A DNA stretch of 64,000 nucleotides from Rheinheimera riviphila (lineage in GTDB: Bacteria > Pseudomonadota > Gammaproteobacteria > Enterobacterales > Alteromonadaceae). Shown piece after piece: positions 1-64,000 of the stretch. Location of the stretch: assembly GCF_004005945.1 (NCBI RefSeq), contig NZ_SACS01000001.1:186001-250000 (forward strand). The letters are read 5' to 3'. Numbering within the stretch: the stretch's first letter is position 1; each line of letters begins with the position of its first letter. The notes beneath the pieces are model-generated. The model saw only the letters and a program-made list of their open reading frames with translations, was not told the origin of the DNA and searched no databases. Position numbers and translations under genes: made by a program.

Positions 1-10
1 AAACTGTTAC

Positions 11-526
11 TTACATCCGCCAGATGGCTTGTAAGATCACACTGGCGCGGCCAGCGGTTGGGGTGGTTCGGGCAGTAATGCGATAAGTCTGACTTTCGCA
101 CAGCGGATCATCTTTCACTTTGCAGTTCGGCGTCCGCGGATTCACCCAAAATCCCATGTTTTCAACTAAAAATTGACCGGTAAAATTTTGCCCACCAATC
201 ACGACAGGAACCGCTCTGGCATTAGCCCACGCCGCCGGAGTTTGCCAGGCATCAGGCGTACCTGCTGTTGGTGCTGGTAAAGTGGCGGTGTACCAGGCAG
301 AGCCTGGCGGTGGCGGAAATAACGTAGCTGCCTCACGAATGGTGCTTTCAACCACTTGTTTAGCGAGTTCCCGATCGTTTAAGTTTGAGGCCATTCGTTC
401 CTGCATGGTGGTGCTGCGCATCGTACTGACTGCCAGTAAGGTAATAGCGACCAGCAACAGCAAACTGATCACCAACGCCATGCCTTGTTGTGGTTTCAGT
501 GAATGTTTTAGTTGTTTACCCATCAT
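11..526 (-). CDS. pilX: type IV pilus minor pilin assembly protein PilX
   Basis: The 171-residue protein has a short basic N-terminus followed by a hydrophobic segment (residues ~16-37, GMALVISLLLLVAITLLA) with a PilX-type GMALV start rather than the classical GFTLIE. In the family, PilX is a minor pilin of the type IV pilus tip/priming complex, acting with PilV, PilW, FimU and PilY1 in the inner membrane and pilus tip. Its start overlaps the pilW stop as TAATG, so the two are probably translationally coupled; AGGAAGG lies just upstream. It is the last gene seen of the leftward pilin operon; pilY1 and pilE would be expected beyond the left edge. The call rests on the N-terminal pattern and gene order. 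Confidence 0.85.
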   Translation of the reverse strand: MMGKQLKHSLKPQQGMALVISLLLLVAITLLAVSTMRSTTMQERMASNLNDRELAKQVVESTIREAATLFPPPPGSAWYTATLPAPTAGTPDAWQTPAAWANARAVPVVIGGQNFTGQFLVENMGFWVNPRTPNCKVKDDPLCESQTYRITARTTPTAGRASVILQAIWRM

Positions 527-1491
527 TACACCTTCCTATTGCGCAGGTTAATGACCTGACTGATTTGGCGGATCCCAAGCGCCACCGGCATCGTTGGGTT
601 ATCGGCCAAAATTAAAGTGGCGCGGATGGACATCACCATGCCCCAATCCACCACTAAGTTAGCATCAACATAGTTATTGGCTCCTTGCACCAGATATTGC
701 AGCTGCAAATCCTGAACGTTTTGGACCACTTCCTCAATTTGCACCGCGCCGGACACCAACGCCACCCGATACAAAGAGCTAATACCACCTTGCGTGCCAA
801 CAAACCAACCGACAGATTCGAGCGGCATCACCGACCCGGCATCGTTGGACAAATTCCGCTGAAAGCGACTGCCATCCGGCGCAATACCGAAGTTCAAATT
901 GCTATTGGCAGGTGCGGCACCGCCCAAACCGTGTGTAATATTATTCCCGGCAACCGCTGTGGCTCTGAAAATAACCGCCATCTTTGAATCACAGCCCAGC
1001 AAAATATCATTCGGGACTATCGCCCCGAGGTTTTGATTGATCACCATTGAAGGGACCGCGACCGCGTTGTGCGCGACCACAGAAGAACTGACACCCCGGC
1101 CATACATCAAATGTAAACCATCGGTATTGGCCAGCGGTGGAATAGCTCCGGCGGTAAAATTGGGGATAGTCGCATTTTCATAGCCTTGTACCCCACCCAC
1201 CCAGTTCGACCACCAGGGTAATGGATTCAGAACATTCACTACCTGTGTCGCCACAATATTGCCACAGCCGGAATACCCGGCATGCTGTACGTCACGGCTT
1301 AATAACTGAAAGCTGACCTGACTGGCTTGTTGCATCTGGCCCATTTGTTCATTGACCAGATTGGTACGGCTGTTTGCGATATAAACACCAATCACCCCCC
1401 CAATCAAAAAGGTCCCCAACAACAAACTGACCATCAGTTCAATCAGGGTAAAACCAGCTGCGGTTTGCTTATGTTGTAACTGCATCGTCAT
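526..1491 (-). CDS. pilW: type IV pilus minor pilin PilW
   Basis: The 321-residue protein carries a prepilin-type N-terminus: a basic leader ending in AAG, then FTLIELMVSLLLGTFLIGGVIGVYI at residues ~14-38 (prepilin peptidase cleaves after Gly, Glu at mature position 5). Its length matches PilW, the largest minor pilin of the pilus priming complex. It overlaps pilV by 4 bp (ATGA) and pilX by TAATG, so pilV-pilW-pilX form one tightly packed leftward transcript. Several cysteines in the C-terminal pilin domain could form disulfides in the periplasm. The function is family knowledge; the signal motif and position are seen directly. Confidence 0.9.
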   Translation of the reverse strand: MTMQLQHKQTAAGFTLIELMVSLLLGTFLIGGVIGVYIANSRTNLVNEQMGQMQQASQVSFQLLSRDVQHAGYSGCGNIVATQVVNVLNPLPWWSNWVGGVQGYENATIPNFTAGAIPPLANTDGLHLMYGRGVSSSVVAHNAVAVPSMVINQNLGAIVPNDILLGCDSKMAVIFRATAVAGNNITHGLGGAAPANSNLNFGIAPDGSRFQRNLSNDAGSVMPLESVGWFVGTQGGISSLYRVALVSGAVQIEEVVQNVQDLQLQYLVQGANNYVDANLVVDWGMVMSIRATLILADNPTMPVALGIRQISQVINLRNRKV

Positions 1492-1970
1492 ATTCTCACC
1501 ACATGGGTAATGTTCATATTGGCCAGACCGCCAATCGCTCTGGAGTCATCCCAAAATACGTTGACGGTGTAAGTCCGCGTAGCTACCACATAAGTGACTT
1601 CACCACAGCTGGTATCGGCCGTGCCTAAACTGGTCCTGATTTCAGTCATCCAGTTGGCATGTTCCACACTTTGAATACTGCCCCCAGCGGACAACGCTTT
1701 GCAATTTTTTGTCAGCGCAAAAGCACCTGCTGCAGCTGCGACCGGATTGGCGCGGATCCGCTCGGCCATACTAGCGGCCAGTAATACCGCCACCGTCCGC
1801 TGATGCGCGCTTTGGGTATTACGCAAATTCGCCGTTTGCAAACCGGCAATACCCAACAAACCAACCGATAACACCAGCACCGCAATCAGGACTTCCAGCA
1901 GCGACACGCCGGTCTGACGCTGCAAACCCCGGCCAGCATGACATGTAGAATTTACTCGTTTATTCAACAT
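1488..1970 (-). CDS. pilV: type IV pilus modification/minor pilin PilV
   Basis: A 160-residue prepilin-like protein with a class III signal: QTGVSLLEVLIAVLVLSVGLLGIAGLQ around residues 20-47, followed by the ANLRNTQSAHQ helix typical of PilV. PilV is a minor pilin incorporated with PilW, PilX and FimU to initiate pilus assembly. Two ATG codons are adjacent (1973 and 1970); a GGAGGA sits directly against the first, so the second has better Shine-Dalgarno spacing and was chosen. It overlaps pilW by 4 bp. Order FimU-PilV-PilW-PilX matches the Pseudomonas operon. Confidence 0.88.
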   Translation of the reverse strand: MLNKRVNSTCHAGRGLQRQTGVSLLEVLIAVLVLSVGLLGIAGLQTANLRNTQSAHQRTVAVLLAASMAERIRANPVAAAAGAFALTKNCKALSAGGSIQSVEHANWMTEIRTSLGTADTSCGEVTYVVATRTYTVNVFWDDSRAIGGLANMNITHVVRI

Positions 1971-1994
1971 CATTCCTCCCAGTCAGTCTGAAAA

Positions 1995-2567
1995 TTAAGG
2001 ACAGGTGCCGGCATTGTCAGTTGCCACAACCCGGCTACGTCCGCCGGAGCTAAATTGAATCTCGCGGGTATTCGGATTTACCGATTCCTGAGTAATGCAC
2101 ACCCGGATCAGATCCGACAATGGAATATTATTGGCAAAGCCACGCGCTAACCCTTGTGGTGTAAAACGAATGGCATGTGTCGCGGCCGTAAGATTAGGGC
2201 CGGAGGAAATCCGCATTGGTGCTGCCGGGATAACGCCTGTGCGGGATACCGGCAGCACTGGCGCTGCCAAAGCGGCACCGGCAGCGCTGACCAGCCAGCC
2301 TTCCCAGCCTGTGGCAGCAGGCACTGTGCAGTTGGTGCCGTTATTCGAATGGCAAAACACCACACTTCGATTTAACCGGATAGCTTCAGTGCGGGCAAAG
2401 GTTAATGCACTCTGGATTTCACCAGCCTGACTGCGTAATTTACTTTCGCCAATCACGCCGCTAAACGAAGGGACGGCGATGGCCAGCGTAATCGCCAACA
2501 CCGCGATCGTGACCATTAATTCCATCAGACTGAAACCGCGGTCGGCTCTGATCCTGCTTATTCTCAC
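1995..2567 (-). CDS. fimU: GspH/FimT-family minor pilin (FimU/FimT)
   Basis: A 190-residue pseudopilin with prepilin signal RGFSLMELMVTIAVLAITLAIAVPSF at residues ~10-35 and the GspH/FimT hallmark LRSQAGEIQSALTFARTEAI directly after the membrane helix. The start is GTG at 2567, with AGGAGA about 8 nt upstream, and no ATG fits. It is the first gene of the leftward minor-pilin operon; a weak -10 (TATATT) and two AlgR-box-like repeats lie 60-130 bp upstream. FimU and FimT are close paralogs, and the position before pilV favours FimU, but FimT cannot be excluded. Confidence 0.85.
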   Translation of the reverse strand: MRISRIRADRGFSLMELMVTIAVLAITLAIAVPSFSGVIGESKLRSQAGEIQSALTFARTEAIRLNRSVVFCHSNNGTNCTVPAATGWEGWLVSAAGAALAAPVLPVSRTGVIPAAPMRISSGPNLTAATHAIRFTPQGLARGFANNIPLSDLIRVCITQESVNPNTREIQFSSGGRSRVVATDNAGTCP

Positions 2568-2629
2568 AATAAAGTCTCCTGTGGCGTTTTCTGACCAACC
2601 CAGCCAACGCAGGTGATAAGTGCGAGTTT

Positions 2630-2635
2630 AATATA
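2630..2635 (-). promoter_or_regulatory. candidate -10 box of the minor-pilin operon
   Basis: On the minus strand TATATT lies about 63 bp before the fimU start codon. No good -35 hexamer is found at 16-18 bp spacing, which fits an activator-dependent promoter given the AlgR-box-like repeats just upstream. Prediction by eye only. Confidence 0.4.
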
Positions 2636-2668
2636 AAAGAGTAAATTTGGTTCAGGCGAGGGTTTTCT

Positions 2669-2697
2669 GACAAACGGCAAAAGCTGCCGACAAACGG
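2669..2697 (-). promoter_or_regulatory. tandem AlgR-box-like operator upstream of fimU
   Basis: Two identical nonamers CCGTTTGTC occur on the minus strand (2697-2689 and 2677-2669) in direct orientation with 20 bp between equivalent positions, about two helical turns. The motif is one base from the Pseudomonas AlgR box CCGTTCGTC, and LytTR-type regulators typically bind paired direct repeats at about this spacing. The gene for an AlgR-like LytTR regulator ends 84 bp away. The sites sit roughly 50 and 70 bp upstream of the predicted transcription start of the pilin operon. Confidence 0.65.
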
Positions 2698-2780
2698 TAG
2701 GCTGCAGTTGTTATTTCCGGTATTCATGATCTGGCCCATCAAATACTGGCTCACTTCATTAAAAATACCGAGTACAAAAA

Positions 2781-3500
2781 TCAGGAAATAGCGGGCAACA
2801 ACAACTGCCTAATCCGGCTTAATTCACGTCGACTAATTTCAAGTAAATCATCACTTTGCCATAGCTCCAGCACATGACGACCGTCGGGCAGACTATGTAA
2901 AGCTTTTAAACGACGCTTCAGTACCAGCGTATGACGATGAATGCGTAGTAACTGCTGTGGATACAAATCTTCAAACTGCTTTAAGCTGAGTTCGGTCAGT
3001 GCTTCGCCACCAACAAACACCATCCGCACATACTTTTCATCGGCCTGCAGGTAAAACAGCTGTTGCAGTTCGATGCGCCGTAATGTGCTGCCGCTTTTGT
3101 AGCTCAGCCACTGCTGTTCCTGCTGTTTTTCAAGGTGGGCTTTGGTGGCAAGACCAATGCGTTGCAAGCTGGTGGCCAGTCGTTCGGCCGAAATAGGTTT
3201 GAGCAGATAGTCGGCTGGCGCCACCTGATAAGCCGCTAATGCATGCTGTGGATGTGCTGTGACAAACACCACCGCTGGCGGCGGTTGCAGCTGCAGCAGT
3301 TCAGCCGCGACGCTTAAGCCATTGCGATCCGGCATCTCGATATCTAAAAACACTAAATCCGGTTGTAATTCTGCCGCCAGCTGTAAGCCGGAACCGCCAT
3401 CGGCCGCCTCACCCACCACCTGATAAGCCGGATGTGCCAGCAATAACCGTTGCAACCTGGCCCGCGCTAAGGGTTCGTCATCGACGATCAGCACTTTCAT
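2781..3500 (-). CDS. algR: LytTR-family response regulator, AlgR-like
   Basis: The 239-residue protein has an N-terminal receiver domain (residues 1-~118; acidic pocket D7-D8, phospho-acceptor D53 in VFLDIEMP, conserved Lys in YLLKPIS) and a C-terminal LytTR DNA-binding domain (~135-235, with the FYLQADEKYVRM and LLRIHRHTLV blocks). It overlaps the histidine-kinase gene by 4 bp (ATGA). In Pseudomonas, AlgR with its partner FimS/AlgZ activates the fimU-pilVWXY1Y2E operon; here the gene lies immediately upstream of that operon, which carries two matching boxes. Orthology is inferred from domain type, partner and context. Confidence 0.85.
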   Translation of the reverse strand: MKVLIVDDEPLARARLQRLLLAHPAYQVVGEAADGGSGLQLAAELQPDLVFLDIEMPDRNGLSVAAELLQLQPPPAVVFVTAHPQHALAAYQVAPADYLLKPISAERLATSLQRIGLATKAHLEKQQEQQWLSYKSGSTLRRIELQQLFYLQADEKYVRMVFVGGEALTELSLKQFEDLYPQQLLRIHRHTLVLKRRLKALHSLPDGRHVLELWQSDDLLEISRRELSRIRQLLLPAIS

Positions 3501-4567
3501 CTGTTCACCTTGGACGGGGTGAGCGGGATCACCAGTTTTACCCGATATTCGCCCGCAGTTGCAGTGGTGCTAAGTCTGGCCTCGTCGCCAAACTGTAGCT
3601 CCAGCCGACGCCGGATATTCTGTAGCGCCATGCCATTGCCATCTTCGGCCGGTGGTAATTCTCCGGCCGGATTAGTCAGTAACATGGTTAAATAGCGCGT
3701 CGATACATTGACTTCAAAATGAATAAGCCCAGGTTTGCTGCAGCGTTCAATGCCATGACGCACCGCATTTTCCAGAAGCGGCTGCAATGTTAAACAAGGC
3801 AATAGGGTATGGGGCAAATCGTCCGGCACCTGCCATTCCAGCTGCAAGCGCGAGCCTAACCGCCATTGCTCCAACGCCAGATATTGTTTCGCGAGCGCAA
3901 GCTCTTCCTGCAACTCGACTTGTACCCCGGCATTTAACGCCGCGCGAAATAAACTGGCTAAATCAAGTAAGGCTTGCTCGGCGGCGGCAGGGTCTTGCTG
4001 GGTGAGTTCCGCCACAGTATTCAGGCTATTAAACAAAAAATGCGGTCGAATGCGTGCTTGCAAAGCATCGAGTTCAGAGCGTGATTGTGCGGTCAGCCGC
4101 CAGCTATGTTCAACATAAAGCGCAAACAGTTGAATGCCCATCACCCCGACTAATAAAGCGATCAGCAAAGTTTGTAGCAGGAAATGATAAAAATCAGTGG
4201 GTTGCTGCCAGCCACTGGCATGCAGCATCGAATAGGCCGCAGTACTGACGGCCAAAGTCACCAGCAATAACAATAATAACGCCAGTGCGGCCAATGGTTG
4301 CGGCGGTACTTTATATAACCGGCGCTGAAACCGGCACAATAACGCCACTGTTAACAACGCCACCCAATGCACGAACAAAGAAGTGAGGCCTAAGCGCGAC
4401 CAGAAATTACTGCTGATATCCGGCGCCAGCGCCAACAAAATCGCCAACGCCTGGGCCAGCACCATCACCCGGATCACAATCCGCCCGCGACAAAACGCTG
4501 GCAGCAACTGCTCAAACTGCACCTTATTCGCCGATGATGGGCCAGAATGTGCAGTTGGAGCGCTCAT
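3497..4567 (-). CDS. algZ: sensor histidine kinase, AlgZ/FimS-like (LytS-type)
   Basis: A 356-residue membrane kinase of the His_kinase (PF06580) type. About four hydrophobic segments lie between residues 29 and 152. The dimerisation/phospho-acceptor motif RIRPHFLFNSLNT contains H176, and the N-box PLLENAVRHGI and a GNGMALQNIRRRL G-box-like block form the ATPase domain. It should phosphorylate the adjacent LytTR regulator, with which it overlaps. It lies between ispH (upstream, 9 bp gap) and the regulator, all leftward. In P. aeruginosa the orthologous pair is located elsewhere on the chromosome, so placement next to its target operon is notable. Confidence 0.83.
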   Translation of the reverse strand: MSAPTAHSGPSSANKVQFEQLLPAFCRGRIVIRVMVLAQALAILLALAPDISSNFWSRLGLTSLFVHWVALLTVALLCRFQRRLYKVPPQPLAALALLLLLLVTLAVSTAAYSMLHASGWQQPTDFYHFLLQTLLIALLVGVMGIQLFALYVEHSWRLTAQSRSELDALQARIRPHFLFNSLNTVAELTQQDPAAAEQALLDLASLFRAALNAGVQVELQEELALAKQYLALEQWRLGSRLQLEWQVPDDLPHTLLPCLTLQPLLENAVRHGIERCSKPGLIHFEVNVSTRYLTMLLTNPAGELPPAEDGNGMALQNIRRRLELQFGDEARLSTTATAGEYRVKLVIPLTPSKVNR

Positions 4568-4576
4568 CGCCAGGCC

Positions 4577-5506
4577 TTAACGCAGTTCGACCGGAACAGC
4601 AAACACCACGTTTTCTTCACGTCCCGGGTGTTCAATCACTTGTTTGCCACCCCAGGCCGTCAGTTGTTGCACCACTTGCTGCACCAGCACTTCCGGCGCT
4701 GAAGCACCTGCAGTCACACCAACGGCTTTGACATCGCTTAGCCATTGCTGCTGAATATCCGCGGCGGTGTCGATCAGAAAGGCAGTGCACCCCATTTTTT
4801 CAGCGAGTTCACGTAAGCGGTTGGAGTTACTACTGTTTTTAGCCCCGACCACCAGCAACAAATTCACTTTGGCGGCGAGTTCGCGTACCGCGTCCTGCCG
4901 GTTTTGGGTGGCGTAACAAATATCGTCTTTGCGCGGGCCTTCAATCTCTGGGTATTTTGCTCTTAAGGCGTCAATCACATCGGCAGTATCGTCCACCGAC
5001 AAGGTGGTTTGGCTGGAAAAACAGAGTTGTTCCGGGTTTTTAACTTCCAGCTTGGCCACATCTTCGACTGATTCCACCAGATAAATACCACCGGCCGGAT
5101 TGTCGTACTGCCCCATAGTGCCTTCAACTTCCGGATGACCAGCGTGGCCAATCAGAATACATTCAATACCTTTGCGACTGGCGCGGGTCACTTCCATATG
5201 CACTTTGGTCACCAACGGACAAGTGGCGTCAAATACTTTTAAACCACGTTGTTTGGCATTTTCCCGCACTGCCTGCGACACGCCATGCGCCGAGAAAATC
5301 ACGATATTGCCATCCGGCACTTCGTCCAGTTCGTCGACAAACACCGCGCCACTACGACGCAGGCCATCCACCACAAACTTGTTATGCACCACTTCGTGAC
5401 GCACATAAATGGGCGGCTCGTATAGCTCTAAGGCACGGGAAACGATGCTGATCGCCCGATCAACACCAGCACAAAAACCACGCGGATTGGCCAGAAAAAT
5501 ATCCAT
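4577..5506 (-). CDS. ispH: 4-hydroxy-3-methylbut-2-enyl diphosphate reductase IspH
   Basis: The 309-residue IspH (LytB) catalyses the last step of the MEP isoprenoid pathway, reducing HMBPP to IPP and DMAPP. The three cysteines that hold the Fe-S cluster are visible in [13 protein letters not shown] (C12), [12 protein letters not shown] and [11 protein letters not shown], along with the conserved EVVHN and [11 protein letters not shown] blocks. Length equals the family norm. The gene follows fkpB by 2 bp in the lspA-fkpB-ispH cluster common in gammaproteobacteria. The earlier pathway gene ispG is elsewhere in this window. Confidence 0.98.
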
Positions 5507-5508
5507 GC

Positions 5509-6000
5509 TTAGTTACTCACCTGCACAATTTCAACATTAAAAGTTAACGTCTGGCCAGCCAATGGATGGTTAAAATCCACCGTCACTGAATCGCCAACCA
5601 CTTCACGGATAAGTCCCGGTAATTCAGAACCGTCCGGCATGGCAAAACCAACAATCATCCCAACCTGCGCCGGTGCATCCAGCGAAAACTTGCTGCGATC
5701 CACATAATAAATATTGTCAGGATTCGGCAAACCATAAGCGTCTTCCGGCGCCAGCGTAAAAGCTTTTTTGTCACCGGCCTGTAAACCCGCTAACTCGGCC
5801 TCAAAAGCCGGCGACAAACTACCATCGCCCATTTGCAGTTTCGCCGGTTTATTATGCACGCGGGTACTTTCGGCGGCGCTGCCGTCGGTTAACTTGATAT
5901 CAAAGTGAAAAATTACCGTGCTGCCCGCACCGATTACGGCGCCCTTTTCCACTTGATTGGCCGCTTCTGTTGCCGCTTCATTTAGCGCTTCAATCGACAT
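5509..6000 (-). CDS. fkpB: FKBP-type peptidyl-prolyl isomerase FkpB (SlpA)
   Basis: A 163-residue cytoplasmic FKBP-type isomerase/chaperone of the SlyD/FkpB group. An N-terminal FKBP core ([18 protein letters not shown]), an inserted IF domain ([23 protein letters not shown]) and the closing [17 protein letters not shown] segment are present, without the His-rich tail of SlyD. The start is placed at the ATG at 6000 rather than a GTG one codon upstream because GAGTG is better spaced. It sits between lspA and ispH in the usual order. Confidence 0.95.
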
Positions 6001-6007
6001 CACACAC

Positions 6008-6541
6008 TCACTTTTGATTAGATTCTTCCGGAAGGTCCGGCGAAAAGCTGTCCCAAATCAGCAAGGCTGCACCAATGGTGATGGCGCAATCGGCGATATT
6101 AAATACCGGATAATGCCACTGCTGATAATAAACATGTAAAAAATCAACGACATAACCATAAAGGCTACGATCAATTAAATTACCAATCGCGCCAGCAACA
6201 ATCAGCACCAACGCCAGCGATAATTTCCACTGTTGTCGCTTAAGTTTGGTCAGCCAAACACTCAGCGCAATCGAAACCGCCACGGCGATGCCGGTAAATA
6301 ACCAACGTTGCCAGCCGCCGGCATCACCTAAAAACGAAAAGGCAGCGCCGTAATTGCGGGCATAAGTAAAGTTAAACACCGGCAACAGCTGAATAGATTC
6401 GCCAAATTCGAAGTTTTGGAGCACCCACACTTTGGTCAGCTGATCTGCAACCAGTACTAAAATGGCCAACCACCAGAACCGCCAGCCAGACTCAGTAAAT
6501 ATAGCGACTTTATTGCTCTCGATTTGACTGCCAGCCATCAT
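6008..6541 (-). CDS. lspA: lipoprotein signal peptidase LspA
   Basis: The 177-residue signal peptidase II cleaves prolipoprotein signal peptides before the lipidated cysteine in the inner membrane. Four membrane helices are evident, and the two catalytic aspartates lie in [15 protein letters not shown] and VFNIADCAI. Tandem ATG codons (6541 and 6538) make the exact start ambiguous; the first overlaps the ileS stop by 4 bp, implying coupling. Substrates in this window would include MltF, BamB, PilF and the S41/beta-lactamase lipoprotein. Confidence 0.97.
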
Positions 6542-9366
6542 GCAAACACCCGTGGTTCGCCCGCACCTTCAACGTTATCGACACAGCGCAAACAAATTTC
6601 CGGATGGGCAGCGTTGGCCCCCACATCGTGGCGATGGTGCCAGCAACGTTCGCACTTGGCGGCACTTGATGCAGCAACCAGTACTGATAAACCCGCGATA
6701 TCAGTGGCGACCGCTTCGGCCGGAGCCGCCGCAGCCGACACATCGGCAGTTGACGTAATCAGCACAAACCGCAGCTCGGTTGCGACTTTTTGTAGCGCAG
6801 CAGCTAAATCACCAGTTGCGAACAACGTCACTTCAGCCTGCAGCGAAGCACCAACTTTGCCTTCTTTACGCGCGCCTTCAATCACTTTATTCACTTCATC
6901 GCGCACCAACAGCAGTTGTTGCCAGAAGGCGTCATCCAATTGACCGGCCGGCACTTGATCTAACCCTTGATACCAGACTTCGGTAAACACAAAAGTAGCA
7001 GGCCGCGCTGGCAGAATTTCCCAGATTTCCTGCGCGGTGAAACTCATCACCGGCGCCATCCAGCGCACCATGGCTTCAATGATATGATAAAGCGCCGTCT
7101 GACAAGAACGACGGGCGTGACCATCAGTTTTGGCGGTGTACTGACGGTCTTTAATCACGTCCAGATAAAAACTGCCCAGCTCAACGGTACAGAAATTCAT
7201 TAGCTTCTGACTGACCACATGGAACTGATAATCATCATAAGCAGCGATAATTTCTTGTTGCAGCGCCGCGGCGCGTTGCACCATCCACAGGTCCAGCTCA
7301 ACCAGCTCGTTCAGTGGTACTAAATCGGTGGCCGGATTAAAACCGTGCAAATTCGCCAGCAGGAAACGCGCGGTATTACGAATACGGCGGTATTTATCCG
7401 CTGCGCGGTCCAGAATCTCATCGGACACCGTCATTTCTGAGGTGTAGTCGGTCGTTGCCACCCACAAACGTAAAATGTCGGCGCCCAATTTGTTCATCAC
7501 GTCTTGCGGCGACACCACATTGCCCAATGACTTGGACATTTTGCGGCCTTCACCATCGACGGTAAAACCATGAGTCAACACTTGTTTGTACGGCGCGTGG
7601 TTTTTGATGGATACGCCGGTCATCAACGACGACATAAACCAGCCACGGTGCTGATCTGAACCTTCTAAATACAAATCAGCTTGGGTAGCGCCGCCAAATT
7701 CCGGTCTTGGGTCGATGACACAAGCGTGTGTCACACCTGAGTCAAACCAGACGTCCAGCGTGTCAGACACTTTGACGTACTGCACAGCTTCTTCGCCCAG
7801 CAAAGTCGCGGCTTCTAAATCAAACCAGGCCTGAATGCCTTGTTGCTCAACCAGTTTCGCCACTTGCTCCATCAGATCTTTGGTATTTGGGTGCAAAGCG
7901 CCGGTGTCTTTATCGACAAACAGCGCGATCGGCACACCCCAAGTCCGCTGACGGGAAATACACCAGTCTGGCCGACCGGCGACCATTTTTTCAATCCGCA
8001 GCTGACCCCAATCCGGGATCCAACGGGTTTGTTCGATTTCTGCCAGTGATTTGCTGCGAAGACCGGCTTGCTCCATGCTGATAAACCACTGCGGCGTAGC
8101 GCGGAAGATAATCGGCGTTTTATGGCGCCAGCAATGTGGATAGCTGTGGGTGTAAGATTTATGCAACAACAACGCGCCAGCTTCCTGCAGCGCAGCAACC
8201 ACAGTGTCATTGGCTTTAAACACATGTTGACCGGCAAACATTGGAGTATCTGGCAGATAAACGCCATTAGCACCAACCGGGTTTGCCACTTCCAGACCAT
8301 ATTTCAGGCCGACCACAAAGTCTTCCTGACCGTGGCCAGGTGCAGTGTGTACAGCGCCGGTACCAGAATCGGTGGTGACGTGATCACCAAGCACCACTGG
8401 CACTTCGAAGTCGTACAATGGATGTTTTAATTTCGCCAGTTCCAGTGCCGAGCCTTTGCAAAAGCCCAGCGCATGGTATTTTTCGATATTGGCGCGCGCC
8501 ATCACGTCTTTGACTAAATCGGTGGCGATCACCAAACGTTCAGCACCATTTGGACCTGCTTCAACCTGCACCAGGCTGTAGTTTAACTCGGCATTTAACG
8601 CCACAGCGCGGTTGGCTGGAATGGTCCATGGCGTGGTGGTCCAGATCACGACTGAAATCGGACCCTGACCACGATGATTCTCCGGATGATCAAATTTATC
8701 AGCCACGGTTTCATCGACAAAACGGAACCGCACGTCAATGGCAGGTGATACTTTGTCCTGATATTCCACTTCTGCTTCGGCTAAAGCTGAACCGCAGTCA
8801 GTACACCAATGCACTGGCTTAAAGCCTTGTTGTAAATGGCCATTGTCGATAATGCGCGACAAAGAACGGATGATGTTGGCTTCAAAGGCAAAATCCATGG
8901 TGCGGTATGGGTTGTCCCAATCGCCCAGCACGCCTAACCGGATAAAGTCAGTTTTTTGTGCTTCGATTTGGGTCAGCGCATAGTCGCGGCATTTTTGCCG
9001 AAATTCTGCTGCCGATAATTTCACGCCGGGCTTGCCGTATTTTTTCTCGACCACCAGCTCGATGGGCAGGCCGTGACAATCCCAACCCGGTACATAAGGC
9101 GCGTCAAAATCGTCCAGCGTTTTAGCTTTAACAATGATGTCTTTTAGAATTTTATTAACAGCGTGACCGATATGAATGTTGCCGTTGGCGTAAGGAGGGC
9201 CATCGTGCAGGATAAAAGTTTTTTTGCCTTTTTTGGCGGCGCGGATTTGGCCATACAAGTCGGCTTGGGTCCAGTTCGCCAGCATTTGTGGCTCACGCTG
9301 CGCCAGATTGGCGCGCATGGCAAATGCCGTATCCGGCAAATTTAACGTATGTTTGTAATCACTCAT
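6538..9366 (-). CDS. ileS: isoleucyl-tRNA synthetase
   Basis: A 942-residue class I aminoacyl-tRNA synthetase. The HIGH signature is in [15 protein letters not shown], the KMSKS loop in [10 protein letters not shown], and the editing domain carries [14 protein letters not shown]. The C-terminus ends in a zinc-binding cysteine set (CERCWHHR and CLRCVDNV), as in bacterial type IleRS. It charges tRNA-Ile in the cytoplasm. The lspA start overlaps its stop, and ribF lies 54 bp upstream, preserving the ribF-ileS-lspA order. Confidence 0.98.
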
Positions 9367-9420
9367 CCCATCTATCCCGTGTTAGCTCTGTCATTGACAT
9401 GCCAGGCATGCCTGATCATT

Positions 9421-10350
9421 TTAATTTGAAATACTGAAATAAGACCGCGCAGCGGCGGCATCCAGTTGAATTTGTTGCTGAAGTTCAGGCAAGGACGCAA
9501 ATTTGCGCTCGGCGCGGATTTTATGGCGCAAAATGACTTCGATTTGCTGGCCATATAAATCACCCTGAAAATCAAAAAAATGCGCTTCCAGTTGTTCTTT
9601 TTTACCTTGCAGCGTCGGTCTGGCGCCAATGTTGGCCACACCATGAAAATGCCCCTGCCCGGTGAATGCTTCGATGGCGTACACCCCGCGCACCGGCAAT
9701 TTATTGCGATATAACCACACGTTAGCGGTTGGAAAACCAAGTTGCCGTCCGACTTTTTCACCGTGGCGCACCCGCCCCATCAGTGAAAACGGCCGACCCA
9801 GCATCGCTTCGGCCAGTGCCAGCTCGTCGCGCTCCAGCGCTTGCCGGATCAAGGTGCTGGAAACCCGGACATCGTCTTGTTTTAAGCTGGCGGTGTTGGT
9901 CAGACCAAAACCATGTTGCTGTGCCGCTTGTTGTAACAAGGCAAAATTACCGCTGCGGTTTTTACCAAAACAAAAGTCATCACCAACAATCAAATGCTGC
10001 ACATTGAGTTTTTCCAGCAGCAAACCGGTAATAAACTGCTCCGGATCCTGCGCCGCAAATTCGCGGTTAAAACTGGCGCAAAGCAAGCGGTCCAGCCCCT
10101 GCACTTTTAACCAATGATACTTTTCGCGAAAACGCGTTAAGCGGGCTGGCGCTGCCGCCGGATTAAACAATTCCAGCGGTTGCGGCTCAAATACCATCAC
10201 CACTGCCGGTAATGATCTGGCTTTGGCAATTTGCTGCACCTGGCTGAGCACCGCCTGGTGCCCCAGATGCACACCGTCAAAATTACCGATGGTTAACACG
10301 CAACCCCGATGATTTGGCTTAATATTTTGCAGGCCGCGAATTAACTCCAT
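9421..10350 (-). CDS. ribF: bifunctional riboflavin kinase/FMN adenylyltransferase RibF
   Basis: A 309-residue two-domain enzyme making FMN and FAD from riboflavin. The N-terminal nucleotidyltransferase domain has the signature GNFDGVHLGHQ (~22-32) and VGDDFCFGKNRSG; the C-terminal flavokinase domain begins near residue 185 with GRVRHGEKVGRQLGFPTANV and includes the conserved PTLQGKKEQLEAHFFDF segment. Length is standard. It lies between murJ and ileS in the usual order. No strong Shine-Dalgarno is visible before the ATG. Confidence 0.97.
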   Translation of the reverse strand: MELIRGLQNIKPNHRGCVLTIGNFDGVHLGHQAVLSQVQQIAKARSLPAVVMVFEPQPLELFNPAAAPARLTRFREKYHWLKVQGLDRLLCASFNREFAAQDPEQFITGLLLEKLNVQHLIVGDDFCFGKNRSGNFALLQQAAQQHGFGLTNTASLKQDDVRVSSTLIRQALERDELALAEAMLGRPFSLMGRVRHGEKVGRQLGFPTANVWLYRNKLPVRGVYAIEAFTGQGHFHGVANIGARPTLQGKKEQLEAHFFDFQGDLYGQQIEVILRHKIRAERKFASLPELQQQIQLDAAAARSYFSISN

Positions 10351-10400
10351 GCCGCTATAACTACTCTGATTTGCTGTGTAAACGGCCGATTATAACTGCA

Positions 10401-11978
10401 TCAGCTTTTAGTTTCAGCAATTGTCTGCCGTTTCAGCTGGTTTATCCTGACGCCGAATAGCCAAAGCAACGCAAAATAGGCCGGCGCTGCGATCACCACC
10501 AATAAAGTGAGCTGTTTCGCTTTAGCCGAAAAAGCCATTTGTTGCCACTGACCAATCTCCGGCGAAGCCCACCACAGTACTGCAGCCATCAGACCTGCAG
10601 CCAGCACCGCTTTAGCTAGCAACCATAACGTCGCGGTTGCGCACTGATAAATATCGCGTTTGACTAAACCATGGTAAAGCAACCAGGCGTTTAATCCGCC
10701 CGACATCGCCGTCGCCAAAGCGAGGCCGACATAACTGATAAATGGCGCCAACATCAGGTTAAACACCATATTCGCCACCATCGCGATAATACCAATCCGT
10801 ACCGGTGTTTTAATGTCCTGCCGCGCATAAAAGGCCGGTGCCAGCACTTTAATCAGCATCAGCGGCACCAAACCTGAGGCATACGCCATCAAACTCAAAC
10901 TGCTTTGGCTGGCATCAAAAGCGGTAAATTTACCGTGCGCAAATACCGTTAATAAAATCGGTTCCGCCAGTACAATTAAACCCGCCATCGATGGCAAGCC
11001 GAGCAGACAAATAATGCTGATTGACCAGTCTAAAGTGCGTTTAAATTCCTGATGGTTGTCGGTGGCAAACTGCCGGGATAAGCTCGGTAAAATCACCGTG
11101 GCAATCGCAATACCAAACATGCCAAGCGGAAACTCCAATAATCGGTCTGAGTAATACAACCATGCGACGGAGCCGGTCATTAAAAATGACGCAATAATGG
11201 CATCCAGCAATAAGTTAATTTGACTCACCGATACCCCAAACAACGCCGGTAACATCAGTTTGCGGATACGGGTGACATGTTCATCTTGCCAGGCCCAGCG
11301 GGGTCTCACTAATAAACCGGCTTTGGCTAAAAACGGCAGTTGAAACAAAAACTGCAACAAACCACCTAAAAACACCCCCCAGGCTAATGCGGCAGAAGCG
11401 TCATCAAAATAAGGCGTCAGATAAATAGCGGCACCGATCATCGCAATATTCAAAAAGACCGGACTAAAAGCGGCCACCGCAAATTTATTGTAGGTATTGA
11501 GGATAGCGCCGGATAAAGCGACAAAAGTGATAAACCACAGATAAGGAAAGGTGATTTTTAACAGAAAACTGGCCTGCAGGTATTTTTCACCCGCAGGCTC
11601 GTCATTGAGATAAGCTTCAAACCAGCCCATGCCAAACAAGGCCATTAATACCGGCGAACCAATCATCCCCAGCAAAGTGACCCCGGTGACAATCAAACCC
11701 AGGGTGCCAGAGGCTTTAGCCATCAGTTCACGCACCGCATCGTCGCCGTGTTTAGCTTTGACTTCCGACAACACCGGCACAAAAGCCTGCGAAAAAGCGC
11801 CTTCAGCAAATAACCGACGCAGAAAATTAGGAATGCGGTTGACCATTAAAAACACGTCAGCCATGGCGCCAGCGCCCAATACGTTCGCGGTGACCACGTC
11901 CCGGACCAGCCCTAACACCCTGGAAATCAACGTCATGACACTGACAATCATGCCTGATTTGAATAACTTAGCGGACAC
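10401..11978 (-). CDS. murJ: lipid II flippase MurJ (MviN)
   Basis: A 525-residue polytopic inner-membrane protein of the MOP superfamily, with about 14 hydrophobic segments. The N-terminal signature SGMIVSVMTLISRVLGLVRD and NRIPNFLRRLFAEGAFSQAF are diagnostic of MurJ, which flips lipid II for peptidoglycan synthesis. It is divergent from rpsT, as in Pseudomonas and E. coli relatives. The intergenic space of about 170 bp holds the rpsT promoter and must also hold the murJ promoter. Confidence 0.97.
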   Translation of the reverse strand: MSAKLFKSGMIVSVMTLISRVLGLVRDVVTANVLGAGAMADVFLMVNRIPNFLRRLFAEGAFSQAFVPVLSEVKAKHGDDAVRELMAKASGTLGLIVTGVTLLGMIGSPVLMALFGMGWFEAYLNDEPAGEKYLQASFLLKITFPYLWFITFVALSGAILNTYNKFAVAAFSPVFLNIAMIGAAIYLTPYFDDASAALAWGVFLGGLLQFLFQLPFLAKAGLLVRPRWAWQDEHVTRIRKLMLPALFGVSVSQINLLLDAIIASFLMTGSVAWLYYSDRLLEFPLGMFGIAIATVILPSLSRQFATDNHQEFKRTLDWSISIICLLGLPSMAGLIVLAEPILLTVFAHGKFTAFDASQSSLSLMAYASGLVPLMLIKVLAPAFYARQDIKTPVRIGIIAMVANMVFNLMLAPFISYVGLALATAMSGGLNAWLLYHGLVKRDIYQCATATLWLLAKAVLAAGLMAAVLWWASPEIGQWQQMAFSAKAKQLTLLVVIAAPAYFALLWLFGVRINQLKRQTIAETKS

Positions 11979-12077
11979 GCCACACTCCTTCTGTCATAAT
12001 GGCGCTATTGTCACCTGAGACCTTCGGGAAAGCCAGCAGCAGCGGGATTTAATTCTGCTTTTCGCCGGTAAAATCAT

Positions 12078-12108
12078 TTGACAAGGGCCTACAAAATAGG
12101 CATATTAT
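12078..12108 (+). promoter_or_regulatory. strong sigma-70-type promoter of rpsT
   Basis: TTGACA (12078-12083) is followed by TATTAT (12103-12108) at 19 bp, or by the overlapping CATATT at 17 bp. A consensus -35 is expected for a ribosomal-protein gene. The leader to the TTG start codon is about 40 nt. Confidence 0.7.
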
Positions 12109-12151
12109 GCGGCCTTTAAAGAGTCCCGGTTTAGTTTTTAGGAGTGTTACC

Positions 12152-12424
12152 TTGGCTAACATTAAGTCTGCTAAGAAACGCGCTATTCAATCTGAAAAGC
12201 GTCGTCAGCAAAACGCAAGTCAGCGCTCAATGATGCGTACTTTCATCAAGAAAACCTACGCAGCAGTGTTAACTTCTGATGCAGTAGCTGCGCAAGAAGC
12301 GTTCAAGAAAATGGTTCCAGTGATTGACCGTATGGCAGACAAAGGTCTGATCCATAAGAACAAAGCTGCACGTCATAAGTCACGTTTAAATGCCCACGTT
12401 AAGGCATTGGTAACAGCCGCTTAA
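12152..12424 (+). CDS. rpsT: 30S ribosomal protein S20
   Basis: Ninety residues starting [20 protein letters not shown] and containing [14 protein letters not shown] and [16 protein letters not shown], unmistakably S20, a primary 16S rRNA-binding protein of the small subunit. The start is the TTG at 12152, preceded by GGAG at good spacing; an in-frame ATG at 12107 lies inside the -10 region, so it cannot be used. E. coli rpsT also starts at UUG, which is tied to its autoregulation, and the same rare start is conserved here. A terminator follows 17 bp after the stop. Confidence 0.98.
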
Positions 12425-12440
12425 TTGACACCAACAAAAG

Positions 12441-12462
12441 AACGCCGAAAGGCGTTTTTTTG
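12441..12462 (+). terminator. rho-independent terminator of rpsT
   Basis: AACGCC-GAAA-GGCGTT is a six-pair stem closed by a stable GAAA tetraloop and followed by a run of seven T. It lies directly downstream of rpsT. Confidence 0.9.
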
Positions 12463-12470
12463 TACCTGTT

Positions 12471-12530
12471 AAAAAGGGGTCAGAGCTCATTATTGATATC
12501 GATTAATAATGAGCTCTGGTCCCTTTTTTT
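12471..12530. repeat. 60-bp palindrome, terminator- or REP-like
   Basis: Arms of 24 bp starting AAAAAGGGGTCAGAGCTC and ending GAGCTCTGGTCCCTTTTT pair completely when two G-T wobbles are allowed, around a short AT-rich centre. Both flanks give T-runs, so it could terminate transcription from either side. It shares the AAAAAGGG...GAGCT core with palindromes at 20571 and 22204. It stands right after an already good rpsT terminator, which suggests a dispersed element. Confidence 0.6.
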
Positions 12531-12534
12531 ATAC

Positions 12535-12565
12535 CAAAAAAAATCCCACCAATTGGCAGGATTTG
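12535..12565 (-). terminator. terminator of the hlyU-like gene
   Basis: On the minus strand AAATCCTGCC-AATT-GGTGGGATTT forms a hairpin with two G-T pairs and is followed by eight T. It lies about 30 bp after the stop of the leftward regulator gene. Confidence 0.7.
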
Positions 12566-12593
12566 TTTTCATATTTTTAACGTCGTTCAGCTA

Positions 12594-12893
12594 TCACAGC
12601 TTCGGACAGTACAGATTGTGCATCAGGCCAATGACCGCTTCCGCTTCGCTGCTGTTCATACTGTAAAACACTGTTTGCGCTTCTTTTCGAGTTTTGACCA
12701 GCTTATTGCGCCGCAATAATGCCAAGTGCTGTGACAAAGCCGATTGACTCAACCCCAGTTTATCGTTCATTTCACCAACCGATAATTCGCCAGCGAGTAG
12801 ATGGCACAGGATTAACAACCGACGTTCATTCGATACAGCTTTCAGCAATTTTACTGCTTTAGCCGAGTTATTCACCATATCTTGTAAGTTCAT
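12594..12893 (-). CDS. hlyU: ArsR/SmtB-family winged-helix regulator, HlyU-like
   Basis: A 99-residue winged-helix protein. MNLQDMVNNSAKAVKLLKA, NERRLLILCHLL, GLSQSALSQHLALLRR and VKTRKEAQTVFY closely match, from memory, the Vibrio HlyU transcription factor that relieves silencing of toxin/hemolysin genes. It contains two cysteines in positions suited to redox sensing as known for HlyU (C in ILCHLL and C near the C-terminus). The start was set at the internal ATG by homology; eleven extra residues are possible from 12926. It has its own terminator and no co-directional neighbours, so its target is unknown. Confidence 0.8.
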   Translation of the reverse strand: MNLQDMVNNSAKAVKLLKAVSNERRLLILCHLLAGELSVGEMNDKLGLSQSALSQHLALLRRNKLVKTRKEAQTVFYSMNSSEAEAVIGLMHNLYCPKL

Positions 12894-13308
12894 TTCAGTT
12901 TCACCGTGCATGTCTAGACGTCTCATTATCTATCAGCTGCCTTGCTGTATACAATAGATTAAAGTGAAATAAGTAACTTTTTTACGTAAAAAGTGAACTG
13001 GTAAGACCATAATTATTACATATATTACATTTTTGATAACGAAATTCAATCTATACAACTCGCTTGAAATGAAGCTGGCCATGTTTATCGGCAAACTTTC
13101 GGCACATTATAACGCGCTAATTCAGCTAAATCATACCAACCTTTTGTTAACGTTTGTATCTGAATGCGTGAACATTAGGCTGTTCCTGCTAACGAGCTAA
13201 ATGAGGCAAATTCCGCAGTACAAAGGTTCGTTGCAGGATGCGATAGCCTGGCCCGCGTGCTACAGTGACTGCTGATTTTTCCAACCCCCAACATAATCGA
13301 ATTGAGCC
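12894..13308. other. 415-bp AT-rich intergenic region with a palindrome
   Basis: The region separates the leftward HlyU-like gene from the rightward M28 peptidase and must hold both promoters. The clearest structure is a near-palindrome at 12976-12994 (ACTTTTTTACGTAAAAAGT), about 85 bp before the regulator start, a candidate autoregulatory operator. No convincing promoter pair or RNA gene was recognised; a 43-codon rightward ORF near 13070 has no ribosome-binding site. Confidence 0.4.
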
Positions 13309-14634
13309 ATGACTAAATCAATGCTGACCCTAACTGCCGCTTTGTTATGCATGGCGACCTTGCCTGCGCCTGCCGACGAACAATTGGCCTATAAACTGAC
13401 TGAGGAATTAACGGTCGAAGTCGGGCCGCGTCTGGCCGGCAGCCCGGCAGATGCCAAAGCAGTTGCTTGGGCCACCCACAAGCTCCAGCAGCTGGGATAC
13501 GATAAAGTCTGGACTGAACAGTTCAGCACGCCATTCTGGCAACGCGGCAATGCCCGACTGGAAATTATCAGCCCATTCCCACAATCGCTGGTACTCACCG
13601 CATTAGGCGGTTCGGTTGGCACCGGTGCTGAGGGGATCTCAGCCAGCATCGTGATGTTTAACAGCCTGGAAGACTTAATGCTGGCGAAACCAGAACAGGT
13701 GACGGGAAAAATCGTTTTTATTAATAAAGCTATGACCAAAGACAAGATTGGCTCGCAATACGGCAAAGTCGTTGGCGCCCGCTCTAAAGGCGCCGTCGAA
13801 GCAGCCCGTTTAGGTGCAAAAGCGATTATCATTCGTTCGGTTGGCACCAGTAACAACCGTTTTGCCCACACCGGTAAAATGAGTTATGAAGAAGGCGTGC
13901 CGAAAATCCCGGCAGTCGCTATTTCCGTGCCGGACGCCATGCAGTTAAGTAAAATCATTAGCAAAGCGCCGGAAGCCAAATTACGACTGAATATGGAAAA
14001 CCATACTCAGGATGCCGTGAGTCACAATGTGATTGCAGAAATTACCGGTTCAGAACGTCCGGACGAGATTGTACTGATTAGTGCGCATTTGGATTCATGG
14101 GATCAAGGGACCGGCGCCTTAGATGACGGTGCAGGGGTTGGGCTTGTGATGGCAACCGGCGCGCTGATTAAAAAGTTGGGACAGCCGAAAAGAACCATCA
14201 GAGTTGTATTATTTGGCAACGAAGAAGGGGGTTTAGTCGGTGCCAGAGCTTATGCCGCAAAACACGCCGCCGAATTATCGAAGCATGTTGTCGCCACAGA
14301 ATCCGATTTTGGTGCTGGCCGAATTTGGCAATTTGACAGTAAATTTGGTCCACAATCTTTAAGTTTCGCCAAAGAAATTCAGCAGTTACTCAGTGGCCAC
14401 GGTATTTCACTTGGCAATAACAAAGCTTTTGGTGGCCCGGATGTATCGGTGATTGCAGCACTTGGCGTGCCGGTGGTATCGCTGGAACAAGATGGCACTG
14501 ACTATTTCGATTATCACCATACCCCGAATGATACTTTTGATAAAATCGACCCGGCCGCACTGGCGCAGAGTCAGCAGGCCTGGATGATCATGACCACCGC
14601 ACTGGCAAATTCAACCATTGATTTTCGAAAATAA
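13309..14634 (+). CDS. secreted M28-family zinc aminopeptidase with PA domain
   Basis: The 441-residue protein begins with a Sec signal peptide (cut near residue 22, after APA). A PA-like insert spans roughly 110-210, and the M28 catalytic domain follows. The two-zinc site is readable: HLDSWD (His, Asp), ALDDGAG (bridging Asp), GNEEGG (catalytic and binding Glu), ESDFGAG (Asp) and DYHHTPNDT (His). Family members are exported aminopeptidases or carboxypeptidases releasing amino acids from peptides. It stands alone between a divergent regulator and a convergent membrane-protein gene. The exact substrate cannot be read from sequence. Confidence 0.9.
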   Translation: MTKSMLTLTAALLCMATLPAPADEQLAYKLTEELTVEVGPRLAGSPADAKAVAWATHKLQQLGYDKVWTEQFSTPFWQRGNARLEIISPFPQSLVLTALGGSVGTGAEGISASIVMFNSLEDLMLAKPEQVTGKIVFINKAMTKDKIGSQYGKVVGARSKGAVEAARLGAKAIIIRSVGTSNNRFAHTGKMSYEEGVPKIPAVAISVPDAMQLSKIISKAPEAKLRLNMENHTQDAVSHNVIAEITGSERPDEIVLISAHLDSWDQGTGALDDGAGVGLVMATGALIKKLGQPKRTIRVVLFGNEEGGLVGARAYAAKHAAELSKHVVATESDFGAGRIWQFDSKFGPQSLSFAKEIQQLLSGHGISLGNNKAFGGPDVSVIAALGVPVVSLEQDGTDYFDYHHTPNDTFDKIDPAALAQSQQAWMIMTTALANSTIDFRK

Positions 14635-14648
14635 TTTCGAGGCCATGA

Positions 14649-14674
14649 GCTGCATTGTTCGCAGGCAATGCAGC
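14649..14674. terminator. weak hairpin between convergent genes
   Basis: GCTGCATTG and CAATGCAGC form a 9-bp stem with an 8-nt loop 15 bp after the M28 peptidase stop. No T-run follows, so termination would be inefficient or factor-dependent. Confidence 0.35.
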
Positions 14675-14710
14675 CCTGATCGAAAATATTCTAAAGTAAT
14701 AGGTCAAACG

Positions 14711-15097
14711 TCAGATCGAAGCTCTGTTTTTATCGGGAGCCTGATGTTTACGCTGACTGTTTCGCATCAACCAGATTTGCAGTCCAACCACAATAAGCAC
14801 CAACGCTGACGGGTACAGATATTTATTGCTACTCAGTTGCCACAACAACAACCCGCCCGTGGCGTATACAAAAGGTTGCAGTTCATATAGCCAGAACGGC
14901 AATGAGCCGCTGCGCGATGTGCTGTGTTTTAAATCGCCTCGCCGGTGGTCCGAGCGCAAGATCCAGACTAAAGCACCGGCAACGATCAGGATTAACCCCG
15001 ATACAACGGCCACTAAATGACCCAACAACGACATCGCGACTGCGCCGGTGCCGATATAGACGTAAGGTAGTACTTCATACACGCGGTTGGGCAACAT
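14711..15097 (-). CDS. small polytopic membrane protein of unknown function
   Basis: A 128-residue protein with two pairs of hydrophobic segments (residues ~10-47 and ~72-107), each pair opening with a YE-hydrophobic-P motif (RVYEVLPYVYIGTG and WLYELQPFVYATGG). This indicates an internal duplication of a two-helix hairpin. The C-terminus is short and basic. The start at 15097 is chosen because GGAG stands 7 nt upstream; ATGs at 15109 and 15136 lack a site. I do not recognise the family. It is convergent with the M28 peptidase and divergent from smrA. Confidence 0.7.
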   Translation of the reverse strand: MLPNRVYEVLPYVYIGTGAVAMSLLGHLVAVVSGLILIVAGALVWILRSDHRRGDLKHSTSRSGSLPFWLYELQPFVYATGGLLLWQLSSNKYLYPSALVLIVVGLQIWLMRNSQRKHQAPDKNRASI

Positions 15098-15232
15098 TTT
15101 GAACTCCATGTTGGGCAGAACTGCACCGTTTTCCAATTGTAGTGTGAAACTGCCATCCTGTCGTTTTTACACCAATGGTCTGCATCCGCTGCATGCGACA
15201 AACCATACAAGCCAATTACGCCATGCTGTATT

Positions 15233-15260
15233 TTGTTTGTCGACCCGCTCCCGCTATAAT
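15233..15260 (+). promoter_or_regulatory. sigma-70 promoter of smrA
   Basis: TTGTTT (15233-15238) and consensus TATAAT (15255-15260) are separated by 16 bp and lie about 30 bp before the start codon. Confidence 0.65.
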
Positions 15261-15289
15261 CCACGCTCAAGTGGATCTGGGGACAAATA

Positions 15290-15868
15290 ATGGCTGAAGA
15301 CGACTTTACGCTCTTTCTGCAAGAAATGGCAGATGTTAAACGGTTGAAAACCGACGTTTTAACCGATGAGAACGGTGAACACCAGCCAACACTGGCGCAA
15401 CTGGCCCGTCGTAAAGCAGCTGAGCTCGAACCTGAGTACGATGCCAACTATCTGCGGCTGGAATATGTTGATTTAGTGGCGCCGGATGAAGTGCTGGCCT
15501 ACAAAAAAGATGGCGTGCAAGAAGGCGTGTATAAAAATCTACGGCTGGGTAAATATCAAATCGACGCGACTTTGATGTTGTTAGGAAAAAACCTGACCGA
15601 CGCGCGCCGCGCCTTGTTTGAATTTGTGGCAGATTGCCATCAGCGTGGGATCCGAACGCTGTTAGTCCACCATGGCATGGGCCGCGACAGTAAACCGCAA
15701 CCGGCGATTTTGAAAAGTTACACTTATCAATGGCTGAAACAAATTCCAGCGGTGCTGGCCTGTCATACAGCACAGAAAACTCACGGCAGTTATGCCGCCA
15801 CTTATGTGTTATTGCAGAAAAATACTGAACAAAAACGTGAAAACCGGGACCGGCATCAGAAAAGTTAA
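15290..15868 (+). CDS. smrA: Smr-domain DNA endonuclease SmrA (YdaL-like)
   Basis: A 192-residue protein: an N-terminal region with FLQEMADVKRLK typical of SmrA, then a C-terminal Smr (MutS2 C-terminal) domain with KYQIDATLMLLGKNLTDAR, the LLVHHGMGRD motif (usual form HGxG) and the closing GSYAATYVLLQK block. Smr domains nick or cleave branched DNA or RNA; YdaL of E. coli has DNA nicking activity. Length agrees with the family. It has its own promoter and a strong terminator, so it is monocistronic. Confidence 0.88.
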   Translation: MAEDDFTLFLQEMADVKRLKTDVLTDENGEHQPTLAQLARRKAAELEPEYDANYLRLEYVDLVAPDEVLAYKKDGVQEGVYKNLRLGKYQIDATLMLLGKNLTDARRALFEFVADCHQRGIRTLLVHHGMGRDSKPQPAILKSYTYQWLKQIPAVLACHTAQKTHGSYAATYVLLQKNTEQKRENRDRHQKS

Positions 15869-15910
15869 CGATCGGTCATTGCAAGGTATATCGATCGCGT
15901 AAGACAGATA

Positions 15911-15940
15911 TAAAAATACCCTCAACAGAGGGTATTTTTA
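15911..15940. terminator. bidirectional terminator, smrA and 36-residue small gene
   Basis: AAAAATACCCTC-AACA-GAGGGTATTTTT is a 12-bp perfect stem with A/T tracts on both sides, able to stop transcripts from smrA and from the leftward small gene. Confidence 0.88.
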
Positions 15941-15996
15941 TCAGCTGCTATCCATAGCAATTGCAACAGCATCTCGATGCTATTGTCAGGTCTGTA

Positions 15997-16107
15997 TTAA
16001 AACAAACAACAGGCCTCGGCTGTGGTTAAAACTGCCGATAACGCCATCAAAATCACCACGACAGCGATTGCGGTAAAGCCAAAACCACGACTGGACGCTT
16101 TACTCAT
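15997..16107 (-). CDS. 36-residue small membrane protein of unknown function
   Basis: A short ORF starting MSKASSRGFGF, with one hydrophobic segment of about 20 residues (TAIAVVVILMALSAVL) and ending TTAEACCLF with vicinal cysteines. Support for a real gene is unusually good for its size: GAGG stands 7 nt before the ATG, a -35/-10 pair with 17-bp spacing lies about 50-75 bp upstream, and a strong hairpin terminator follows about 60 bp downstream. It is probably a single-pass inner-membrane protein, basic end inside, Cys pair in the periplasm. No family recognised. Confidence 0.6.
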   Translation of the reverse strand: MSKASSRGFGFTAIAVVVILMALSAVLTTAEACCLF

Positions 16108-16152
16108 AAACCAACCTCAGATTATTTTTGTTATTTTGTGTCCGTAATCGCG

Positions 16153-16181
16153 CTCATAGAGCAGCCGCTACAGTACGTCAA
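16153..16181 (-). promoter_or_regulatory. promoter of the 36-residue small gene
   Basis: On the minus strand TTGACG (16181-16176) and TATGAG (16158-16153) are 17 bp apart. A second pair, TTGTAT and TACACT, also at 17 bp, lies just upstream. Confidence 0.5.
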
Positions 16182-16262
16182 GCAGTGTAGTCAGTTTTGA
16201 CAGTGGATACAACATACAAACTGAAGCTAAGTACTTATCATTGCATATATTTTCGGCAGTAT

Positions 16263-16841
16263 TTATTTTTTAACGGCAAAATACGCAATCCTGGAATGCA
16301 CAAAATTTGCGGCTAGCGCAGCTGTCGGATAATCGCTGGGCATTTCCTCTTCCTGCTGCTCAGTCTGAGTGATCACAAAACCGGCTTGTTGGTAAGTTTT
16401 TAATGCGCTGGGGTGATCTTCGCTACAGGTATGGACCCAGACTCTGCTCGCTTGCCATTGCTGTGCCAGAGCGATGGCGGCTTGCGCTAATCGTGCACCA
16501 AGACCACGGCCAATAAAGGCCGGTAACAAACCAAAAAACTTCAGTTCGACACTGTCCTCTTCATGTTGGCGCAGCTCGACAAAACCAGCCGGCGTTCCTT
16601 GCTGATACAACACCCAGGTGCGAACGTTACCAGCAGTTAGATACTCCAGCCACTGCTGATAGGTCCAGCTGAGGCGGCTGAACCAATGCCAGTGTGTGCC
16701 AACGGCGCAAAATAAAAACTGACTGAGATCGGGACTCGCAATTTCCGCTTCAACCAGCGCGACGCCCTCTGGCCATTCCGGCAATACTACTGCAGTACCC
16801 TGATAATCCAGATACCAGGTGGTGACGTTTACAAATGCCAT
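16263..16841 (-). CDS. GNAT-family N-acetyltransferase
   Basis: A 192-residue single-domain GNAT enzyme. The acetyl-CoA binding motif A is readable as LKFFGLLPAFIGRGLGARLAQAAI (R/Q-x-x-G-x-G/A core FIGRGLG), followed by WVHTCSEDHPSALKTYQQAGF, the typical motif B. It transfers an acyl group from acyl-CoA to an amine; the acceptor is unknown. The nearest gene upstream, the crotonase, ends 95 bp away in the same direction, so co-transcription is possible. Related proteins are often just called GNAT acetyltransferase. Confidence 0.82.
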   Translation of the reverse strand: MAFVNVTTWYLDYQGTAVVLPEWPEGVALVEAEIASPDLSQFLFCAVGTHWHWFSRLSWTYQQWLEYLTAGNVRTWVLYQQGTPAGFVELRQHEEDSVELKFFGLLPAFIGRGLGARLAQAAIALAQQWQASRVWVHTCSEDHPSALKTYQQAGFVITQTEQQEEEMPSDYPTAALAANFVHSRIAYFAVKK

Positions 16842-16935
16842 AATGCTTTGATCTTCCTTAAAATTTCAATTACCGCGAACACCGTGATGCGCTGAGCAAA
16901 CCCATGCGACACTTTACCGGTTACAAAACCCAACG

Positions 16936-17700
16936 TTAATCTTTGCGTTTAATTTGTGCCAGTCTGGCAGCTATATGCTGTTGCGCCGCATCTTGCTGCA
17001 AGCTCTGGAATTGTTGCCGAAATTCAAAAGCGACTGCGTCGTCCTGACGATAACAACTGCGTAGCGCCAGCATTGAAAGTTTGGTTTGACGCACTAACTC
17101 AGTTGGCAAACCTGCCAGTCCAGCGGTTAGCTGTTTCGCCCGGGTCAGCAATTGCTCTTCCGGCCATAACTCTTTCACAAAACCAGCTGCCAGCGCTTGT
17201 TGCGCCGATAAACGTTCGCCACAGAAAATCATCGCGGCGGCCTGCTGCCAACCGACCAATTGCGGCAGTAACCAGCTATGACCACCACCCGGATGAATGG
17301 CGAGCTGGAAAAACCTGCTTTCAAACCAGGCTTGCTCACTGGCCAGCCGAATATCACAGGCCATCGCCAGATTCATCCCGGCACCGAGTGCCGGACCGTT
17401 CAACAAGGCGATAGTCAGCAGCGGACTATGGGCGACTGAGGTAAAAGCCGAATAAATTTGTTGTAGCTCTTCGCCATCGCCCAGCGCCGCTTGCTGCAGT
17501 GACGCTAAATCGGCGCCGGAGCAAAAAGAGTCATCACGGCCGGTGACCGCCAGCGCTTTAATATGTGGGTCGTGCGGTAATTGTTGCACCGCCTCGGCAA
17601 TCGCCAGGGCGCTATGTGGGGTTAACAGGTTTCTTTTTTCGGCACTATTGAGCGTCAGTACGGCTAAATGGCCGTGTTTTTCTAGTTGAAATGCTGACAT
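16936..17700 (-). CDS. crotonase-fold protein lacking both hydratase glutamates
   Basis: A 254-residue enoyl-CoA hydratase/isomerase-family protein. The CoA and oxyanion-hole segments are good: SGADLASL and LNGPALGAGMNLAMACDIRLA. Aligned by eye to rat mitochondrial hydratase, however, the two catalytic glutamates (E144 and E164) fall on Phe130 and Ala156 here, and the usual PGAGG loop reads PGGGH. It is thus unlikely to be a hydratase; crotonase-fold isomerase, hydrolase or decarboxylase chemistry remains possible. Its start overlaps the stop of the upstream dehydrogenase as TAATG, so the two form a coupled pair. Confidence 0.8.
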   Translation of the reverse strand: MSAFQLEKHGHLAVLTLNSAEKRNLLTPHSALAIAEAVQQLPHDPHIKALAVTGRDDSFCSGADLASLQQAALGDGEELQQIYSAFTSVAHSPLLTIALLNGPALGAGMNLAMACDIRLASEQAWFESRFFQLAIHPGGGHSWLLPQLVGWQQAAAMIFCGERLSAQQALAAGFVKELWPEEQLLTRAKQLTAGLAGLPTELVRQTKLSMLALRSCYRQDDAVAFEFRQQFQSLQQDAAQQHIAARLAQIKRKD

Positions 17701-18620
17701 TAATAACCTCGTTGTTGGCAGACCAGATTCAGCAGCGGCAAACCAGCCAGGCTGCGACGGTAATTTTCAGCAATTTGCGCCACTGCCGTATCGGCATTGG
17801 TCACCGCTGAAATATGTGGCGTCAGCAGAATAGCAGGATGTTGCCAGAACGGATGTTCAGTCGGCAAAGGTTCGGTGCGGAACACATCCAGACATGCGGC
17901 AGCGATATGACCGCTGTCTAAATTCTGTAATAACGCCAGGTCATCTACTATAGCGCCTCTGGCCACGTTGACCAGAATTACCCCAGGTTTTAACAATGTC
18001 AGCCTTTGTTGATCCAGCAAATTTTCGGTCTGTGCTGTGAGCGGTAGCAGGCAAATCACCAGATCAGCTTCGTTCACCGCAGCGCTAAATGCCGCGTCCC
18101 CGGCAAAACAGTGTACGCCGGCAAGCGTTTTTGGCGATGCCGACCAACCACTGACCGTAAAACCCAAACCGGCAAAATGGCTGGCCGCCGCCTGCCCTAA
18201 TTCGCCGAGTCCTAACACACAAATATGCTTTAGTTGGCGCGGGCTTCTGGCTTTCCAGATTTGCTTACGCTGCTGTGCTCCGAATTCATCGAGTCGCAAC
18301 TGATAATGCTGCACCACGCCTTGTAGATATTGCAGCATCGAGTGGGTCAGCATGGGGTCAACAATTCGCGCCAGCGGTAAATCCGGTAAGGTGGTGTCGA
18401 CCAGAACATTGTCGACCCCGGCGCCAAAGGATTGTAATGCCTGAAGATTTGACATCTCTGCCAAGCATCCCGGTGGCTGGCGCCATAATACGGCCATTCG
18501 TACGGCGGTGGGATCAGTGATTTGCGGCCAGATTTCGATTGTGACATCAGGCAGCTGTTGTTGAAGTTTTTGTTGTAGCTGATCAAGTTTACGATCAGGG
18601 ATCACCAGCGCTATTGACAT
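17700..18620 (-). CDS. D-isomer-specific 2-hydroxyacid dehydrogenase, GhrA-like
   Basis: A 306-residue NAD(P)-dependent reductase like glyoxylate/hydroxypyruvate reductase A. The Rossmann motif is GLGELGQAAASHFAGLGF, and the catalytic residues appear as Arg in VNVARGAIVDD, Glu in DVFRTEPLP and His in LLTPHISA. The start is placed at ATG 18620 because GGAG stands 5 nt upstream; a GTG two codons earlier is less likely. It is coupled with the crotonase-fold gene downstream, hinting at a shared 2-oxoacid/acyl-CoA pathway. The natural substrate is not determinable. Confidence 0.85.
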   Translation of the reverse strand: MSIALVIPDRKLDQLQQKLQQQLPDVTIEIWPQITDPTAVRMAVLWRQPPGCLAEMSNLQALQSFGAGVDNVLVDTTLPDLPLARIVDPMLTHSMLQYLQGVVQHYQLRLDEFGAQQRKQIWKARSPRQLKHICVLGLGELGQAAASHFAGLGFTVSGWSASPKTLAGVHCFAGDAAFSAAVNEADLVICLLPLTAQTENLLDQQRLTLLKPGVILVNVARGAIVDDLALLQNLDSGHIAAACLDVFRTEPLPTEHPFWQHPAILLTPHISAVTNADTAVAQIAENYRRSLAGLPLLNLVCQQRGY

Positions 18621-18838
18621 GTCCACTCCGAAAAACTGCTGTTAACGCATTCTAACAAAGCGCGCTATTGCGTCCAGCAGATTATCGAATGCCATGTGCT
18701 GCAGTACCGCTTGCCTTGCCCTGATGAACACTGCTCGAAATTTCCACAAATTGTCATAAATCTGTGACCAGACAGTCATACCTCAGGCTTAGCCTTGCCC
18801 TGACCGCAGCTTGGAATAAGAACAGCGCAGGAGGCTTT

Positions 18839-20548
18839 ATGATCAGCGTAGAAAAAATGGTGCAACAACATTTGCCACAACTGCAGCAACAACCCTGGCT
18901 GGAAAAACCAGTCACCGGGGCGCTGAAACATTTGCTGCATGAACAGGACTTTATTGCCTTTTCTGAACAGTACCCGCATCTACAGGGCATTGAATTTATT
19001 GAGCAAGTTCTCGATTATTTCAAATTCAGTTACACAGTGCGCGACAACGAACTGGAACGTATTCCAACCTCTGGCCGGGTGGTGATTATTGCCAATCATC
19101 CGATTGGATCCTTGGATGGACTCGCGCTGGTGAAGCTTATTCACGACATTCGCCCTGATGTAAAAGTCATTGCGAATCAATTATTAAGTGCAGTGACGCC
19201 GCTCCACGCCATGTTACTGCCAGTCAATAATATGCAAGGTGGCACCGAGCGGCGCTGCATCGATCATATTCATCAGCATCTGGCGCAGGAAGGTGCAGTG
19301 ATTGTGTTTCCGGCCGGCGAAGTATCCAGACTCAAACCGAACGGCGTGCGCGACGGCAAATGGCATGCTGGCTTTTTAAGGTTTGCCCGTTCCAGCAAAG
19401 CGCCAATCCTGCCGGTATACATTGATGCGCGCAACTCGGCATTGTTCTACGGCGCCTCGATGCTGTACAAACCGCTGGCGACCATGTTGCTGGTACAGGA
19501 AATGTTCCGGCAAAAACATAAAAGCATCAGCATGCGGATTGGCGAGCTGATCCCTTATGACAGTTTTGCACAGTTGCCAATGGAAACGCCGGCCATTGTG
19601 AAGCTGTTTAAAAAGCACTTATACCGGCTGGCAAAAGACAAAAAGCCATTGCTGCGTACCCAAACCGCTATCGCCCATCCAGAAGACCGCCGTGAGCTGC
19701 GTAAAGCGATTGAAGCATGTCAGCTGTTGGGGCAAACCGCTGATGGTAAACAGATTTATCTGTATCAATCGGCGAAAAGCTCACCGATCATGCGCGAAAT
19801 TGGCAGGTTACGTGAAGTGTCGTTCCGGGCGGTTGGTGAAGGCAGTGGTGCGCGGCGGGATATCGACCGCTTCGACAGTTATTACGAGCAATTGATTTTA
19901 TGGGACAAAGACGATTTGGAGATTGTCGGCGCTTACCGTTTTGCCGACACCCAAAAAATCATCGCTGCACAGGGCTTGCAGGGGCTTTATACCGCATCGT
20001 TATTTACTTTTAACCAGCAAATGCAGCCCTTTTTGGCGCAGGGGCTAGAGCTTGGCCGTAGTTTTGTGCAGCCGAAATATTGGGGCAAACGCAGTCTGGA
20101 TTATCTGTGGTACGGCATTGGCGCTTATTTACAGCAAAACCCGCACATCCGTTATTTATTTGGCGGCGTCAGCTTATCGAACAGTTACCCCAAAGCGGCG
20201 CGTGATTTATTGGTGTACTTCTATACGCTGTACTTCAGCGAAGAAAACGACACTGCGATCCCTAATATTCCATACCAGCTACCGTTTGAAACCTTGGCGC
20301 AGCTGCAACAACACTTTTCCGGTACTGATTACAGCGCCGACTTTACCCAGCTCAAACACCTGCTGGCGCATATGGGGCTGAATATTCCGACTTTATATAA
20401 ACAATACAGTGAAATCGCCGAACCCGGTGGCGTGCAATTTCTGGCTTTTGGCATTGATCCGGACTTCGCCGATTGTGTGGATGGACTGGTGCTGGTGGAT
20501 TTAACCAAGCTGAAACCAGCGAAAAAGCAGCGGTATTTGGGCGACTAA
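18839..20548 (+). CDS. olsF: bifunctional acyltransferase, OlsF-like ornithine lipid synthase
   Basis: A 569-residue fusion. The N-terminal half is a PlsC/LPLAT acyltransferase with the HPIGSLD motif (H87, D93) and FPAGEVSR; the C-terminal half is an OlsB-like GNAT-fold acyl-ACP N-acyltransferase (IMREIGRLREVSFRAVGEGSG, LGRSFVQPKYW, LFGGVSLS). OlsF of Serratia and Flavobacterium has the same two-domain arrangement and makes ornithine lipids, one half N-acylating ornithine and the other O-acylating the lyso-lipid. The start at 18839 has AGGAGG 5-6 nt upstream; the 25 residues before it are excluded. Monocistronic, with a strong terminator. Confidence 0.82.
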   Translation: MISVEKMVQQHLPQLQQQPWLEKPVTGALKHLLHEQDFIAFSEQYPHLQGIEFIEQVLDYFKFSYTVRDNELERIPTSGRVVIIANHPIGSLDGLALVKLIHDIRPDVKVIANQLLSAVTPLHAMLLPVNNMQGGTERRCIDHIHQHLAQEGAVIVFPAGEVSRLKPNGVRDGKWHAGFLRFARSSKAPILPVYIDARNSALFYGASMLYKPLATMLLVQEMFRQKHKSISMRIGELIPYDSFAQLPMETPAIVKLFKKHLYRLAKDKKPLLRTQTAIAHPEDRRELRKAIEACQLLGQTADGKQIYLYQSAKSSPIMREIGRLREVSFRAVGEGSGARRDIDRFDSYYEQLILWDKDDLEIVGAYRFADTQKIIAAQGLQGLYTASLFTFNQQMQPFLAQGLELGRSFVQPKYWGKRSLDYLWYGIGAYLQQNPHIRYLFGGVSLSNSYPKAARDLLVYFYTLYFSEENDTAIPNIPYQLPFETLAQLQQHFSGTDYSADFTQLKHLLAHMGLNIPTLYKQYSEIAEPGGVQFLAFGIDPDFADCVDGLVLVDLTKLKPAKKQRYLGD

Positions 20549-20570
20549 ATCTTAAAAAAGCATAAAAACA

Positions 20571-20620
20571 GGGCGGAGCTAATTGTTTATTTATCAAACA
20601 ATTAGCGCCGCCCCCTTTTT
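20571..20620. terminator. terminator between convergent olsF and sugar transporter
   Basis: Arms at 20571-20588 and 20596-20613 (GGGCGGAGCTAATTGTTT and its complement with one mismatch) are followed by CCTTTTT. It terminates olsF and probably the convergent transporter gene. The GGGCGGAGCTAAT core recurs at 22204. Confidence 0.85.
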
Positions 20621-20629
20621 GTCTGGTGC

Positions 20630-21886
20630 TTACTTAGGCACTGAGCCTTTTAAACCGTAAAAACAAATATAGGCGTAACAAAACACAGGTAGGATAAACG
20701 ACAATTGCAGGCCAATAGTATCTGCCAGCACGCCTTGCAATAACGGCACTATCGCACCACCCACAATCGCCAGACACAATACGCCGCTCCCTTGGCTGGT
20801 GTATTTACCAAGACCGGTCACTGCCAGACTAAAAATGGTGGGGAACATAATGGAGTTAAATAAACCGACCGCCAGAATAGCCCACATCGCCACCGCGCCA
20901 GACGTGGTCATCGCCACAATCACCAGCACCGAAGCTGCCACAGCATTAAAGGCCAGCACTTTACCGGCTGCAATTTTTTGCATCACCGCAGCACCAATAA
21001 ACCGACCAACCATCGCGCCGCCCCAGTAATAGCTGATATATGCAGCGGCTGTGGCTTCAGGTAAGCCGGCAATATGTGGCTCACCTAAAAAATTCACCAG
21101 AAAACTGCCAATGGCCACTTCACCACCGACATACACAAAAATTCCTAATGCGCCCAACATCAAATGGCTATATTGCCAGGCAGAACCACTGTCGGCATCT
21201 GCGATATCACTTTGATGATGTTCAGCAACTGTCGGTAGTTTCAACAGCGCAAAGATTGCCGCCAGCACCAGTAAAGCAGCCGCCAGCATCAGATAAGGTA
21301 CCTGCACCGCCGCAGCTTCCTGCGCTTTAAATTCAGCAGTACCAACTTCAGCAGTCGCCGCCGCCAGAATTAACAGTCCACCAAACCAAGGCGCGATTGT
21401 GGTGCCGAAAGAGTTAAAAGCCTGGGTCAAGGTTAACCGGCTGGACGCCGTTGCGGCTTTACCAAGCGCCGTCACGTAGGGGTTAGCGGCCACCTGTAAG
21501 ATGGTGATGCCAGACGCCAACACAAATAATGCTAACAGAAACAGTGGATAGGTTTGCACCGATGCTGCCGGATAAAACAGCAAACAACCGCCAGCTGCAA
21601 TCAGTAAACCTATGACAATACCGCGCTGATAGCCGGCCTTTTTCACCAGATAACCGGCCGGAATGGACACCAGAAAATAAGCGCCAAAAAAGCAAAACTG
21701 GATCAGCATGGCCTGGGTGTAATTCAGATCAAACACATTTTTTAAATGTGGGATCAGAATATCGTTCAGACAGGTAATAAAACCCCAGATAAAAAACAAA
21801 AAGGTCAGGCTGGTTAAAGCAAAATTATAATTCTGCCCGCTATCCGTCTGACCCACGCTCGCGCTGGTGGGTGTTGTTATTGACAT
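20630..21886 (-). CDS. MFS sugar:proton symporter, FucP/GluP family
   Basis: A 418-residue, 12-helix major facilitator. [21 protein letters not shown] at helix 1, the [12 protein letters not shown] block and [14 protein letters not shown] are hallmarks of the FHS (FucP/GluP/NagP) family of sugar:H+ symporters. In Alteromonadales such transporters carry glucose, GlcNAc or other hexoses; no adjacent catabolic gene identifies the sugar. A 360-bp upstream region holds a sigma-70-like promoter and a 12-bp palindrome, suggesting dedicated regulation. Confidence 0.87.
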
Positions 21887-22001
21887 ACAATTTCTCTTGT
21901 TATGATTTGTCTATCCTGTGTGTACTTAGGCTGCGACTGCTGCAGTTCTCTCCCCTGCCATGCTGTAACGCCAAGGCCTGCGCCGCAAATAAGCTTTTTG
22001 T

Positions 22002-22029
22002 ACTATACCTGCGCCCTTGCTGATTGCAA
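22002..22029 (-). promoter_or_regulatory. promoter of the FHS sugar transporter
   Basis: Minus-strand TTGCAA (22029-22024) and TATAGT (22007-22002) are 16 bp apart, giving a leader of about 110 nt to the transporter start. Confidence 0.5.
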
Positions 22030-22042
22030 AGTATCCGCCACA

Positions 22043-22054
22043 ACATACGTATGT
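22043..22054. promoter_or_regulatory. perfect 12-bp palindrome, candidate operator
   Basis: ACATACGTATGT is a perfect palindrome 14 bp upstream of the predicted -35 of the sugar transporter. Placement suits an activator or a LacI/TetR-type repressor site; the regulator is not in this window. Confidence 0.45.
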
Positions 22055-22203
22055 AATTTTTCAACAAATTAGCTTGTGCAGAGCAGAACAGGATTGTTGC
22101 CACAGCATAGCTGTTTTGCCCACGTTGAGACGAAGCATTGACGTGCAGATTGACCCGCTGGTGGTGATGGCAGGCTTACGTTGGGGTATGTAATTTTAAG
22201 GCT

Positions 22204-22243
22204 AAAAAGGGCGGAGCTCATGCATTAGCTCCGCCCCCTTTTT
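22204..22243 (-). terminator. terminator of the lanthipeptide operon
   Basis: AAAAAGGGCGGAGCT at 22204-22218 pairs with AGCTCCGCCC...TTTTT at 22227-22243; on the minus strand the hairpin ends in TTTTT directly after the exporter gene. The rest of 21887-22246 holds the transporter promoter and nothing else I recognise. Confidence 0.85.
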
Positions 22244-22246
22244 ACG

Positions 22247-24328
22247 CTAATTTAACTCAATCACCCGATCAACCGAAGCAATCGTCTCAGGGCGATGGGC
22301 AATAATCACCCTGGTGATCGACAGTTGTTGCATGGCCTGGCTGACAAAAGATTCAGTTTTGGTATCGAGATGACTGGTGGCTTCGTCCATAAACAAAATC
22401 CGTGGCTTGCGGTATAACGCCCGCGCCAACAAAATTCGTTGCTTCTGGCCGCCGGATAACGCAGAACCCATATCGCCAATTAAACTGTTGTAACCCATTG
22501 GCATTTTGGCGATATCGTCGGCAATCGACGCCATTTGCGCACTGGCGATAATGCGTTCCATGTCAAAGCTATCATCAAAAAACGCGATATTGTCGCGAAT
22601 AGAGCCGGATAGCAGCTGATCATCCTGCATCACGGCGGCAATTTGCCCGCGATACTGCGCCAAACCTAACTGCGCCAGCGGGATACCATCGATCAACACC
22701 TGGCCCTGTTTTGGTTGCAATAACCCCAGCATCAGTTTCATCAGGGTGGTTTTGCCACAACCGGACGGGCCGATTAACGCCACTGATTCACCGGCTTGAA
22801 TGCTCAGACTGAGATCAGCCAACACCGGATCCGTGACATCGCTGTAGGCAAAACTCAAACCGCGAATTTCCAGATTGCCCTGAATTTGATGGGGTCGGTC
22901 TTGCTCCGGATAAACTTGTTCTTTTTTGGTCAATGCAACATCGCCCAGCCGCTCAAAATGCAAATTTAGCATCCGGAACTGAAATGCCTTTTCGATGAGC
23001 CGCGCCATCCGTTCCATAAACTGGCTTTTATAGGCCATAAAAGCAAACAACATCCCGGTACTAAAACCACCTGCCAGCACTAGTTTCGCGCCTAAATACA
23101 CCACCAGAATGTTCTCCAGCCCAAACAACAAGCGGTTGCAGGTCTGAAAACTAATGTTAAACACGCCAAGCTGCATATCTTTGTTGGTCGCTTCGACATT
23201 CAGATTCTGCCAGCCGCCTTCGCGTTTCACTTCAGCGCCAAACAGTTTGATGGTCTGAATAGCCCGCACCGTTTCAATAAAATTCGACTGCTCTTTTGAG
23301 TCCGCCAGAATTTGTTGCTCGGTGATCTGCCGGACTTTTTGGTACACCGCAATTCGAAACAACGCGTAAAGGAGCACTGCAGCAAGCACCACCATCGAGA
23401 GTTGCGGACTATAGATAAAAATCACCACCAGAATCGCCAGCGCCATCACCCCGTCAATCAGGGTTTCAATCAGCCCGGTGGTCAGCAGTTCACGTACCTG
23501 ATTGAGCGATCCAAAGCGCGATAACACATCACCGATATGGCGTTTTTCAAAATAACCGAGCGGTAAGCGGATCAGATGGTGAAACAGATTGGATGCCATC
23601 TGAATATTCAGCGAATTGCCAAAATGCAGCAGTACAAAACTTCGCACCGTACTGGTGGTCACTTCAAACAGCAGCACCAAAGAAAAACCAACAGCCAGAA
23701 TAATCAACAAGTTATCGTCGGAAGTCAGCAAGACATCGTCCACCACCAACTGCATGTAATAAGGCGCAATCAGGGTAAATACTTGCAATAATAACGACAG
23801 TGACAACAGCAAAAACAATGAACGTTTAAAGCCGGTGATTTTTGACCAAAAATCCGATAACCCCAGTTTACTGACGTTCTCTTTACAACTGAAATCAGTG
23901 GTTGGCAGCAGCTCCAGCGCAATGCCAGTGAAGTGTTTTGACACTTCCGCCAGCGGTATATTGCGCTCGCCGTAGGCCGGATCAAGTATCACGCAACGAT
24001 CCGCTTTGACCTCTTTGAGCACCACAAAGTGATTCATATCCCAATGCAAAATACAGGGCGTGCTGAGCGCGGCCAAATCATCCAGTTCAATCCGCAGTGG
24101 CCGACTGGTCAGTTCCAGCCGTTCGGCGAATTTCATCAAATCCAGTAAGGTACAACCTTCAATCGATAACTCGAACTTTTGCCGCAGTTCGTTTAAATCA
24201 GTGTGATAACCATGATAGCCGCTGACCATTGCCAGACATGCCAGACCACACTCAGCCGCTTCGGTTTGCAGCACTAAGGGTAACCGCTGCCCACTTCGCC
24301 AGGTGAGGCGCGCTGCCGGATTATTCAT
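22247..24328 (-). CDS. peptidase-containing ABC transporter (C39), lanthipeptide exporter
   Basis: A 693-residue PCAT. An N-terminal C39 cysteine-protease domain (1-~145) has the oxyanion Gln21 and catalytic Cys27 in LQTEAAECGLACLA, His100 in HWDMNHFVVL and Asp116. Six membrane helices follow (~165-440), then an ATPase domain with Walker A GPSGCGKTT, signature LSGGQKQR and Walker B ILFMDEATSHLD. Such proteins cut double-glycine leaders and export the product. The precursor encoded 6 kb upstream has an AGG leader end. The start overlaps the hlyD-like stop (TAATG). It is the last gene of the lanthipeptide operon, followed by a strong terminator. Confidence 0.95.
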   Translation of the reverse strand: MNNPAARLTWRSGQRLPLVLQTEAAECGLACLAMVSGYHGYHTDLNELRQKFELSIEGCTLLDLMKFAERLELTSRPLRIELDDLAALSTPCILHWDMNHFVVLKEVKADRCVILDPAYGERNIPLAEVSKHFTGIALELLPTTDFSCKENVSKLGLSDFWSKITGFKRSLFLLLSLSLLLQVFTLIAPYYMQLVVDDVLLTSDDNLLIILAVGFSLVLLFEVTTSTVRSFVLLHFGNSLNIQMASNLFHHLIRLPLGYFEKRHIGDVLSRFGSLNQVRELLTTGLIETLIDGVMALAILVVIFIYSPQLSMVVLAAVLLYALFRIAVYQKVRQITEQQILADSKEQSNFIETVRAIQTIKLFGAEVKREGGWQNLNVEATNKDMQLGVFNISFQTCNRLLFGLENILVVYLGAKLVLAGGFSTGMLFAFMAYKSQFMERMARLIEKAFQFRMLNLHFERLGDVALTKKEQVYPEQDRPHQIQGNLEIRGLSFAYSDVTDPVLADLSLSIQAGESVALIGPSGCGKTTLMKLMLGLLQPKQGQVLIDGIPLAQLGLAQYRGQIAAVMQDDQLLSGSIRDNIAFFDDSFDMERIIASAQMASIADDIAKMPMGYNSLIGDMGSALSGGQKQRILLARALYRKPRILFMDEATSHLDTKTESFVSQAMQQLSITRVIIAHRPETIASVDRVIELN

Positions 24329-25569
24329 TACAACCGTCCCTGAATACTGTAAATTGGGTCAAACAACCACTGCAATAAACTACGTCGTTCGGTGACGATA
24401 TCGGCTTCAAGCGACATACCGGCTTTGAGCGGCAACTCGCGATTGTAAGCACTGATCTGCTGCGCACTGAGCTTCAGCCGCAGCCGGTAACTGGGTTCCG
24501 TCAGTGTCATATCGGTCACTTCATTAGGTAACAACACAGTACTGCTGACTTCAATAATTTCGGCCTGATGGACACCAAAACGTTGATATGGAAAAGCATG
24601 GTAGCGAATGCGTGCTTGCTGACCAACGTCGACAAAAGCGATGGCACTGGTTGGCAAGTATAAAATAGCCTCCAGTTGATGGTGGGCTGGTAACAAACTG
24701 AGCGCTGGCACGCCCTGATTCAGCTGCTGACCGGCTTTGACCAGCACCGCACTGACCACACCTGCCACCGGCGCGGTGATCAGGCTGCTTTGTTCATGCT
24801 GCAAGCGGGCCAGCTGGTTTTTATGTTCGGAGATTTGCTGCTCCAGCTGCGTGAGTTCTTGCTGATATTGCAGCGGCAGTTGTTGTAACAAGTTTTGTTG
24901 CTGGGAAAGTTGTTCAGAAAGTGCCAGTTGCTGACCATTCAGCACCTTGTCCTGTTGCTGCAAAGACAACAATAAATCGCGTTGCCGATTTAACTCGATT
25001 TCCGAAATATAGCCGGTGCCGTTGAGTTTCTGCAGTTGTTGTACTTGTTGTTGGTTAAGTTGCAGCCGTTCGCCAAAGGTGCTGATCTGTTGATTTAATT
25101 CAATCAGTTGCAGCTCTAAACTGCTGATTTTCTGTTTGGTTTCAGTAAGCTGCAGCTGGTGTTTCTGCTGATTTTGCTGCTTTTGCGCCAGCAATGCGTC
25201 CATCATCGCCTGCCGTTCCTGTAAGAGCGTGGCATTCAGTTCCGGCTGGCCTTCGGCATAGAGGCGGGATGTTAACTGCAGCAATGGCTGGCCTTGTGTG
25301 ACTAGCTCGCCTTCTTTGACCAGCACCGCACTCACCACCCCGGCACTGCTGGTTTGTAACCGGACCACACCTTGTTCCGGTTGCAATAAACCGACAGCGG
25401 TTTGTTTACGTTGATAGTCGCCGCTCAATAAAAATATAAGACTGATCAACGCGATAACGCCAATTAACCAGGTTAACCACACCAAAGCAGGTGGCCGGGT
25501 TAAGCTGACTTCTCCTTGTAACCGTTGTTGCTGTCGGGCAACCGCTTCAGGGCGAAATAATGAATTCAT
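24328..25569 (-). CDS. HlyD-family periplasmic adaptor for peptide export
   Basis: A 413-residue membrane fusion protein: one N-terminal transmembrane helix (~residues 29-49), a lipoyl-like segment (AGVVSAVLVKEGELVTQGQPLL), a long glutamine-rich coiled-coil hairpin (~105-265), the second lipoyl half repeating the same AGVVSAVLVKAG motif, then a beta-barrel domain with LKAGMSLEADIVTERRSLLQWLFDPI typical of bacteriocin-export adaptors. It links the C39 ABC transporter to an outer-membrane channel; no TolC gene is adjacent, so a chromosomal TolC is presumably shared. Confidence 0.93.
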   Translation of the reverse strand: MNSLFRPEAVARQQQRLQGEVSLTRPPALVWLTWLIGVIALISLIFLLSGDYQRKQTAVGLLQPEQGVVRLQTSSAGVVSAVLVKEGELVTQGQPLLQLTSRLYAEGQPELNATLLQERQAMMDALLAQKQQNQQKHQLQLTETKQKISSLELQLIELNQQISTFGERLQLNQQQVQQLQKLNGTGYISEIELNRQRDLLLSLQQQDKVLNGQQLALSEQLSQQQNLLQQLPLQYQQELTQLEQQISEHKNQLARLQHEQSSLITAPVAGVVSAVLVKAGQQLNQGVPALSLLPAHHQLEAILYLPTSAIAFVDVGQQARIRYHAFPYQRFGVHQAEIIEVSSTVLLPNEVTDMTLTEPSYRLRLKLSAQQISAYNRELPLKAGMSLEADIVTERRSLLQWLFDPIYSIQGRL

Positions 25570-25844
25570 TCACTCTCTTATTATTTTGATTTTGGTCTCT
25601 ATAGTCCGAACCTTTCAAAACCAGCATATCGACTCCGGCTAAGCGCGGCAATCGAATTCAGTACCCTGACAATTCATTCAGCCCCTATTCGATTAAAAAG
25701 CAAACGACTGAGCCAACTTACAAATTTACTGGCGCAGCCGTCTACAGAACTGGTACGGCATCAGCGCCAGCACTGGCTTTTCTGCCATCGTCAATTCTGA
25801 ACTATCGGACCAGACCTCTTGGAAGACTGAATCTATGCGCATCG
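25570..25844 (-). other. 275-bp gap between lanB and hlyD-like gene
   Basis: The gap between dehydratase stop and adaptor start could hold a second promoter, but no strong -35/-10 pair was recognised. It contains a 26-codon leftward ORF (25627-25547, starting MLVLKGSDYRD) with a well placed GGAG; it overlaps the adaptor start in another frame and may be a coupling uORF. No hairpin terminator was seen. Confidence 0.35.
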
Positions 25845-28800
25845 TCAAACTTTTTCATGACGCTGTTTCGATTGGCATGCCAAATAATAGCGACGTAAAA
25901 AATCGTACACGACAAACTCCTGTTCACGGCCATAGGCTTTAAACATGCGGTTATTAAACATATGCAGCAGTGAATGTAATAAGGTGTCCAAAGTACAACT
26001 GAGTTTTTGTTGTTGCTGTAGCGCGACAATCTGCTGCACCACAGGCCTGAGCTGTTGTATCAACTGCTGCCGTAGTACCAACATCTGGTGTCGCGGTTGC
26101 TCATCGGTGCCTGACAGCAACGCCTGGAAGTCCTGCTGTAGCTGCCCCTGATAATCACGGTATTTTTTGCCTAATTGCGTGCGCAAATAGGCATGCTCCT
26201 GGAATTCCTGGCCAAAACGCTGCCGCAATTCGCTGATTAAATTCAGCTTTTGCGCTGCATCATAGTCAAAGACATCCAATAAAGCGTCCGCTCCCAGCAA
26301 AGCCATGCGCCAACGCACTGATTCACCATGCTCGGTGATCAAGGCCAGACCGGCCAACACAAATTCGCTGTCCGCCTGAAACAGCTGTTCTGCCAGGATC
26401 ACCGCCTCATCACCGCCATAGCGCTCTACTTCGCGCTGATAGGTAAAGAGTTCAATTTTACGCACCCGCTGACTCACCAACCAGCTTGCTAATTGCTGAT
26501 GTAATAACGGTAGTACCTGACCATACAAAACGGACGGCTCGCCAAATAAGCGCAAACGCACATGCCAGTCCGGATCGCCATAACGAATAAAGAACCATTG
26601 CTGCACCCATCCTTGTCGCTGACATTGCTGGAGTAACGGCGCGATGCTCTGTGTCAGTACCTGCTCGGCGGTACTTTGTGCGGCATAGATTTTCAGACTC
26701 AGCCATTCAGAGCCTGGCGCAAAATCCCGTTGAATAGTTGGGTCCAATTGCTTGGCGGGATGTTGTTGCAACGTCACAAAAGGTTTCGCCTGCGGATTTA
26801 GCATAGGCACAATGATTTCGTGCGCAAAAGCGCCTTCATCATTAAATACCACGCTTTGGTACTGCATGATCAGTGACTCTTTTAACAGGATTTGTTGCTG
26901 TCCGGTGGTCTCGGCCAGCAACATGGCAATCATTACCGGGTGATGCAGATCAACCGTCAGCACATTATCACTCACCGCATAACAGACATATCTGGGCAAC
27001 TGGTAGCGTAGTTCCAGCGCCTGAAAAGCCTCGGCCTGCCAGTTGTCATTCACAAGTAATGCTTCCAGTAAACTACGCTCCACCTGCCACTGCGCCTCTT
27101 GCAAAATGACATGTTCAAGCATCACCCGCGGTTGTCGTTCCAACGGCAACAAAGCAGCAGGGGTGCTATAACGTGGCAGCTGGGCTTGCTGATGTTGCAG
27201 CATGCATAAAAAGCGATAGATGCCTAAACTGCGGGAGGAATAATTGTGGGCAGAGGTTAACCGGGGTATCACTTGTTTGTTCAATCGCTTTGACCACAAT
27301 TTGACCTGACCCGCTTCGACAAACACATACAGATCGCGCACCGGGATCTGCCGCTCTGCTGGCAGTTCGGTGTCAGCCAAAAACACAATCTCATACTGCC
27401 GCAATGCCGGCCGCGCAATCACATTACCGGGACGCCCGTCTGGCATATGGACCACTTCGGCAAAAACAACATCTGGCGATAAGGCTTCTTCTGCAGCCAA
27501 GTAGGCACTAACCTGCTGTTGAAGCTGCTGATCCAAGTGACAAAATCGTCCTAACAAATTTGCCCCGGAAGGCCCTGAATAACCATGATAATGCAATAAC
27601 AATTGTCCATCGTGATCCTGATAACAACTGACGTTCGCGGCAAAAGCAGCTGGCAACTGCTGCCACAACAGCGCTTGATCAACATTTTTTAACAGGTCGT
27701 CACTGCTTAGCTGGATCGCTGCCGTATTCGCTTGCTGCTGCATGGCTTTGAACATTTGTAGTTCGAGCGCACTTTGCGACGGCTTTTTTCCGGGACGATT
27801 GCGATTGGCGATATTGATCCCGGCCAATAAAGGTGTTTCGTAGCCGGTGTCGGCAGAAAACGTAATTCCAGTCTCATCATCCAGCAGCTGCAACAGCCGT
27901 ACAAACCGGCCTTCAAAACGTTGCTGAAACTGATTGATGAACTCCTGCAACGGATTGTCTGCAGTTGTTGTTTGGGCTTTTAACGTCAGTAAGGTTCGCT
28001 CCAGCGCCATCTGCAAACTGCTGTCAAGCTTTGAAGCTGTCATCGACCGTCGAACATCGGTCTGAAACAATTTATTCTCAGACACCTTGTAGGGGAGCTG
28101 TTGCAACTGCTGCACTACTGCCTGATAGTCCTGCGGCGTGGCAGCTTGTTGCTGATCAAAAGTAGCCAATTGTGTTAATGCCACTTGCAGCCGCTCACCC
28201 TCGTGCTGGTTCCCGGCCTGCAATAACGACTGCACAAAGGATTTATCCGGCTGACCACTGGTTAATGGCAGCTTTAAATCGGCGATCAAGACCTGTTCCT
28301 GGATCAACTGCTGTAGATAGTGTCCGACGTCCTGTTGATCAGCTTCAGGATGGCGTGCACAAAACAACTGAATGAACTCACTTTGTAATTTTGGTTCAGC
28401 CGCGACATCCAGCATGCTTTCCAACGCTTCGTCCAGTTCAACCGAGCTTAAACGGTATTGGCGCTGCGAAGCAGATTGATAAGGTTCGATATAATGAAGG
28501 TGCGAGCCCATGCGATATAACGTGCTGTTGGGAGCATAACGCAGAAGCTGCTGCCCCTCCGGGCTTTGTGCCCATTCCTGCTGAATAGTTGCCAGATAAA
28601 ACATATCCAGCCGGGTTTTGCGTCCATCCAATTGCAGATGACCAGGCCGCAAAGCCGTGGTATCGGCGAAAAAACCGGTGGCCACTCCCGAAAACAACCC
28701 GAAGGGCGTTGGTCTGCTACTCATCCGGATCAGATATTTTAATAATGCCACCGTCACCTTGCGGCCAGATTTACTCTGCGGTTTGTCGCGCCATAATTCC

Positions 28801-28985
28801 AACCTTTCCAACAATGAAGGACTGGCTAAATAAATGGCCTCCAACACCCCCGGCGACGCTAACCAACTGCTGAGGTAATCCAAAAGCCCGGTTTCTGTCA
28901 CCGGCAAATCGCAGATTTTATTTACACTTAACCTGGGCAAACGAACGACAAAAAAGTCTGCCTTACATTCAGTTTTACGGCTCAT
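25845..28985 (-). CDS. lanB: class I lanthipeptide dehydratase LanB (full length)
   Basis: A 1046-residue single-chain LanB. The N-terminal glutamylation domain shows RMSSRPTPFGLFSG (residues 88-100, nearly identical to NisB) and LGIYRFLCMLQHQ. The C-terminal elimination (SpaB_C) domain has WFFIRYGDPDWHVRLRLFG (~798-816), matching NisB Arg784/Arg786, and TYQREVERYGGDE (~850), matching Glu823/Arg826. It should use glutamyl-tRNA-Glu to activate core Ser/Thr and then eliminate glutamate to give dehydroalanine/dehydrobutyrine. Fusion of both domains in one chain differs from split Bacteroidetes enzymes such as those of pinensin. It follows lanC by 20 bp; AAGGTG precedes the ATG. Confidence 0.96.
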   Translation of the reverse strand: MSRKTECKADFFVVRLPRLSVNKICDLPVTETGLLDYLSSWLASPGVLEAIYLASPSLLERLELWRDKPQSKSGRKVTVALLKYLIRMSSRPTPFGLFSGVATGFFADTTALRPGHLQLDGRKTRLDMFYLATIQQEWAQSPEGQQLLRYAPNSTLYRMGSHLHYIEPYQSASQRQYRLSSVELDEALESMLDVAAEPKLQSEFIQLFCARHPEADQQDVGHYLQQLIQEQVLIADLKLPLTSGQPDKSFVQSLLQAGNQHEGERLQVALTQLATFDQQQAATPQDYQAVVQQLQQLPYKVSENKLFQTDVRRSMTASKLDSSLQMALERTLLTLKAQTTTADNPLQEFINQFQQRFEGRFVRLLQLLDDETGITFSADTGYETPLLAGINIANRNRPGKKPSQSALELQMFKAMQQQANTAAIQLSSDDLLKNVDQALLWQQLPAAFAANVSCYQDHDGQLLLHYHGYSGPSGANLLGRFCHLDQQLQQQVSAYLAAEEALSPDVVFAEVVHMPDGRPGNVIARPALRQYEIVFLADTELPAERQIPVRDLYVFVEAGQVKLWSKRLNKQVIPRLTSAHNYSSRSLGIYRFLCMLQHQQAQLPRYSTPAALLPLERQPRVMLEHVILQEAQWQVERSLLEALLVNDNWQAEAFQALELRYQLPRYVCYAVSDNVLTVDLHHPVMIAMLLAETTGQQQILLKESLIMQYQSVVFNDEGAFAHEIIVPMLNPQAKPFVTLQQHPAKQLDPTIQRDFAPGSEWLSLKIYAAQSTAEQVLTQSIAPLLQQCQRQGWVQQWFFIRYGDPDWHVRLRLFGEPSVLYGQVLPLLHQQLASWLVSQRVRKIELFTYQREVERYGGDEAVILAEQLFQADSEFVLAGLALITEHGESVRWRMALLGADALLDVFDYDAAQKLNLISELRQRFGQEFQEHAYLRTQLGKKYRDYQGQLQQDFQALLSGTDEQPRHQMLVLRQQLIQQLRPVVQQIVALQQQQKLSCTLDTLLHSLLHMFNNRMFKAYGREQEFVVYDFLRRYYLACQSKQRHEKV

Positions 28986-29005
28986 AGCACACCTTGTTCT
29001 TATTC

Positions 29006-30205
29006 TCAGGCTAACAACAGTGCATCAACCCAATCTGGTTCCTGACCATCGGCGATCAGTAAGCAAAGCCCAACACCGGCATATCCGCTCAGGAAGGAGC
29101 TATCCTCTTCAAAATGCCTGTTATCGGGGCCATCTTTCAGCTTGTGGAAGCCAGCCAGTCCTTGCTGCTCAAAGCGTTGTAAGACAAAGTCTCGCCAGAA
29201 AGACACGACCGCATCAATTTTTGGATGCGGATAATATTGCCTTAACAAAATAAAGATTAAGACGAGGCCAGCCGCGCCATGACAAAAACCGGCATCATGA
29301 ATCATCGCTTCATTCGGACTCCGACTGCTGGCATGCAAACTAATTTTACATGCCACATCGGTAAAGCGCTGTTCCGACAATAACAAGCCGGCACGGAACA
29401 GGGTTAATGCAATCGTGGCATCGCCATAACACCACCCCAATCTGGATTTAGCCGGATAACCAACAAGATTGGCAAAATAGCTACCGTATAATTCAGGATC
29501 TTGCTGTGCTTTTAATAACCAATTGCAACCAGCACGCAAGGTATTCATCGCGTTTTGTCGTTTACTTTTGTCGGTTATCGAAGGGATTAGCGCCACCAGT
29601 GCAGCCAACGTACCCGGCACTCCATGAGCCAACCCCAAGTTAAATTCTTGTTCAGTCGATGCCTTAATCAAACAATAAGTAGAGGACTTGTGCGTGGGCC
29701 AGGCGCACTCCTGCTCATTAAAGAATTGTGCGCGTCCAACTATTTTATCGACCAGCTTTTCAACCAGTTCAACCCCCTGGCCGTGTCGTGCACGCCGGGC
29801 AGCATAAGCAGCAATCCCATTCAAGCCGAGCACATATTCGTATTCATCGCTCGCAGTCACTGACATCACATAATCACCAAGTGCCATGTCGGTGTTCGCA
29901 TTAAAATCTGCCTGATACTCTGTGTCATTGAGGATGAATTCATAAAGCCAGGCGATACCTGATAAACCATATCCAAAGCTCATTGGATAAGGCGTGTGCA
30001 GGTTGGGAGATAAATCGTCAAGCAAGGCTTCTAACTGAAGGTTTGAAACCGATGCAGGTACCGAACGTGCTGCGCACCATAAAAATAAAAGTTGGCCAGC
30101 CCGGCCCGCTAAAAAACCAGGCTCTTCCACAGGACTCAGGTTTTTGACAATATGTTCAGTAAGCAAATTTACAATGTTTCTAATACTGGCTTGCGCAACG
30201 GCCAA
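29006..30205 (-). CDS. lanC: lanthionine synthetase C-like cyclase LanC
   Basis: A 399-residue LanC-fold cyclase that joins cysteine thiols to dehydrated residues. The zinc ligands are Cys259 in GWCYGD, Cys308 and His309 in FCHGAAGL; His194 in GLAHGVPGT matches catalytic NisC His212. Where NisC has Asp141 (DVIEGLSG) this protein appears to read Glu123 (EYVLGLNG), a conservative change. The start codon is TTG at 30205, with GGAG at ideal 6-nt spacing and no alternative ATG nearby. It lies 82 bp after the precursor gene, beyond a hairpin terminator, and 20 bp before lanB. The rare start and attenuator should keep enzyme below precursor levels. Confidence 0.95.
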   Translation of the reverse strand: MAVAQASIRNIVNLLTEHIVKNLSPVEEPGFLAGRAGQLLFLWCAARSVPASVSNLQLEALLDDLSPNLHTPYPMSFGYGLSGIAWLYEFILNDTEYQADFNANTDMALGDYVMSVTASDEYEYVLGLNGIAAYAARRARHGQGVELVEKLVDKIVGRAQFFNEQECAWPTHKSSTYCLIKASTEQEFNLGLAHGVPGTLAALVALIPSITDKSKRQNAMNTLRAGCNWLLKAQQDPELYGSYFANLVGYPAKSRLGWCYGDATIALTLFRAGLLLSEQRFTDVACKISLHASSRSPNEAMIHDAGFCHGAAGLVLIFILLRQYYPHPKIDAVVSFWRDFVLQRFEQQGLAGFHKLKDGPDNRHFEEDSSFLSGYAGVGLCLLIADGQEPDWVDALLLA

Positions 30206-30236
30206 GGTATACTCCTACACTCAATTGATCTTCCTG

Positions 30237-30266
30237 ACAAAAAGCAAGAGGAAACCCTCTTGCTTT
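30237..30266 (-). terminator. attenuating terminator between precursor and lanC
   Basis: An 11-bp perfect stem (AAAGCAAGAGG and CCTCTTGCTTT, 4-nt loop, 30241-30266) is followed on the minus strand by TTTTT and sits 21 bp past the precursor stop. All downstream genes run the same way, so partial read-through is expected; precursor-heavy transcripts are usual in lanthipeptide operons. Confidence 0.8.
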
Positions 30267-30287
30267 CACAACGTCATTCAGCAGCTA

Positions 30288-30524
30288 TTATGGGATCATG
30301 CAGCAAATGTTGGTCCAGCCGAACGGATCAGACGGACAACCCTGTTCATTTGCAGTCACAAGACCACCACCACCGCCGCCGCCACAACCTGCAGCAGGTG
30401 TACTTGGTGTGCAACAGCCACAAGTACAGTTACCACCAGCAATTTGTGGGGTCAGATCATTAGGCAGCGCTTGGTTATCCAGAGACAGATTTACGAGTTG
30501 TGATTTTTTTAAGTTCAGTTTCAT
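30288..30524 (-). CDS. lanA: class I lanthipeptide precursor peptide LanA
   Basis: A 78-residue peptide. The leader (1-31) starts MKLNLKKSQLVNLSLDNQ, with a VNLSLD segment that may serve like the nisin FNLD dehydratase-binding box, and ends IAGG, a double-glycine site for the C39 exporter. The core (32-78) has eight Cys (33, 35, 37, 38, 47, 63, 74, 75), seven Ser/Thr (34, 39, 41, 42, 57, 65, 71) and seven consecutive Gly (48-54). At most seven thioether rings are possible, leaving at least one Cys. The start at 30524 has GGA about 10 nt upstream; an in-frame ATG 23 codons earlier lacks support. It heads the lan operon with its own AT-rich promoter region. No gene annotator would call it by size alone; context is decisive. 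Confidence 0.92.
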   Translation of the reverse strand: MKLNLKKSQLVNLSLDNQALPNDLTPQIAGGNCTCGCCTPSTPAAGCGGGGGGGLVTANEQGCPSDPFGWTNICCMIP

Positions 30525-30970
30525 TATTTTTTTCCTGTTGTTCTCACCTGACAAACTCAGGTAAGCAACAGATATCAGCAACAAATTCCACATTCAATAA
30601 AGTTGATTATTTATCACAACATTATCAAGAAAATATCAAATTACGCAACAACACCCTTTAGATAAATATTAATTAAGTTGTTATTTAACAATTACTTGCA
30701 GAAATATCAGCCTAATGGACATTTAACATGTTGCAAAGCCATGCACCAGCAAATCAGTCCGATCCGGATACCGCACTTTGCGACAGCTACGCTGCTGCCC
30801 GAAAAAATTGCCAGAGCGCCCCGCTCGCACCACACAGACACATCGTTCATACAATCAACAGAAATACCGTTATCGATATCCCGTAATCCGCAGGCAGGTG
30901 ATGCGATAAATGTTGAAGAGGGTGTTCAACCTAAAGATACAGATAAAGTCACAAACCAGAATTTCACCGA
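30525..30970 (-). other. AT-rich leader and promoter region of the lanthipeptide operon
   Basis: The 490-bp space between purL and lanA is much richer in A+T (especially 30595-30720) than the flanks. Just before lanA a small hairpin, ACCTGA-GTTTG-TCAGGT, could affect translation of the leader. Farther upstream (30720-30970) nothing was recognised; an ORF on the plus strand here runs into purL antisense and is not supported. Confidence 0.5.
30611..30639 (-). promoter_or_regulatory. candidate promoter of lanA
   Basis: Minus-strand TTGATA (30639-30634) and TGATAA (30616-30611, preceded by TG) are 17 bp apart, about 90 bp before the lanA start. No regulator gene accompanies the cluster. Confidence 0.4.
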
Positions 30971-30971
30971 C

Positions 30972-30999
30972 AAAAAAGCCTGCACAAGGCAGGCTTTTT
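30972..30999 (-). terminator. terminator of purL
   Basis: AAAAGCCTGC-ACAA-GGCAGGCTTTT forms a strong stem with T-runs on either strand, 16 bp after the purL stop. It insulates purL from the lanthipeptide operon. Confidence 0.88.
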
Positions 31000-31014
31000 C
31001 CGAAATTCTTAGAA

Positions 31015-34000
31015 TTAACCTAAGAAAATCCGACCGTTGCGGAACATCCGCATCCACGGGCTATCTTCTTGCCACTCGTCCGGATGCCAGCTGTTGCTGA
31101 CTGCACGGAATACCCGCTCCGGGTGCGGCATCATAATCGTCACACGACCATCGGTGGTGGTCAGTGCAGTAATACCGTTTGGCGAACCGTTCGGGTTGTT
31201 TGGATATTGCTGCGTCACCTGACCGTGGTTATCAACAAAGCGCAGTGCGATGGTGCCGCTTTGCTCAGCTGCCGCTAAAGCTGCCGCATTGGCAAATTCA
31301 GCATGACCTTCACCGTGCGAAACCGCGATTGGCATTTGTGAACCAGCCATGCCAGCCATCAGTACCGACGGGCTTTGCTGCACTTGCACCAGGCTAAACC
31401 GTGCTTCAAAACGGTCTGACTTATTGCGCACAAACCGTGGCCATAACTCCGCACCCGGGATCAGCGACTTCAGGTTCGATACCATCTGACAACCGTTACA
31501 AACGCCCAGCGTGAATGTGCTGTCGCGTTCAAAGAACCGGGCAAATTCGCTACGCGCTTTGTCGTTAAACAAAATCGACTTGGCCCAACCTTCACCGGCG
31601 CCTAATACGTCACCGTAAGAGAAACCGCCACAAGCGACTAAGCCGTTAAATTCTTCCAGGCCACGACGACCGGACAGAATATCTGACATATGCACGTCAA
31701 CCGCGGTAAAACCAGCGCGGTTAAAGGCAGCTGCCATCTCGACATGCGAGTTGACGCCTTGTTCACGCAGCACGGCAATCCGTGGTTTGACGCCTTTGAG
31801 GATATAAGGCGCTGCTACATCTTCATTTAAATCAAAGCTTAACTTAACGTTGAGGCCTGGATCGGTTTTATCCGACTTAGCTTCAAACTCTTGCTTGGCG
31901 CAATCCGGGTTATCCCGCAGCGCCTGCATTTGATAAGTGGTTTCAGCCCAAATACTACGCAGACGCGTGCGTGAATCGCTGAAGATCACCTTGCCTGCAC
32001 GGCGTACTGTCAGCTCGTCGCTGTTGTTTACCGCGCCTAACAGATGGCTGTTGGCTGCCAGGTTAAAATCAGCAAGCACTTGTTGCACATAACCAAGTTC
32101 TGAATCTGCCACCTGAATGACGGCACCCAGCTCTTCACTGAACAGCACGGTTAAGTCGTCTTGTGAAGCGTTGCCTAAAGCAGACACATCTACAGTCCAG
32201 CCCGCTTTACCAGCAAAAGCCATTTCCGCTAATGTCAGCAGCACACCACCGTCTGAGCGGTCATGGTAAGCCAGCAGTTTTTGCTCGTTGGTTAATGTCT
32301 GAATTGCATTAAAGAAGTTGATCAAAAGTTCTGGCGAGGCCAAATCCGGAGCTGACTGTCCAAGCTGTTTGTACACCTGCGCTAAACAAGAGGCACCTAA
32401 GCGGTTTTCACCCAGGCCCAAATCAATCAGTAATAACGACGAAGCGCCTTTATCGGTGCGAAGTTGTGGCGTGACGGTTTTACGCACATCTTCAACCCGG
32501 GCAAAAGCCGTGATCACTAACGACAATGGCGACGTCACCGCTTTTTCTTGACCGTTTTGCTGCCATTTGGTTTTCATCGACATCGAGTCTTTACCCACCG
32601 GAATCGTCACTTCCAAGGCTGGACATAACTCTTCACCAATGGCTTTGACCGCAGCGTATAAACCGGCGTCTTCACCCGGGTGACCGGCTGCTGACATCCA
32701 GTTGGCTGACAATTTAATCCGTTTTAATTCACCAATATCAGTGGCGGCGATGTTGGTGATGGCTTCCGCCACCGCCAAACGCGCTGAAGCAGCAAAGTCT
32801 AACAACGCAACCGGCGTACGTTCGCCCAATGACATGGCTTCGCCATGATAAGTATCAAGTGCAGCGGTGGTGACCGCACAGTTGGCCACCGGCACCTGCC
32901 ATGGGCCGACCATTTGGTCGCGCGCTACCATACCGGTGACAGAACGGTCACCGATGCTGATTAAAAAGGTTTTTTCAGCGATAGTCGGTAAACGTAATAA
33001 CCGTTCAGTCGCTTCAGTAACGCTAACACCGGCAAAATCTAACGCCTTACCAGCCGTTTGTTTCGACGCTACATCGCGGTGCATTTTTGGCGCTTTGCCA
33101 AGAAGGACCGACAACGGCAAGTCGATTGGCGTATTGCCAAAATGCTTATCCGACAGCGTTAAATGTTTCTCAGCAGTTGCTTCACCCACCACCGCATAAG
33201 GGGCACGTTCGCGTTTACAGATTTGCTCAAACACCGGCATTTTGTCAGCCGGAATCGCCATCACATAACGCTCTTGCGATTCGTTACACCAAATTTCCAG
33301 CGGCGACATGCCTGGCTCGTCGTTAGGGACGTTACGCAGTTCAAAGTTACCGCCCACACCACCGTCGTTCACCAGCTCAGGGAAGGCGTTGGATAAACCA
33401 CCGGCACCGACGTCGTGAATAAACACGATTGGGTTGTCCGCGCCTAACTGCCAGCAGCGGTCAATCACTTCCTGACAACGGCGTTCAATTTCCGGATTTT
33501 CCCGTTGCACTGACGCAAAATCCAAGTCTTCCGCCGACTGGCCTGACGCCATTGACGAAGCTGCACCACCGCCCAAACCGATATTCATCGCCGGGCCGCC
33601 GAGCACCACTAATTTAGCGCCAACCGGTAAATCGCCTTTTTGCACATGTTCAGCGCGAATATTACCGAGGCCACCGGCCAGCATAATTGGCTTGTGGTAA
33701 CCACGCACTTCGTCGCCGTTATGGCTTGGCACTTTTTCTTCATAGGTGCGGAAATAACCTAAGATATTCGGCCGGCCAAATTCATTGTTAAACGCCGCGC
33801 CGCCGAGTGGGCCGTCGATCATAATATCGAGCGCTGTCACAATCCGGTCTGGTTTACCAAAATCGGTTTCCCACGGCTGTTCAAAACCCGGAATGCGTAA
33901 GTTTGATACCGAGAAACCAACCAAACCCGCTTTTGGCTTAGAACCAACACCGGTGGCGCCTTCGTCACGAATTTCGCCGCCAGAGCCAGTCGCAGCGCCT

Positions 34001-34917
34001 GGGAATGGCGAAATCGCCGTTGGGTGGTTGTGAGTTTCCACTTTCATCAGCACATGAATATCTTCATGGTGATATTGGTATTCTTGAGTGTCTGGTTTTG
34101 GGAAAAACCGGCCGGCTTTGGAGCCTTCCATTACCGCAGCGTTGTCTTTGTAGGCTGACAACACATAATCCGGCGTGACTGCCATGGTGTTTTTAATCAT
34201 TTTAAACAGCGATTTAGGCTGCTCTACGCCGTCGATGGTCCAATCGGCGTTAAAAATTTTGTGACGGCAATGCTCAGAGTTAGCCTGCGCGAACATATAA
34301 AGTTCGATGTCGTTTGGATTACGGCCTAAGGTGTTGAAATTGCTGACCAGATAGTCGATTTCATCATCGGCCAGCGCCAAACCTAAACGGATATTGGCTT
34401 CGACTAATGCTTCGCGGCCACCGGCTAAGATATCCACCGATGCTAACATCGCAGGTTCAGCTTTGCGGAATAAGGCCTGGGCTTGCGTGAGTTCAGTAAA
34501 CACCGACTCCATCATCCGGTCATGCAACAGCGCCGCCACTTGTTGCTGCTCAGCTGCCGTTAATGCCCGGCTGGTATCAACGTAATAAGCTAAACCACGC
34601 TCTAAGCGTTTTACCTGAGTTAAACCGCAATTATGCGCAATATCAGTGGCTTTGGATGACCATGGCGAAATGGTGCCTGGGCGTGGCGTAACCAACAGCA
34701 AAGTACCGCTGGGTTGATGACTGGTGATGGTGGGTCCGTAGGTCAGCAATTTATCGAGCACGTTTTGCTGCTCTGCGCTTAAGTCAGCGGTCAGATCGGC
34801 AAAATGGACAAACTCGGCATACAAACTGGTGACAGGCAACGCCGCTTTGGCGCATTGATCAATGAACTTTTGAATTCTGAACTCGGACAGTGCTGGTGCA
34901 CCACGCAGGATCAACAT
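31015..34917 (-). CDS. purL: phosphoribosylformylglycinamidine synthase PurL
   Basis: A 1300-residue single-chain large PurL as in gammaproteobacteria, catalysing FGAR to FGAM in purine synthesis with ATP and glutamine. The start [17 protein letters not shown] matches the E. coli protein. The AIR-synthase-like domains include [33 protein letters not shown]-type blocks (seen near residues 290-320). The C-terminal glutamine amidotransferase domain has the nucleophile Cys in [10 protein letters not shown] and His/Glu in [10 protein letters not shown]. Purine genes guaA and guaB are also in the window. A TATAAT-type -10 lies at 34971-34976. Confidence 0.98.
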
Positions 34918-35009
34918 AGGCTTTTTTTCCCGTGGGTTGAACGTCGATGGAACCTCAAATCAGGCGCCGCATTATATAGAAGATCGCGTCTAAAGGGTAT
35001 GAGTAAAAA

Positions 35010-35038
35010 CTGACTGCTGCCCGGAATTTTGGTATAAC
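35010..35038 (+). promoter_or_regulatory. promoter of mltF
   Basis: CTGACT (35010-35015) and TATAAC (35033-35038) are 17 bp apart, about 30 bp before the mltF ATG. Confidence 0.55.
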
Positions 35039-35070
35039 AGGCGCCTGAAATTTAGGAAGAGTGTAGGTTG

Positions 35071-36600
35071 ATGCGGTTTTTGATGTTGATTTTAATGCTG
35101 ACTTCAGTGCTGGTGGCTTGTACACCGGCGCCTGAACCTATGCATTTACATCAAATCTATCAACGGGATAGCATTCGTGTTGGTATCCTCAACGGCCCCA
35201 CCAGTTACTACGTTGCCGCCGACGGCCCCACCGGTTATGAGTACGAATTAGCGGTCGCTTTAGCCGACCGACTGGGGGTGAAATTAGATCTGGTACCGAG
35301 TTTTCACCTCGAAGAATTGTTACAAAAACTCAATTCCGGCCAGGTCGACGTGATCGCAGCCGGTTCCACTGTATCGCAAAGTCTGCGTCAGCAATATCGG
35401 CTGGCACCGGCTTATCAACTCAGCGACGAAGTGTTGGTGTTTAAACAAAGCAGCAAAAAGCCAAAAAGTCTGGCCGAACTGACCGAACCGGTGGTGGTGA
35501 TCCAGGGATCGAGCCAAGCCGAAACGTTACTGGCGAAAAAAGCAGAATTTCCGGATCTGACGATCAGTCTGAACAGCACCGATGATGCGACCGAACTGCT
35601 GCAACAGGTGGCCGAAGGCAAAATCAGTTACACCGTGGCCGATTCCCACGTACTGGCGATTAATCAGCGGTTTTACCCGGACCTTGGGGTGGCGTTGGTG
35701 CTGAAAAGCAAACAACCAGTCGCCTGGTTATTGCCGAAAAATAATGACGATTCTTTGTTTAGCGTGATGGTTGAGTTTTTTGGGCGCAGTTATGAAGGCG
35801 CCGAATTGCTGACGCTGGAAGACAAATATTTTGGCCATGTCCGCAAATTTAACTACGCCGACACGCTGGATTATATCGAAGCGATTGACCGGCAACTACC
35901 GCGCTATCGGGCGCTGTTCGAACAACATGCCGGTAGCCACGACTGGCGGTTTTTAGCGGCTATCGCCTATCAGGAATCACGGTGGGATCCCAAAGCCCGC
36001 AGCCCCCAAGGCGTGGTTGGGATGATGATGTTAACGGTGCCAACGGCGACTTTAATGAAAGTCACCAGCCGGGTTGATGCGGCACAAAGTATTCGTGGTG
36101 GGAGCCGGTATTTACAAAGATTGCTGGACCGTATTCCAGAGCGGGTCAACATGCCGGACCGGCTGTGGTTTGCGCTCGCGGCCTACAACATCGGCTACAA
36201 CCATGTCGACAGCGCGCGACGGCTGACGGAAAAAGATGGCGCCGATCCGGACAAATGGGCAGAAGTAAAACAGCGCTTGCCGTTACTGAAACAACGCAAA
36301 TACTACAGCCAGACTCGCACCGGTTATGCCCGCGGCGACCATGCGGTGTACTATGTGGAAAACATTCGCCGTTATTACGATACGTTGCTGTGGGTTGATG
36401 AGAAAAAGCAATCAGAGCTGAAAATTCAGCAACAGAAACAGAAACTTGCGGAAGAGTATGCGGATTCGCCTGTCAATCCGGCTGCTGCGAAGCAATTACC
36501 TGCCAAAACGCCGGTCAAAGTATCGGGCAAAACACAGGTAAAAAAAATCAGCAGCCGATGCCAAAACCAATCAGCTGCAGGCACCTGCAAAAACCAGTAA
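35071..36600 (+). CDS. mltF: membrane-bound lytic transglycosylase MltF
   Basis: A 509-residue lipoprotein. The signal peptide ends in a lipobox LVAC (Cys about residue 17). An SBP_bac_3-type regulatory domain (~30-260) precedes a family 1E SLT catalytic domain with the catalytic Glu in AAIAYQESRWDPKARS and the MltF signature GVVGMMMLT. It cleaves peptidoglycan glycan strands to anhydro-muropeptides at the outer membrane. The ATG at 35071 was preferred to a TTG one codon earlier. A basic, Lys/Gln-rich low-complexity tail follows the catalytic domain. Divergence from purL is conserved in E. coli. Confidence 0.95.
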   Translation: MRFLMLILMLTSVLVACTPAPEPMHLHQIYQRDSIRVGILNGPTSYYVAADGPTGYEYELAVALADRLGVKLDLVPSFHLEELLQKLNSGQVDVIAAGSTVSQSLRQQYRLAPAYQLSDEVLVFKQSSKKPKSLAELTEPVVVIQGSSQAETLLAKKAEFPDLTISLNSTDDATELLQQVAEGKISYTVADSHVLAINQRFYPDLGVALVLKSKQPVAWLLPKNNDDSLFSVMVEFFGRSYEGAELLTLEDKYFGHVRKFNYADTLDYIEAIDRQLPRYRALFEQHAGSHDWRFLAAIAYQESRWDPKARSPQGVVGMMMLTVPTATLMKVTSRVDAAQSIRGGSRYLQRLLDRIPERVNMPDRLWFALAAYNIGYNHVDSARRLTEKDGADPDKWAEVKQRLPLLKQRKYYSQTRTGYARGDHAVYYVENIRRYYDTLLWVDEKKQSELKIQQQKQKLAEEYADSPVNPAAAKQLPAKTPVKVSGKTQVKKISSRCQNQSAAGTCKNQ

Positions 36601-36633
36601 CAACCAGTAACAACAAGCAGCCGTCAAGCCATC

Positions 36634-36662
36634 TTGAGTATGCCAACATAGCTGGTTATAGT
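36634..36662 (+). promoter_or_regulatory. promoter of the 55-residue basic protein gene
   Basis: TTGAGT (36634-36639) and TATAGT (36657-36662) are exactly 17 bp apart, directing a short leader to the ATG at 36721. Confidence 0.55.
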
Positions 36663-36720
36663 GAAAATAATTGCTGCAGCTCGGTCAAGAGTTGCAATTA
36701 GCGAACACAGGACAACACTC

Positions 36721-36888
36721 ATGCTTAGACGGAAAAAACCAAAGATGCTGCGCAAGCGTCGAATTATGGATGTCAGCGCCGTGCGGCGCCGGGTCAAACG
36801 TAGCCTGGCGGTGATGAAATTACATCGTCGGCAACGGAATTATCAGACCATCACCCAACATCAACACCAGTCAGAAATGCTGACCTGA
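36721..36888 (+). CDS. 55-residue strongly basic protein of unknown function
   Basis: Starts MLRRKKPKMLRKRRIMD and is dominated by Arg/Lys over residues 3-40, then a Gln/His-rich tail ending QSEMLT. AGGA stands 8 nt before the ATG, and a good promoter with 17-bp spacing lies 60-90 bp upstream, so expression is plausible. A longer form from GTG at 36661 is impossible because that codon overlaps the -10. The composition suggests nucleic-acid or ribosome binding, but I recognise no family. It lies between convergent mltF and tadA neighbours. Confidence 0.55.
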   Translation: MLRRKKPKMLRKRRIMDVSAVRRRVKRSLAVMKLHRRQRNYQTITQHQHQSEMLT

Positions 36889-36926
36889 TCCGTCATCGTC
36901 GGCATCAGTCTGACGATGGACGAACC

Positions 36927-37631
<705 letters not shown>

Positions 37632-37692
37632 CTATTACTTTGGTATAACAATTGCTGTCGTCAGTTATCAATCAGAGAAGAAGGAAATAATC

Positions 37693-37911
37693 ATGGGTGT
37701 TTTTGATGTAGGATTTGTCGCTGTGGTATTGGCTTTTGCATATGCTTTTTACGAGCAACATACCAAAACCAAAGTGAAGTTACATAGCGGCAGCGCAGCC
37801 AACGATACGTTACAACAAGAAATTACCGAGCTGAAAAAGCGGGTTGCCACTTTAGAAGCCATTGTCACCGACAAGTCTTATACCCTGAAGCAACAGATTG
37901 ACCAGTTATAA
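37693..37911 (+). CDS. small membrane protein with coiled-coil tail (PspB-like layout)
   Basis: A 72-residue protein: an N-terminal hydrophobic helix (FDVGFVAVVLAFAYAFY), a short basic linker and a C-terminal coiled coil (LQQEITELKKRVATLEAIVTD). The layout, and the RVxxLEAIVTD stretch, recall the phage-shock protein PspB, but no pspA or pspC lies nearby, so this is only a structural likeness. AAGGA stands 9 nt before the ATG at 37693; the 33 residues before it are excluded. It ends before a bidirectional terminator shared with guaA. Confidence 0.72.
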   Translation: MGVFDVGFVAVVLAFAYAFYEQHTKTKVKLHSGSAANDTLQQEITELKKRVATLEAIVTDKSYTLKQQIDQL

Positions 37912-37963
37912 ATTGCTCTCGATGCGCTTTTAGAAGTGACTACAATATCGAAGATGTTCAGAG

Positions 37964-37991
37964 ATAAAAAAGGCGCCGCAGCGCCTTTTTT
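37964..37991. terminator. bidirectional terminator, guaA and small membrane gene
   Basis: AAAAAAGGCGC-CGCA-GCGCCTTTTTT is a near-perfect stem with T-runs on both strands between convergent genes. Confidence 0.92.
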
Positions 37992-38007
37992 GTTATTGAT
38001 TAAATGG

Positions 38008-39585
38008 CTATTCCCACTCAATCGTCGCTGGTGGTTTGCCGGAAACGTCATACACCACGCGTGAAATACCGTTCACTTCGTTGATGATGCGATTCGACAC
38101 ATGGCCCAGCAGCTCGTACGGCAGGTGCGCCCAATGTGCGGTCATAAAGTCGACGGTTTGTACCGCACGCAGCGACACCACCCAGTCGTATTTGCGGCCA
38201 TCACCCATCACGCCAACTGATTTTACCGGCAGGAATACGGTGAAAGCCTGACTGACTTGCTCGTACCAGCCGGATTTATGCAGCTCTTCAATAAAGATGG
38301 CATCGGCTTTGCGCAGTAAATCGCAGTATTCTTTTTTCACTTCGCCCAGTACCCGCACGCCTAAACCAGGGCCTGGGAACGGGTGACGGTACAGCATGTC
38401 GTACGGCAGACCGAGTGCCAGACCGACTTTGCGCACTTCGTCTTTAAACAGTTCACGCAGCGGTTCAACCAGACCCATTTTCATTTCTGCCGGCAAGCCG
38501 CCAACATTATGGTGCGACTTAATTACATGGGCTTTACCGGTTTTCGAAGCAGCAGATTCAATCACGTCCGGATAAATAGTGCCTTGCGCTAACCATTTGG
38601 CGTTGCTGAGTTTTTTCGCTTCTTCATCAAACACTTCCACAAAGACCCGGCCAATGATTTTACGTTTGGCTTCTGGTTCAGCTTCGGTCGCTAGCGCATT
38701 CAGGAAACGATCTTCAGCTTTGACATGAATAATGTTCAGACCAAAATGGTCACCAAACATATCCATCACTTGCTGGCCTTCGTTTAAGCGTAATAAACCG
38801 TTATCGACAAACACGCAGGTCAGATTTTTGCCGATAGCGCGATGCAGCAGCATCGCCACGACTGACGAATCAACACCACCGGACAGACCTAAAATCACCT
38901 GATCGTCGCCAACCTGGCGTTTGATATTGGCAATTGACTCTTCAATGATGGTGGCTGGCGTCCACAGTTTTTCACAACCGCAGATATCAACAATAAATTG
39001 TTCCAGCATCCGCAGGCCCTGACGGGTATGCGTCACTTCCGGGTGGAACTGCACGCCGTAAAATTGCTTGGCTTCGTTCGCCATCGCGGCATGTGGGCAC
39101 GTTGGCGTTTGCGCTGTCGTGACAAAACCAGCCGGAATTTCTACCACTTTATCGCCGTGGCTCATCCAGACATCCAGTAAACCGTGGCCTTTGTCATTCA
39201 GATGATCTTCAATACCGGCAAACATCGGGTTGTTGGCGATAATTTCGACCTGCGCATAACCAAATTCACGTTTGTCCGAAGAAGCAACTTTACCGCCCAG
39301 CTGTTCAGCCATGGTCTGCATACCGTAGCAGACGCCTAACACCGGCACGTTGGCTTCAAATACATATTGCGGCGCACGTGGCGAACCAGCTTCAGTCACA
39401 CTTTCCGGGCCACCGGATAAAATAATACCGGTTGGGTTAAATTCAGCGATTTGCTCGGCAGTGACATCCCAGGCCCAGAGTTCACAATAAACGCCGATTT
39501 CGCGGACACGACGCGCGATTAACTGGGTATATTGCGAACCGAAGTCGAGGATCAGAATACGGTGGAAATGGATATTTTTGCTCAT
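38008..39585 (-). CDS. guaA: GMP synthase (glutamine-hydrolysing) GuaA
   Basis: A 525-residue enzyme, the E. coli length, converting XMP to GMP. The class I amidotransferase domain (1-~205) has the nucleophile Cys in VLGVCYGMQ and His/Glu in [11 protein letters not shown]; the ATP-pyrophosphatase domain has the P-loop [11 protein letters not shown]; the C-terminal dimerisation domain ends PPATIEWE. The start at 39585 ([19 protein letters not shown]) is set by homology and AAGG upstream. It follows guaB in the classical guaBA arrangement. Confidence 0.98.
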
Positions 39586-39607
39586 ATCAACCTTGTGTCG
39601 GTAGCGG

Positions 39608-39654
39608 GTCGGCAAGCGCCGACCGGAAAAACAACGCCGGCATGGCTGCCGGCG
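39608..39654 (-). promoter_or_regulatory. two hairpins between guaB and guaA
   Basis: Minus-strand hairpins CGCCGGCA-loop-TGCCGGCG (39635-39654), followed by TTGTTTTT, and GGTCGG-CAAGCG-CCGACC (39608-39625) fill the intercistronic space. The first could act as an attenuator or RNA-processing site between guaB and guaA. Confidence 0.5.
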
Positions 39655-39662
39655 CTTTTAAC

Positions 39663-41204
<1,542 letters not shown>

Positions 41205-41277
41205 TCACAACGCATTTTTTAGTTTTGTGGTAGATTAGCCACAGGATCACCTATTCACACACCGCAAAACTGACCTT

Positions 41278-42618
41278 ATGCAACAAGCCGATATCTATAC
41301 CGTTTCCCGTTTAAACTCTGAAGTTCGTCTGACCTTAGAGCTACAATTCCGCCAGTTATGGCTGGTCGGTGAGGTATCGAATTTTGTCGCGGCCAGTTCG
41401 GGCCACTGGTATTTTTCTTTGAAAGATCAAGCGGCTCAGGTCAAAGTGGCGATGTTTAAAACCAGCAATCGCAACGCAGTTTTTACCCCGCGCAATGGCC
41501 AGCAAGTGATGGTACGGGCGCGCATTAGCGTGTACGAACCGCGGGGTGAATATCAGTTATTAGCCGATTTTATTGAACCAGCCGGTGATGGTTTATTGCG
41601 CCAGCAATATGAGCAACTCAAAGCAAAATTGGCCGCTGAAGGCTTGTTTGCGCCGGAGCGGAAAAAGCCGTTGCCGCTGAATCCGCGGAAAATTGGTGTG
41701 ATCACGTCTCCCACCGGTGCTGCCATCCGCGATATTTTAACCGTATTGCAACGCCGGGCGCCGGGCATCGAAGTCATTATTTACCCATCTTTGGTGCAAG
41801 GCGTGCCGGCCGCCAGCGATTTAACCGCAGCGTTGCAGTTGGCGATCCGTCGCAATGAATGTGATGTGTTGATTATCGGTCGTGGTGGTGGTTCATTAGA
41901 AGACATGTGGTGCTTTAACGATGAAACCCTGGCGCGCACTATCGCGTTTTGCCCGATCCCAATTGTCAGCGCGGTCGGCCATGAAATTGACTTTTCGATT
42001 AGCGATTTTGTCGCCGATGTGCGTGCAGCCACGCCTTCTGCTGCAGCCGAATTAGTATCGCCGGATCAACAACATCAATTAGCGCAGCTACTACAACTGA
42101 AACAACGCCTGGCGCAAAGCATGCGCCAACGCTTAGGTTTTGCCGCGCAGCAGTTTTTACATCAGCACAGCAAATTACAGTTATTGCATCCGGCCAGAAG
42201 GTTACAGCAACAACAGCAACGACTGGATGAGCTGCAAATCCGGCTGACTCAGGCGATGCAACAAGGGTTAGCGCGCAAAACGCAGCAGCTGCAACTCCAG
42301 CAAAAATCGTTGGCGCTGGTATCCCCACAACAACGCTTACAACGCCAGCAACTGCAATTGCAGCAGTTACAACACAAACTGCAACAGGCGATGGCAGGCC
42401 AGCAACAAAGGCAGTTGCAGCGGTGGCAGCGGTTATCCGGCCAGCTGCATATCGTCAGTCCGCTCGCGACCTTACAACGGGGTTACAGTATTGTGTTTGC
42501 TGAAGATGGCGCGGTGATTAAAGATCAGCAGCAAGTTGCTGCCGGTCGCAAGGTGCAGGTTCGTCTTGCCAATGGTGGTTTTATTGCCACTGTGACTCAG
42601 CTTAAAAGCCCGGATTAG
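41278..42618 (+). CDS. xseA: exodeoxyribonuclease VII large subunit XseA
   Basis: A 446-residue catalytic subunit of ExoVII, which degrades single-stranded DNA in mismatch repair and damage responses. The OB-fold (LWLVGEVSNFVAASSGHWYFSLKD), the catalytic domain (VITSPTGAAIRDI, IIGRGGGSLEDMW, VSAVGHEIDFSISDFVADVRAATPSAAAELV) and a long Gln-rich coiled coil (~265-400) are present, ending in the conserved LQRGYSIV segment. Divergence from guaB is conserved in gammaproteobacteria. The small subunit gene xseB is not here, as usual. Confidence 0.97.
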   Translation: MQQADIYTVSRLNSEVRLTLELQFRQLWLVGEVSNFVAASSGHWYFSLKDQAAQVKVAMFKTSNRNAVFTPRNGQQVMVRARISVYEPRGEYQLLADFIEPAGDGLLRQQYEQLKAKLAAEGLFAPERKKPLPLNPRKIGVITSPTGAAIRDILTVLQRRAPGIEVIIYPSLVQGVPAASDLTAALQLAIRRNECDVLIIGRGGGSLEDMWCFNDETLARTIAFCPIPIVSAVGHEIDFSISDFVADVRAATPSAAAELVSPDQQHQLAQLLQLKQRLAQSMRQRLGFAAQQFLHQHSKLQLLHPARRLQQQQQRLDELQIRLTQAMQQGLARKTQQLQLQQKSLALVSPQQRLQRQQLQLQQLQHKLQQAMAGQQQRQLQRWQRLSGQLHIVSPLATLQRGYSIVFAEDGAVIKDQQQVAAGRKVQVRLANGGFIATVTQLKSPD

Positions 42619-42770
42619 CCGGCGAATGTAACTGACCATAGCCAGCCGCGGCAGCTTGTATACAGTTGCCGCGAACATCCTTACAGACACTTACAGATCC
42701 GGTTCAAACTCACAACAGTCCGCCTGCTTACCTTTGGTTAACCTTTACCTCACTTAAAAGGAGGTTAATC

Positions 42771-45326
42771 ATGCGAAATATCAATACCCCAAAACCATAC
42801 AAGCTTGCGCTCGCTGCCGGACTCATCAGCGCTGTTTTACTCAGTGGCTGTGGTGATGACAAAAAAACCGAAACAAAGGATTTAACCGGCGTCTGGCAAA
42901 AAGCCGGCTATGGCGAAGTCTGGCAGATTAGCCCGACCAACATCGTCAGTTATTATCACAACAAAATGGGTTGTGTAAAAAATACCGAGTATCCAACCCA
43001 AAGCAGCCAAAAACTGCTGACGTTATTAAAACTCGATGCAACTGGCGACCAGTTCAGCATGCCAGAGGATGGTGGTTATATTGGTCGCTGGAGCCGGATC
43101 AAACAGTTGTCGGAAGCGTGCCAGAAACCGCTGAATGGTGAACAAAGCGCCAGCATTAATTTTGAGTTTTTCTGGCAGGACGTGCAGCAATATTATGCAT
43201 TTTTACCAGAGCGCAAACTCGATTGGCAGCAGATCTATCAACACTATCAGCCGTTGTTTGCCACGGCGACACCGATCCAGGAACAACAATATTACCGGCA
43301 GATCATCCGCCAATTTAACGATGCCCATGTCGATTTATCAATCGGTGAGGATTTTTACGTCTCCGGCGTCGCGACTAAAGGTTTCCTGGTCGACATTGCG
43401 GCGCAAACTGAAGATCCAGAGCAAGCCGCTGAGCTGGAAACACAAATTCAGCAAAGCATTGAACAGCAAATCGACAGTCAGTTACTTGAACCAGGGTTAC
43501 AACAACCACTGCAGACTGAACATATCAGCTATGGCCTGCTGCCGGGCAATATCGGTTATGTGCGGTTTAATCAGGTGAGTCTGCTGTCCGGGACCTCAGT
43601 TGACAACAATCTTGATTATTTGTTGCGTTTCAAGGCAGAGCTGAAATTGGCGGATACCGCCATGCAGGAAATAAAACAGAAATTAGCGGGCACCCAAGCG
43701 ATGGTGCTCGACCTGCGTTTTAACTACGGCGGTGATGATCAGCTGGCTTTTGCACTGGTCAGTCATTTTAACCAGCAAAGCCGGGTCATTGGCAGCAAAG
43801 GCTTGCGTACGGGCACTTTAGAGTCGCTGACGCTGCCAGCAGCAGCCAATCCTTATCTGCAACCTTTGCTGGTCCTTACCGGCGGCATGACCGTCAGCGC
43901 AGGCGAAGTGATGGCGCTGGCGCTGCAAAGTTTGCCGCAAGCGACCTTGATCGGAGAGCCAACCCAAGGCTCCTTTTCCAATGCACTGGAACGTTCTTTG
44001 CCCAATGGCGGTCGCTATCGGCTGAGCAATGAACTCTATCTGGGCCCACAAAAGAAACTGCTGGAAGTGCAAGGTATTCTGCCAGACGTCAGCGCTGCCG
44101 CTTATGTCAGCCTCGATCAGCCGCTGGGCAGCGTGACCGCATTAGATGTGGCCTTGCAACAGATCAATGCCGCACCATTGCAAAGCCCCGACCAAGCCAG
44201 CGTGCAACAGAGCATCCGGCATTTCCGCCAGCAATTTAATCAGCCAGGCCTCGCTGCAGCGCTCGTTCGCAATGGCAAAGTGGTACACAGTTTCGCTGCT
44301 GGCATGGCCAATGTTGAGCAGCAGATACCGATGACAGCTGATACCCCGATCCTCACGGCATCGATCAGTAAAACCATGCTTGGCACTGCAATGGGTCTGC
44401 TGAATATTGATCCAGCAAAGCCGGTTGCTACTTTACCAATGCGCATCGACTGGCCGGTCGCCCGCGCTAAACCGCTGTCGTGGCGCGAATTGGCGCAGCA
44501 TCAGTCCGGTATTCTGGACCATTCCCAAACGCTGATTTGTGCCATTTACCTGCAAGCTGACGGCAGCAGCCTGTTTAACTTATTGGCTTCTGATCAGCCA
44601 CCTTGCACCACACCGCAACGTGATCACCAGTTATTCCTGACCGATTATTTGCAGCAATCCGGCGCGCTTTATCAGCCGGAAAACTTCGGCACGCCAGGTG
44701 AACCCCATTACAGCAACGTCGGCGCGGAACTGGCCAGTCTGGCGCTGGAGCAGCAGCTTGGCGAACCTTTTGCCAGTTGGTCAACGCGGGAAATTTTCGC
44801 ACCATTGCAGCTGAAAAATACCAGTTGGCCAGCGCTGGATACCAGCGGCCTGGCGACGACCACCGAGCTGGCACCAGCACAGCTATACATCCCGGCCGGC
44901 GATGAGTTACTGCCATTGCCACGCTACAGTTCATCCGATTTTTACGCCGGTTCTTTGCATAGCTCGGCGCATGATTTAGCGCGTTACCTGGCCGCCATCG
45001 CCAGCAAAACCCCGCAATATCCGCTGCCTGGTTTTACTGCCGCGAAACAACAAACCGTGCTTGGGCTTAATGTTCCCCGCGTGCCTGGTGCGGAATTTCC
45101 GGGCTTGTTCTGGCATAAATCCGGCGATTTTGTTGGTCACACCGGGCTTTTTGTCGGCGCCAACAGCCTGATGTATTACAACTCCGCCACCGAAACCGGA
45201 CTGGTGCTGCTGCTTAATAGCGATGGTCAGTATTGGTTAGCGCCGGATCCGGCAAAAACCCAAGCTTATGAAATCGCTTTGTATCAGTTGGCCGGGCAAC
45301 TTTACCGCCATGCGTTAGCGCTTTAA
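42771..45326 (+). CDS. lipoprotein with S41 protease and beta-lactamase-fold (S12) domains
   Basis: An 851-residue lipoprotein (lipobox LLSGC, Cys about residue 24). The first half is an S41 tail-specific protease domain: AMVLDLRFNYGGDDQLAFAL and MTVSAGEVMALAL with putative nucleophile Ser376, then LIGEPTQGSFSNA. From ~residue 485 there is a serine-hydrolase domain of the class C beta-lactamase/S12 type, with S531-x-x-K534 (SISK), Y647-S-N649 and H782-K-S-G785 motifs. Joining two different serine peptidase folds in one chain is unusual. The start has GGAGG 6 nt upstream. A TonB receptor gene follows 34 bp later, suggesting joint peptide processing and uptake. Substrate unknown. Confidence 0.85.
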   Translation: MRNINTPKPYKLALAAGLISAVLLSGCGDDKKTETKDLTGVWQKAGYGEVWQISPTNIVSYYHNKMGCVKNTEYPTQSSQKLLTLLKLDATGDQFSMPEDGGYIGRWSRIKQLSEACQKPLNGEQSASINFEFFWQDVQQYYAFLPERKLDWQQIYQHYQPLFATATPIQEQQYYRQIIRQFNDAHVDLSIGEDFYVSGVATKGFLVDIAAQTEDPEQAAELETQIQQSIEQQIDSQLLEPGLQQPLQTEHISYGLLPGNIGYVRFNQVSLLSGTSVDNNLDYLLRFKAELKLADTAMQEIKQKLAGTQAMVLDLRFNYGGDDQLAFALVSHFNQQSRVIGSKGLRTGTLESLTLPAAANPYLQPLLVLTGGMTVSAGEVMALALQSLPQATLIGEPTQGSFSNALERSLPNGGRYRLSNELYLGPQKKLLEVQGILPDVSAAAYVSLDQPLGSVTALDVALQQINAAPLQSPDQASVQQSIRHFRQQFNQPGLAAALVRNGKVVHSFAAGMANVEQQIPMTADTPILTASISKTMLGTAMGLLNIDPAKPVATLPMRIDWPVARAKPLSWRELAQHQSGILDHSQTLICAIYLQADGSSLFNLLASDQPPCTTPQRDHQLFLTDYLQQSGALYQPENFGTPGEPHYSNVGAELASLALEQQLGEPFASWSTREIFAPLQLKNTSWPALDTSGLATTTELAPAQLYIPAGDELLPLPRYSSSDFYAGSLHSSAHDLARYLAAIASKTPQYPLPGFTAAKQQTVLGLNVPRVPGAEFPGLFWHKSGDFVGHTGLFVGANSLMYYNSATETGLVLLLNSDGQYWLAPDPAKTQAYEIALYQLAGQLYRHALAL

Positions 45327-45360
45327 CCCAGCCACTCACCTTTTACCACAGGATTTTTGT

Positions 45361-47496
45361 ATGCAAACTCAATGTTTTTTCACCACCGGCGCGGCGTTAC
45401 CGAAATCGTTCCGGTTGTCTTTGGTGGTAGCTTGTCTGGCGTTGTCGCAGCCGCTGCAAGCCGCAGCGAGTGCCGAAGAACCAACGATTGAACCCGCTCT
45501 TGAATCCAATATCGAGCGCCTCAGTGTGCAGGGCAAAAAACTTGATTCGGATACCGAACCGACCGCTGCCACGGTGCAGCTACTTTCGGTGGCGGGACTG
45601 CTCAACGATCCGCTATCAGCAGTGTTCAGTTTACCGGGTGTGGTGTATGCCGATGGCGATTATGGTGGCGCGCCAGCAGTGCGTGGCTCGTCACCGGGCG
45701 ACAATGCGTTTTTAATTGACGGACTGCCGGCCGGCTACCTGTTCCATATTTTCGGCAACAGCATCCTCAATGAAAATTTGCTGCAGGATTTTCAGCTCCA
45801 TCCGGCAGCTTTTGGCGCCGAATACGGCAATGCCACCGGCGGCGTGTTTGCCGCTAAGCTGCGCAATCCAAGGCAGCAGGATATCGGTGGTATTGCCGAT
45901 CTAAGTTTTATGCAATCGGGTTTGCTCATCGAAGGCGCTGTCACCGAGACGCAGGCGTTTTATACGTCGTACCGGCAAAGCAATCTGCAGTATTTTTTCA
46001 AAAAAGGCGATGAGCTGGACGACGATGTCACCTTATACCAGCCGCCAACCAGCTCCGATTATCAGGCGCGCTATTTGTGGCAACCAAACGAGCAGCATCA
46101 ATTCACGCTGACGGCAGCCGGTGCCCGTGATGAAGCGCGGGCGAATATCGCGAAAAACGCCGAACAAGGCAGAACAGATCCGGATACCATCGGCGATGCT
46201 TATATCCACACCCGTTTTGACAGTCAACTGGCGCAATATCAGTATCAGCTGCCGGGTGTTTATCAGCTGCAACTGAGTCTGCAGCAGCTTGACGATCAAC
46301 AACAAACCGGTTTTGGTGCCGGTCAGTTTATCCGTTATCAAGACAAAACCCGCACCGTGCAGCTGCTGAACCAATGGCAATATCATCTCGATCACCAGCT
46401 GCACTTTGGCGTGGAAACCCAGCAGCGCCAGCTGGACTACCGATTTGATGTTGTCCCCTATTATTGCACCGATCATCAACCGGACTGCTTTGCGCAGCGC
46501 GGTGAGCGCATTCAGGATTTTGGCGACATCAACTATCGCAGCGATAGCGTTTTTGTCACCGAAAAATGGCAATTATCGCCGGCCTGGAACTGGCAATTAG
46601 GTGTTCGGCTGGAGCAACAGGACTATCAGCAACGCGTGTTGCCACAAGGAGAAAAACAACGGTTGGTGTTGCCGCGCAGTCAATTGAGTTTTGCCGCCAC
46701 CGATCAGCTGGAATTACTGCTCAAAGCAGGTCGTTACAGCAGATTTGGTGATATCGACAGCGTGCTGCCGAAAACCGGTAATCCGGAATTATTGCAACCC
46801 AAGGCTGACCATCTGGCGTTTGGCGCCAATTATCAGCTGAATAATCACTGGTCACTGAGCGCTGAAACCTATCTGAAAAAACTCAGTCGCTTGCCGCTGG
46901 CATTAACTGAACAGGATGCCGATCAGGCAAAACACTATAGCAACGACACTTCTGGCAAGGCTTATGGCGTGGAATTGTTGTTACGCAAAACGCCAGAAAG
47001 TAAAACAGCGGGCGACTTTGACGGCTGGGCATCACTGAGCTGGTCTAAAGCAGATCGCACCGATGAGCGGCGGCAAATCACCACCGAGTATTATCTGGAT
47101 ACGCCGCTGATTGCCAATCTGGTGCTGAACTATCAACTTAGTGAGCGCTGGAAACTGGGCGGGCGGCTGACGGTGCGCTCCGGCGCCAAATACAGTGCGA
47201 TTGTCGGCAGCAAACCCAACCCTTATAACCCAGGTTACCGGGTGGCTGTCTATGGTGAACACAATGCTGAAACACTACCGCTGTATCACCGGCTGGACTT
47301 ACAGGCTGACTATGACAGCACGTTGTTTGGTTTACCGGCCACTTACAGCTATGCCATTTTAAATGTACTGAACCGGCGCAATATTTCCGGTTATTACCTG
47401 ATGGCAGGCAAAGAGGATCAGGCGCAAAGTTATCAAATTCAAGCCGATGAAAATATTGGGATTTTTCCATCAATTGGCATCAAAGTGAAATTCTGA
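45361..47496 (+). CDS. TonB-dependent outer-membrane receptor
   Basis: A 711-residue receptor with a signal peptide (cut near residue 36, after LQA), a plug domain (~50-165: AVRGSSPGDNAFLIDGLPAG, FGAEYGNATGGVF) and a C-terminal 22-strand barrel with alternating Tyr/Gln-rich strands, ending in the C-terminal aromatic signature IGIKVKF. I could not identify the substrate; short length and two barrel cysteines (YYCTDHQPDCF, a probable loop disulfide) are noteworthy. AGGA precedes the ATG by 7 nt, 34 bp after the S41/S12 lipoprotein gene, so the two form one operon. Confidence 0.88.
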   Translation: MQTQCFFTTGAALPKSFRLSLVVACLALSQPLQAAASAEEPTIEPALESNIERLSVQGKKLDSDTEPTAATVQLLSVAGLLNDPLSAVFSLPGVVYADGDYGGAPAVRGSSPGDNAFLIDGLPAGYLFHIFGNSILNENLLQDFQLHPAAFGAEYGNATGGVFAAKLRNPRQQDIGGIADLSFMQSGLLIEGAVTETQAFYTSYRQSNLQYFFKKGDELDDDVTLYQPPTSSDYQARYLWQPNEQHQFTLTAAGARDEARANIAKNAEQGRTDPDTIGDAYIHTRFDSQLAQYQYQLPGVYQLQLSLQQLDDQQQTGFGAGQFIRYQDKTRTVQLLNQWQYHLDHQLHFGVETQQRQLDYRFDVVPYYCTDHQPDCFAQRGERIQDFGDINYRSDSVFVTEKWQLSPAWNWQLGVRLEQQDYQQRVLPQGEKQRLVLPRSQLSFAATDQLELLLKAGRYSRFGDIDSVLPKTGNPELLQPKADHLAFGANYQLNNHWSLSAETYLKKLSRLPLALTEQDADQAKHYSNDTSGKAYGVELLLRKTPESKTAGDFDGWASLSWSKADRTDERRQITTEYYLDTPLIANLVLNYQLSERWKLGGRLTVRSGAKYSAIVGSKPNPYNPGYRVAVYGEHNAETLPLYHRLDLQADYDSTLFGLPATYSYAILNVLNRRNISGYYLMAGKEDQAQSYQIQADENIGIFPSIGIKVKF

Positions 47497-47500
47497 GTTG

Positions 47501-47541
47501 TTGTTGGTGTGGTCGCAAGTGGCAGCGAATGACACCAACAA
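47501..47541 (+). terminator. hairpin after the TonB-receptor gene
   Basis: TTGTTGGTGT and ACACCAACAA form a 10-bp stem around a 21-nt loop 5 bp after the receptor stop. It lacks a T-run, so efficiency is uncertain. Confidence 0.4.
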
Positions 47542-47688
47542 TATAAAAAATTACACTTTTTAAACATCTACTGCCGAGGCTTAACAGGTATCATTTGCCC
47601 GGCATTGATCCAACGGCATACACGCCGCAACTACAACGTGAACGGGAAAGTCGTCGATGGGTACATCGTTACACCAAAAGGTTCCTGC

Positions 47689-48522
47689 ATGAATACGCTT
47701 AGCCGGTGGCTGTTTGGTTTGATCATCAGCACTTGCAGTGGTGTAACCCAAGCGGACACGTCTATAGCAGAACGTTGGTTCGAAGACCTCGAAGGCACGT
47801 TGTATCTAGGCGTTGGCAAAGGTTATCACCATACGTTGGTGCCTGGTTTGGATCAGGAGCAGGACATTAACCAGGGCCTGTTGTTTGTAGTCACCGGTGA
47901 ACTGACCTGGGGTAATTTTTTTATCGAAACGCCGATGCACCGCCGGGGAGCGCATGTTTACAGCGCTTCCGTTGGCTATCGTTTTTATCAGCACCAAGAA
48001 CACAGCTGGGATCTGATCGCCAGCAATTACAATGTCTGGATCCCGGATAATAAAGTCAGCCAAGCGAACCCACAGCTGGCGGGCCTGCAGATCCGTAATA
48101 ACGATTCGCTGAATTCGCTGCGCTATCAATATCAGGCCAAACAACATGTCATAGGCGTCGAAGCCGGGCTGGATCTGGTTAGCCATCATGGTGCTATTGG
48201 CCGGATCAGCTACAGCTATTTGTTACCATGGCGCAATCTGGACCTGTATCTGAATGCCGCTTTGACCGTCGAACCGGCCAAAGTCGTGAATTATTATTAT
48301 GGCGTTGCCCCCGTCGAAGCGACAGCGGATCTACCGCAGTACCGCGCTGGCGCCGGCCTTAAAACCCATCTTGGCGTGTCGGCGATTTATCCACTGGCCG
48401 AACACTGGCAACTGGACGGCAGTATTGGGGTGAACCTGTTCAGCAGCAGTTATCTGGACAGCCCGCTGGTCAGCCGCTCGCATGAACAAGTCACCATTCT
48501 GATGGTGCGTTATGTGTTTTAG
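47689..48522 (+). CDS. MipA/OmpV-family outer-membrane protein
   Basis: A 277-residue beta-barrel of the MltA-interacting protein family: signal peptide (about 1-22, ending TQA), DLEGTLYLGVGKGYHHT near the mature start, many amphipathic strands and a final aromatic VRYVF. MipA/OmpV proteins scaffold peptidoglycan enzymes or respond to antimicrobial and osmotic stress. The start is ATG 47689 with AAAGG upstream. The next gene starts 11 bp before its stop, and a two-component system follows, so this is the effector end of a signalling operon. Confidence 0.82.
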   Translation: MNTLSRWLFGLIISTCSGVTQADTSIAERWFEDLEGTLYLGVGKGYHHTLVPGLDQEQDINQGLLFVVTGELTWGNFFIETPMHRRGAHVYSASVGYRFYQHQEHSWDLIASNYNVWIPDNKVSQANPQLAGLQIRNNDSLNSLRYQYQAKQHVIGVEAGLDLVSHHGAIGRISYSYLLPWRNLDLYLNAALTVEPAKVVNYYYGVAPVEATADLPQYRAGAGLKTHLGVSAIYPLAEHWQLDGSIGVNLFSSSYLDSPLVSRSHEQVTILMVRYVF

Positions 48523-48901
48523 CCGTCAGTGCTGCTGGATACTGCTGATCAGTGCCCTATTGCTGCATTGTACCGGCGTTGGCGCGACCGAAGCCGTTGC
48601 CGTGGTGCTTAAAATGACCCCGGATACCTGTGTCAGTCTGCAACAAGGCCGCACTTGCTACAGTAAAGTGACCGCCCGCTGGCACAGTAATCAACCGCTG
48701 GACTTGTGTCTGGCGATCGACGATCAGGTGCTGCAATGCTGGAAACAACAGCAACAAGGCCAGCATCAGTTTGAATTTGCCGCGGCCTCAACCAGCGTGG
48801 TGCGTTTGCTGCAAGATCAACAGCCGCTGGCGCAGGCGCAGATCGAAGTCAATTGGGTGCACAAAGCATCCAGAGCCAAGCGGCACTGGCGCTTGTTTTA
48901 G
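48512..48901 (+). CDS. DUF3019-family periplasmic protein
   Basis: A 129-residue exported protein: signal peptide to about residue 25, then an Ig-like all-beta domain with four cysteines (MTPDTCVSLQQGRTCYSKVTARW, LDLCLAIDDQVLQCW) and the basic tail KASRAKRHWRLF. This matches DUF3019 proteins, which in Shewanella-like bacteria lie between a mipA gene and a response regulator, as here. The function is unknown; a periplasmic partner of the kinase or of MipA is plausible. Overlaps both its neighbours tightly. Confidence 0.78.
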   Translation: MCFSRQCCWILLISALLLHCTGVGATEAVAVVLKMTPDTCVSLQQGRTCYSKVTARWHSNQPLDLCLAIDDQVLQCWKQQQQGQHQFEFAAASTSVVRLLQDQQPLAQAQIEVNWVHKASRAKRHWRLF

Positions 48902-48909
48902 GAGTCGAC

Positions 48910-49626
48910 ATGAGCGGTTACGGCAGGGTGTTATTGGTTGAAGATGATTTGTCGCTGGCCAGTTGGGTGACCGATTACCTGCAACAAAAAGGCTATCAGG
49001 TGATTCATCATAGCCGCGGCGACACGGTCATGCCTGCGATGGCGCAACTGCAGGTCGACGTGATTTTACTCGATTTAATGTTGCCGGGGATCAATGGCCT
49101 GGAGCTGTGTCGTTTGTTACGCCAGCAGTACGCCCTGCCCATTCTGATGTTGACCGCACAAGGCGAAGAAATGGATGAAGTGCTGGGCTTACAGCTGGGC
49201 GCCACCGATTATCTGATCAAACCGGTACGGCCCAGAGTGTTGCTGGCCAGAATTGAAGCGGCGCTGCGTAACCGGGTGCCGGTGACTGAACCGGCCGTGC
49301 TGCCGCAAACCAGGTTGCAATTTGCGCAGCTGGACATTTGTGCCGAAGCGCAGCGGGTGTTGTTGTTTGGCGAAGAAGTGGTGCTTACCAGCGCCGAATT
49401 TAGTTTGTTATGGTTTCTGGCGAGCCGTGCCGGTCAGATCTGTAGCCGCGATCAGGTGTTTCTGGCGCTCAAAGGCCGCGAACACGACGGACTCGATCGG
49501 CGTTTTGATGTGATGGTGTCGGTGCTGCGGAAAAAGCTGGCCGATGACGCCACTAATCCCAAACGGATCAAAACGGTGTGGGGCAAAGGGTATTTGTTTG
49601 TCGCTGACGGCTGGCAACAGCGATGA
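48910..49626 (+). CDS. OmpR-family response regulator
   Basis: A 238-residue regulator: receiver domain (phospho-acceptor D55 in VILLDLMLPG, acidic pair E11-D12, Lys in YLIKPVRPR) and a C-terminal winged helix (LTSAEFSLLWFLASRAGQICSRDQ, ending VWGKGYLFVADGW) of the RstA/OmpR type. The start at 48910 has AGGAG 6 nt upstream; 19 residues before it are excluded. It lies 8 bp after the DUF3019 gene and 49 bp before the kinase gene and likely controls its own operon. Confidence 0.92.
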   Translation: MSGYGRVLLVEDDLSLASWVTDYLQQKGYQVIHHSRGDTVMPAMAQLQVDVILLDLMLPGINGLELCRLLRQQYALPILMLTAQGEEMDEVLGLQLGATDYLIKPVRPRVLLARIEAALRNRVPVTEPAVLPQTRLQFAQLDICAEAQRVLLFGEEVVLTSAEFSLLWFLASRAGQICSRDQVFLALKGREHDGLDRRFDVMVSVLRKKLADDATNPKRIKTVWGKGYLFVADGWQQR

Positions 49627-49675
49627 GCTGCCACATCAAGCCAAGCTGGATAAAACAAAGCCGGATAAAACTAGC

Positions 49676-50983
49676 ATGCTGAAACTGTCGTTAAGTCTGA
49701 TGCTGTCGGCGATTTGTGCCTTGTTTTTGCTGGGCGGCTTGCTGGATCAACTGGCCGGCCCGGCAGAACCTGCCGCCAGCTCCGATCAGCAATTAATGCC
49801 GCTATTAGTGCAGCAACTGGCACTGGCGGCTGATCAACAAAGTGCCGAAAAATTAGAAGATTGGGTCACTCAACAAGCCACAGCCTGGCAGCTACCGATC
49901 CGGCTGGAAAGCGCAGCAAACCTGGCGTTACCTTCTGAATTACAACAACAATTACACCAACCTGCCGGTTTACAACTGGCGGCAGCTGATCATCATTATG
50001 TGCTCAAAGCCTTAAATGCTCATCCCGACTGGCTGCTCCGTCTGCAATGGCCCTTTCAGCCCGACACGCATCCGGCAGACTTGTGGCTGACGTTGTCGTT
50101 GTACGGCGGAATTTGTTTGATCATGTTGTTCTGGCTGCTGCCACTGACCCGGCGCTTATGGTTACTGAATCAAACCACGGCGCAATTTGGCCAGGGCGAT
50201 TTAACCGCGCGGCTGGCGCCTTCGGCCTGGTCTTATATTCCGGCACTGGAGCAAAGCTTTAATCAGATGGCAGCACAAATCACCCAGCTGCTGGCCGACA
50301 ACCAATTGCTGGCGAGTTCGTTGTCGCATGACCTTCGCACACCGCTGGCTTGTTTTCGGTTTGGTCTGGACGCAGCGCTGGAATGTGCTGATCCGAAGCA
50401 AAAAGACTATTACTTGCGCCGGCTGGAACAAGATTTAGACCGGATGGAAGCGATGGTGAATGCCTTTTTAGAATACGCCAGCATGTCACGCCAACAGCAA
50501 CAGCTGAGTTTTAGCAAAGTCGAACTGCGCAGCTGCTGTCGTCAGGTGGCGGAACAATGCCAGCCGCTGCTGCAGCGGCAACAGCTGGAGTTACGGTTGA
50601 ATCTGACCGGCAGTGATATCTGGCTGGAACAAGCCAATCTGCATTATTTGCAACGGGCATTGTTAAATGTGCTGCACAATGCCTGTCGATTTGCCAATCA
50701 CACACTGGCGCTGCAAATTGAACTGCACCATGGCGAAGCCTGGATTTTAATCAGCGATGACGGACCTGGCATTGCGCCGGATGATGCTGAGCGGATTTTT
50801 CAGCCGTTTGTCCGGCTGGATCAGACCAGCGACACCGTGGCATCAACCCAATTTGGGCTTGGCTTGGCGATAGTGCAGCGGATTGTCAGTTGGCATCAAG
50901 GGCAGGTCAGTGTGCAGCAGGCGGAAACGGGCGGCGCTTGTTTTGTGCTGAAGCTGCCGTTACAGCGCCAAGCCCAGTCCTGA
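49676..50983 (+). CDS. sensor histidine kinase, RstB-like
   Basis: A 435-residue kinase: two transmembrane helices (~5-24 and ~140-160) flank a glutamine-rich periplasmic domain of about 115 residues; a HAMP linker, the H-box with H218 in SSLSHDLRTPLACF, N-box NVLHNACRFANHT, and G-boxes DDGPGIAPDDA and FGLGLAIVQRIV follow. It should phosphorylate the upstream OmpR-type regulator. The start at 49676 was preferred since the upstream in-frame extension overlaps the regulator gene. Partner of the mipA-DUF3019 operon. Confidence 0.9.
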   Translation: MLKLSLSLMLSAICALFLLGGLLDQLAGPAEPAASSDQQLMPLLVQQLALAADQQSAEKLEDWVTQQATAWQLPIRLESAANLALPSELQQQLHQPAGLQLAAADHHYVLKALNAHPDWLLRLQWPFQPDTHPADLWLTLSLYGGICLIMLFWLLPLTRRLWLLNQTTAQFGQGDLTARLAPSAWSYIPALEQSFNQMAAQITQLLADNQLLASSLSHDLRTPLACFRFGLDAALECADPKQKDYYLRRLEQDLDRMEAMVNAFLEYASMSRQQQQLSFSKVELRSCCRQVAEQCQPLLQRQQLELRLNLTGSDIWLEQANLHYLQRALLNVLHNACRFANHTLALQIELHHGEAWILISDDGPGIAPDDAERIFQPFVRLDQTSDTVASTQFGLGLAIVQRIVSWHQGQVSVQQAETGGACFVLKLPLQRQAQS

Positions 50984-50995
50984 CATGTGATGGTG

Positions 50996-51496
50996 TCATC
51001 GTAACCACTGCTGCAACAAAGCCACCCGTTGTGGCCGTTGGAACAGCTGATACAGCTCCAGCCACTGCTGTACGCTCATCCAGGGAATGCCTTGTCGTCT
51101 TTGCAATTGCGACTCATCAAAGGGCCAGCTGATGAGCTCACCAGCGTCGAGCACGGCAATGTCCGCCATCAAATCAAGTTGGGTGCCGTCAGCAGCAACA
51201 AAACAAGCGAAACAACGGCTTTGGTACCGCGGATGGGGCGCGACTGCCACCTGGTGCAGCGTGCGGCTTAACATCGTGGAAATCGAGTTAAAATCGCTGG
51301 CAGCACAGACCAAATCCACATCCCGCGCCTGGCTTAACAAACCAAGTTCACACAACAATAAACTGCCGCCAACGCCAAAGCGGAACTGCTGCAGCTCGGG
51401 CAGCAGCTGTGTTAGCAAGGTAAAAGCTGGCAGCTTTGCAAGCAGATGCTGTGGGTCTGTTGCAAGCTGACTGTCATCTGCTGTGGATGTCTCCAT
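50996..51496 (-). CDS. nucleotidyltransferase-fold protein of unknown function
   Basis: A 166-residue protein whose core FGVGGSLLLCELGLLSQARDVDLVC has the GG-S...DxD pattern of the pol-beta/AadB-type nucleotidyltransferase superfamily; a third acidic residue could be the Asp in TQLDLMADIAV. The C-terminal part (PWMSVQQWLELYQLFQRPQR) also matches that fold's helical end. The start at 51496 has AGGAC 5 nt before; an N-terminal extension from 51553 overlaps the der terminator. It is convergent with the kinase gene and separated from der by a terminator. It might modify a small molecule or RNA; no target is evident. Confidence 0.6.
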   Translation of the reverse strand: METSTADDSQLATDPQHLLAKLPAFTLLTQLLPELQQFRFGVGGSLLLCELGLLSQARDVDLVCAASDFNSISTMLSRTLHQVAVAPHPRYQSRCFACFVAADGTQLDLMADIAVLDAGELISWPFDESQLQRRQGIPWMSVQQWLELYQLFQRPQRVALLQQWLR

Positions 51497-51520
51497 TCGT
51501 CCTGCTCCAATCGTTCTAAT

Positions 51521-51544
51521 AGAAAAGCCGCACGTATGCGGCTT
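51521..51544 (-). terminator. terminator of der
   Basis: AAGCCGCA-CGTA-TGCGGCTT is a perfect 8-bp stem, followed on the minus strand by TTTTCT, 33 bp after the der stop. Confidence 0.8.
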
Positions 51545-51576
51545 CGTCATCAATGATCGTTATTCGTTGTACGCCA

Positions 51577-53058
51577 TTAAGGCTTATGCTGACCAGGCTT
51601 TTTCTTATTCGCCAGATTAGCCCGCGCCTTTAACAACCGTTCACGTTTGTAGGTCTGATGCGGTGTTAAATTGCTACGACGTTCCGCAAATGGGTTTTCG
51701 CCACCGCGGAATTCAACGCGAACCGGCGTTCCCATCATCTGCAAGGATTTACGGAAATAGTTCATCAGATAACGTTTATACGAATCTGGTAAATCTTCCA
51801 CCTGATTACCGTGAATGACAATCAGCGGCGGGTTATAACCACCGGCGTGGGCATATTTCAGCTTCACGCGACGGCCTTTCACCAAAGGCGGTTGGTGATC
51901 TTCCTGCGCCATAGTCATGATTTTAGTCAAAAGCGCTGTACTGACGCGGCGGGTGGCCGAATCAAAAGCTTCTTCCACTGATTCAAATAAATTACCGACC
52001 CCAGAGCCATGCAAAGCAGAGATAAAATGCAAGCGAGCGAAGTCGATAAAACCTAACCGGCGGTCCAGTTCACGTTTCACTTCATCTTTGATGCTGTCGT
52101 TCAGGCCATCCCATTTGTTGACGGCGATCACCAACGAACGGCCGGAATTAAGCACAAAACCTAAAATGCTTAAATCCTGATCAGAAATGCCTTGCTGCGC
52201 GTCCAGCACCAAAATCACCACATTGGCATCTTCAATCGCCTGCAGCGTTTTGACTACTGAGAATTTTTCCACTACATCGTCAATTTTGCCGCGACGACGC
52301 ACACCAGCGGTGTCTATCAGGGTGTATTTACGATCGCCCCGCTCCATCGGAATATAAATCGAATCGCGGGTGGTGCCTGGCATATCAAACACGATAACGC
52401 GTTCTTCACCCAGGATCCGGTTGGTCAAAGTCGATTTACCAACATTCGGCCGGCCAACAATGGCCAGTTTGATGTGTAAATCACGCGCTAGTTTTTCAGC
52501 GTCTTCATCCACCGGTTCCAGCGGTTCACCGGCTTCATAAGCTGCTAAACGGGCAGCTTGTGACTCAGATAACAACGGCACCAACGCCTGTTGCAGCAGA
52601 TTCGTCACGCCTCGGCCATGTGCCGCGGCGATTGGGTACACTTCACCAATGCCTAAACTATAAAAATCGGCAATGGCGGTATCGGCATCTAAACCATCGG
52701 TTTTATTTGCAACAACAAACACTTTTTTGTTGATGCGGCGAATATGATTGGCAATGGCGCTATCGGCTCCGTTCACACCGGTACGGGCATCCACCATAAA
52801 CAGCACGATATCGGCTTCATCGATGGCGCGCAGCGACTGCTCGGCCATTTCCAGTTCAATGCCTTCTTCACTGCCGTCGATACCACCGGTATCGACCACA
52901 ATAAATTCCAGACCTTCATAATCAACCGAGCCGTATTTACGGTCCCGGGTTAACCCTGGAAAATCCGCCACTAAAGCATCGCGGGTGCGGGTAAGACGGT
53001 TAAATAATGTAGATTTGCCGACATTTGGACGGCCAACCAGGGCGACTACCGGTAACAT
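51577..53058 (-). CDS. der: ribosome biogenesis GTPase Der (EngA)
   Basis: A 493-residue double-GTPase for 50S assembly. Two G domains carry [14 protein letters not shown] (~residues 8-21) and [14 protein letters not shown] (~200); switch motifs DTGGIDG and DTAGVRR, and NKTD and NKWD specificity motifs are visible. The C-terminal KH-like domain ([31 protein letters not shown]) and a basic tail follow. GAGGAAA precedes the ATG. It is separated from bamB upstream by a terminator and an ERIC repeat, unlike the usual closer spacing. Confidence 0.98.
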
Positions 53059-53163
53059 GGAATTTCCTCAATCTTCTAGAGTGAACCAAGATGGTTCATT
53101 TGACCTTAGGGTCACATCAAACAGTATGTACCCTCAGTTTTTGCAGCTGCAATGACTGATGGG

Positions 53164-53291
53164 TATACCCGTCATCCTTGAAGATGCGGGGTTGTTGGCC
53201 TCCATCACGAACCCCAGTCACATAGGACTACTATGCTCCTGGGGCTTCGTTCAGTTGCCGCCTACCCGCATCTTCAATGATTTTGGGTATA
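53164..53291. repeat. ERIC-family intergenic repeat, copy 1
   Basis: A 128-bp imperfect palindrome with ends TATACCC and GGGTATA; outer arms pair GAAGATGCGGG with CCCGCATCTTC, and the central hairpin is CCCCAG-TCA-CATAG...CTATG-CTC-CTGGGG. The central GTGACTGGGG and GCTCCTGGGG blocks are the sites used by classical ERIC primers, and ERIC/IRU units are about 127 bp and flanked by TA. It lies between bamB and der. The 61729 copy is the same length. Confidence 0.88.
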
Positions 53292-53323
53292 CCAGCGTTC
53301 TGAAAAACACTGGGCTACAAACT

Positions 53324-53353
53324 AAAAAAACAGGCCTGCGAACAGGCCTGTTT
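53324..53353 (-). terminator. terminator of the hisS-yfgM-bamB transcript
   Basis: AAACAGGCCTG-CGAA-CAGGCCTGTTT is an 11-bp perfect stem followed on the minus strand by TTTTTTT, 23 bp after the bamB stop. The remainder of 53059-53375 holds the ERIC repeat and the der leader. Confidence 0.9.
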
Positions 53354-53375
53354 CTGCACTTATTTCGGGCAGGCC

Positions 53376-54575
53376 TTATTCAGGCAAATTCAGCAAGGTG
53401 AGCTCACCGTTGCGACTTTGCAGTAATAAATATTCGCTGGTTGCAACAGCTTCGGCATAAAAGCCTGAACTGTCAAACTCGTGACGTGCCAGATACTCGC
53501 CATTGGTTTTGTCAAACCAGTGCAGATTACCTTCGGCATCACCCACCACCAGATATTTTTTGTATACCGTTGGTGCGGTGACAAAATGACGATGTAACAC
53601 CAGTTGCGCCCAGGTTTCGAGGCCGCTACGGGCATCAATAGCGTACATTTTACCCACAGAATCAACCAGGTACAGCACATCATCTTCCAGAGTCATAGCG
53701 CGGAAACTGGCGTATTCACGCTTCCACACTTCACGGCCGGTACGTAAATCAAGTGCCACTAACTGACCGTTGTAGGCGATGGCAAATACTTTTCCATCAT
53801 GCACAATCGGCGTTGCGTCGACGTCGATGATCCGGGCTAAATCAGTTGCACCTTTGGCCAGTGCCACAGGTTCTTCCCAAGCCGGTACACCTTTATCAGA
53901 AATCAGCGCCCCAACTTTACCGTTGCCGGTGCCAAAAACCACACCACCGTTGGCGGCCGCGACCTGGCTGATGCCACGCAAAGTTAACAGGCCATTTTCG
54001 GTTTCGTGCATCCAGCGTTGTTCGCCGGTATCAGGTTGCAGCGCGAAAATACGGCCACCACCGGTGCTGACCAACACTAAACCTTCGGCCGCTACCGGTG
54101 CCGCCAATACTTCGCCACCCACTTTCACCGACCAGACTTTCTCGCCGGTTAATGGATTCAGCGCAACCACCACACCGTCTTCAGTACCAACCAGCACTTT
54201 GTCGAAACCGACCGAGACTGCACCACCAATTTTCGCAGAACGACCATTCCACCAATGACTCCAACCACCAAACAGCGGCGCATCGTCACCATCGCGTAAA
54301 TCAATCGACCATAACTCGCTGCCACTGCTTAAATCAAAAGCTGCCACTTCACCATCACGGCTAGCTGCAAAGACTTTATTGTCAAAAATGGCCGGTTTGA
54401 GCTGCACATCATAATGATCGATGCCATCACCAACTGAGCTACTCCAGACTTCCTGCGGTTCCACTTTATTCGTGATTTCCGGCAGCGTTGGCTCGTCATC
54501 TTCTTTGGAAGAACAAGCTGAAAGGGCTAACAGCAGAAGTACCGCTACGCCGACAGGTTTTACCGATAACTTCAC
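53376..54575 (-). CDS. bamB: outer-membrane assembly lipoprotein BamB
   Basis: A 399-residue lipoprotein of the BAM complex that inserts beta-barrel proteins. The signal peptide ends LLLALSACSS (lipid Cys about 21). Eight PQQ-like beta-propeller blades are visible from repeated motifs such as VAFDLSSGSELWSIDL, VALNPLTGEKVWSVKV, FALQPDTGEQRWMH and VALDLRTGREVWKREY. GAGG precedes the ATG. It lies 9 bp after yfgM in the conserved hisS-yfgM-bamB order. Confidence 0.97.
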   Translation of the reverse strand: MKLSVKPVGVAVLLLLALSACSSKEDDEPTLPEITNKVEPQEVWSSSVGDGIDHYDVQLKPAIFDNKVFAASRDGEVAAFDLSSGSELWSIDLRDGDDAPLFGGWSHWWNGRSAKIGGAVSVGFDKVLVGTEDGVVVALNPLTGEKVWSVKVGGEVLAAPVAAEGLVLVSTGGGRIFALQPDTGEQRWMHETENGLLTLRGISQVAAANGGVVFGTGNGKVGALISDKGVPAWEEPVALAKGATDLARIIDVDATPIVHDGKVFAIAYNGQLVALDLRTGREVWKREYASFRAMTLEDDVLYLVDSVGKMYAIDARSGLETWAQLVLHRHFVTAPTVYKKYLVVGDAEGNLHWFDKTNGEYLARHEFDSSGFYAEAVATSEYLLLQSRNGELTLLNLPE

Positions 54576-54584
54576 ATCAACCTC

Positions 54585-55223
54585 TTAACTGGCAACATGG
54601 GCCAGTTCGTTCAATTTCACTTGTAACAGCGGATTTTTACCGTCTTCGACAGCAGCTAAAGCGGCTTGATATGCGGCTTTGGCTTTGGCTTCGTCACCAG
54701 ACTTCAGCAACACATCACCTTTTAACTCTTGCTGCTGTGCAGTAAAGCTTGTTGGTAAAGTGGCGTTTAAAGTGCTAAGAGCAGCGTCAAAATTGCCTTG
54801 CTCAGTTTGAACCCGCGCCAACCGCAGTGTGGCAACGGCGATGATTTCAGGAGTTTTGGTATTGGCAACAACCCAGGACAACTGCTTTTCAGCCACGCCA
54901 TAATCTTTGGCCAGCACAGCTTCTTTCGCCGCCAACAACGCGGTCAGCACGGCATAAGAACTGCCTGGATTTGCTTCAATAAAGGTTTGGGCTTCAATCA
55001 GCCAGGCCGGTTTATCAGTACCTTCTGCCCCGACTTTTTCAATCAAAGCGGCATATTGTGAAGATTGGCCCTCAATAGAGGCAACTTGTTGTGACTGGTA
55101 ATAGCGAAAGCCATATAAACCGGCTAAACCAATCACCACACCGGCGATAATAGAGACGCCATTTTGTTTCCAGAAACGCTTAATCGCTTCGACTTGTTGT
55201 TCTTCGGTATTGTAAATTTCCAT
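54585..55223 (-). CDS. yfgM: YfgM-family periplasmic TPR protein (ancillary SecYEG factor)
   Basis: A 212-residue protein starting MEIYNTEEQQVEAIKRFWKQNG, the YfgM signature, with one transmembrane helix (~residues 20-40) and a periplasmic TPR-like domain. In E. coli YfgM interacts with PpiD at the SecYEG translocon and helps periplasmic protein maturation. It is encoded between hisS (11 bp upstream) and bamB, as in most gammaproteobacteria. GGAG precedes the ATG. Confidence 0.95.
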   Translation of the reverse strand: MEIYNTEEQQVEAIKRFWKQNGVSIIAGVVIGLAGLYGFRYYQSQQVASIEGQSSQYAALIEKVGAEGTDKPAWLIEAQTFIEANPGSSYAVLTALLAAKEAVLAKDYGVAEKQLSWVVANTKTPEIIAVATLRLARVQTEQGNFDAALSTLNATLPTSFTAQQQELKGDVLLKSGDEAKAKAAYQAALAAVEDGKNPLLQVKLNELAHVAS

Positions 55224-55234
55224 CGTTTACTCCG

Positions 55235-56506
55235 TTACGACTGCAAAAGCACGGTGGCTAAATCAGCGATGTCGACTGTAGTTTGTGGTTTTTCGGCACG
55301 CAGCCATTTTAAGGTCAGCTGGCCAGCGGCAAGTTCAGTGTCACCGAGCAACAACCCAATTTCTGCACCGGACTTATCGGCGCGCTTCAGTTGTTTTTTC
55401 AGGTTTCCGCCACCGCAGTGCAGCACAATTCGCTTGCCTGGCAAGATGTTGCGCAGCTGTTCGGCAATCGAAACTGCAGCAAGTTCCGCAGCTTCGCCAA
55501 GCGGCATCAGATAAAGGTCTGCATTGTTGCTGACTGCGGGCACTAAGTCCAGACTTTGCAGCAATAACACCAGCCGTTCCATGCCCATGGCAAAGCCGAC
55601 GGCCGGCGTCGCTTTGCCGCCCAGCTGTTCGACTAAACCATCATAACGACCACCGGCGCATACGGTGCCCTGTGATCCTAAGTTGGTGGTCACCCACTCA
55701 AATACAGTACGGTTGTAATAATCCAGACCCCGCACCAAACGCGGATTAATCTCAAAACTAATGCCAGCGGCCGTTAACCGCTGCTTTAAACCGGTTAAAT
55801 GCGCGGCAGATTCTTCATCTAAATGATCCAGCAGTTGTGGCGCGTTGGCCAGCATTTCCGCCATTGCCGGGTTTTTACTGTCTAACACCCGCAACGGATT
55901 GCTGTACAGACGGCGCTGACTATCTTCATCCAGCAGCTCTTTGTGCTGTTCCAGATAAGCCACTAATAAATCACGGTAAGCAGCGCGCGCCGCGTTCGAA
56001 CCCAGCGAATTAAGCTCAAGCTTTACAAAAGGCGTTAAGCCGAGTTTTTGCCACAATCTCGCAGTCAGTACGATGACTTCAGCATCAATGTCCGGGCCCT
56101 GCATGCCAAAAACTTCCAGACCAAACTGGTGAAACTGGCGATAACGGCCTTTTTGCGGCCGCTCGTGGCGGAACATCGGCCCCATATACCACAACCGTTG
56201 TTCCTGGTTATACAGCAAACCGTTTTGATTGGCAGCGCGTACACAAACAGCGGTGCCTTCTGGTCTTAACGTCAGGCTGTCACCATTGCGATCGGCAAAA
56301 GTGTACATTTCTTTTTCAACGATATCGGTCACTTCGCCAATGGAGCGTTTGAACAATTCGGTCATTTCGACAATCGGAAAGCGGATTTCTTCATATCCAT
56401 AACTGGCAACAATGCTACGCAGCTGCTGTTCCAGATATTGCCAGACCGGCGTTTCCTGCGGCAGACAATCGTTCATCCCGCGGATGGCTTGAATTTCTTT
56501 AGACAC
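55235..56506 (-). CDS. hisS: histidyl-tRNA synthetase
   Basis: A 423-residue class IIa synthetase charging tRNA-His. Motif 1 ([20 protein letters not shown] and following), motif 2 ([20 protein letters not shown]), the histidine-specific [15 protein letters not shown] and GGRYDGL blocks, motif 3 GFAMGMERL and a C-terminal anticodon domain are all present. The start is GTG at 56506; no ATG matches the conserved start. It lies 102 bp after ispG, leftward. Confidence 0.98.
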
Positions 56507-56608
56507 TTTAACTGACTCTTATTTAACTGTTTTTTAGCGGCTCCGGTTCACCGGATCCTATATTGACCGATAAGGTCATGCGCTTTTACTTAGGCCTACT
56601 AACCCAAC

Positions 56609-57721
56609 TCAGTCAACTTGTTTGATATCAATCAGTTGCTTTTGCTGCGCCAAATACAAACGCACTTGTTGCTCTAACTGTTCGGCGACACTTTCGTTGT
56701 CGATGCGCAGCTTTTGCCGCTCACCTTTCAGATAAAAACCACTTTTACGATTGGCGCCAGCCACCCCTAAATCGGAGATCAGGGCTTCGCCCGGGCCATT
56801 CACCACGCACCCTATCACAGATACGGTCAGCGGATCGATGACATCTTCCAGCCGTTGCTCCAACTCGTTCATGGTTTTGATCACATCAAATTCTTGCCGC
56901 GAACAGCTGGGGCAAGCAATAAAATTGATGCCACGCGAACGAATACGCAGCGACTTTAAAATATCAAACGCCACTTTCACTTCTTCAACCGGATCGGCCG
57001 CCAGCGAAATCCGAATGGTATCGCCAATGCCTTCGGCCAGCAGCATGCCGAGACCAATGGCAGATTTGACCGAACCCGAACGCAAACCACCGGCTTCGGT
57101 AATGCCTAAATGCAGTGGTTGTTCAATTTGTTTGGCCAGCAAGCGATACGCACCAACGGCTAAAAACACGTCGGAGGCTTTAACACTGACTTTAAAATTA
57201 TGAAAATTCAGCCGGTCCAGAATTTCAACATGGCGCATCGCCGATTCGACCAAAGCTTCCGGGGTTGGTTCGCCATATTTCTCTTGTAAATCAGCTTCTA
57301 ACGAACCGCCGTTGACGCCAATCCGGATTGGAATATTTTTATCCCGCGCTGCATCGACCACGGCGCGAATGCGATCTTCACGGCCGATATTGCCCGGGTT
57401 AATCCGTAAACAATCGACACCATATTCGGCGACTTTTAACGCGATGCGATAATCAAAATGAATGTCCGCCACCAGCGGAATGGGCGATTGCAGTTTGATC
57501 AGCTTAAAAGCTTCGGCCGCTTCCATCGTTGGTACCGACACCCGGACCAAATCGGCACCGGCGTTGGCGATGGCCTGAATTTGCGCCAGTGTGGCGGCAA
57601 CGTCCGTGGTTTTGGTGTTGGTCATCGACTGCACGGCAATCGGCGCATCGCCACCAATCAATACATTACCGACACTAATTTGTTTCGACTTACGGCGGAT
57701 AATTGGACTTTCTGAAAACAT
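56609..57721 (-). CDS. ispG: 4-hydroxy-3-methylbut-2-enyl diphosphate synthase IspG
   Basis: A 370-residue MEP-pathway enzyme making HMBPP from MEcPP. TIM-barrel motifs ([26 protein letters not shown]) and the [4Fe-4S] cysteines in [13 protein letters not shown] and [13 protein letters not shown] are complete. The start at 57721 ([15 protein letters not shown]) leaves one base between it and the rodZ stop; ATG 57736 would overlap. Together with IspH in this window two successive steps of the pathway are present. Confidence 0.98.
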
Positions 57722-57722
57722 G

Positions 57723-58805
57723 TTAAGGCTGTCCATCTAAAGTTAAACGTGCGACTTGTCCGGCTTTATAGCCCGACAAATCAACAGCTGTTTGATTCAG
57801 CTGTAGGCTAGCGGCCGCAGCATTGCCAAGCGTGACACTGATTGGTAATTGCCCGGTTAACTGCAACGATTGCCCAGCCGACTGAATGCCATACGCCAGA
57901 CGCTTGCCGGACGCATCCTGCACTGTGACCCAGCATTCAGCGCTGAAGGTAAGTTGTAACTGTGCCGTGCTGCCTGCGACCGGCGGTTCGGTTGATGCTG
58001 CAGGTGCGTTAGCGGTGAGCTGGGTTGTTGTCACAGGCTCGGCAGTTGGTCCGGTGCTGGTTGCCAGATCCGCCTGTTGGGCGGTGTTTGCAGCAACTTC
58101 AGTTGTTTGCAGCTGGCTGGTCACTGTTGGACCGGTAACTGCTGAATTGTTTGTCGGCGGCAACGTTGTTTCTATTGTTGCCGTAGGTTCCGTTGTCACC
58201 GCAGCCGGCTCATCCGCAGGGCTTTTTTGTTTTGCCGTAGGCGATGTTACTTCGGCTGATGAAGTCGTCAATTCGGAGTCAACTGGCTGGGTACTGACAT
58301 CGTCGGCCTGGGCGGTATGACTTGATGGTAAAGTCGTTTGCAAAGCGGCAGGCTCGCCACTGACCCGATATTCCGGAACCACCGATACCGGTTGCGAATC
58401 CAGCCAATGGGTTTGCCAGAACCAGACTAAAAACAATCCAATCAGCAACACCACCAGCAAATAAGTGGCCAGCATAAAACGGTTGTCCACCGCATCGAGG
58501 CGGTTTTTCTTCGAGAAACTGTGCATCGGCTTGGCTTGATTGCGCAGGTAAGCCGTCTGCAATTCGAAATTTTGGAGAATTTCGCTTTCCGACAACTTCA
58601 ACAGTCGGGCATAAGCCCGTAAATAACCACGCATAAAAGTCACCGAAACGGCCGGATCCCATTGTTCAGCTTCAATTTGCTCAATCTGACTGACTTTCAG
58701 CCGCAGATGAGTCGCCACATCAGCGGTGGTCAGCCCTTTTAATTCGCGGCTTTGCTTTAAGAGTGCGCCAACACTATCGGCTTGTGCTTCTGCTGTTTTA
58801 CTCAT
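57723..58805 (-). CDS. rodZ: cytoskeletal protein RodZ
   Basis: A 360-residue bitopic protein linking MreB to the envelope elongation machinery. N-terminal HTH_25 domain ([25 protein letters not shown]), basic juxtamembrane [10 protein letters not shown], one transmembrane helix (~residues 112-132), a Thr/Ala/Ser-rich periplasmic linker and a C-terminal DUF4115 beta domain ([24 protein letters not shown]). The start at 58805 overlaps the upstream pilF stop (ATGA). Order pilF-rodZ-ispG matches Pseudomonas. Confidence 0.94.
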
Positions 58806-60439
58806 AATGATGGTAGTGCCGGATCCCTGAGATAAATGGTTTGGCCAATCGACAGCGGTTGATCTGCGGTCATATTGTTCCACTTCAATAGCGTATCAAG
58901 TTTGATGTTGTATTTATAGGAAATACTGAACCAGGATTCGCCGTCAGCCACCTGATAGGAAGCTGGCGCTGGCTCGGTGGAATTTGCTAGCTGCGATTTC
59001 TTCGGTCCACTTTGTACTGCGTCTGCAGCAGCCGATAACCGTAACTCCTGCCCCATGACAATCAGTGCTGCATCGTCGAGTTGATTCAATTCCTGCAATT
59101 CGGGCACCGATAACCGGTAACGACTGGCAATATTGTACAAAGTGTCACCGGCGCCAACCTTGTGGGTCAGAACCTCTGTGCTTGCGGCTGCTTCTGTCTG
59201 TGCGACCTGCTCCGGATCCGGCAAGCTGCTTTGAGCCTGACTCGCCACATCATCAGCCACTGTTGCTGTATTTGTTGCTGCAACTTCTGGCTCTGAAATT
59301 TCACCGGTTGCGGCTGATTCTGTCGGTAAAACAACGGCGGTAGTCGGCTGTTCTTCCGGTAAGGTCGCCACGGGCGTCAAGGCGGCAGTCACTTCCGAAG
59401 AAGTCTGCAGATTTTCGGCTTCTGCGGGTAAATCTGACATTTCGTCGCGTGGCCGCTGTTGCTCCGCAGTTTCAGTCACTTGACTTGCGAAAGTCGGTAC
59501 TGGCGCTGCAGCAACTGCCAAAGACGTGGCAGCTGCACCAGCAGACGAAGACTTACGTTTTACAATCTTCATTTTAGGTTTGTCGGGCATATCGACTTGA
59601 TCAGCGGGCGTGGTTAGCAACGTGGCTTTGTACGCTTGCTTCATTTGTTCTGGCTTGCTCTGGCTAAAGTCACTGCTCAGTAACATCGCCGCTTCGCTGC
59701 TGCCCGGATAAACGGACAACAGGAATTTCTCAGCAGTTTGTTGTTCAACAGCATCACCACTATGATAAGCCACCAAATAGCGAATTAAAGTCGCTTCCGG
59801 CGATACCTGCCCCATCTGATGTAACCGGGCTTGCCATTTTTTCGCTTCGGTTAAATTGCCCATGGCGTATTCAATCACCGCCATATTGTAAAGTGATGAG
59901 GTACGGTTACTGTTGTGTTGTAACGACTGACGCAAAAACTGTTGATAACGCAGGTAATCTTTTTGGGCTAAAGCGCAAAAGGCCAGGTTTTCATAGCTGT
60001 CGGCGACCCGGATATAGCCCGGTCGCTTAATTGCAGCTTGCAGTAATTCTTCGGCTTCAGTGTACTTATTGATTTGACAGAGGAAAGAGCCAAAGTTGTT
60101 GTAGGTATCGGCATTGTTGCTGTCTTTACGCAACGAAGCGCGGTAAGCATCTTCCGCTTGATCAAGTTCGCCAACTTGCTGGAAATAATAGGCTAAGGCA
60201 TTGTCGACGTCTGACATGTCGGGGGCCAACTGCTTGGCTTTTTCCAGATTGTACTTGGCTTGTGACGTGTCGCCACGCTGCAAATAATTGAGCCCCAAAG
60301 ACATCCGGGTCCGGGCTGCTTCTTTCATATCGGTGCGCGGGCTGCCCACCCGATCGGTATCGACGACGGTCGATTCCGACACACAGCCACTGAGCAACGT
60401 CAGACAGAACACACTGGCAACAACCAACTTATTTTGCAT
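58802..60439 (-). CDS. pilF: PilF/PilW pilotin-like TPR lipoprotein with C-terminal LysM domains
   Basis: A 545-residue lipoprotein (lipobox LLSGC, Cys about 18). Residues ~40-260 form six or so TPRs as in PilF, the type IV pilus secretin (PilQ) pilotin: SLGLNYLQRGDTSQAKYNLE, NNFGSFLCQINKYTEAEELL. Beyond the normal PilF end (~250) are ~170 residues of Ala/Thr/Glu-rich linker and two LysM domains (HKVGAGDTLYNIASRYRLSV and QVADGESWFSISYKYNIKL), which bind peptidoglycan. The start was set at the ATG that gives a lipoprotein signal; a TTG 11 codons earlier is possible. It sits between rlmN and rodZ as in Pseudomonas. The LysM tail is atypical. Confidence 0.87.
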   Translation of the reverse strand: MQNKLVVASVFCLTLLSGCVSESTVVDTDRVGSPRTDMKEAARTRMSLGLNYLQRGDTSQAKYNLEKAKQLAPDMSDVDNALAYYFQQVGELDQAEDAYRASLRKDSNNADTYNNFGSFLCQINKYTEAEELLQAAIKRPGYIRVADSYENLAFCALAQKDYLRYQQFLRQSLQHNSNRTSSLYNMAVIEYAMGNLTEAKKWQARLHQMGQVSPEATLIRYLVAYHSGDAVEQQTAEKFLLSVYPGSSEAAMLLSSDFSQSKPEQMKQAYKATLLTTPADQVDMPDKPKMKIVKRKSSSAGAAATSLAVAAAPVPTFASQVTETAEQQRPRDEMSDLPAEAENLQTSSEVTAALTPVATLPEEQPTTAVVLPTESAATGEISEPEVAATNTATVADDVASQAQSSLPDPEQVAQTEAAASTEVLTHKVGAGDTLYNIASRYRLSVPELQELNQLDDAALIVMGQELRLSAAADAVQSGPKKSQLANSTEPAPASYQVADGESWFSISYKYNIKLDTLLKWNNMTADQPLSIGQTIYLRDPALPSL

Positions 60440-60461
60440 TTTGATGCGAAAATCCTTGTAG

Positions 60462-61589
60462 TTATCGGACAATTTTTACAGCAATTTCCTCGCCTTTCAG
60501 CTGCTTTTTCGCCAGACGTTTGGTGCGGTCAATCACATCACCAACCAACTGACCACAGGCGGCATCAATATCGTCACCACGGGTTTTGCGAACCATCACG
60601 GTGTAACCGTGCTCCTGCAACACCTTGTTAAAACGGTCGATCCTGGAATTACTGGACCGCTTGTAAGGTGAACCCGGGTAAGGGTTAAACGGGATCAGGT
60701 TAATTTTTGACGGTGTATCCCGCAAGGCATGAGCCAGTTCATGTGCCTGTTCCATGCTGTCATTGATCCCGTCCAGCATCACATATTCAACTGTTACTTT
60801 ATCATTGGCTCTGGAGTCTTGCACATAACGCTTGGCCGAGGCGAGAAATTCTTCCATCGGGTACTTTTTATTAACAGGAACCAGCTGATCACGCAACTCA
60901 TTATTCGGCGCATGTAACGAAATGGCCAAGGCGACATCGATTTTATCTTTCAGTAAATCAAGGGCCGGCACCACACCTGAGGTACTTAAAGTGACGCGGC
61001 GTTTCGACAGGCCAAAACCATAATCTTCCATCATCAGATCCATGGCCGGCACCACATTGTTCAGATTCAGCAGGGGCTCACCCATGCCCATCATCACCAC
61101 GTTCGTCACAGGCTTGACGCCGGTGTCGCCGTAAGAGCCAATAATCTGCCCCACCCGCCACACCTGGCCAATAATTTCCGACACCGTCAGATTGCGGTTA
61201 AAGCCCTGCTGCGCAGTGGAGCAGAAAGTACAATCCAGCGCACAACCGACCTGCGATGAAACACATAAAGTACGGCGATCTTTTTCCGGGATCCAAACGG
61301 TTTCAACTTCCTGGCCGCCTTTGAGTCCCATCACAAACTTGATCGTGCCATCAGCACTGTCCTGACGCGTCACCACAACAGGGGCTTCAATCACGCAGTT
61401 GCGTTTTAATTTTTCACGCAGGTCTTTGTTAATATTGGTCATTTTGTCGAAGTCGTCGACACAGAAATGGTAAATCCACTTCATCAACTGATCGGCACGG
61501 AAGGCTTTTTCGCCCAGCGATACCAACAGTTCTTTCATCTGTTCGCGTGTTAAATCTAACAGATTCACTTTGTTATCAACTGTGGACAT
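60462..61589 (-). CDS. rlmN: dual-specificity RNA methyltransferase RlmN
   Basis: A 375-residue radical-SAM enzyme methylating C2 of A2503 in 23S rRNA and A37 of tRNAs. The cluster-binding motif [11 protein letters not shown]-binding GMGEPLLN, and the second catalytic cysteine in DIDAACGQL are present. The start at 61589 has GAGGAG 9 nt upstream; nine residues before it are excluded. Gene order rlmN-pilF-rodZ-ispG-hisS agrees with the conserved cluster downstream of ndk. Confidence 0.97.
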
Positions 61590-61701
61590 TTCTGGGCACT
61601 CCTCGGGCAACTTCAAACGTACTAAGACTGGATTTTGTTTGGTCCATCAGGCTATTGAGACAAACAAAATACAACCGGGTTCATTGGGTACAAATAGACA
61701 G

Positions 61702-61722
61702 AAAGGGGGCTAAGCCCCCTTT
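61702..61722 (-). terminator. terminator of ndk
   Basis: AAAGGGGGCTAAGCCCCCTTT is a near-perfect palindrome with a 9-bp stem; on the minus strand it ends in TTTCT. It lies between the ERIC repeat and rlmN. Confidence 0.7.
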
Positions 61723-61728
61723 GCAGTA

Positions 61729-61856
61729 TATACCCTTCATCCTTGAAAATTCGGGGTTGTTGGCCGCCTTCGTTCACCCCAGTCACTTAGAACAGCTAAG
61801 CTCCTGGGGATTCACTCAGTTGCCGCCTACCCGAATCTTCAATGATTTTGGGTATA
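61729..61856. repeat. ERIC-family intergenic repeat, copy 2
   Basis: 128 bp with the same TATACCC...GGGTATA ends as the copy at 53164. Central hairpin CCCCAG-TCA-CTTAG...CTAAG-CTC-CTGGGG; TAAGCTCCTGGGGATTCAC is the ERIC1R primer core. It lies between ndk and rlmN. Just after it, 61853-61886 (AAACCCACATCC, TTTGAAATTGCAGGG) resembles another left end and may be a remnant. The remainder of 61590-61912 is the ndk terminator and rlmN leader. Confidence 0.9.
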
Positions 61857-61912
61857 AACCCACATCCTTTGAAATTGCAGGGCTGTGGGTCGTTGCTGCG
61901 TTTCACTTCAGC

Positions 61913-62344
61913 TTATCGTGTACGGGCACACAGCTCAGCATCAGTGAAGAAAAACGCGATTTCACGGGCAGCAGAAGCAGCAGCGTCTGAACCGTGAACA
62001 GCGTTTTCGTCGATGCTGGCAGCATAATCGCCACGCAGAGTGCCGGCAGCAGCATCTTTAGGATTGGTCGCGCCCATGATTTCGCGGTTTTTACGCACGG
62101 CATCTTCACCTTCAAGAACCTGAACCATTACCGGGCCAGATGTCATGAAAGATACTAATGCATTGAAGAAAGGACGTTCTTTGTGTTCGCCGTAGAAGCC
62201 TTCAGCTTGTTCACGGCTCAGGTGCAGCATTTTTGCAGCGACGATACGCAGGCCTGCAGATTCGAAACGGTGGTAGATTGCACCGATGTGGTTTTTGGCA
62301 ACTGCGTCAGGTTTTACGATTGAAAAAGTACGTTCTAAGGCCAT
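61913..62344 (-). CDS. ndk: nucleoside diphosphate kinase
   Basis: A 143-residue Ndk, the E. coli length, balancing NTP pools via phosphohistidine. Start [18 protein letters not shown] with GGAG 6 nt upstream (four more residues from 62356 are excluded); active-site His in [12 protein letters not shown], and KERPFF and [17 protein letters not shown] motifs are standard. Upstream of rlmN in the conserved order. Confidence 0.98.
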
Positions 62345-62520
62345 CGAAGACTCCATTAATAACTGGTTAAAATTTAGCGGCCGCGAATTATACGCTATTG
62401 CCAGACAAATGCCTATTTCTCAAAATAACATTTCTGGCTGCCACTTCGCGCCAGCATATATCTTGCTGCAGGCAAATGACAAAGTGACGACAGCCAGAGC
62501 GCCAAGGCGTTTGGCTTTTC

Positions 62521-62579
62521 GCAATTCAGATTTGATTGCACTCAGATTTAATTGCACTCAGATTTAATTGCACTTCAGG
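62521..62579. repeat. 16-bp tandem repeat
   Basis: ATTGCACTCAGATTTA occurs twice in direct tandem (62535-62566), flanked by a degenerate half copy before and a partial copy after. It lies in the 300-bp space between ndk and the PstS-like gene; no function evident. The rest of that space holds the ndk leader and the terminator below. Confidence 0.75.
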
Positions 62580-62584
62580 CGGGC

Positions 62585-62609
62585 AAAAAAAGGAGCTGCA
62601 AGCAGCTCC
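62585..62609 (-). terminator. terminator of the porin/PstS-like transcript
   Basis: GGAGCTGC-AA-GCAGCTCC is a perfect 8-bp stem followed on the minus strand by seven T, about 35 bp after the PstS-like stop. Confidence 0.9.
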
Positions 62610-62643
62610 GATTTAAGGATTATCTTGAAAGTAACATTCGGGT

Positions 62644-63057
62644 TTAGAATTTAGCCAGCACTTTGACCGTGCCATCAACCGCGGCAGCATCGATATAACC
62701 AATAGCCGCAGCATCGGCAGCAACAGCTGCTTTCATTTCCGCATCAGAGGTTAACTCTTTGGGCGGTGTGCCCTTGCCGGTAAAAACTAATTTTGACCAA
62801 TACGCTTTCATCTGACTGGACGATTTACTCAGTACTTTACTGTCAAATTCACCACGGGCTGGAGCAGATTCTGCCAAATTCAAAGGTGTGGCTTTGCTGC
62901 CATTATTAAAGGTTGTGCCACGGCCAGTGAACAGCCTGGTAATCTCAGCCTGATCAACAGTCGCAGCGTTAGACGGGTGAACAATGACTGCAACTTCGGC
63001 CATCGCAGAAGTTACGGTCATTGCTGTGGTCAGGGTCATCACTTTTAACCAGTTCAT
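62644..63057 (-). CDS. small PstS-like periplasmic substrate-binding protein
   Basis: A 137-residue exported protein: signal peptide cut near residue 20 (TSAMA), then VAVIVHPSNAATVDQAEITRLFTGR, the start of the PBP-like fold seen in short phosphate ABC transporter substrate-binding proteins, and GYIDAAAVDGTVKVL at the end. It is less than half the size of PstS and lacks a second lobe, so it may be an accessory binding protein for the porin encoded 15 bp upstream. GGAG precedes the ATG at 63057 by 6 nt. Phosphate as ligand is an inference from family names. Confidence 0.78.
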   Translation of the reverse strand: MNWLKVMTLTTAMTVTSAMAEVAVIVHPSNAATVDQAEITRLFTGRGTTFNNGSKATPLNLAESAPARGEFDSKVLSKSSSQMKAYWSKLVFTGKGTPPKELTSDAEMKAAVAADAAAIGYIDAAAVDGTVKVLAKF

Positions 63058-63072
63058 GGTTGTCTCCAATAC

Positions 63073-64000
63073 TTAAAATACTAAATCTATACCCAGAGTG
63101 ATAGCCTTGCTGTCACCCGCGACTTGTCCACCATTAAAACCATCATCGGTGACATCGTCGAATTGAAATTTAAACGCCGCCGAACTGTGGAAATCCCAGC
63201 GCACCCCCACACTGGTGGTGCTGTGAACTTCACCTTCGGAATCAAAATCGGCATAGGAAATATAAGGGGTCCATTGCTCTATCCGGTAACCTGCTGAAAT
63301 CAGGTAGGTATCAAAATCACCACCATCCAGCGTCAGCCGATTCACTTCCGACAACAATAGCCAGTTGTTGTAATCGATGTTGGCAGAGAATCCGGCGAAG
63401 TTGCCGCGTCTGGTATCTTTACCGTTCCATAATACCGGTACACCATCTCGATACCGTTGATTCTCATAAGTCATATAAGTGAAACGCAAATCCAGCCAAT
63501 CGCGGTTAAAGCTCAGCACACCACCGATAATATCTTTCCAGATTTCCCGGATCGGTGTAGAGCCAAAAAACTCCGACAACAATTTGTTTTCACCGTCGTC
63601 TTCCCTACCGGTATAGAGATTGCCCGACATCGCCCAATCGCCAAGCTGGTAATTAAACTGCGCATTGACGCCGGTATAATTAAAAATTTGCCAGGTGTAG
63701 TTGTCCGCGGCTGGGCGCACCCACAAATAAGCGTAACTGACATCAAAGAAATCAGAATAATAATACAGCGGTAAACGTTTTTTACCGGCCTGAATGGTCC
63801 AGTGTTCGTTCAGCTCGTAAGAGACATAAGCCCATTCAAAACCAGCTTCAAAATCGTCAGCACCACGACCCACCAGCTGCACAGTGGCGGTGAGGCCTTC
63901 TGTTAAGTCAGCGGTCATTTGCAAACCAAATTTCGAATCCGGTTTAAATGTCCATTCATCTTCATACACACCGACGGTTGGATAATTCGCCAGAAAAGTC
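63073..64000 (-). CDS. phosphate-selective-type porin (OprO/OprP-like), 5' end outside window
   Basis: A beta-barrel porin open to the right edge: codons before the apparent GTG at 63969 remain in frame with no stop (reading TFLANYPTVGVYEDEW), so its N-terminus and signal peptide are missing. Strand motifs such as WTIQAGKKRLPLYYYSDFFDVSYAYLWVRP and the final GIDLVF resemble OprO/OprP-type or DcaP-like porins. It is transcribed into the PstS-like gene, suggesting anion/phosphate uptake; specificity is uncertain. Confidence 0.8.
   Translation of the reverse strand, partial: TFLANYPTVGVYEDEWTFKPDSKFGLQMTADLTEGLTATVQLVGRGADDFEAGFEWAYVSYELNEHWTIQAGKKRLPLYYYSDFFDVSYAYLWVRPAADNYTWQIFNYTGVNAQFNYQLGDWAMSGNLYTGREDDGENKLLSEFFGSTPIREIWKDIIGGVLSFNRDWLDLRFTYMTYENQRYRDGVPVLWNGKDTRRGNFAGFSANIDYNNWLLLSEVNRLTLDGGDFDTYLISAGYRIEQWTPYISYADFDSEGEVHSTTSVGVRWDFHSSAAFKFQFDDVTDDGFNGGQVAGDSKAITLGIDLVF

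What the first reader, a model, noticed from the sequence alone, without database searches (positions are those of the whole stretch)
22247..30524. Complete class I lanthipeptide cluster in a gammaproteobacterium
One leftward operon encodes a precursor, a full-length LanB with both glutamylation and elimination signatures, a LanC with complete zinc ligands, a HlyD adaptor and a C39-peptidase ABC exporter. Class I lanthipeptides are best known from Firmicutes and Actinobacteria, with split-LanB examples in Bacteroidetes; a complete one in this lineage is uncommon and could give a new antibacterial or signalling peptide. It is bounded by terminators at 30972 and 22204 and sits next to housekeeping purL.
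Basis: partly seen in the sequence, partly recalled or inferred. Interest (0 to 1): 0.88.

Follow-up and report, generated by a model that had tools for sequence, protein, structure and literature searches.

The report
Class I lanthipeptide operon, modular family
The stretch encodes a complete set of genes for making and exporting a ring-bridged peptide of the nisin type in a gammaproteobacterium; that kind is already known in this bacterial family, but some of its relatives scatter up to about thirty different precursor genes around a shared pair of modifying enzymes, which may be new for this class.

Summary
Confirmed: a leftward class I lanthipeptide locus (LanA, LanC, LanB, HlyD, C39-peptidase ABC exporter) lies at 22247-30524, all genes open, catalytic motifs present. 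It is a new member of a known kind: products from this order have been made (thalassomonasins, viridisins, pseudorosins, PciA), and 20 of 196 sampled genomes of the family carry a relative.

Three things go further. (1) LanABC is a separable 5.3 kb block: sisters G006 and G012 keep the exporter beside purL under purifying selection without LanA, LanB or LanC; G021 and G016 have a more distant exporter there. (2) The genome has a second LanABC set, a broken third, and only one C39 exporter was found, so the exporter is probably shared. (3) The LanA leader occurs in the same 20 of 196 genomes as LanB. In five relatives 14-29 precursors with that leader are scattered over the genome: leaders 45-63% identical, cores barely more alike than shuffled ones, Cys in 99 of 104 cores, one LanB match each. 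This resembles prochlorosins, but with class I enzymes and CHG-type LanC. My paper searches found no description; the primary viridisin and thalassomonasin papers were not read. No product has been observed.

The parts
30288..30524 (-). LanA precursor, 78 aa; leader MKLNLKKSQLVNLSLDNQALPNDLTPQIAGG (31 aa) and 47-aa core with 8 Cys and 7 Ser/Thr and a Gly run
   Evidence: ORF and sequence; leader shared with relatives; residue count
29006..30205 (-). LanC cyclase, 399 aa, TTG start; C259, C308 and H309 as zinc ligands, H194, and E123 in the acid position
   Evidence: PF05147 1e-33; CYG, CHG and AHG kept in 24 of 24 aligned rows
25845..28985 (-). LanB dehydratase, 1046 aa, glutamylation and elimination domains in one protein
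   Evidence: PF04738 and PF14028 full length; matches to 9g04, 5ehk and NisB 4wd9; motifs in 23 of 23 rows that cover each
25570..25844 (-). gap between LanB and the exporter; homology to the exporter-only sister genome begins at 25658; a sigma-70-like site was listed at 25618-25589, but such sites are fewer here than in shuffles, so weak
24328..25569 (-). HlyD-type membrane fusion protein, 413 aa
   Evidence: PF13437; TIGR01843 below cut-off
22247..24328 (-). ABC exporter with N-terminal C39 peptidase, 693 aa; motifs ECGLAC, HWDMNHF, DPAYGE, Walker A, LSGGQ
25659..30968 (-). LanABC block (5.3 kb) that is absent from the otherwise colinear sister genome G006
   Evidence: blastn: homology stops at 25658 and resumes at 30969
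22209..22236 (.). terminator-like inverted repeat after the exporter, T run on both sides
30972..31000 (.). terminator-like inverted repeat after purL
   Evidence: read in the sequence
22133..22193 (+). 3' remnant of an ompW-type gene that is whole in sister genomes at this place
   Evidence: PF03922 for the gene of G006

Best explanation
The locus makes and exports a class I lanthipeptide. LanB binds the N-terminal leader of LanA, adds glutamate from Glu-tRNA to Ser/Thr of the core and eliminates it, giving dehydroamino acids. LanC, with its zinc site, adds Cys thiols to them. The C39 domain of the exporter cuts after IAGG, and the ABC/HlyD pair, with a TolC-like channel from elsewhere, releases the 47-residue core. 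A likely ring plan, from comparison with four precursors of G038 and G083, is T3-C6, S10 or T11 to C16, T26-C32, and an interlocked C-terminal pair from S34 and T40 to C43/C44, leaving C2, C4 and C7 for other rings or disulfides. The locus is built of two exchangeable modules: a leader-keyed LanABC block and a general GG-leader exporter that also exists without it. In this genome the exporter probably serves a second LanABC set as well. Shown: gene content, motifs, relatives, exporter-only sister loci. Inferred: all chemistry, cleavage site, ring plan, sharing of the exporter.
For: Domain matches; LanB hits to solved LanB proteins and LanC to NisC and other LanC-like proteins; catalytic motifs kept in 23 of 23 LanB rows that cover each and 24 of 24 LanC rows; precursor family with invariant L-S-x-D, P, T and GG in the leader and Cys in the core over 17 rows; leader and LanB occur in the same 20 of 196 genomes (1/C(196,20) is about 1e-27, relatedness ignored). 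C39 exporters cut after double-Gly motifs (PMC10885120, passages). Module reading: G006, G012 and G021 have an exporter beside purL and no match to LanB, the LanA leader or LanC; exporter dN/dS of host against G006 and G012 is 0.03-0.05. Besides the window's exporter the only host hit at E 1e-60 is 30% identical and, read in its alignment, has no Cys at the catalytic place. The second LanABC set has no exporter match within the 16 kb read.
Against: No product, transcript or activity is known. Position -7 of the leader is Thr, not hydrophobic as in the usual C39 signal (rule from PMC10885120 passage; Ile -4 and Leu -12 fit). 8 Cys and 7 Ser/Thr cannot all pair. No immunity or regulatory gene was recognised in the locus. 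Genes of kin are broken in some genomes (Alkalimonas LanA has an in-frame stop in the leader; G061 LanB is in pieces; host C36 remnant), so decay is common. The exporter of G021 at the same place is only 63% identical although purL is 90% identical, so the place is shared but the exporter is not simply the same gene in all sisters. The C39 search in the host used E 1e-60, so a distant second one cannot be excluded.
Confidence: 0.88

Rival explanations
1. A relic: the exporter is the living part, LanABC is a passenger on its way out and no longer expressed.
For: LanABC is missing in exporter-bearing sister species; a broken third set lies in the same genome; Alkalimonas LanA is interrupted.
Against: All five genes here are open with the motifs kept; LanB is 72% identical to Alkalimonas LanB over residues 1-1042.
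Confidence: 0.15
2. LanB and LanC modify the peptide, but the product is partly disulfide-bonded rather than fully lanthionine-bridged, because Cys outnumber Ser/Thr and cluster at the N terminus (C2, C4, C6, C7).
For: 8 Cys against 7 Ser/Thr; among the 31 precursors of relatives listed only one of G129 shares the NCTCxCC start.
Against: LanC active-site residues are kept; the four precursors of G038 and G083 have 4 Cys and 5 or 6 Ser/Thr with T-x-x-C and S...T-x-x-CC spacing.
Confidence: 0.25
3. A thiopeptide-like or other non-lanthipeptide product, since the LanB C-terminal domain scores in TIGR03891 (thiopeptide-type).
For: TIGR03891 200 bits, cut-off 48.
Against: The LanB N domain is full length and fused to it, a LanC is next to it, and no cyclodehydratase or pyridine synthase was recognised among the locus proteins.
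Confidence: 0.03
4. LanABC was recently inserted next to a resident exporter, rather than lost from its sisters.
For: LanABC is at this place in 1 of 22 genus genomes by LanB search, an exporter without it in at least 4 of the 9 sisters whose place was read.
Against: After its two sisters, the host exporter is nearest by path to LanABC-linked exporters of G129 and Alkalimonas (0.47, 0.48; the forks are unresolved), and LanB is about as distant from Alkalimonas as the exporter is (72% and 75%), which fits joint descent and later loss.
Confidence: 0.35

Closest known systems
Thalassomonasins A and B (Thalassomonas actiniarum), class I
   Same: LanB/LanC pair with linked precursors; relatives G081 and G114 encode linked cores of 25 aa with 3 Cys and 26 aa with 2 Cys, as a review states for thalassomonasins (PMC11433236 passages).
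   Different: Different core; no C39 exporter in the stretches of G081 and G114 read. The review gives a 29-aa leader, I read 31. That G081 or G114 is that species is inferred.
Viridisins (Thalassomonas viridans), class I
   Same: Three linked precursors with 4, 2 and 2 Cys per the review; G142 has three linked full-length precursors with 4, 2 and 2 Cys.
   Different: Different cores; the primary paper is not held, and the species of G142 is inferred.
Pseudorosins A-C (Pseudoalteromonas flavipulchra S16) and PciA (P. citrea)
   Same: Class I lanthipeptides made by heterologous expression (passages in PMC12819058, and PMC9993889).
   Different: Sequences not compared here.
Spirosoma oryzicola plasmid cluster NZ_CP089546
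   Same: Full-length LanB (33% identical), LanC, peptidase-domain ABC exporter, HlyD and annotated class I precursors with GG leaders.
   Different: Six linked precursors with another leader (LSLDKETI) and core, a two-component system, Bacteroidota.
Prochlorosins and synechococsins (ProcM, SyncM), class II
   Same: One promiscuous synthetase and many precursors with a conserved leader and variable cores scattered over the genome (passages), as in relatives G081, G142, G034, G164 and G039.
   Different: Class II LanM with CCG-type cyclase; here LanB plus LanC of CHG type and another leader. The window's own genome has only two intact precursors.
Nisin (NisB, NisC)
   Same: LanB and LanC families and motifs.
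   Different: NisP, NisT and immunity genes (recalled) are not here; a C39 exporter is.

Membership tests
Class I lanthipeptide biosynthesis | LanB with glutamylation and elimination domains | tested here: met
   PF04738 and PF14028 full length
Class I lanthipeptide biosynthesis | LanB catalytic residues | tested here: met
   R87, R91, T93, R801, E852, R855, H1008 kept in 23 of 23 rows that cover each motif (24 rows over 300 aa were aligned, broken LanB of G061 and C36 left out); the equation with NisB residues is recalled
Class I lanthipeptide biosynthesis | separate LanC with two Cys and one His as zinc ligands | tested here: met
   C259, C308, H309
Class I lanthipeptide biosynthesis | precursor with leader and Ser/Thr/Cys core next to the enzymes | tested here: met
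   30288-30524
Class I lanthipeptide biosynthesis | lanthionine in the product | not testable with these tools
   needs mass spectrometry
Class I lanthipeptide biosynthesis | precursor scores in a curated precursor family (not required of members) | tested here: not met
   no NCBIfam match for this LanA; 5 of 17 rows of the precursor alignment match NF038158 'class I lanthipeptide' weakly, best E 0.0013
C39 peptidase-containing ABC exporter | C39 catalytic residues, permease and ATPase in one chain | tested here: met
Prochlorosin-like scattered precursor system (relatives) | many scattered precursors with conserved leader and unrelated cores | tested here: met
   five relatives, 104 precursors with a GG-type site
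Prochlorosin-like scattered precursor system (relatives) | LanM with CCG-type cyclase as the synthetase | tested here: not met
   LanB plus LanC with CHG; G081, G114 and G142 have a further LanM-sized gene, G164 and G039 do not
Prochlorosin-like scattered precursor system (relatives) | scattered precursors are modified by the one synthetase | not testable with these tools
   needs co-expression
Prochlorosin-like scattered precursor system (this genome) | many scattered precursors | tested here: not met
   three leader matches, one of them a remnant
Thiopeptide | azole- and pyridine-forming enzymes in the locus | tested here: not met

The most novel reading that the evidence does not exclude
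In this bacterial family class I lanthipeptide synthesis is keyed to a short shared leader and not to the gene cluster. In some members one LanB/LanC pair works in trans on a library of 14 to 29 precursors scattered over the genome, whose leaders are kept and whose cores change freely, and a general GG-leader exporter is swapped in and out beside it. This would be a class I counterpart of the prochlorosins that reaches its breadth with an ordinary CHG-type cyclase. The window shows the compact end of that range: two LanABC sets, one remnant, one exporter.
Probability: 0.65. Interest if true: 0.75.

Novelty: new member of a known kind. Interest (0 to 1): 0.5.

Why it matters
The operon adds a precursor of unusual make-up (paired Cys at both ends, a Gly run between) to a young group of Gram-negative class I lanthipeptides. 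More widely, the scattered precursors in some relatives offer a natural test of how a LanB/LanC pair tolerates many unrelated cores, a situation described for class II in the passages I read. For P. citrea the authors found E. coli tRNA-Glu similar enough (PMC9993889 passage), so such systems may be easy to express. The exporter that remains where LanABC is gone shows how transport and modification modules can part.

Tried and rejected
Thiopeptide reading of LanB: rejected, no partner enzymes recognised. A second precursor in the window: none by the leader model. A GG peptide in the LanB-HlyD gap of the window, as read in Alkalimonas and G129: none found by eye. A common upstream element of scattered precursors: only Shine-Dalgarno-like words such as AAGGATAT stood out, in G081, with A/T-rich words near the shuffle level elsewhere; an SD-like word is near the start in 59 of 69 genes against 773 of 8064 ATG codons in the same loci. 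A CCG cyclase to explain breadth: not found. One of 17 precursor rows matched a conotoxin family weakly (E 0.0027); taken as a chance Cys pattern. Recent transfer of LanABC: neither supported nor excluded (key forks of the exporter tree are open, and the program warns of long branches). Loss against gain of LanABC: not settled. Papers on scattered class I precursors: four searches (25, 2, 0 and 1 papers listed) showed none that I recognised; I saw the listings and passages of four of those papers. Structure prediction was not run, because the sequence matches were decisive.

Rows dropped: two frames without a GG-type site and one duplicate; two more without such a site; one kept G142 row (L225, 1459-1755) looks like a frame-shifted copy. 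In some searches only part of the first look's candidates was scored for many genomes (at most 4 and 32), so counts there are lower bounds, for LanB too. The core-identity shuffle was done for three of the five genomes; no chance level was computed for the best-match figures. G016 (not among the 196) has a second-type LanB on a 5 kb contig, a borderline broken leader hit and no LanC match. G114's precursors were not read beyond the two linked ones. The place beside purL was read in the host and 9 sisters; 12 of 22 genus genomes were not examined there.
Full report
What is there. LanA, 78 residues, starts at 30524 and has a 31-residue leader ending in IAGG and a 47-residue core, NCTCGCCTPSTPAAGCGGGGGGGLVTANEQGCPSDPFGWTNICCMIP, with 8 Cys and 7 Ser/Thr. 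LanC begins at a TTG preceded by TAGGAG. LanB is one 1046-residue chain with both Pfam dehydratase domains full length. HlyD and a C39-peptidase ABC exporter follow after a gap of 275 bases.

Catalysis. LanB matches 9g04, 5ehk and NisB 4wd9 among solved structures. In an alignment with relatives the motifs RMSSRPTP, FFIRYGDPDWHVRLR, REVERYGG and HMFNNR keep their key residues in 23 of 23 rows that cover each (rows over 300 aa only); their equation with NisB residues is recalled. LanC matches NisC over its zinc region (E 5e-5) and keeps CYG, CHG and AHG in 24 of 24 rows; the acid before GLxG is Glu in 21 and Asp in 2 of the 23 rows that cover it. The C39 domain has its Cys, His and Asp motifs.

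Relatives. A scan of named genomes found Alkalimonas amylolytica (72%) and a Pseudoalteromonas (41%). In the unnamed whole-genome collection 24 of 196 genomes of the family match LanB, 4 of them only weakly (E above 1e-5, a C-terminal piece), leaving 20, one of these (G061) with LanB in pieces. In the order sample 6 of 394 match: four of the 20, one weak, and one new, G300. Class-wide, 6 of 369 match Pfam's LanB N domain and 4 pass its cut-off, the host included. Of the genus 2 of 22 match, the other (G016) only to the host's second type of LanB. Of 25 loci examined, 14 carry an exporter match together with LanB.

Precursor family. A leader model finds 31 precursor frames in those 25 loci. The core of the host's LanA combines an N-terminal part shared with one precursor of G129 (NCTC.CC...PSTPAAGCGGG) and a C-terminal part shared with four precursors of G038 and G083 (GC..SDP.GFT..CC..P). 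From these comparisons T-x-x-C near the start and S...T-x-x-CC at the end are the most likely rings (inference). In Alkalimonas the LanA leader is interrupted by a stop.

Leader and LanB go together. Searching the leader alignment in the same 196 genomes gave 20 genomes, the same 20 that have more than a weak LanB match. The chance of that overlap at random is about 1e-27, not allowing for relatedness. In the genus, apart from the host, only G016 gave a hit, borderline and broken.

Scattered precursors. Fourteen of the 20 genomes have one to three leader genes, but G081, G114, G164, G142, G039 and G034 have 29, 29, 27, 23, 16 and 14 (with all candidates scored and E up to 0.01, G081 29, G164 28, G039 17). 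I read these in five genomes. With a GG-type site there are 16 (G039), 29 (G081), 24 (G164), 14 (G034) and 21 (G142) genes, 104 in all; 99 have Cys in the core with Ser/Thr before it. Leaders are 45-63% identical in pairs, cores 21-23%; for three genomes shuffled cores gave 20-21% against 21-22% real, and Cys is in 66 of 69 cores and 1 of 69 leaders. A ribosome-binding-like word is near the start in 59 of 69, against 10% of control ATGs. Some cores are kept between species: of 29 in G081, 8 have a match of 60% or more in G142 and 7 in G034, while 13 and 14 have none of 40%; of 24 in G164 only 1 has such a match in G039 and 17 have none of 40%. G164 and G039 each show one LanB match and one LanC, so that pair must act in trans if these genes are used. 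G081, G114, G142 and G034 have three or four LanC-domain genes; in G142 a leader-type precursor lies beside one in a frame of 1112 residues, the size of a LanM, so some precursors may be handled by other enzymes.

Modules at purL. G006 is colinear with the window through OlsF, MFS, exporter and purL, but homology breaks at 25658 and resumes at 30969: LanABC is missing as a block. G012 and G021 also have an exporter directly beside purL and no LanABC, G016 has HlyD and part of an exporter there, and G009 fits across contig ends; G007, G015, G018 and G010 have neither. The other 12 genus genomes were not examined at this place. G006, G012 and G021 have no LanB, LanA-leader or LanC match anywhere. 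The exporters of G006 and G012 are 95% and 92% identical to the host's, with dN/dS 0.03-0.05, near purL's 0.03 (dS above 1 for the G012 exporter genes, so rough). Those of G021, G009 and G016 are only 63% identical although purL is 89-90% identical: the place is shared, but the exporter there has been replaced or has changed fast. An intact, constrained exporter without LanABC suggests other cargo (inference). Elsewhere in the genus exporters of 41-63% identity occur; those of G020, G005 and G004 lie beside small peptides with GG- or GA-type leaders of another kind.

One exporter, two sets. The host genome has a second LanA-LanC-LanB set on contig C70 with a family 2 glycosyltransferase and no exporter match in the 16 kb read, and a broken third set on C36. 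Apart from the window's exporter the only hit at E 1e-60 is a 30% identical transporter without Cys at the catalytic place, read in the alignment and not tested against families. Sharing of the exporter is therefore likely, but not shown.

Literature. I read passages only: class I lanthipeptides of this order have been produced (PMC9993889, PMC11433236, PMC12819058); scattered precursors are described for class II (PMC11251773, PMC12328550, PMC10783134). The papers listed showed no scattered class I precursors in what I saw; most were seen as listings only. The primary viridisin paper is not held, and the thalassomonasin and pseudorosin papers were not looked up.

Verdict. The window holds an intact new member of a known kind. 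The family around it shows a feature that may be a new variant: class I lanthipeptide synthesis keyed to a leader and spread over the genome.

Noticed in passing
L009 (G000:C70:70000-86000), 6092-11344: Second LanA-LanC-LanB set of the host genome with a family 2 glycosyltransferase behind LanB; a similar reading frame follows LanB in G016 (L011).
   Followed up: partly
L010 (G000:C36:28000-43000), about 3900-8366: A broken LanA and LanB with an open LanC, plus a group II intron fragment (RF02001) and maturase-like pieces, sit between genes that read like rpsQ and rplN inside the ribosomal protein operon.
   Followed up: partly
window 22133-22193: Only the 3' end of an ompW-type gene is left beside the exporter, where sister genomes have it whole.
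   Followed up: partly
L044 (G129), 3592-6280: Between LanB and HlyD lie an ATP-grasp peptide maturase like MvdC (E 3e-36, below cut-off) and two small peptides with leaders ending in AG or GG, as if a graspetide set shared the lanthipeptide exporter.
   Followed up: partly
L012 (Alkalimonas), about 11150-11310: A small GG-leader peptide of another type with a proline-rich core lies in the LanB-HlyD gap (read).
   Followed up: no
G201 (L049): LanB and one leader gene, but no LanC-domain match in the genome.
   Followed up: no
G142:C2:376811 and 377929: A precursor with the class I leader lies beside a LanC-domain protein of LanM size, so the leader may also serve a class II enzyme.
   Followed up: no
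L053 (G115), 6356-6748: Precursor with a core of repeated CGST-like units.
   Followed up: no
window 18764-20548: Near the locus lies a bifunctional ornithine lipid synthase OlsF (NF052615, over cut-off).
   Followed up: no
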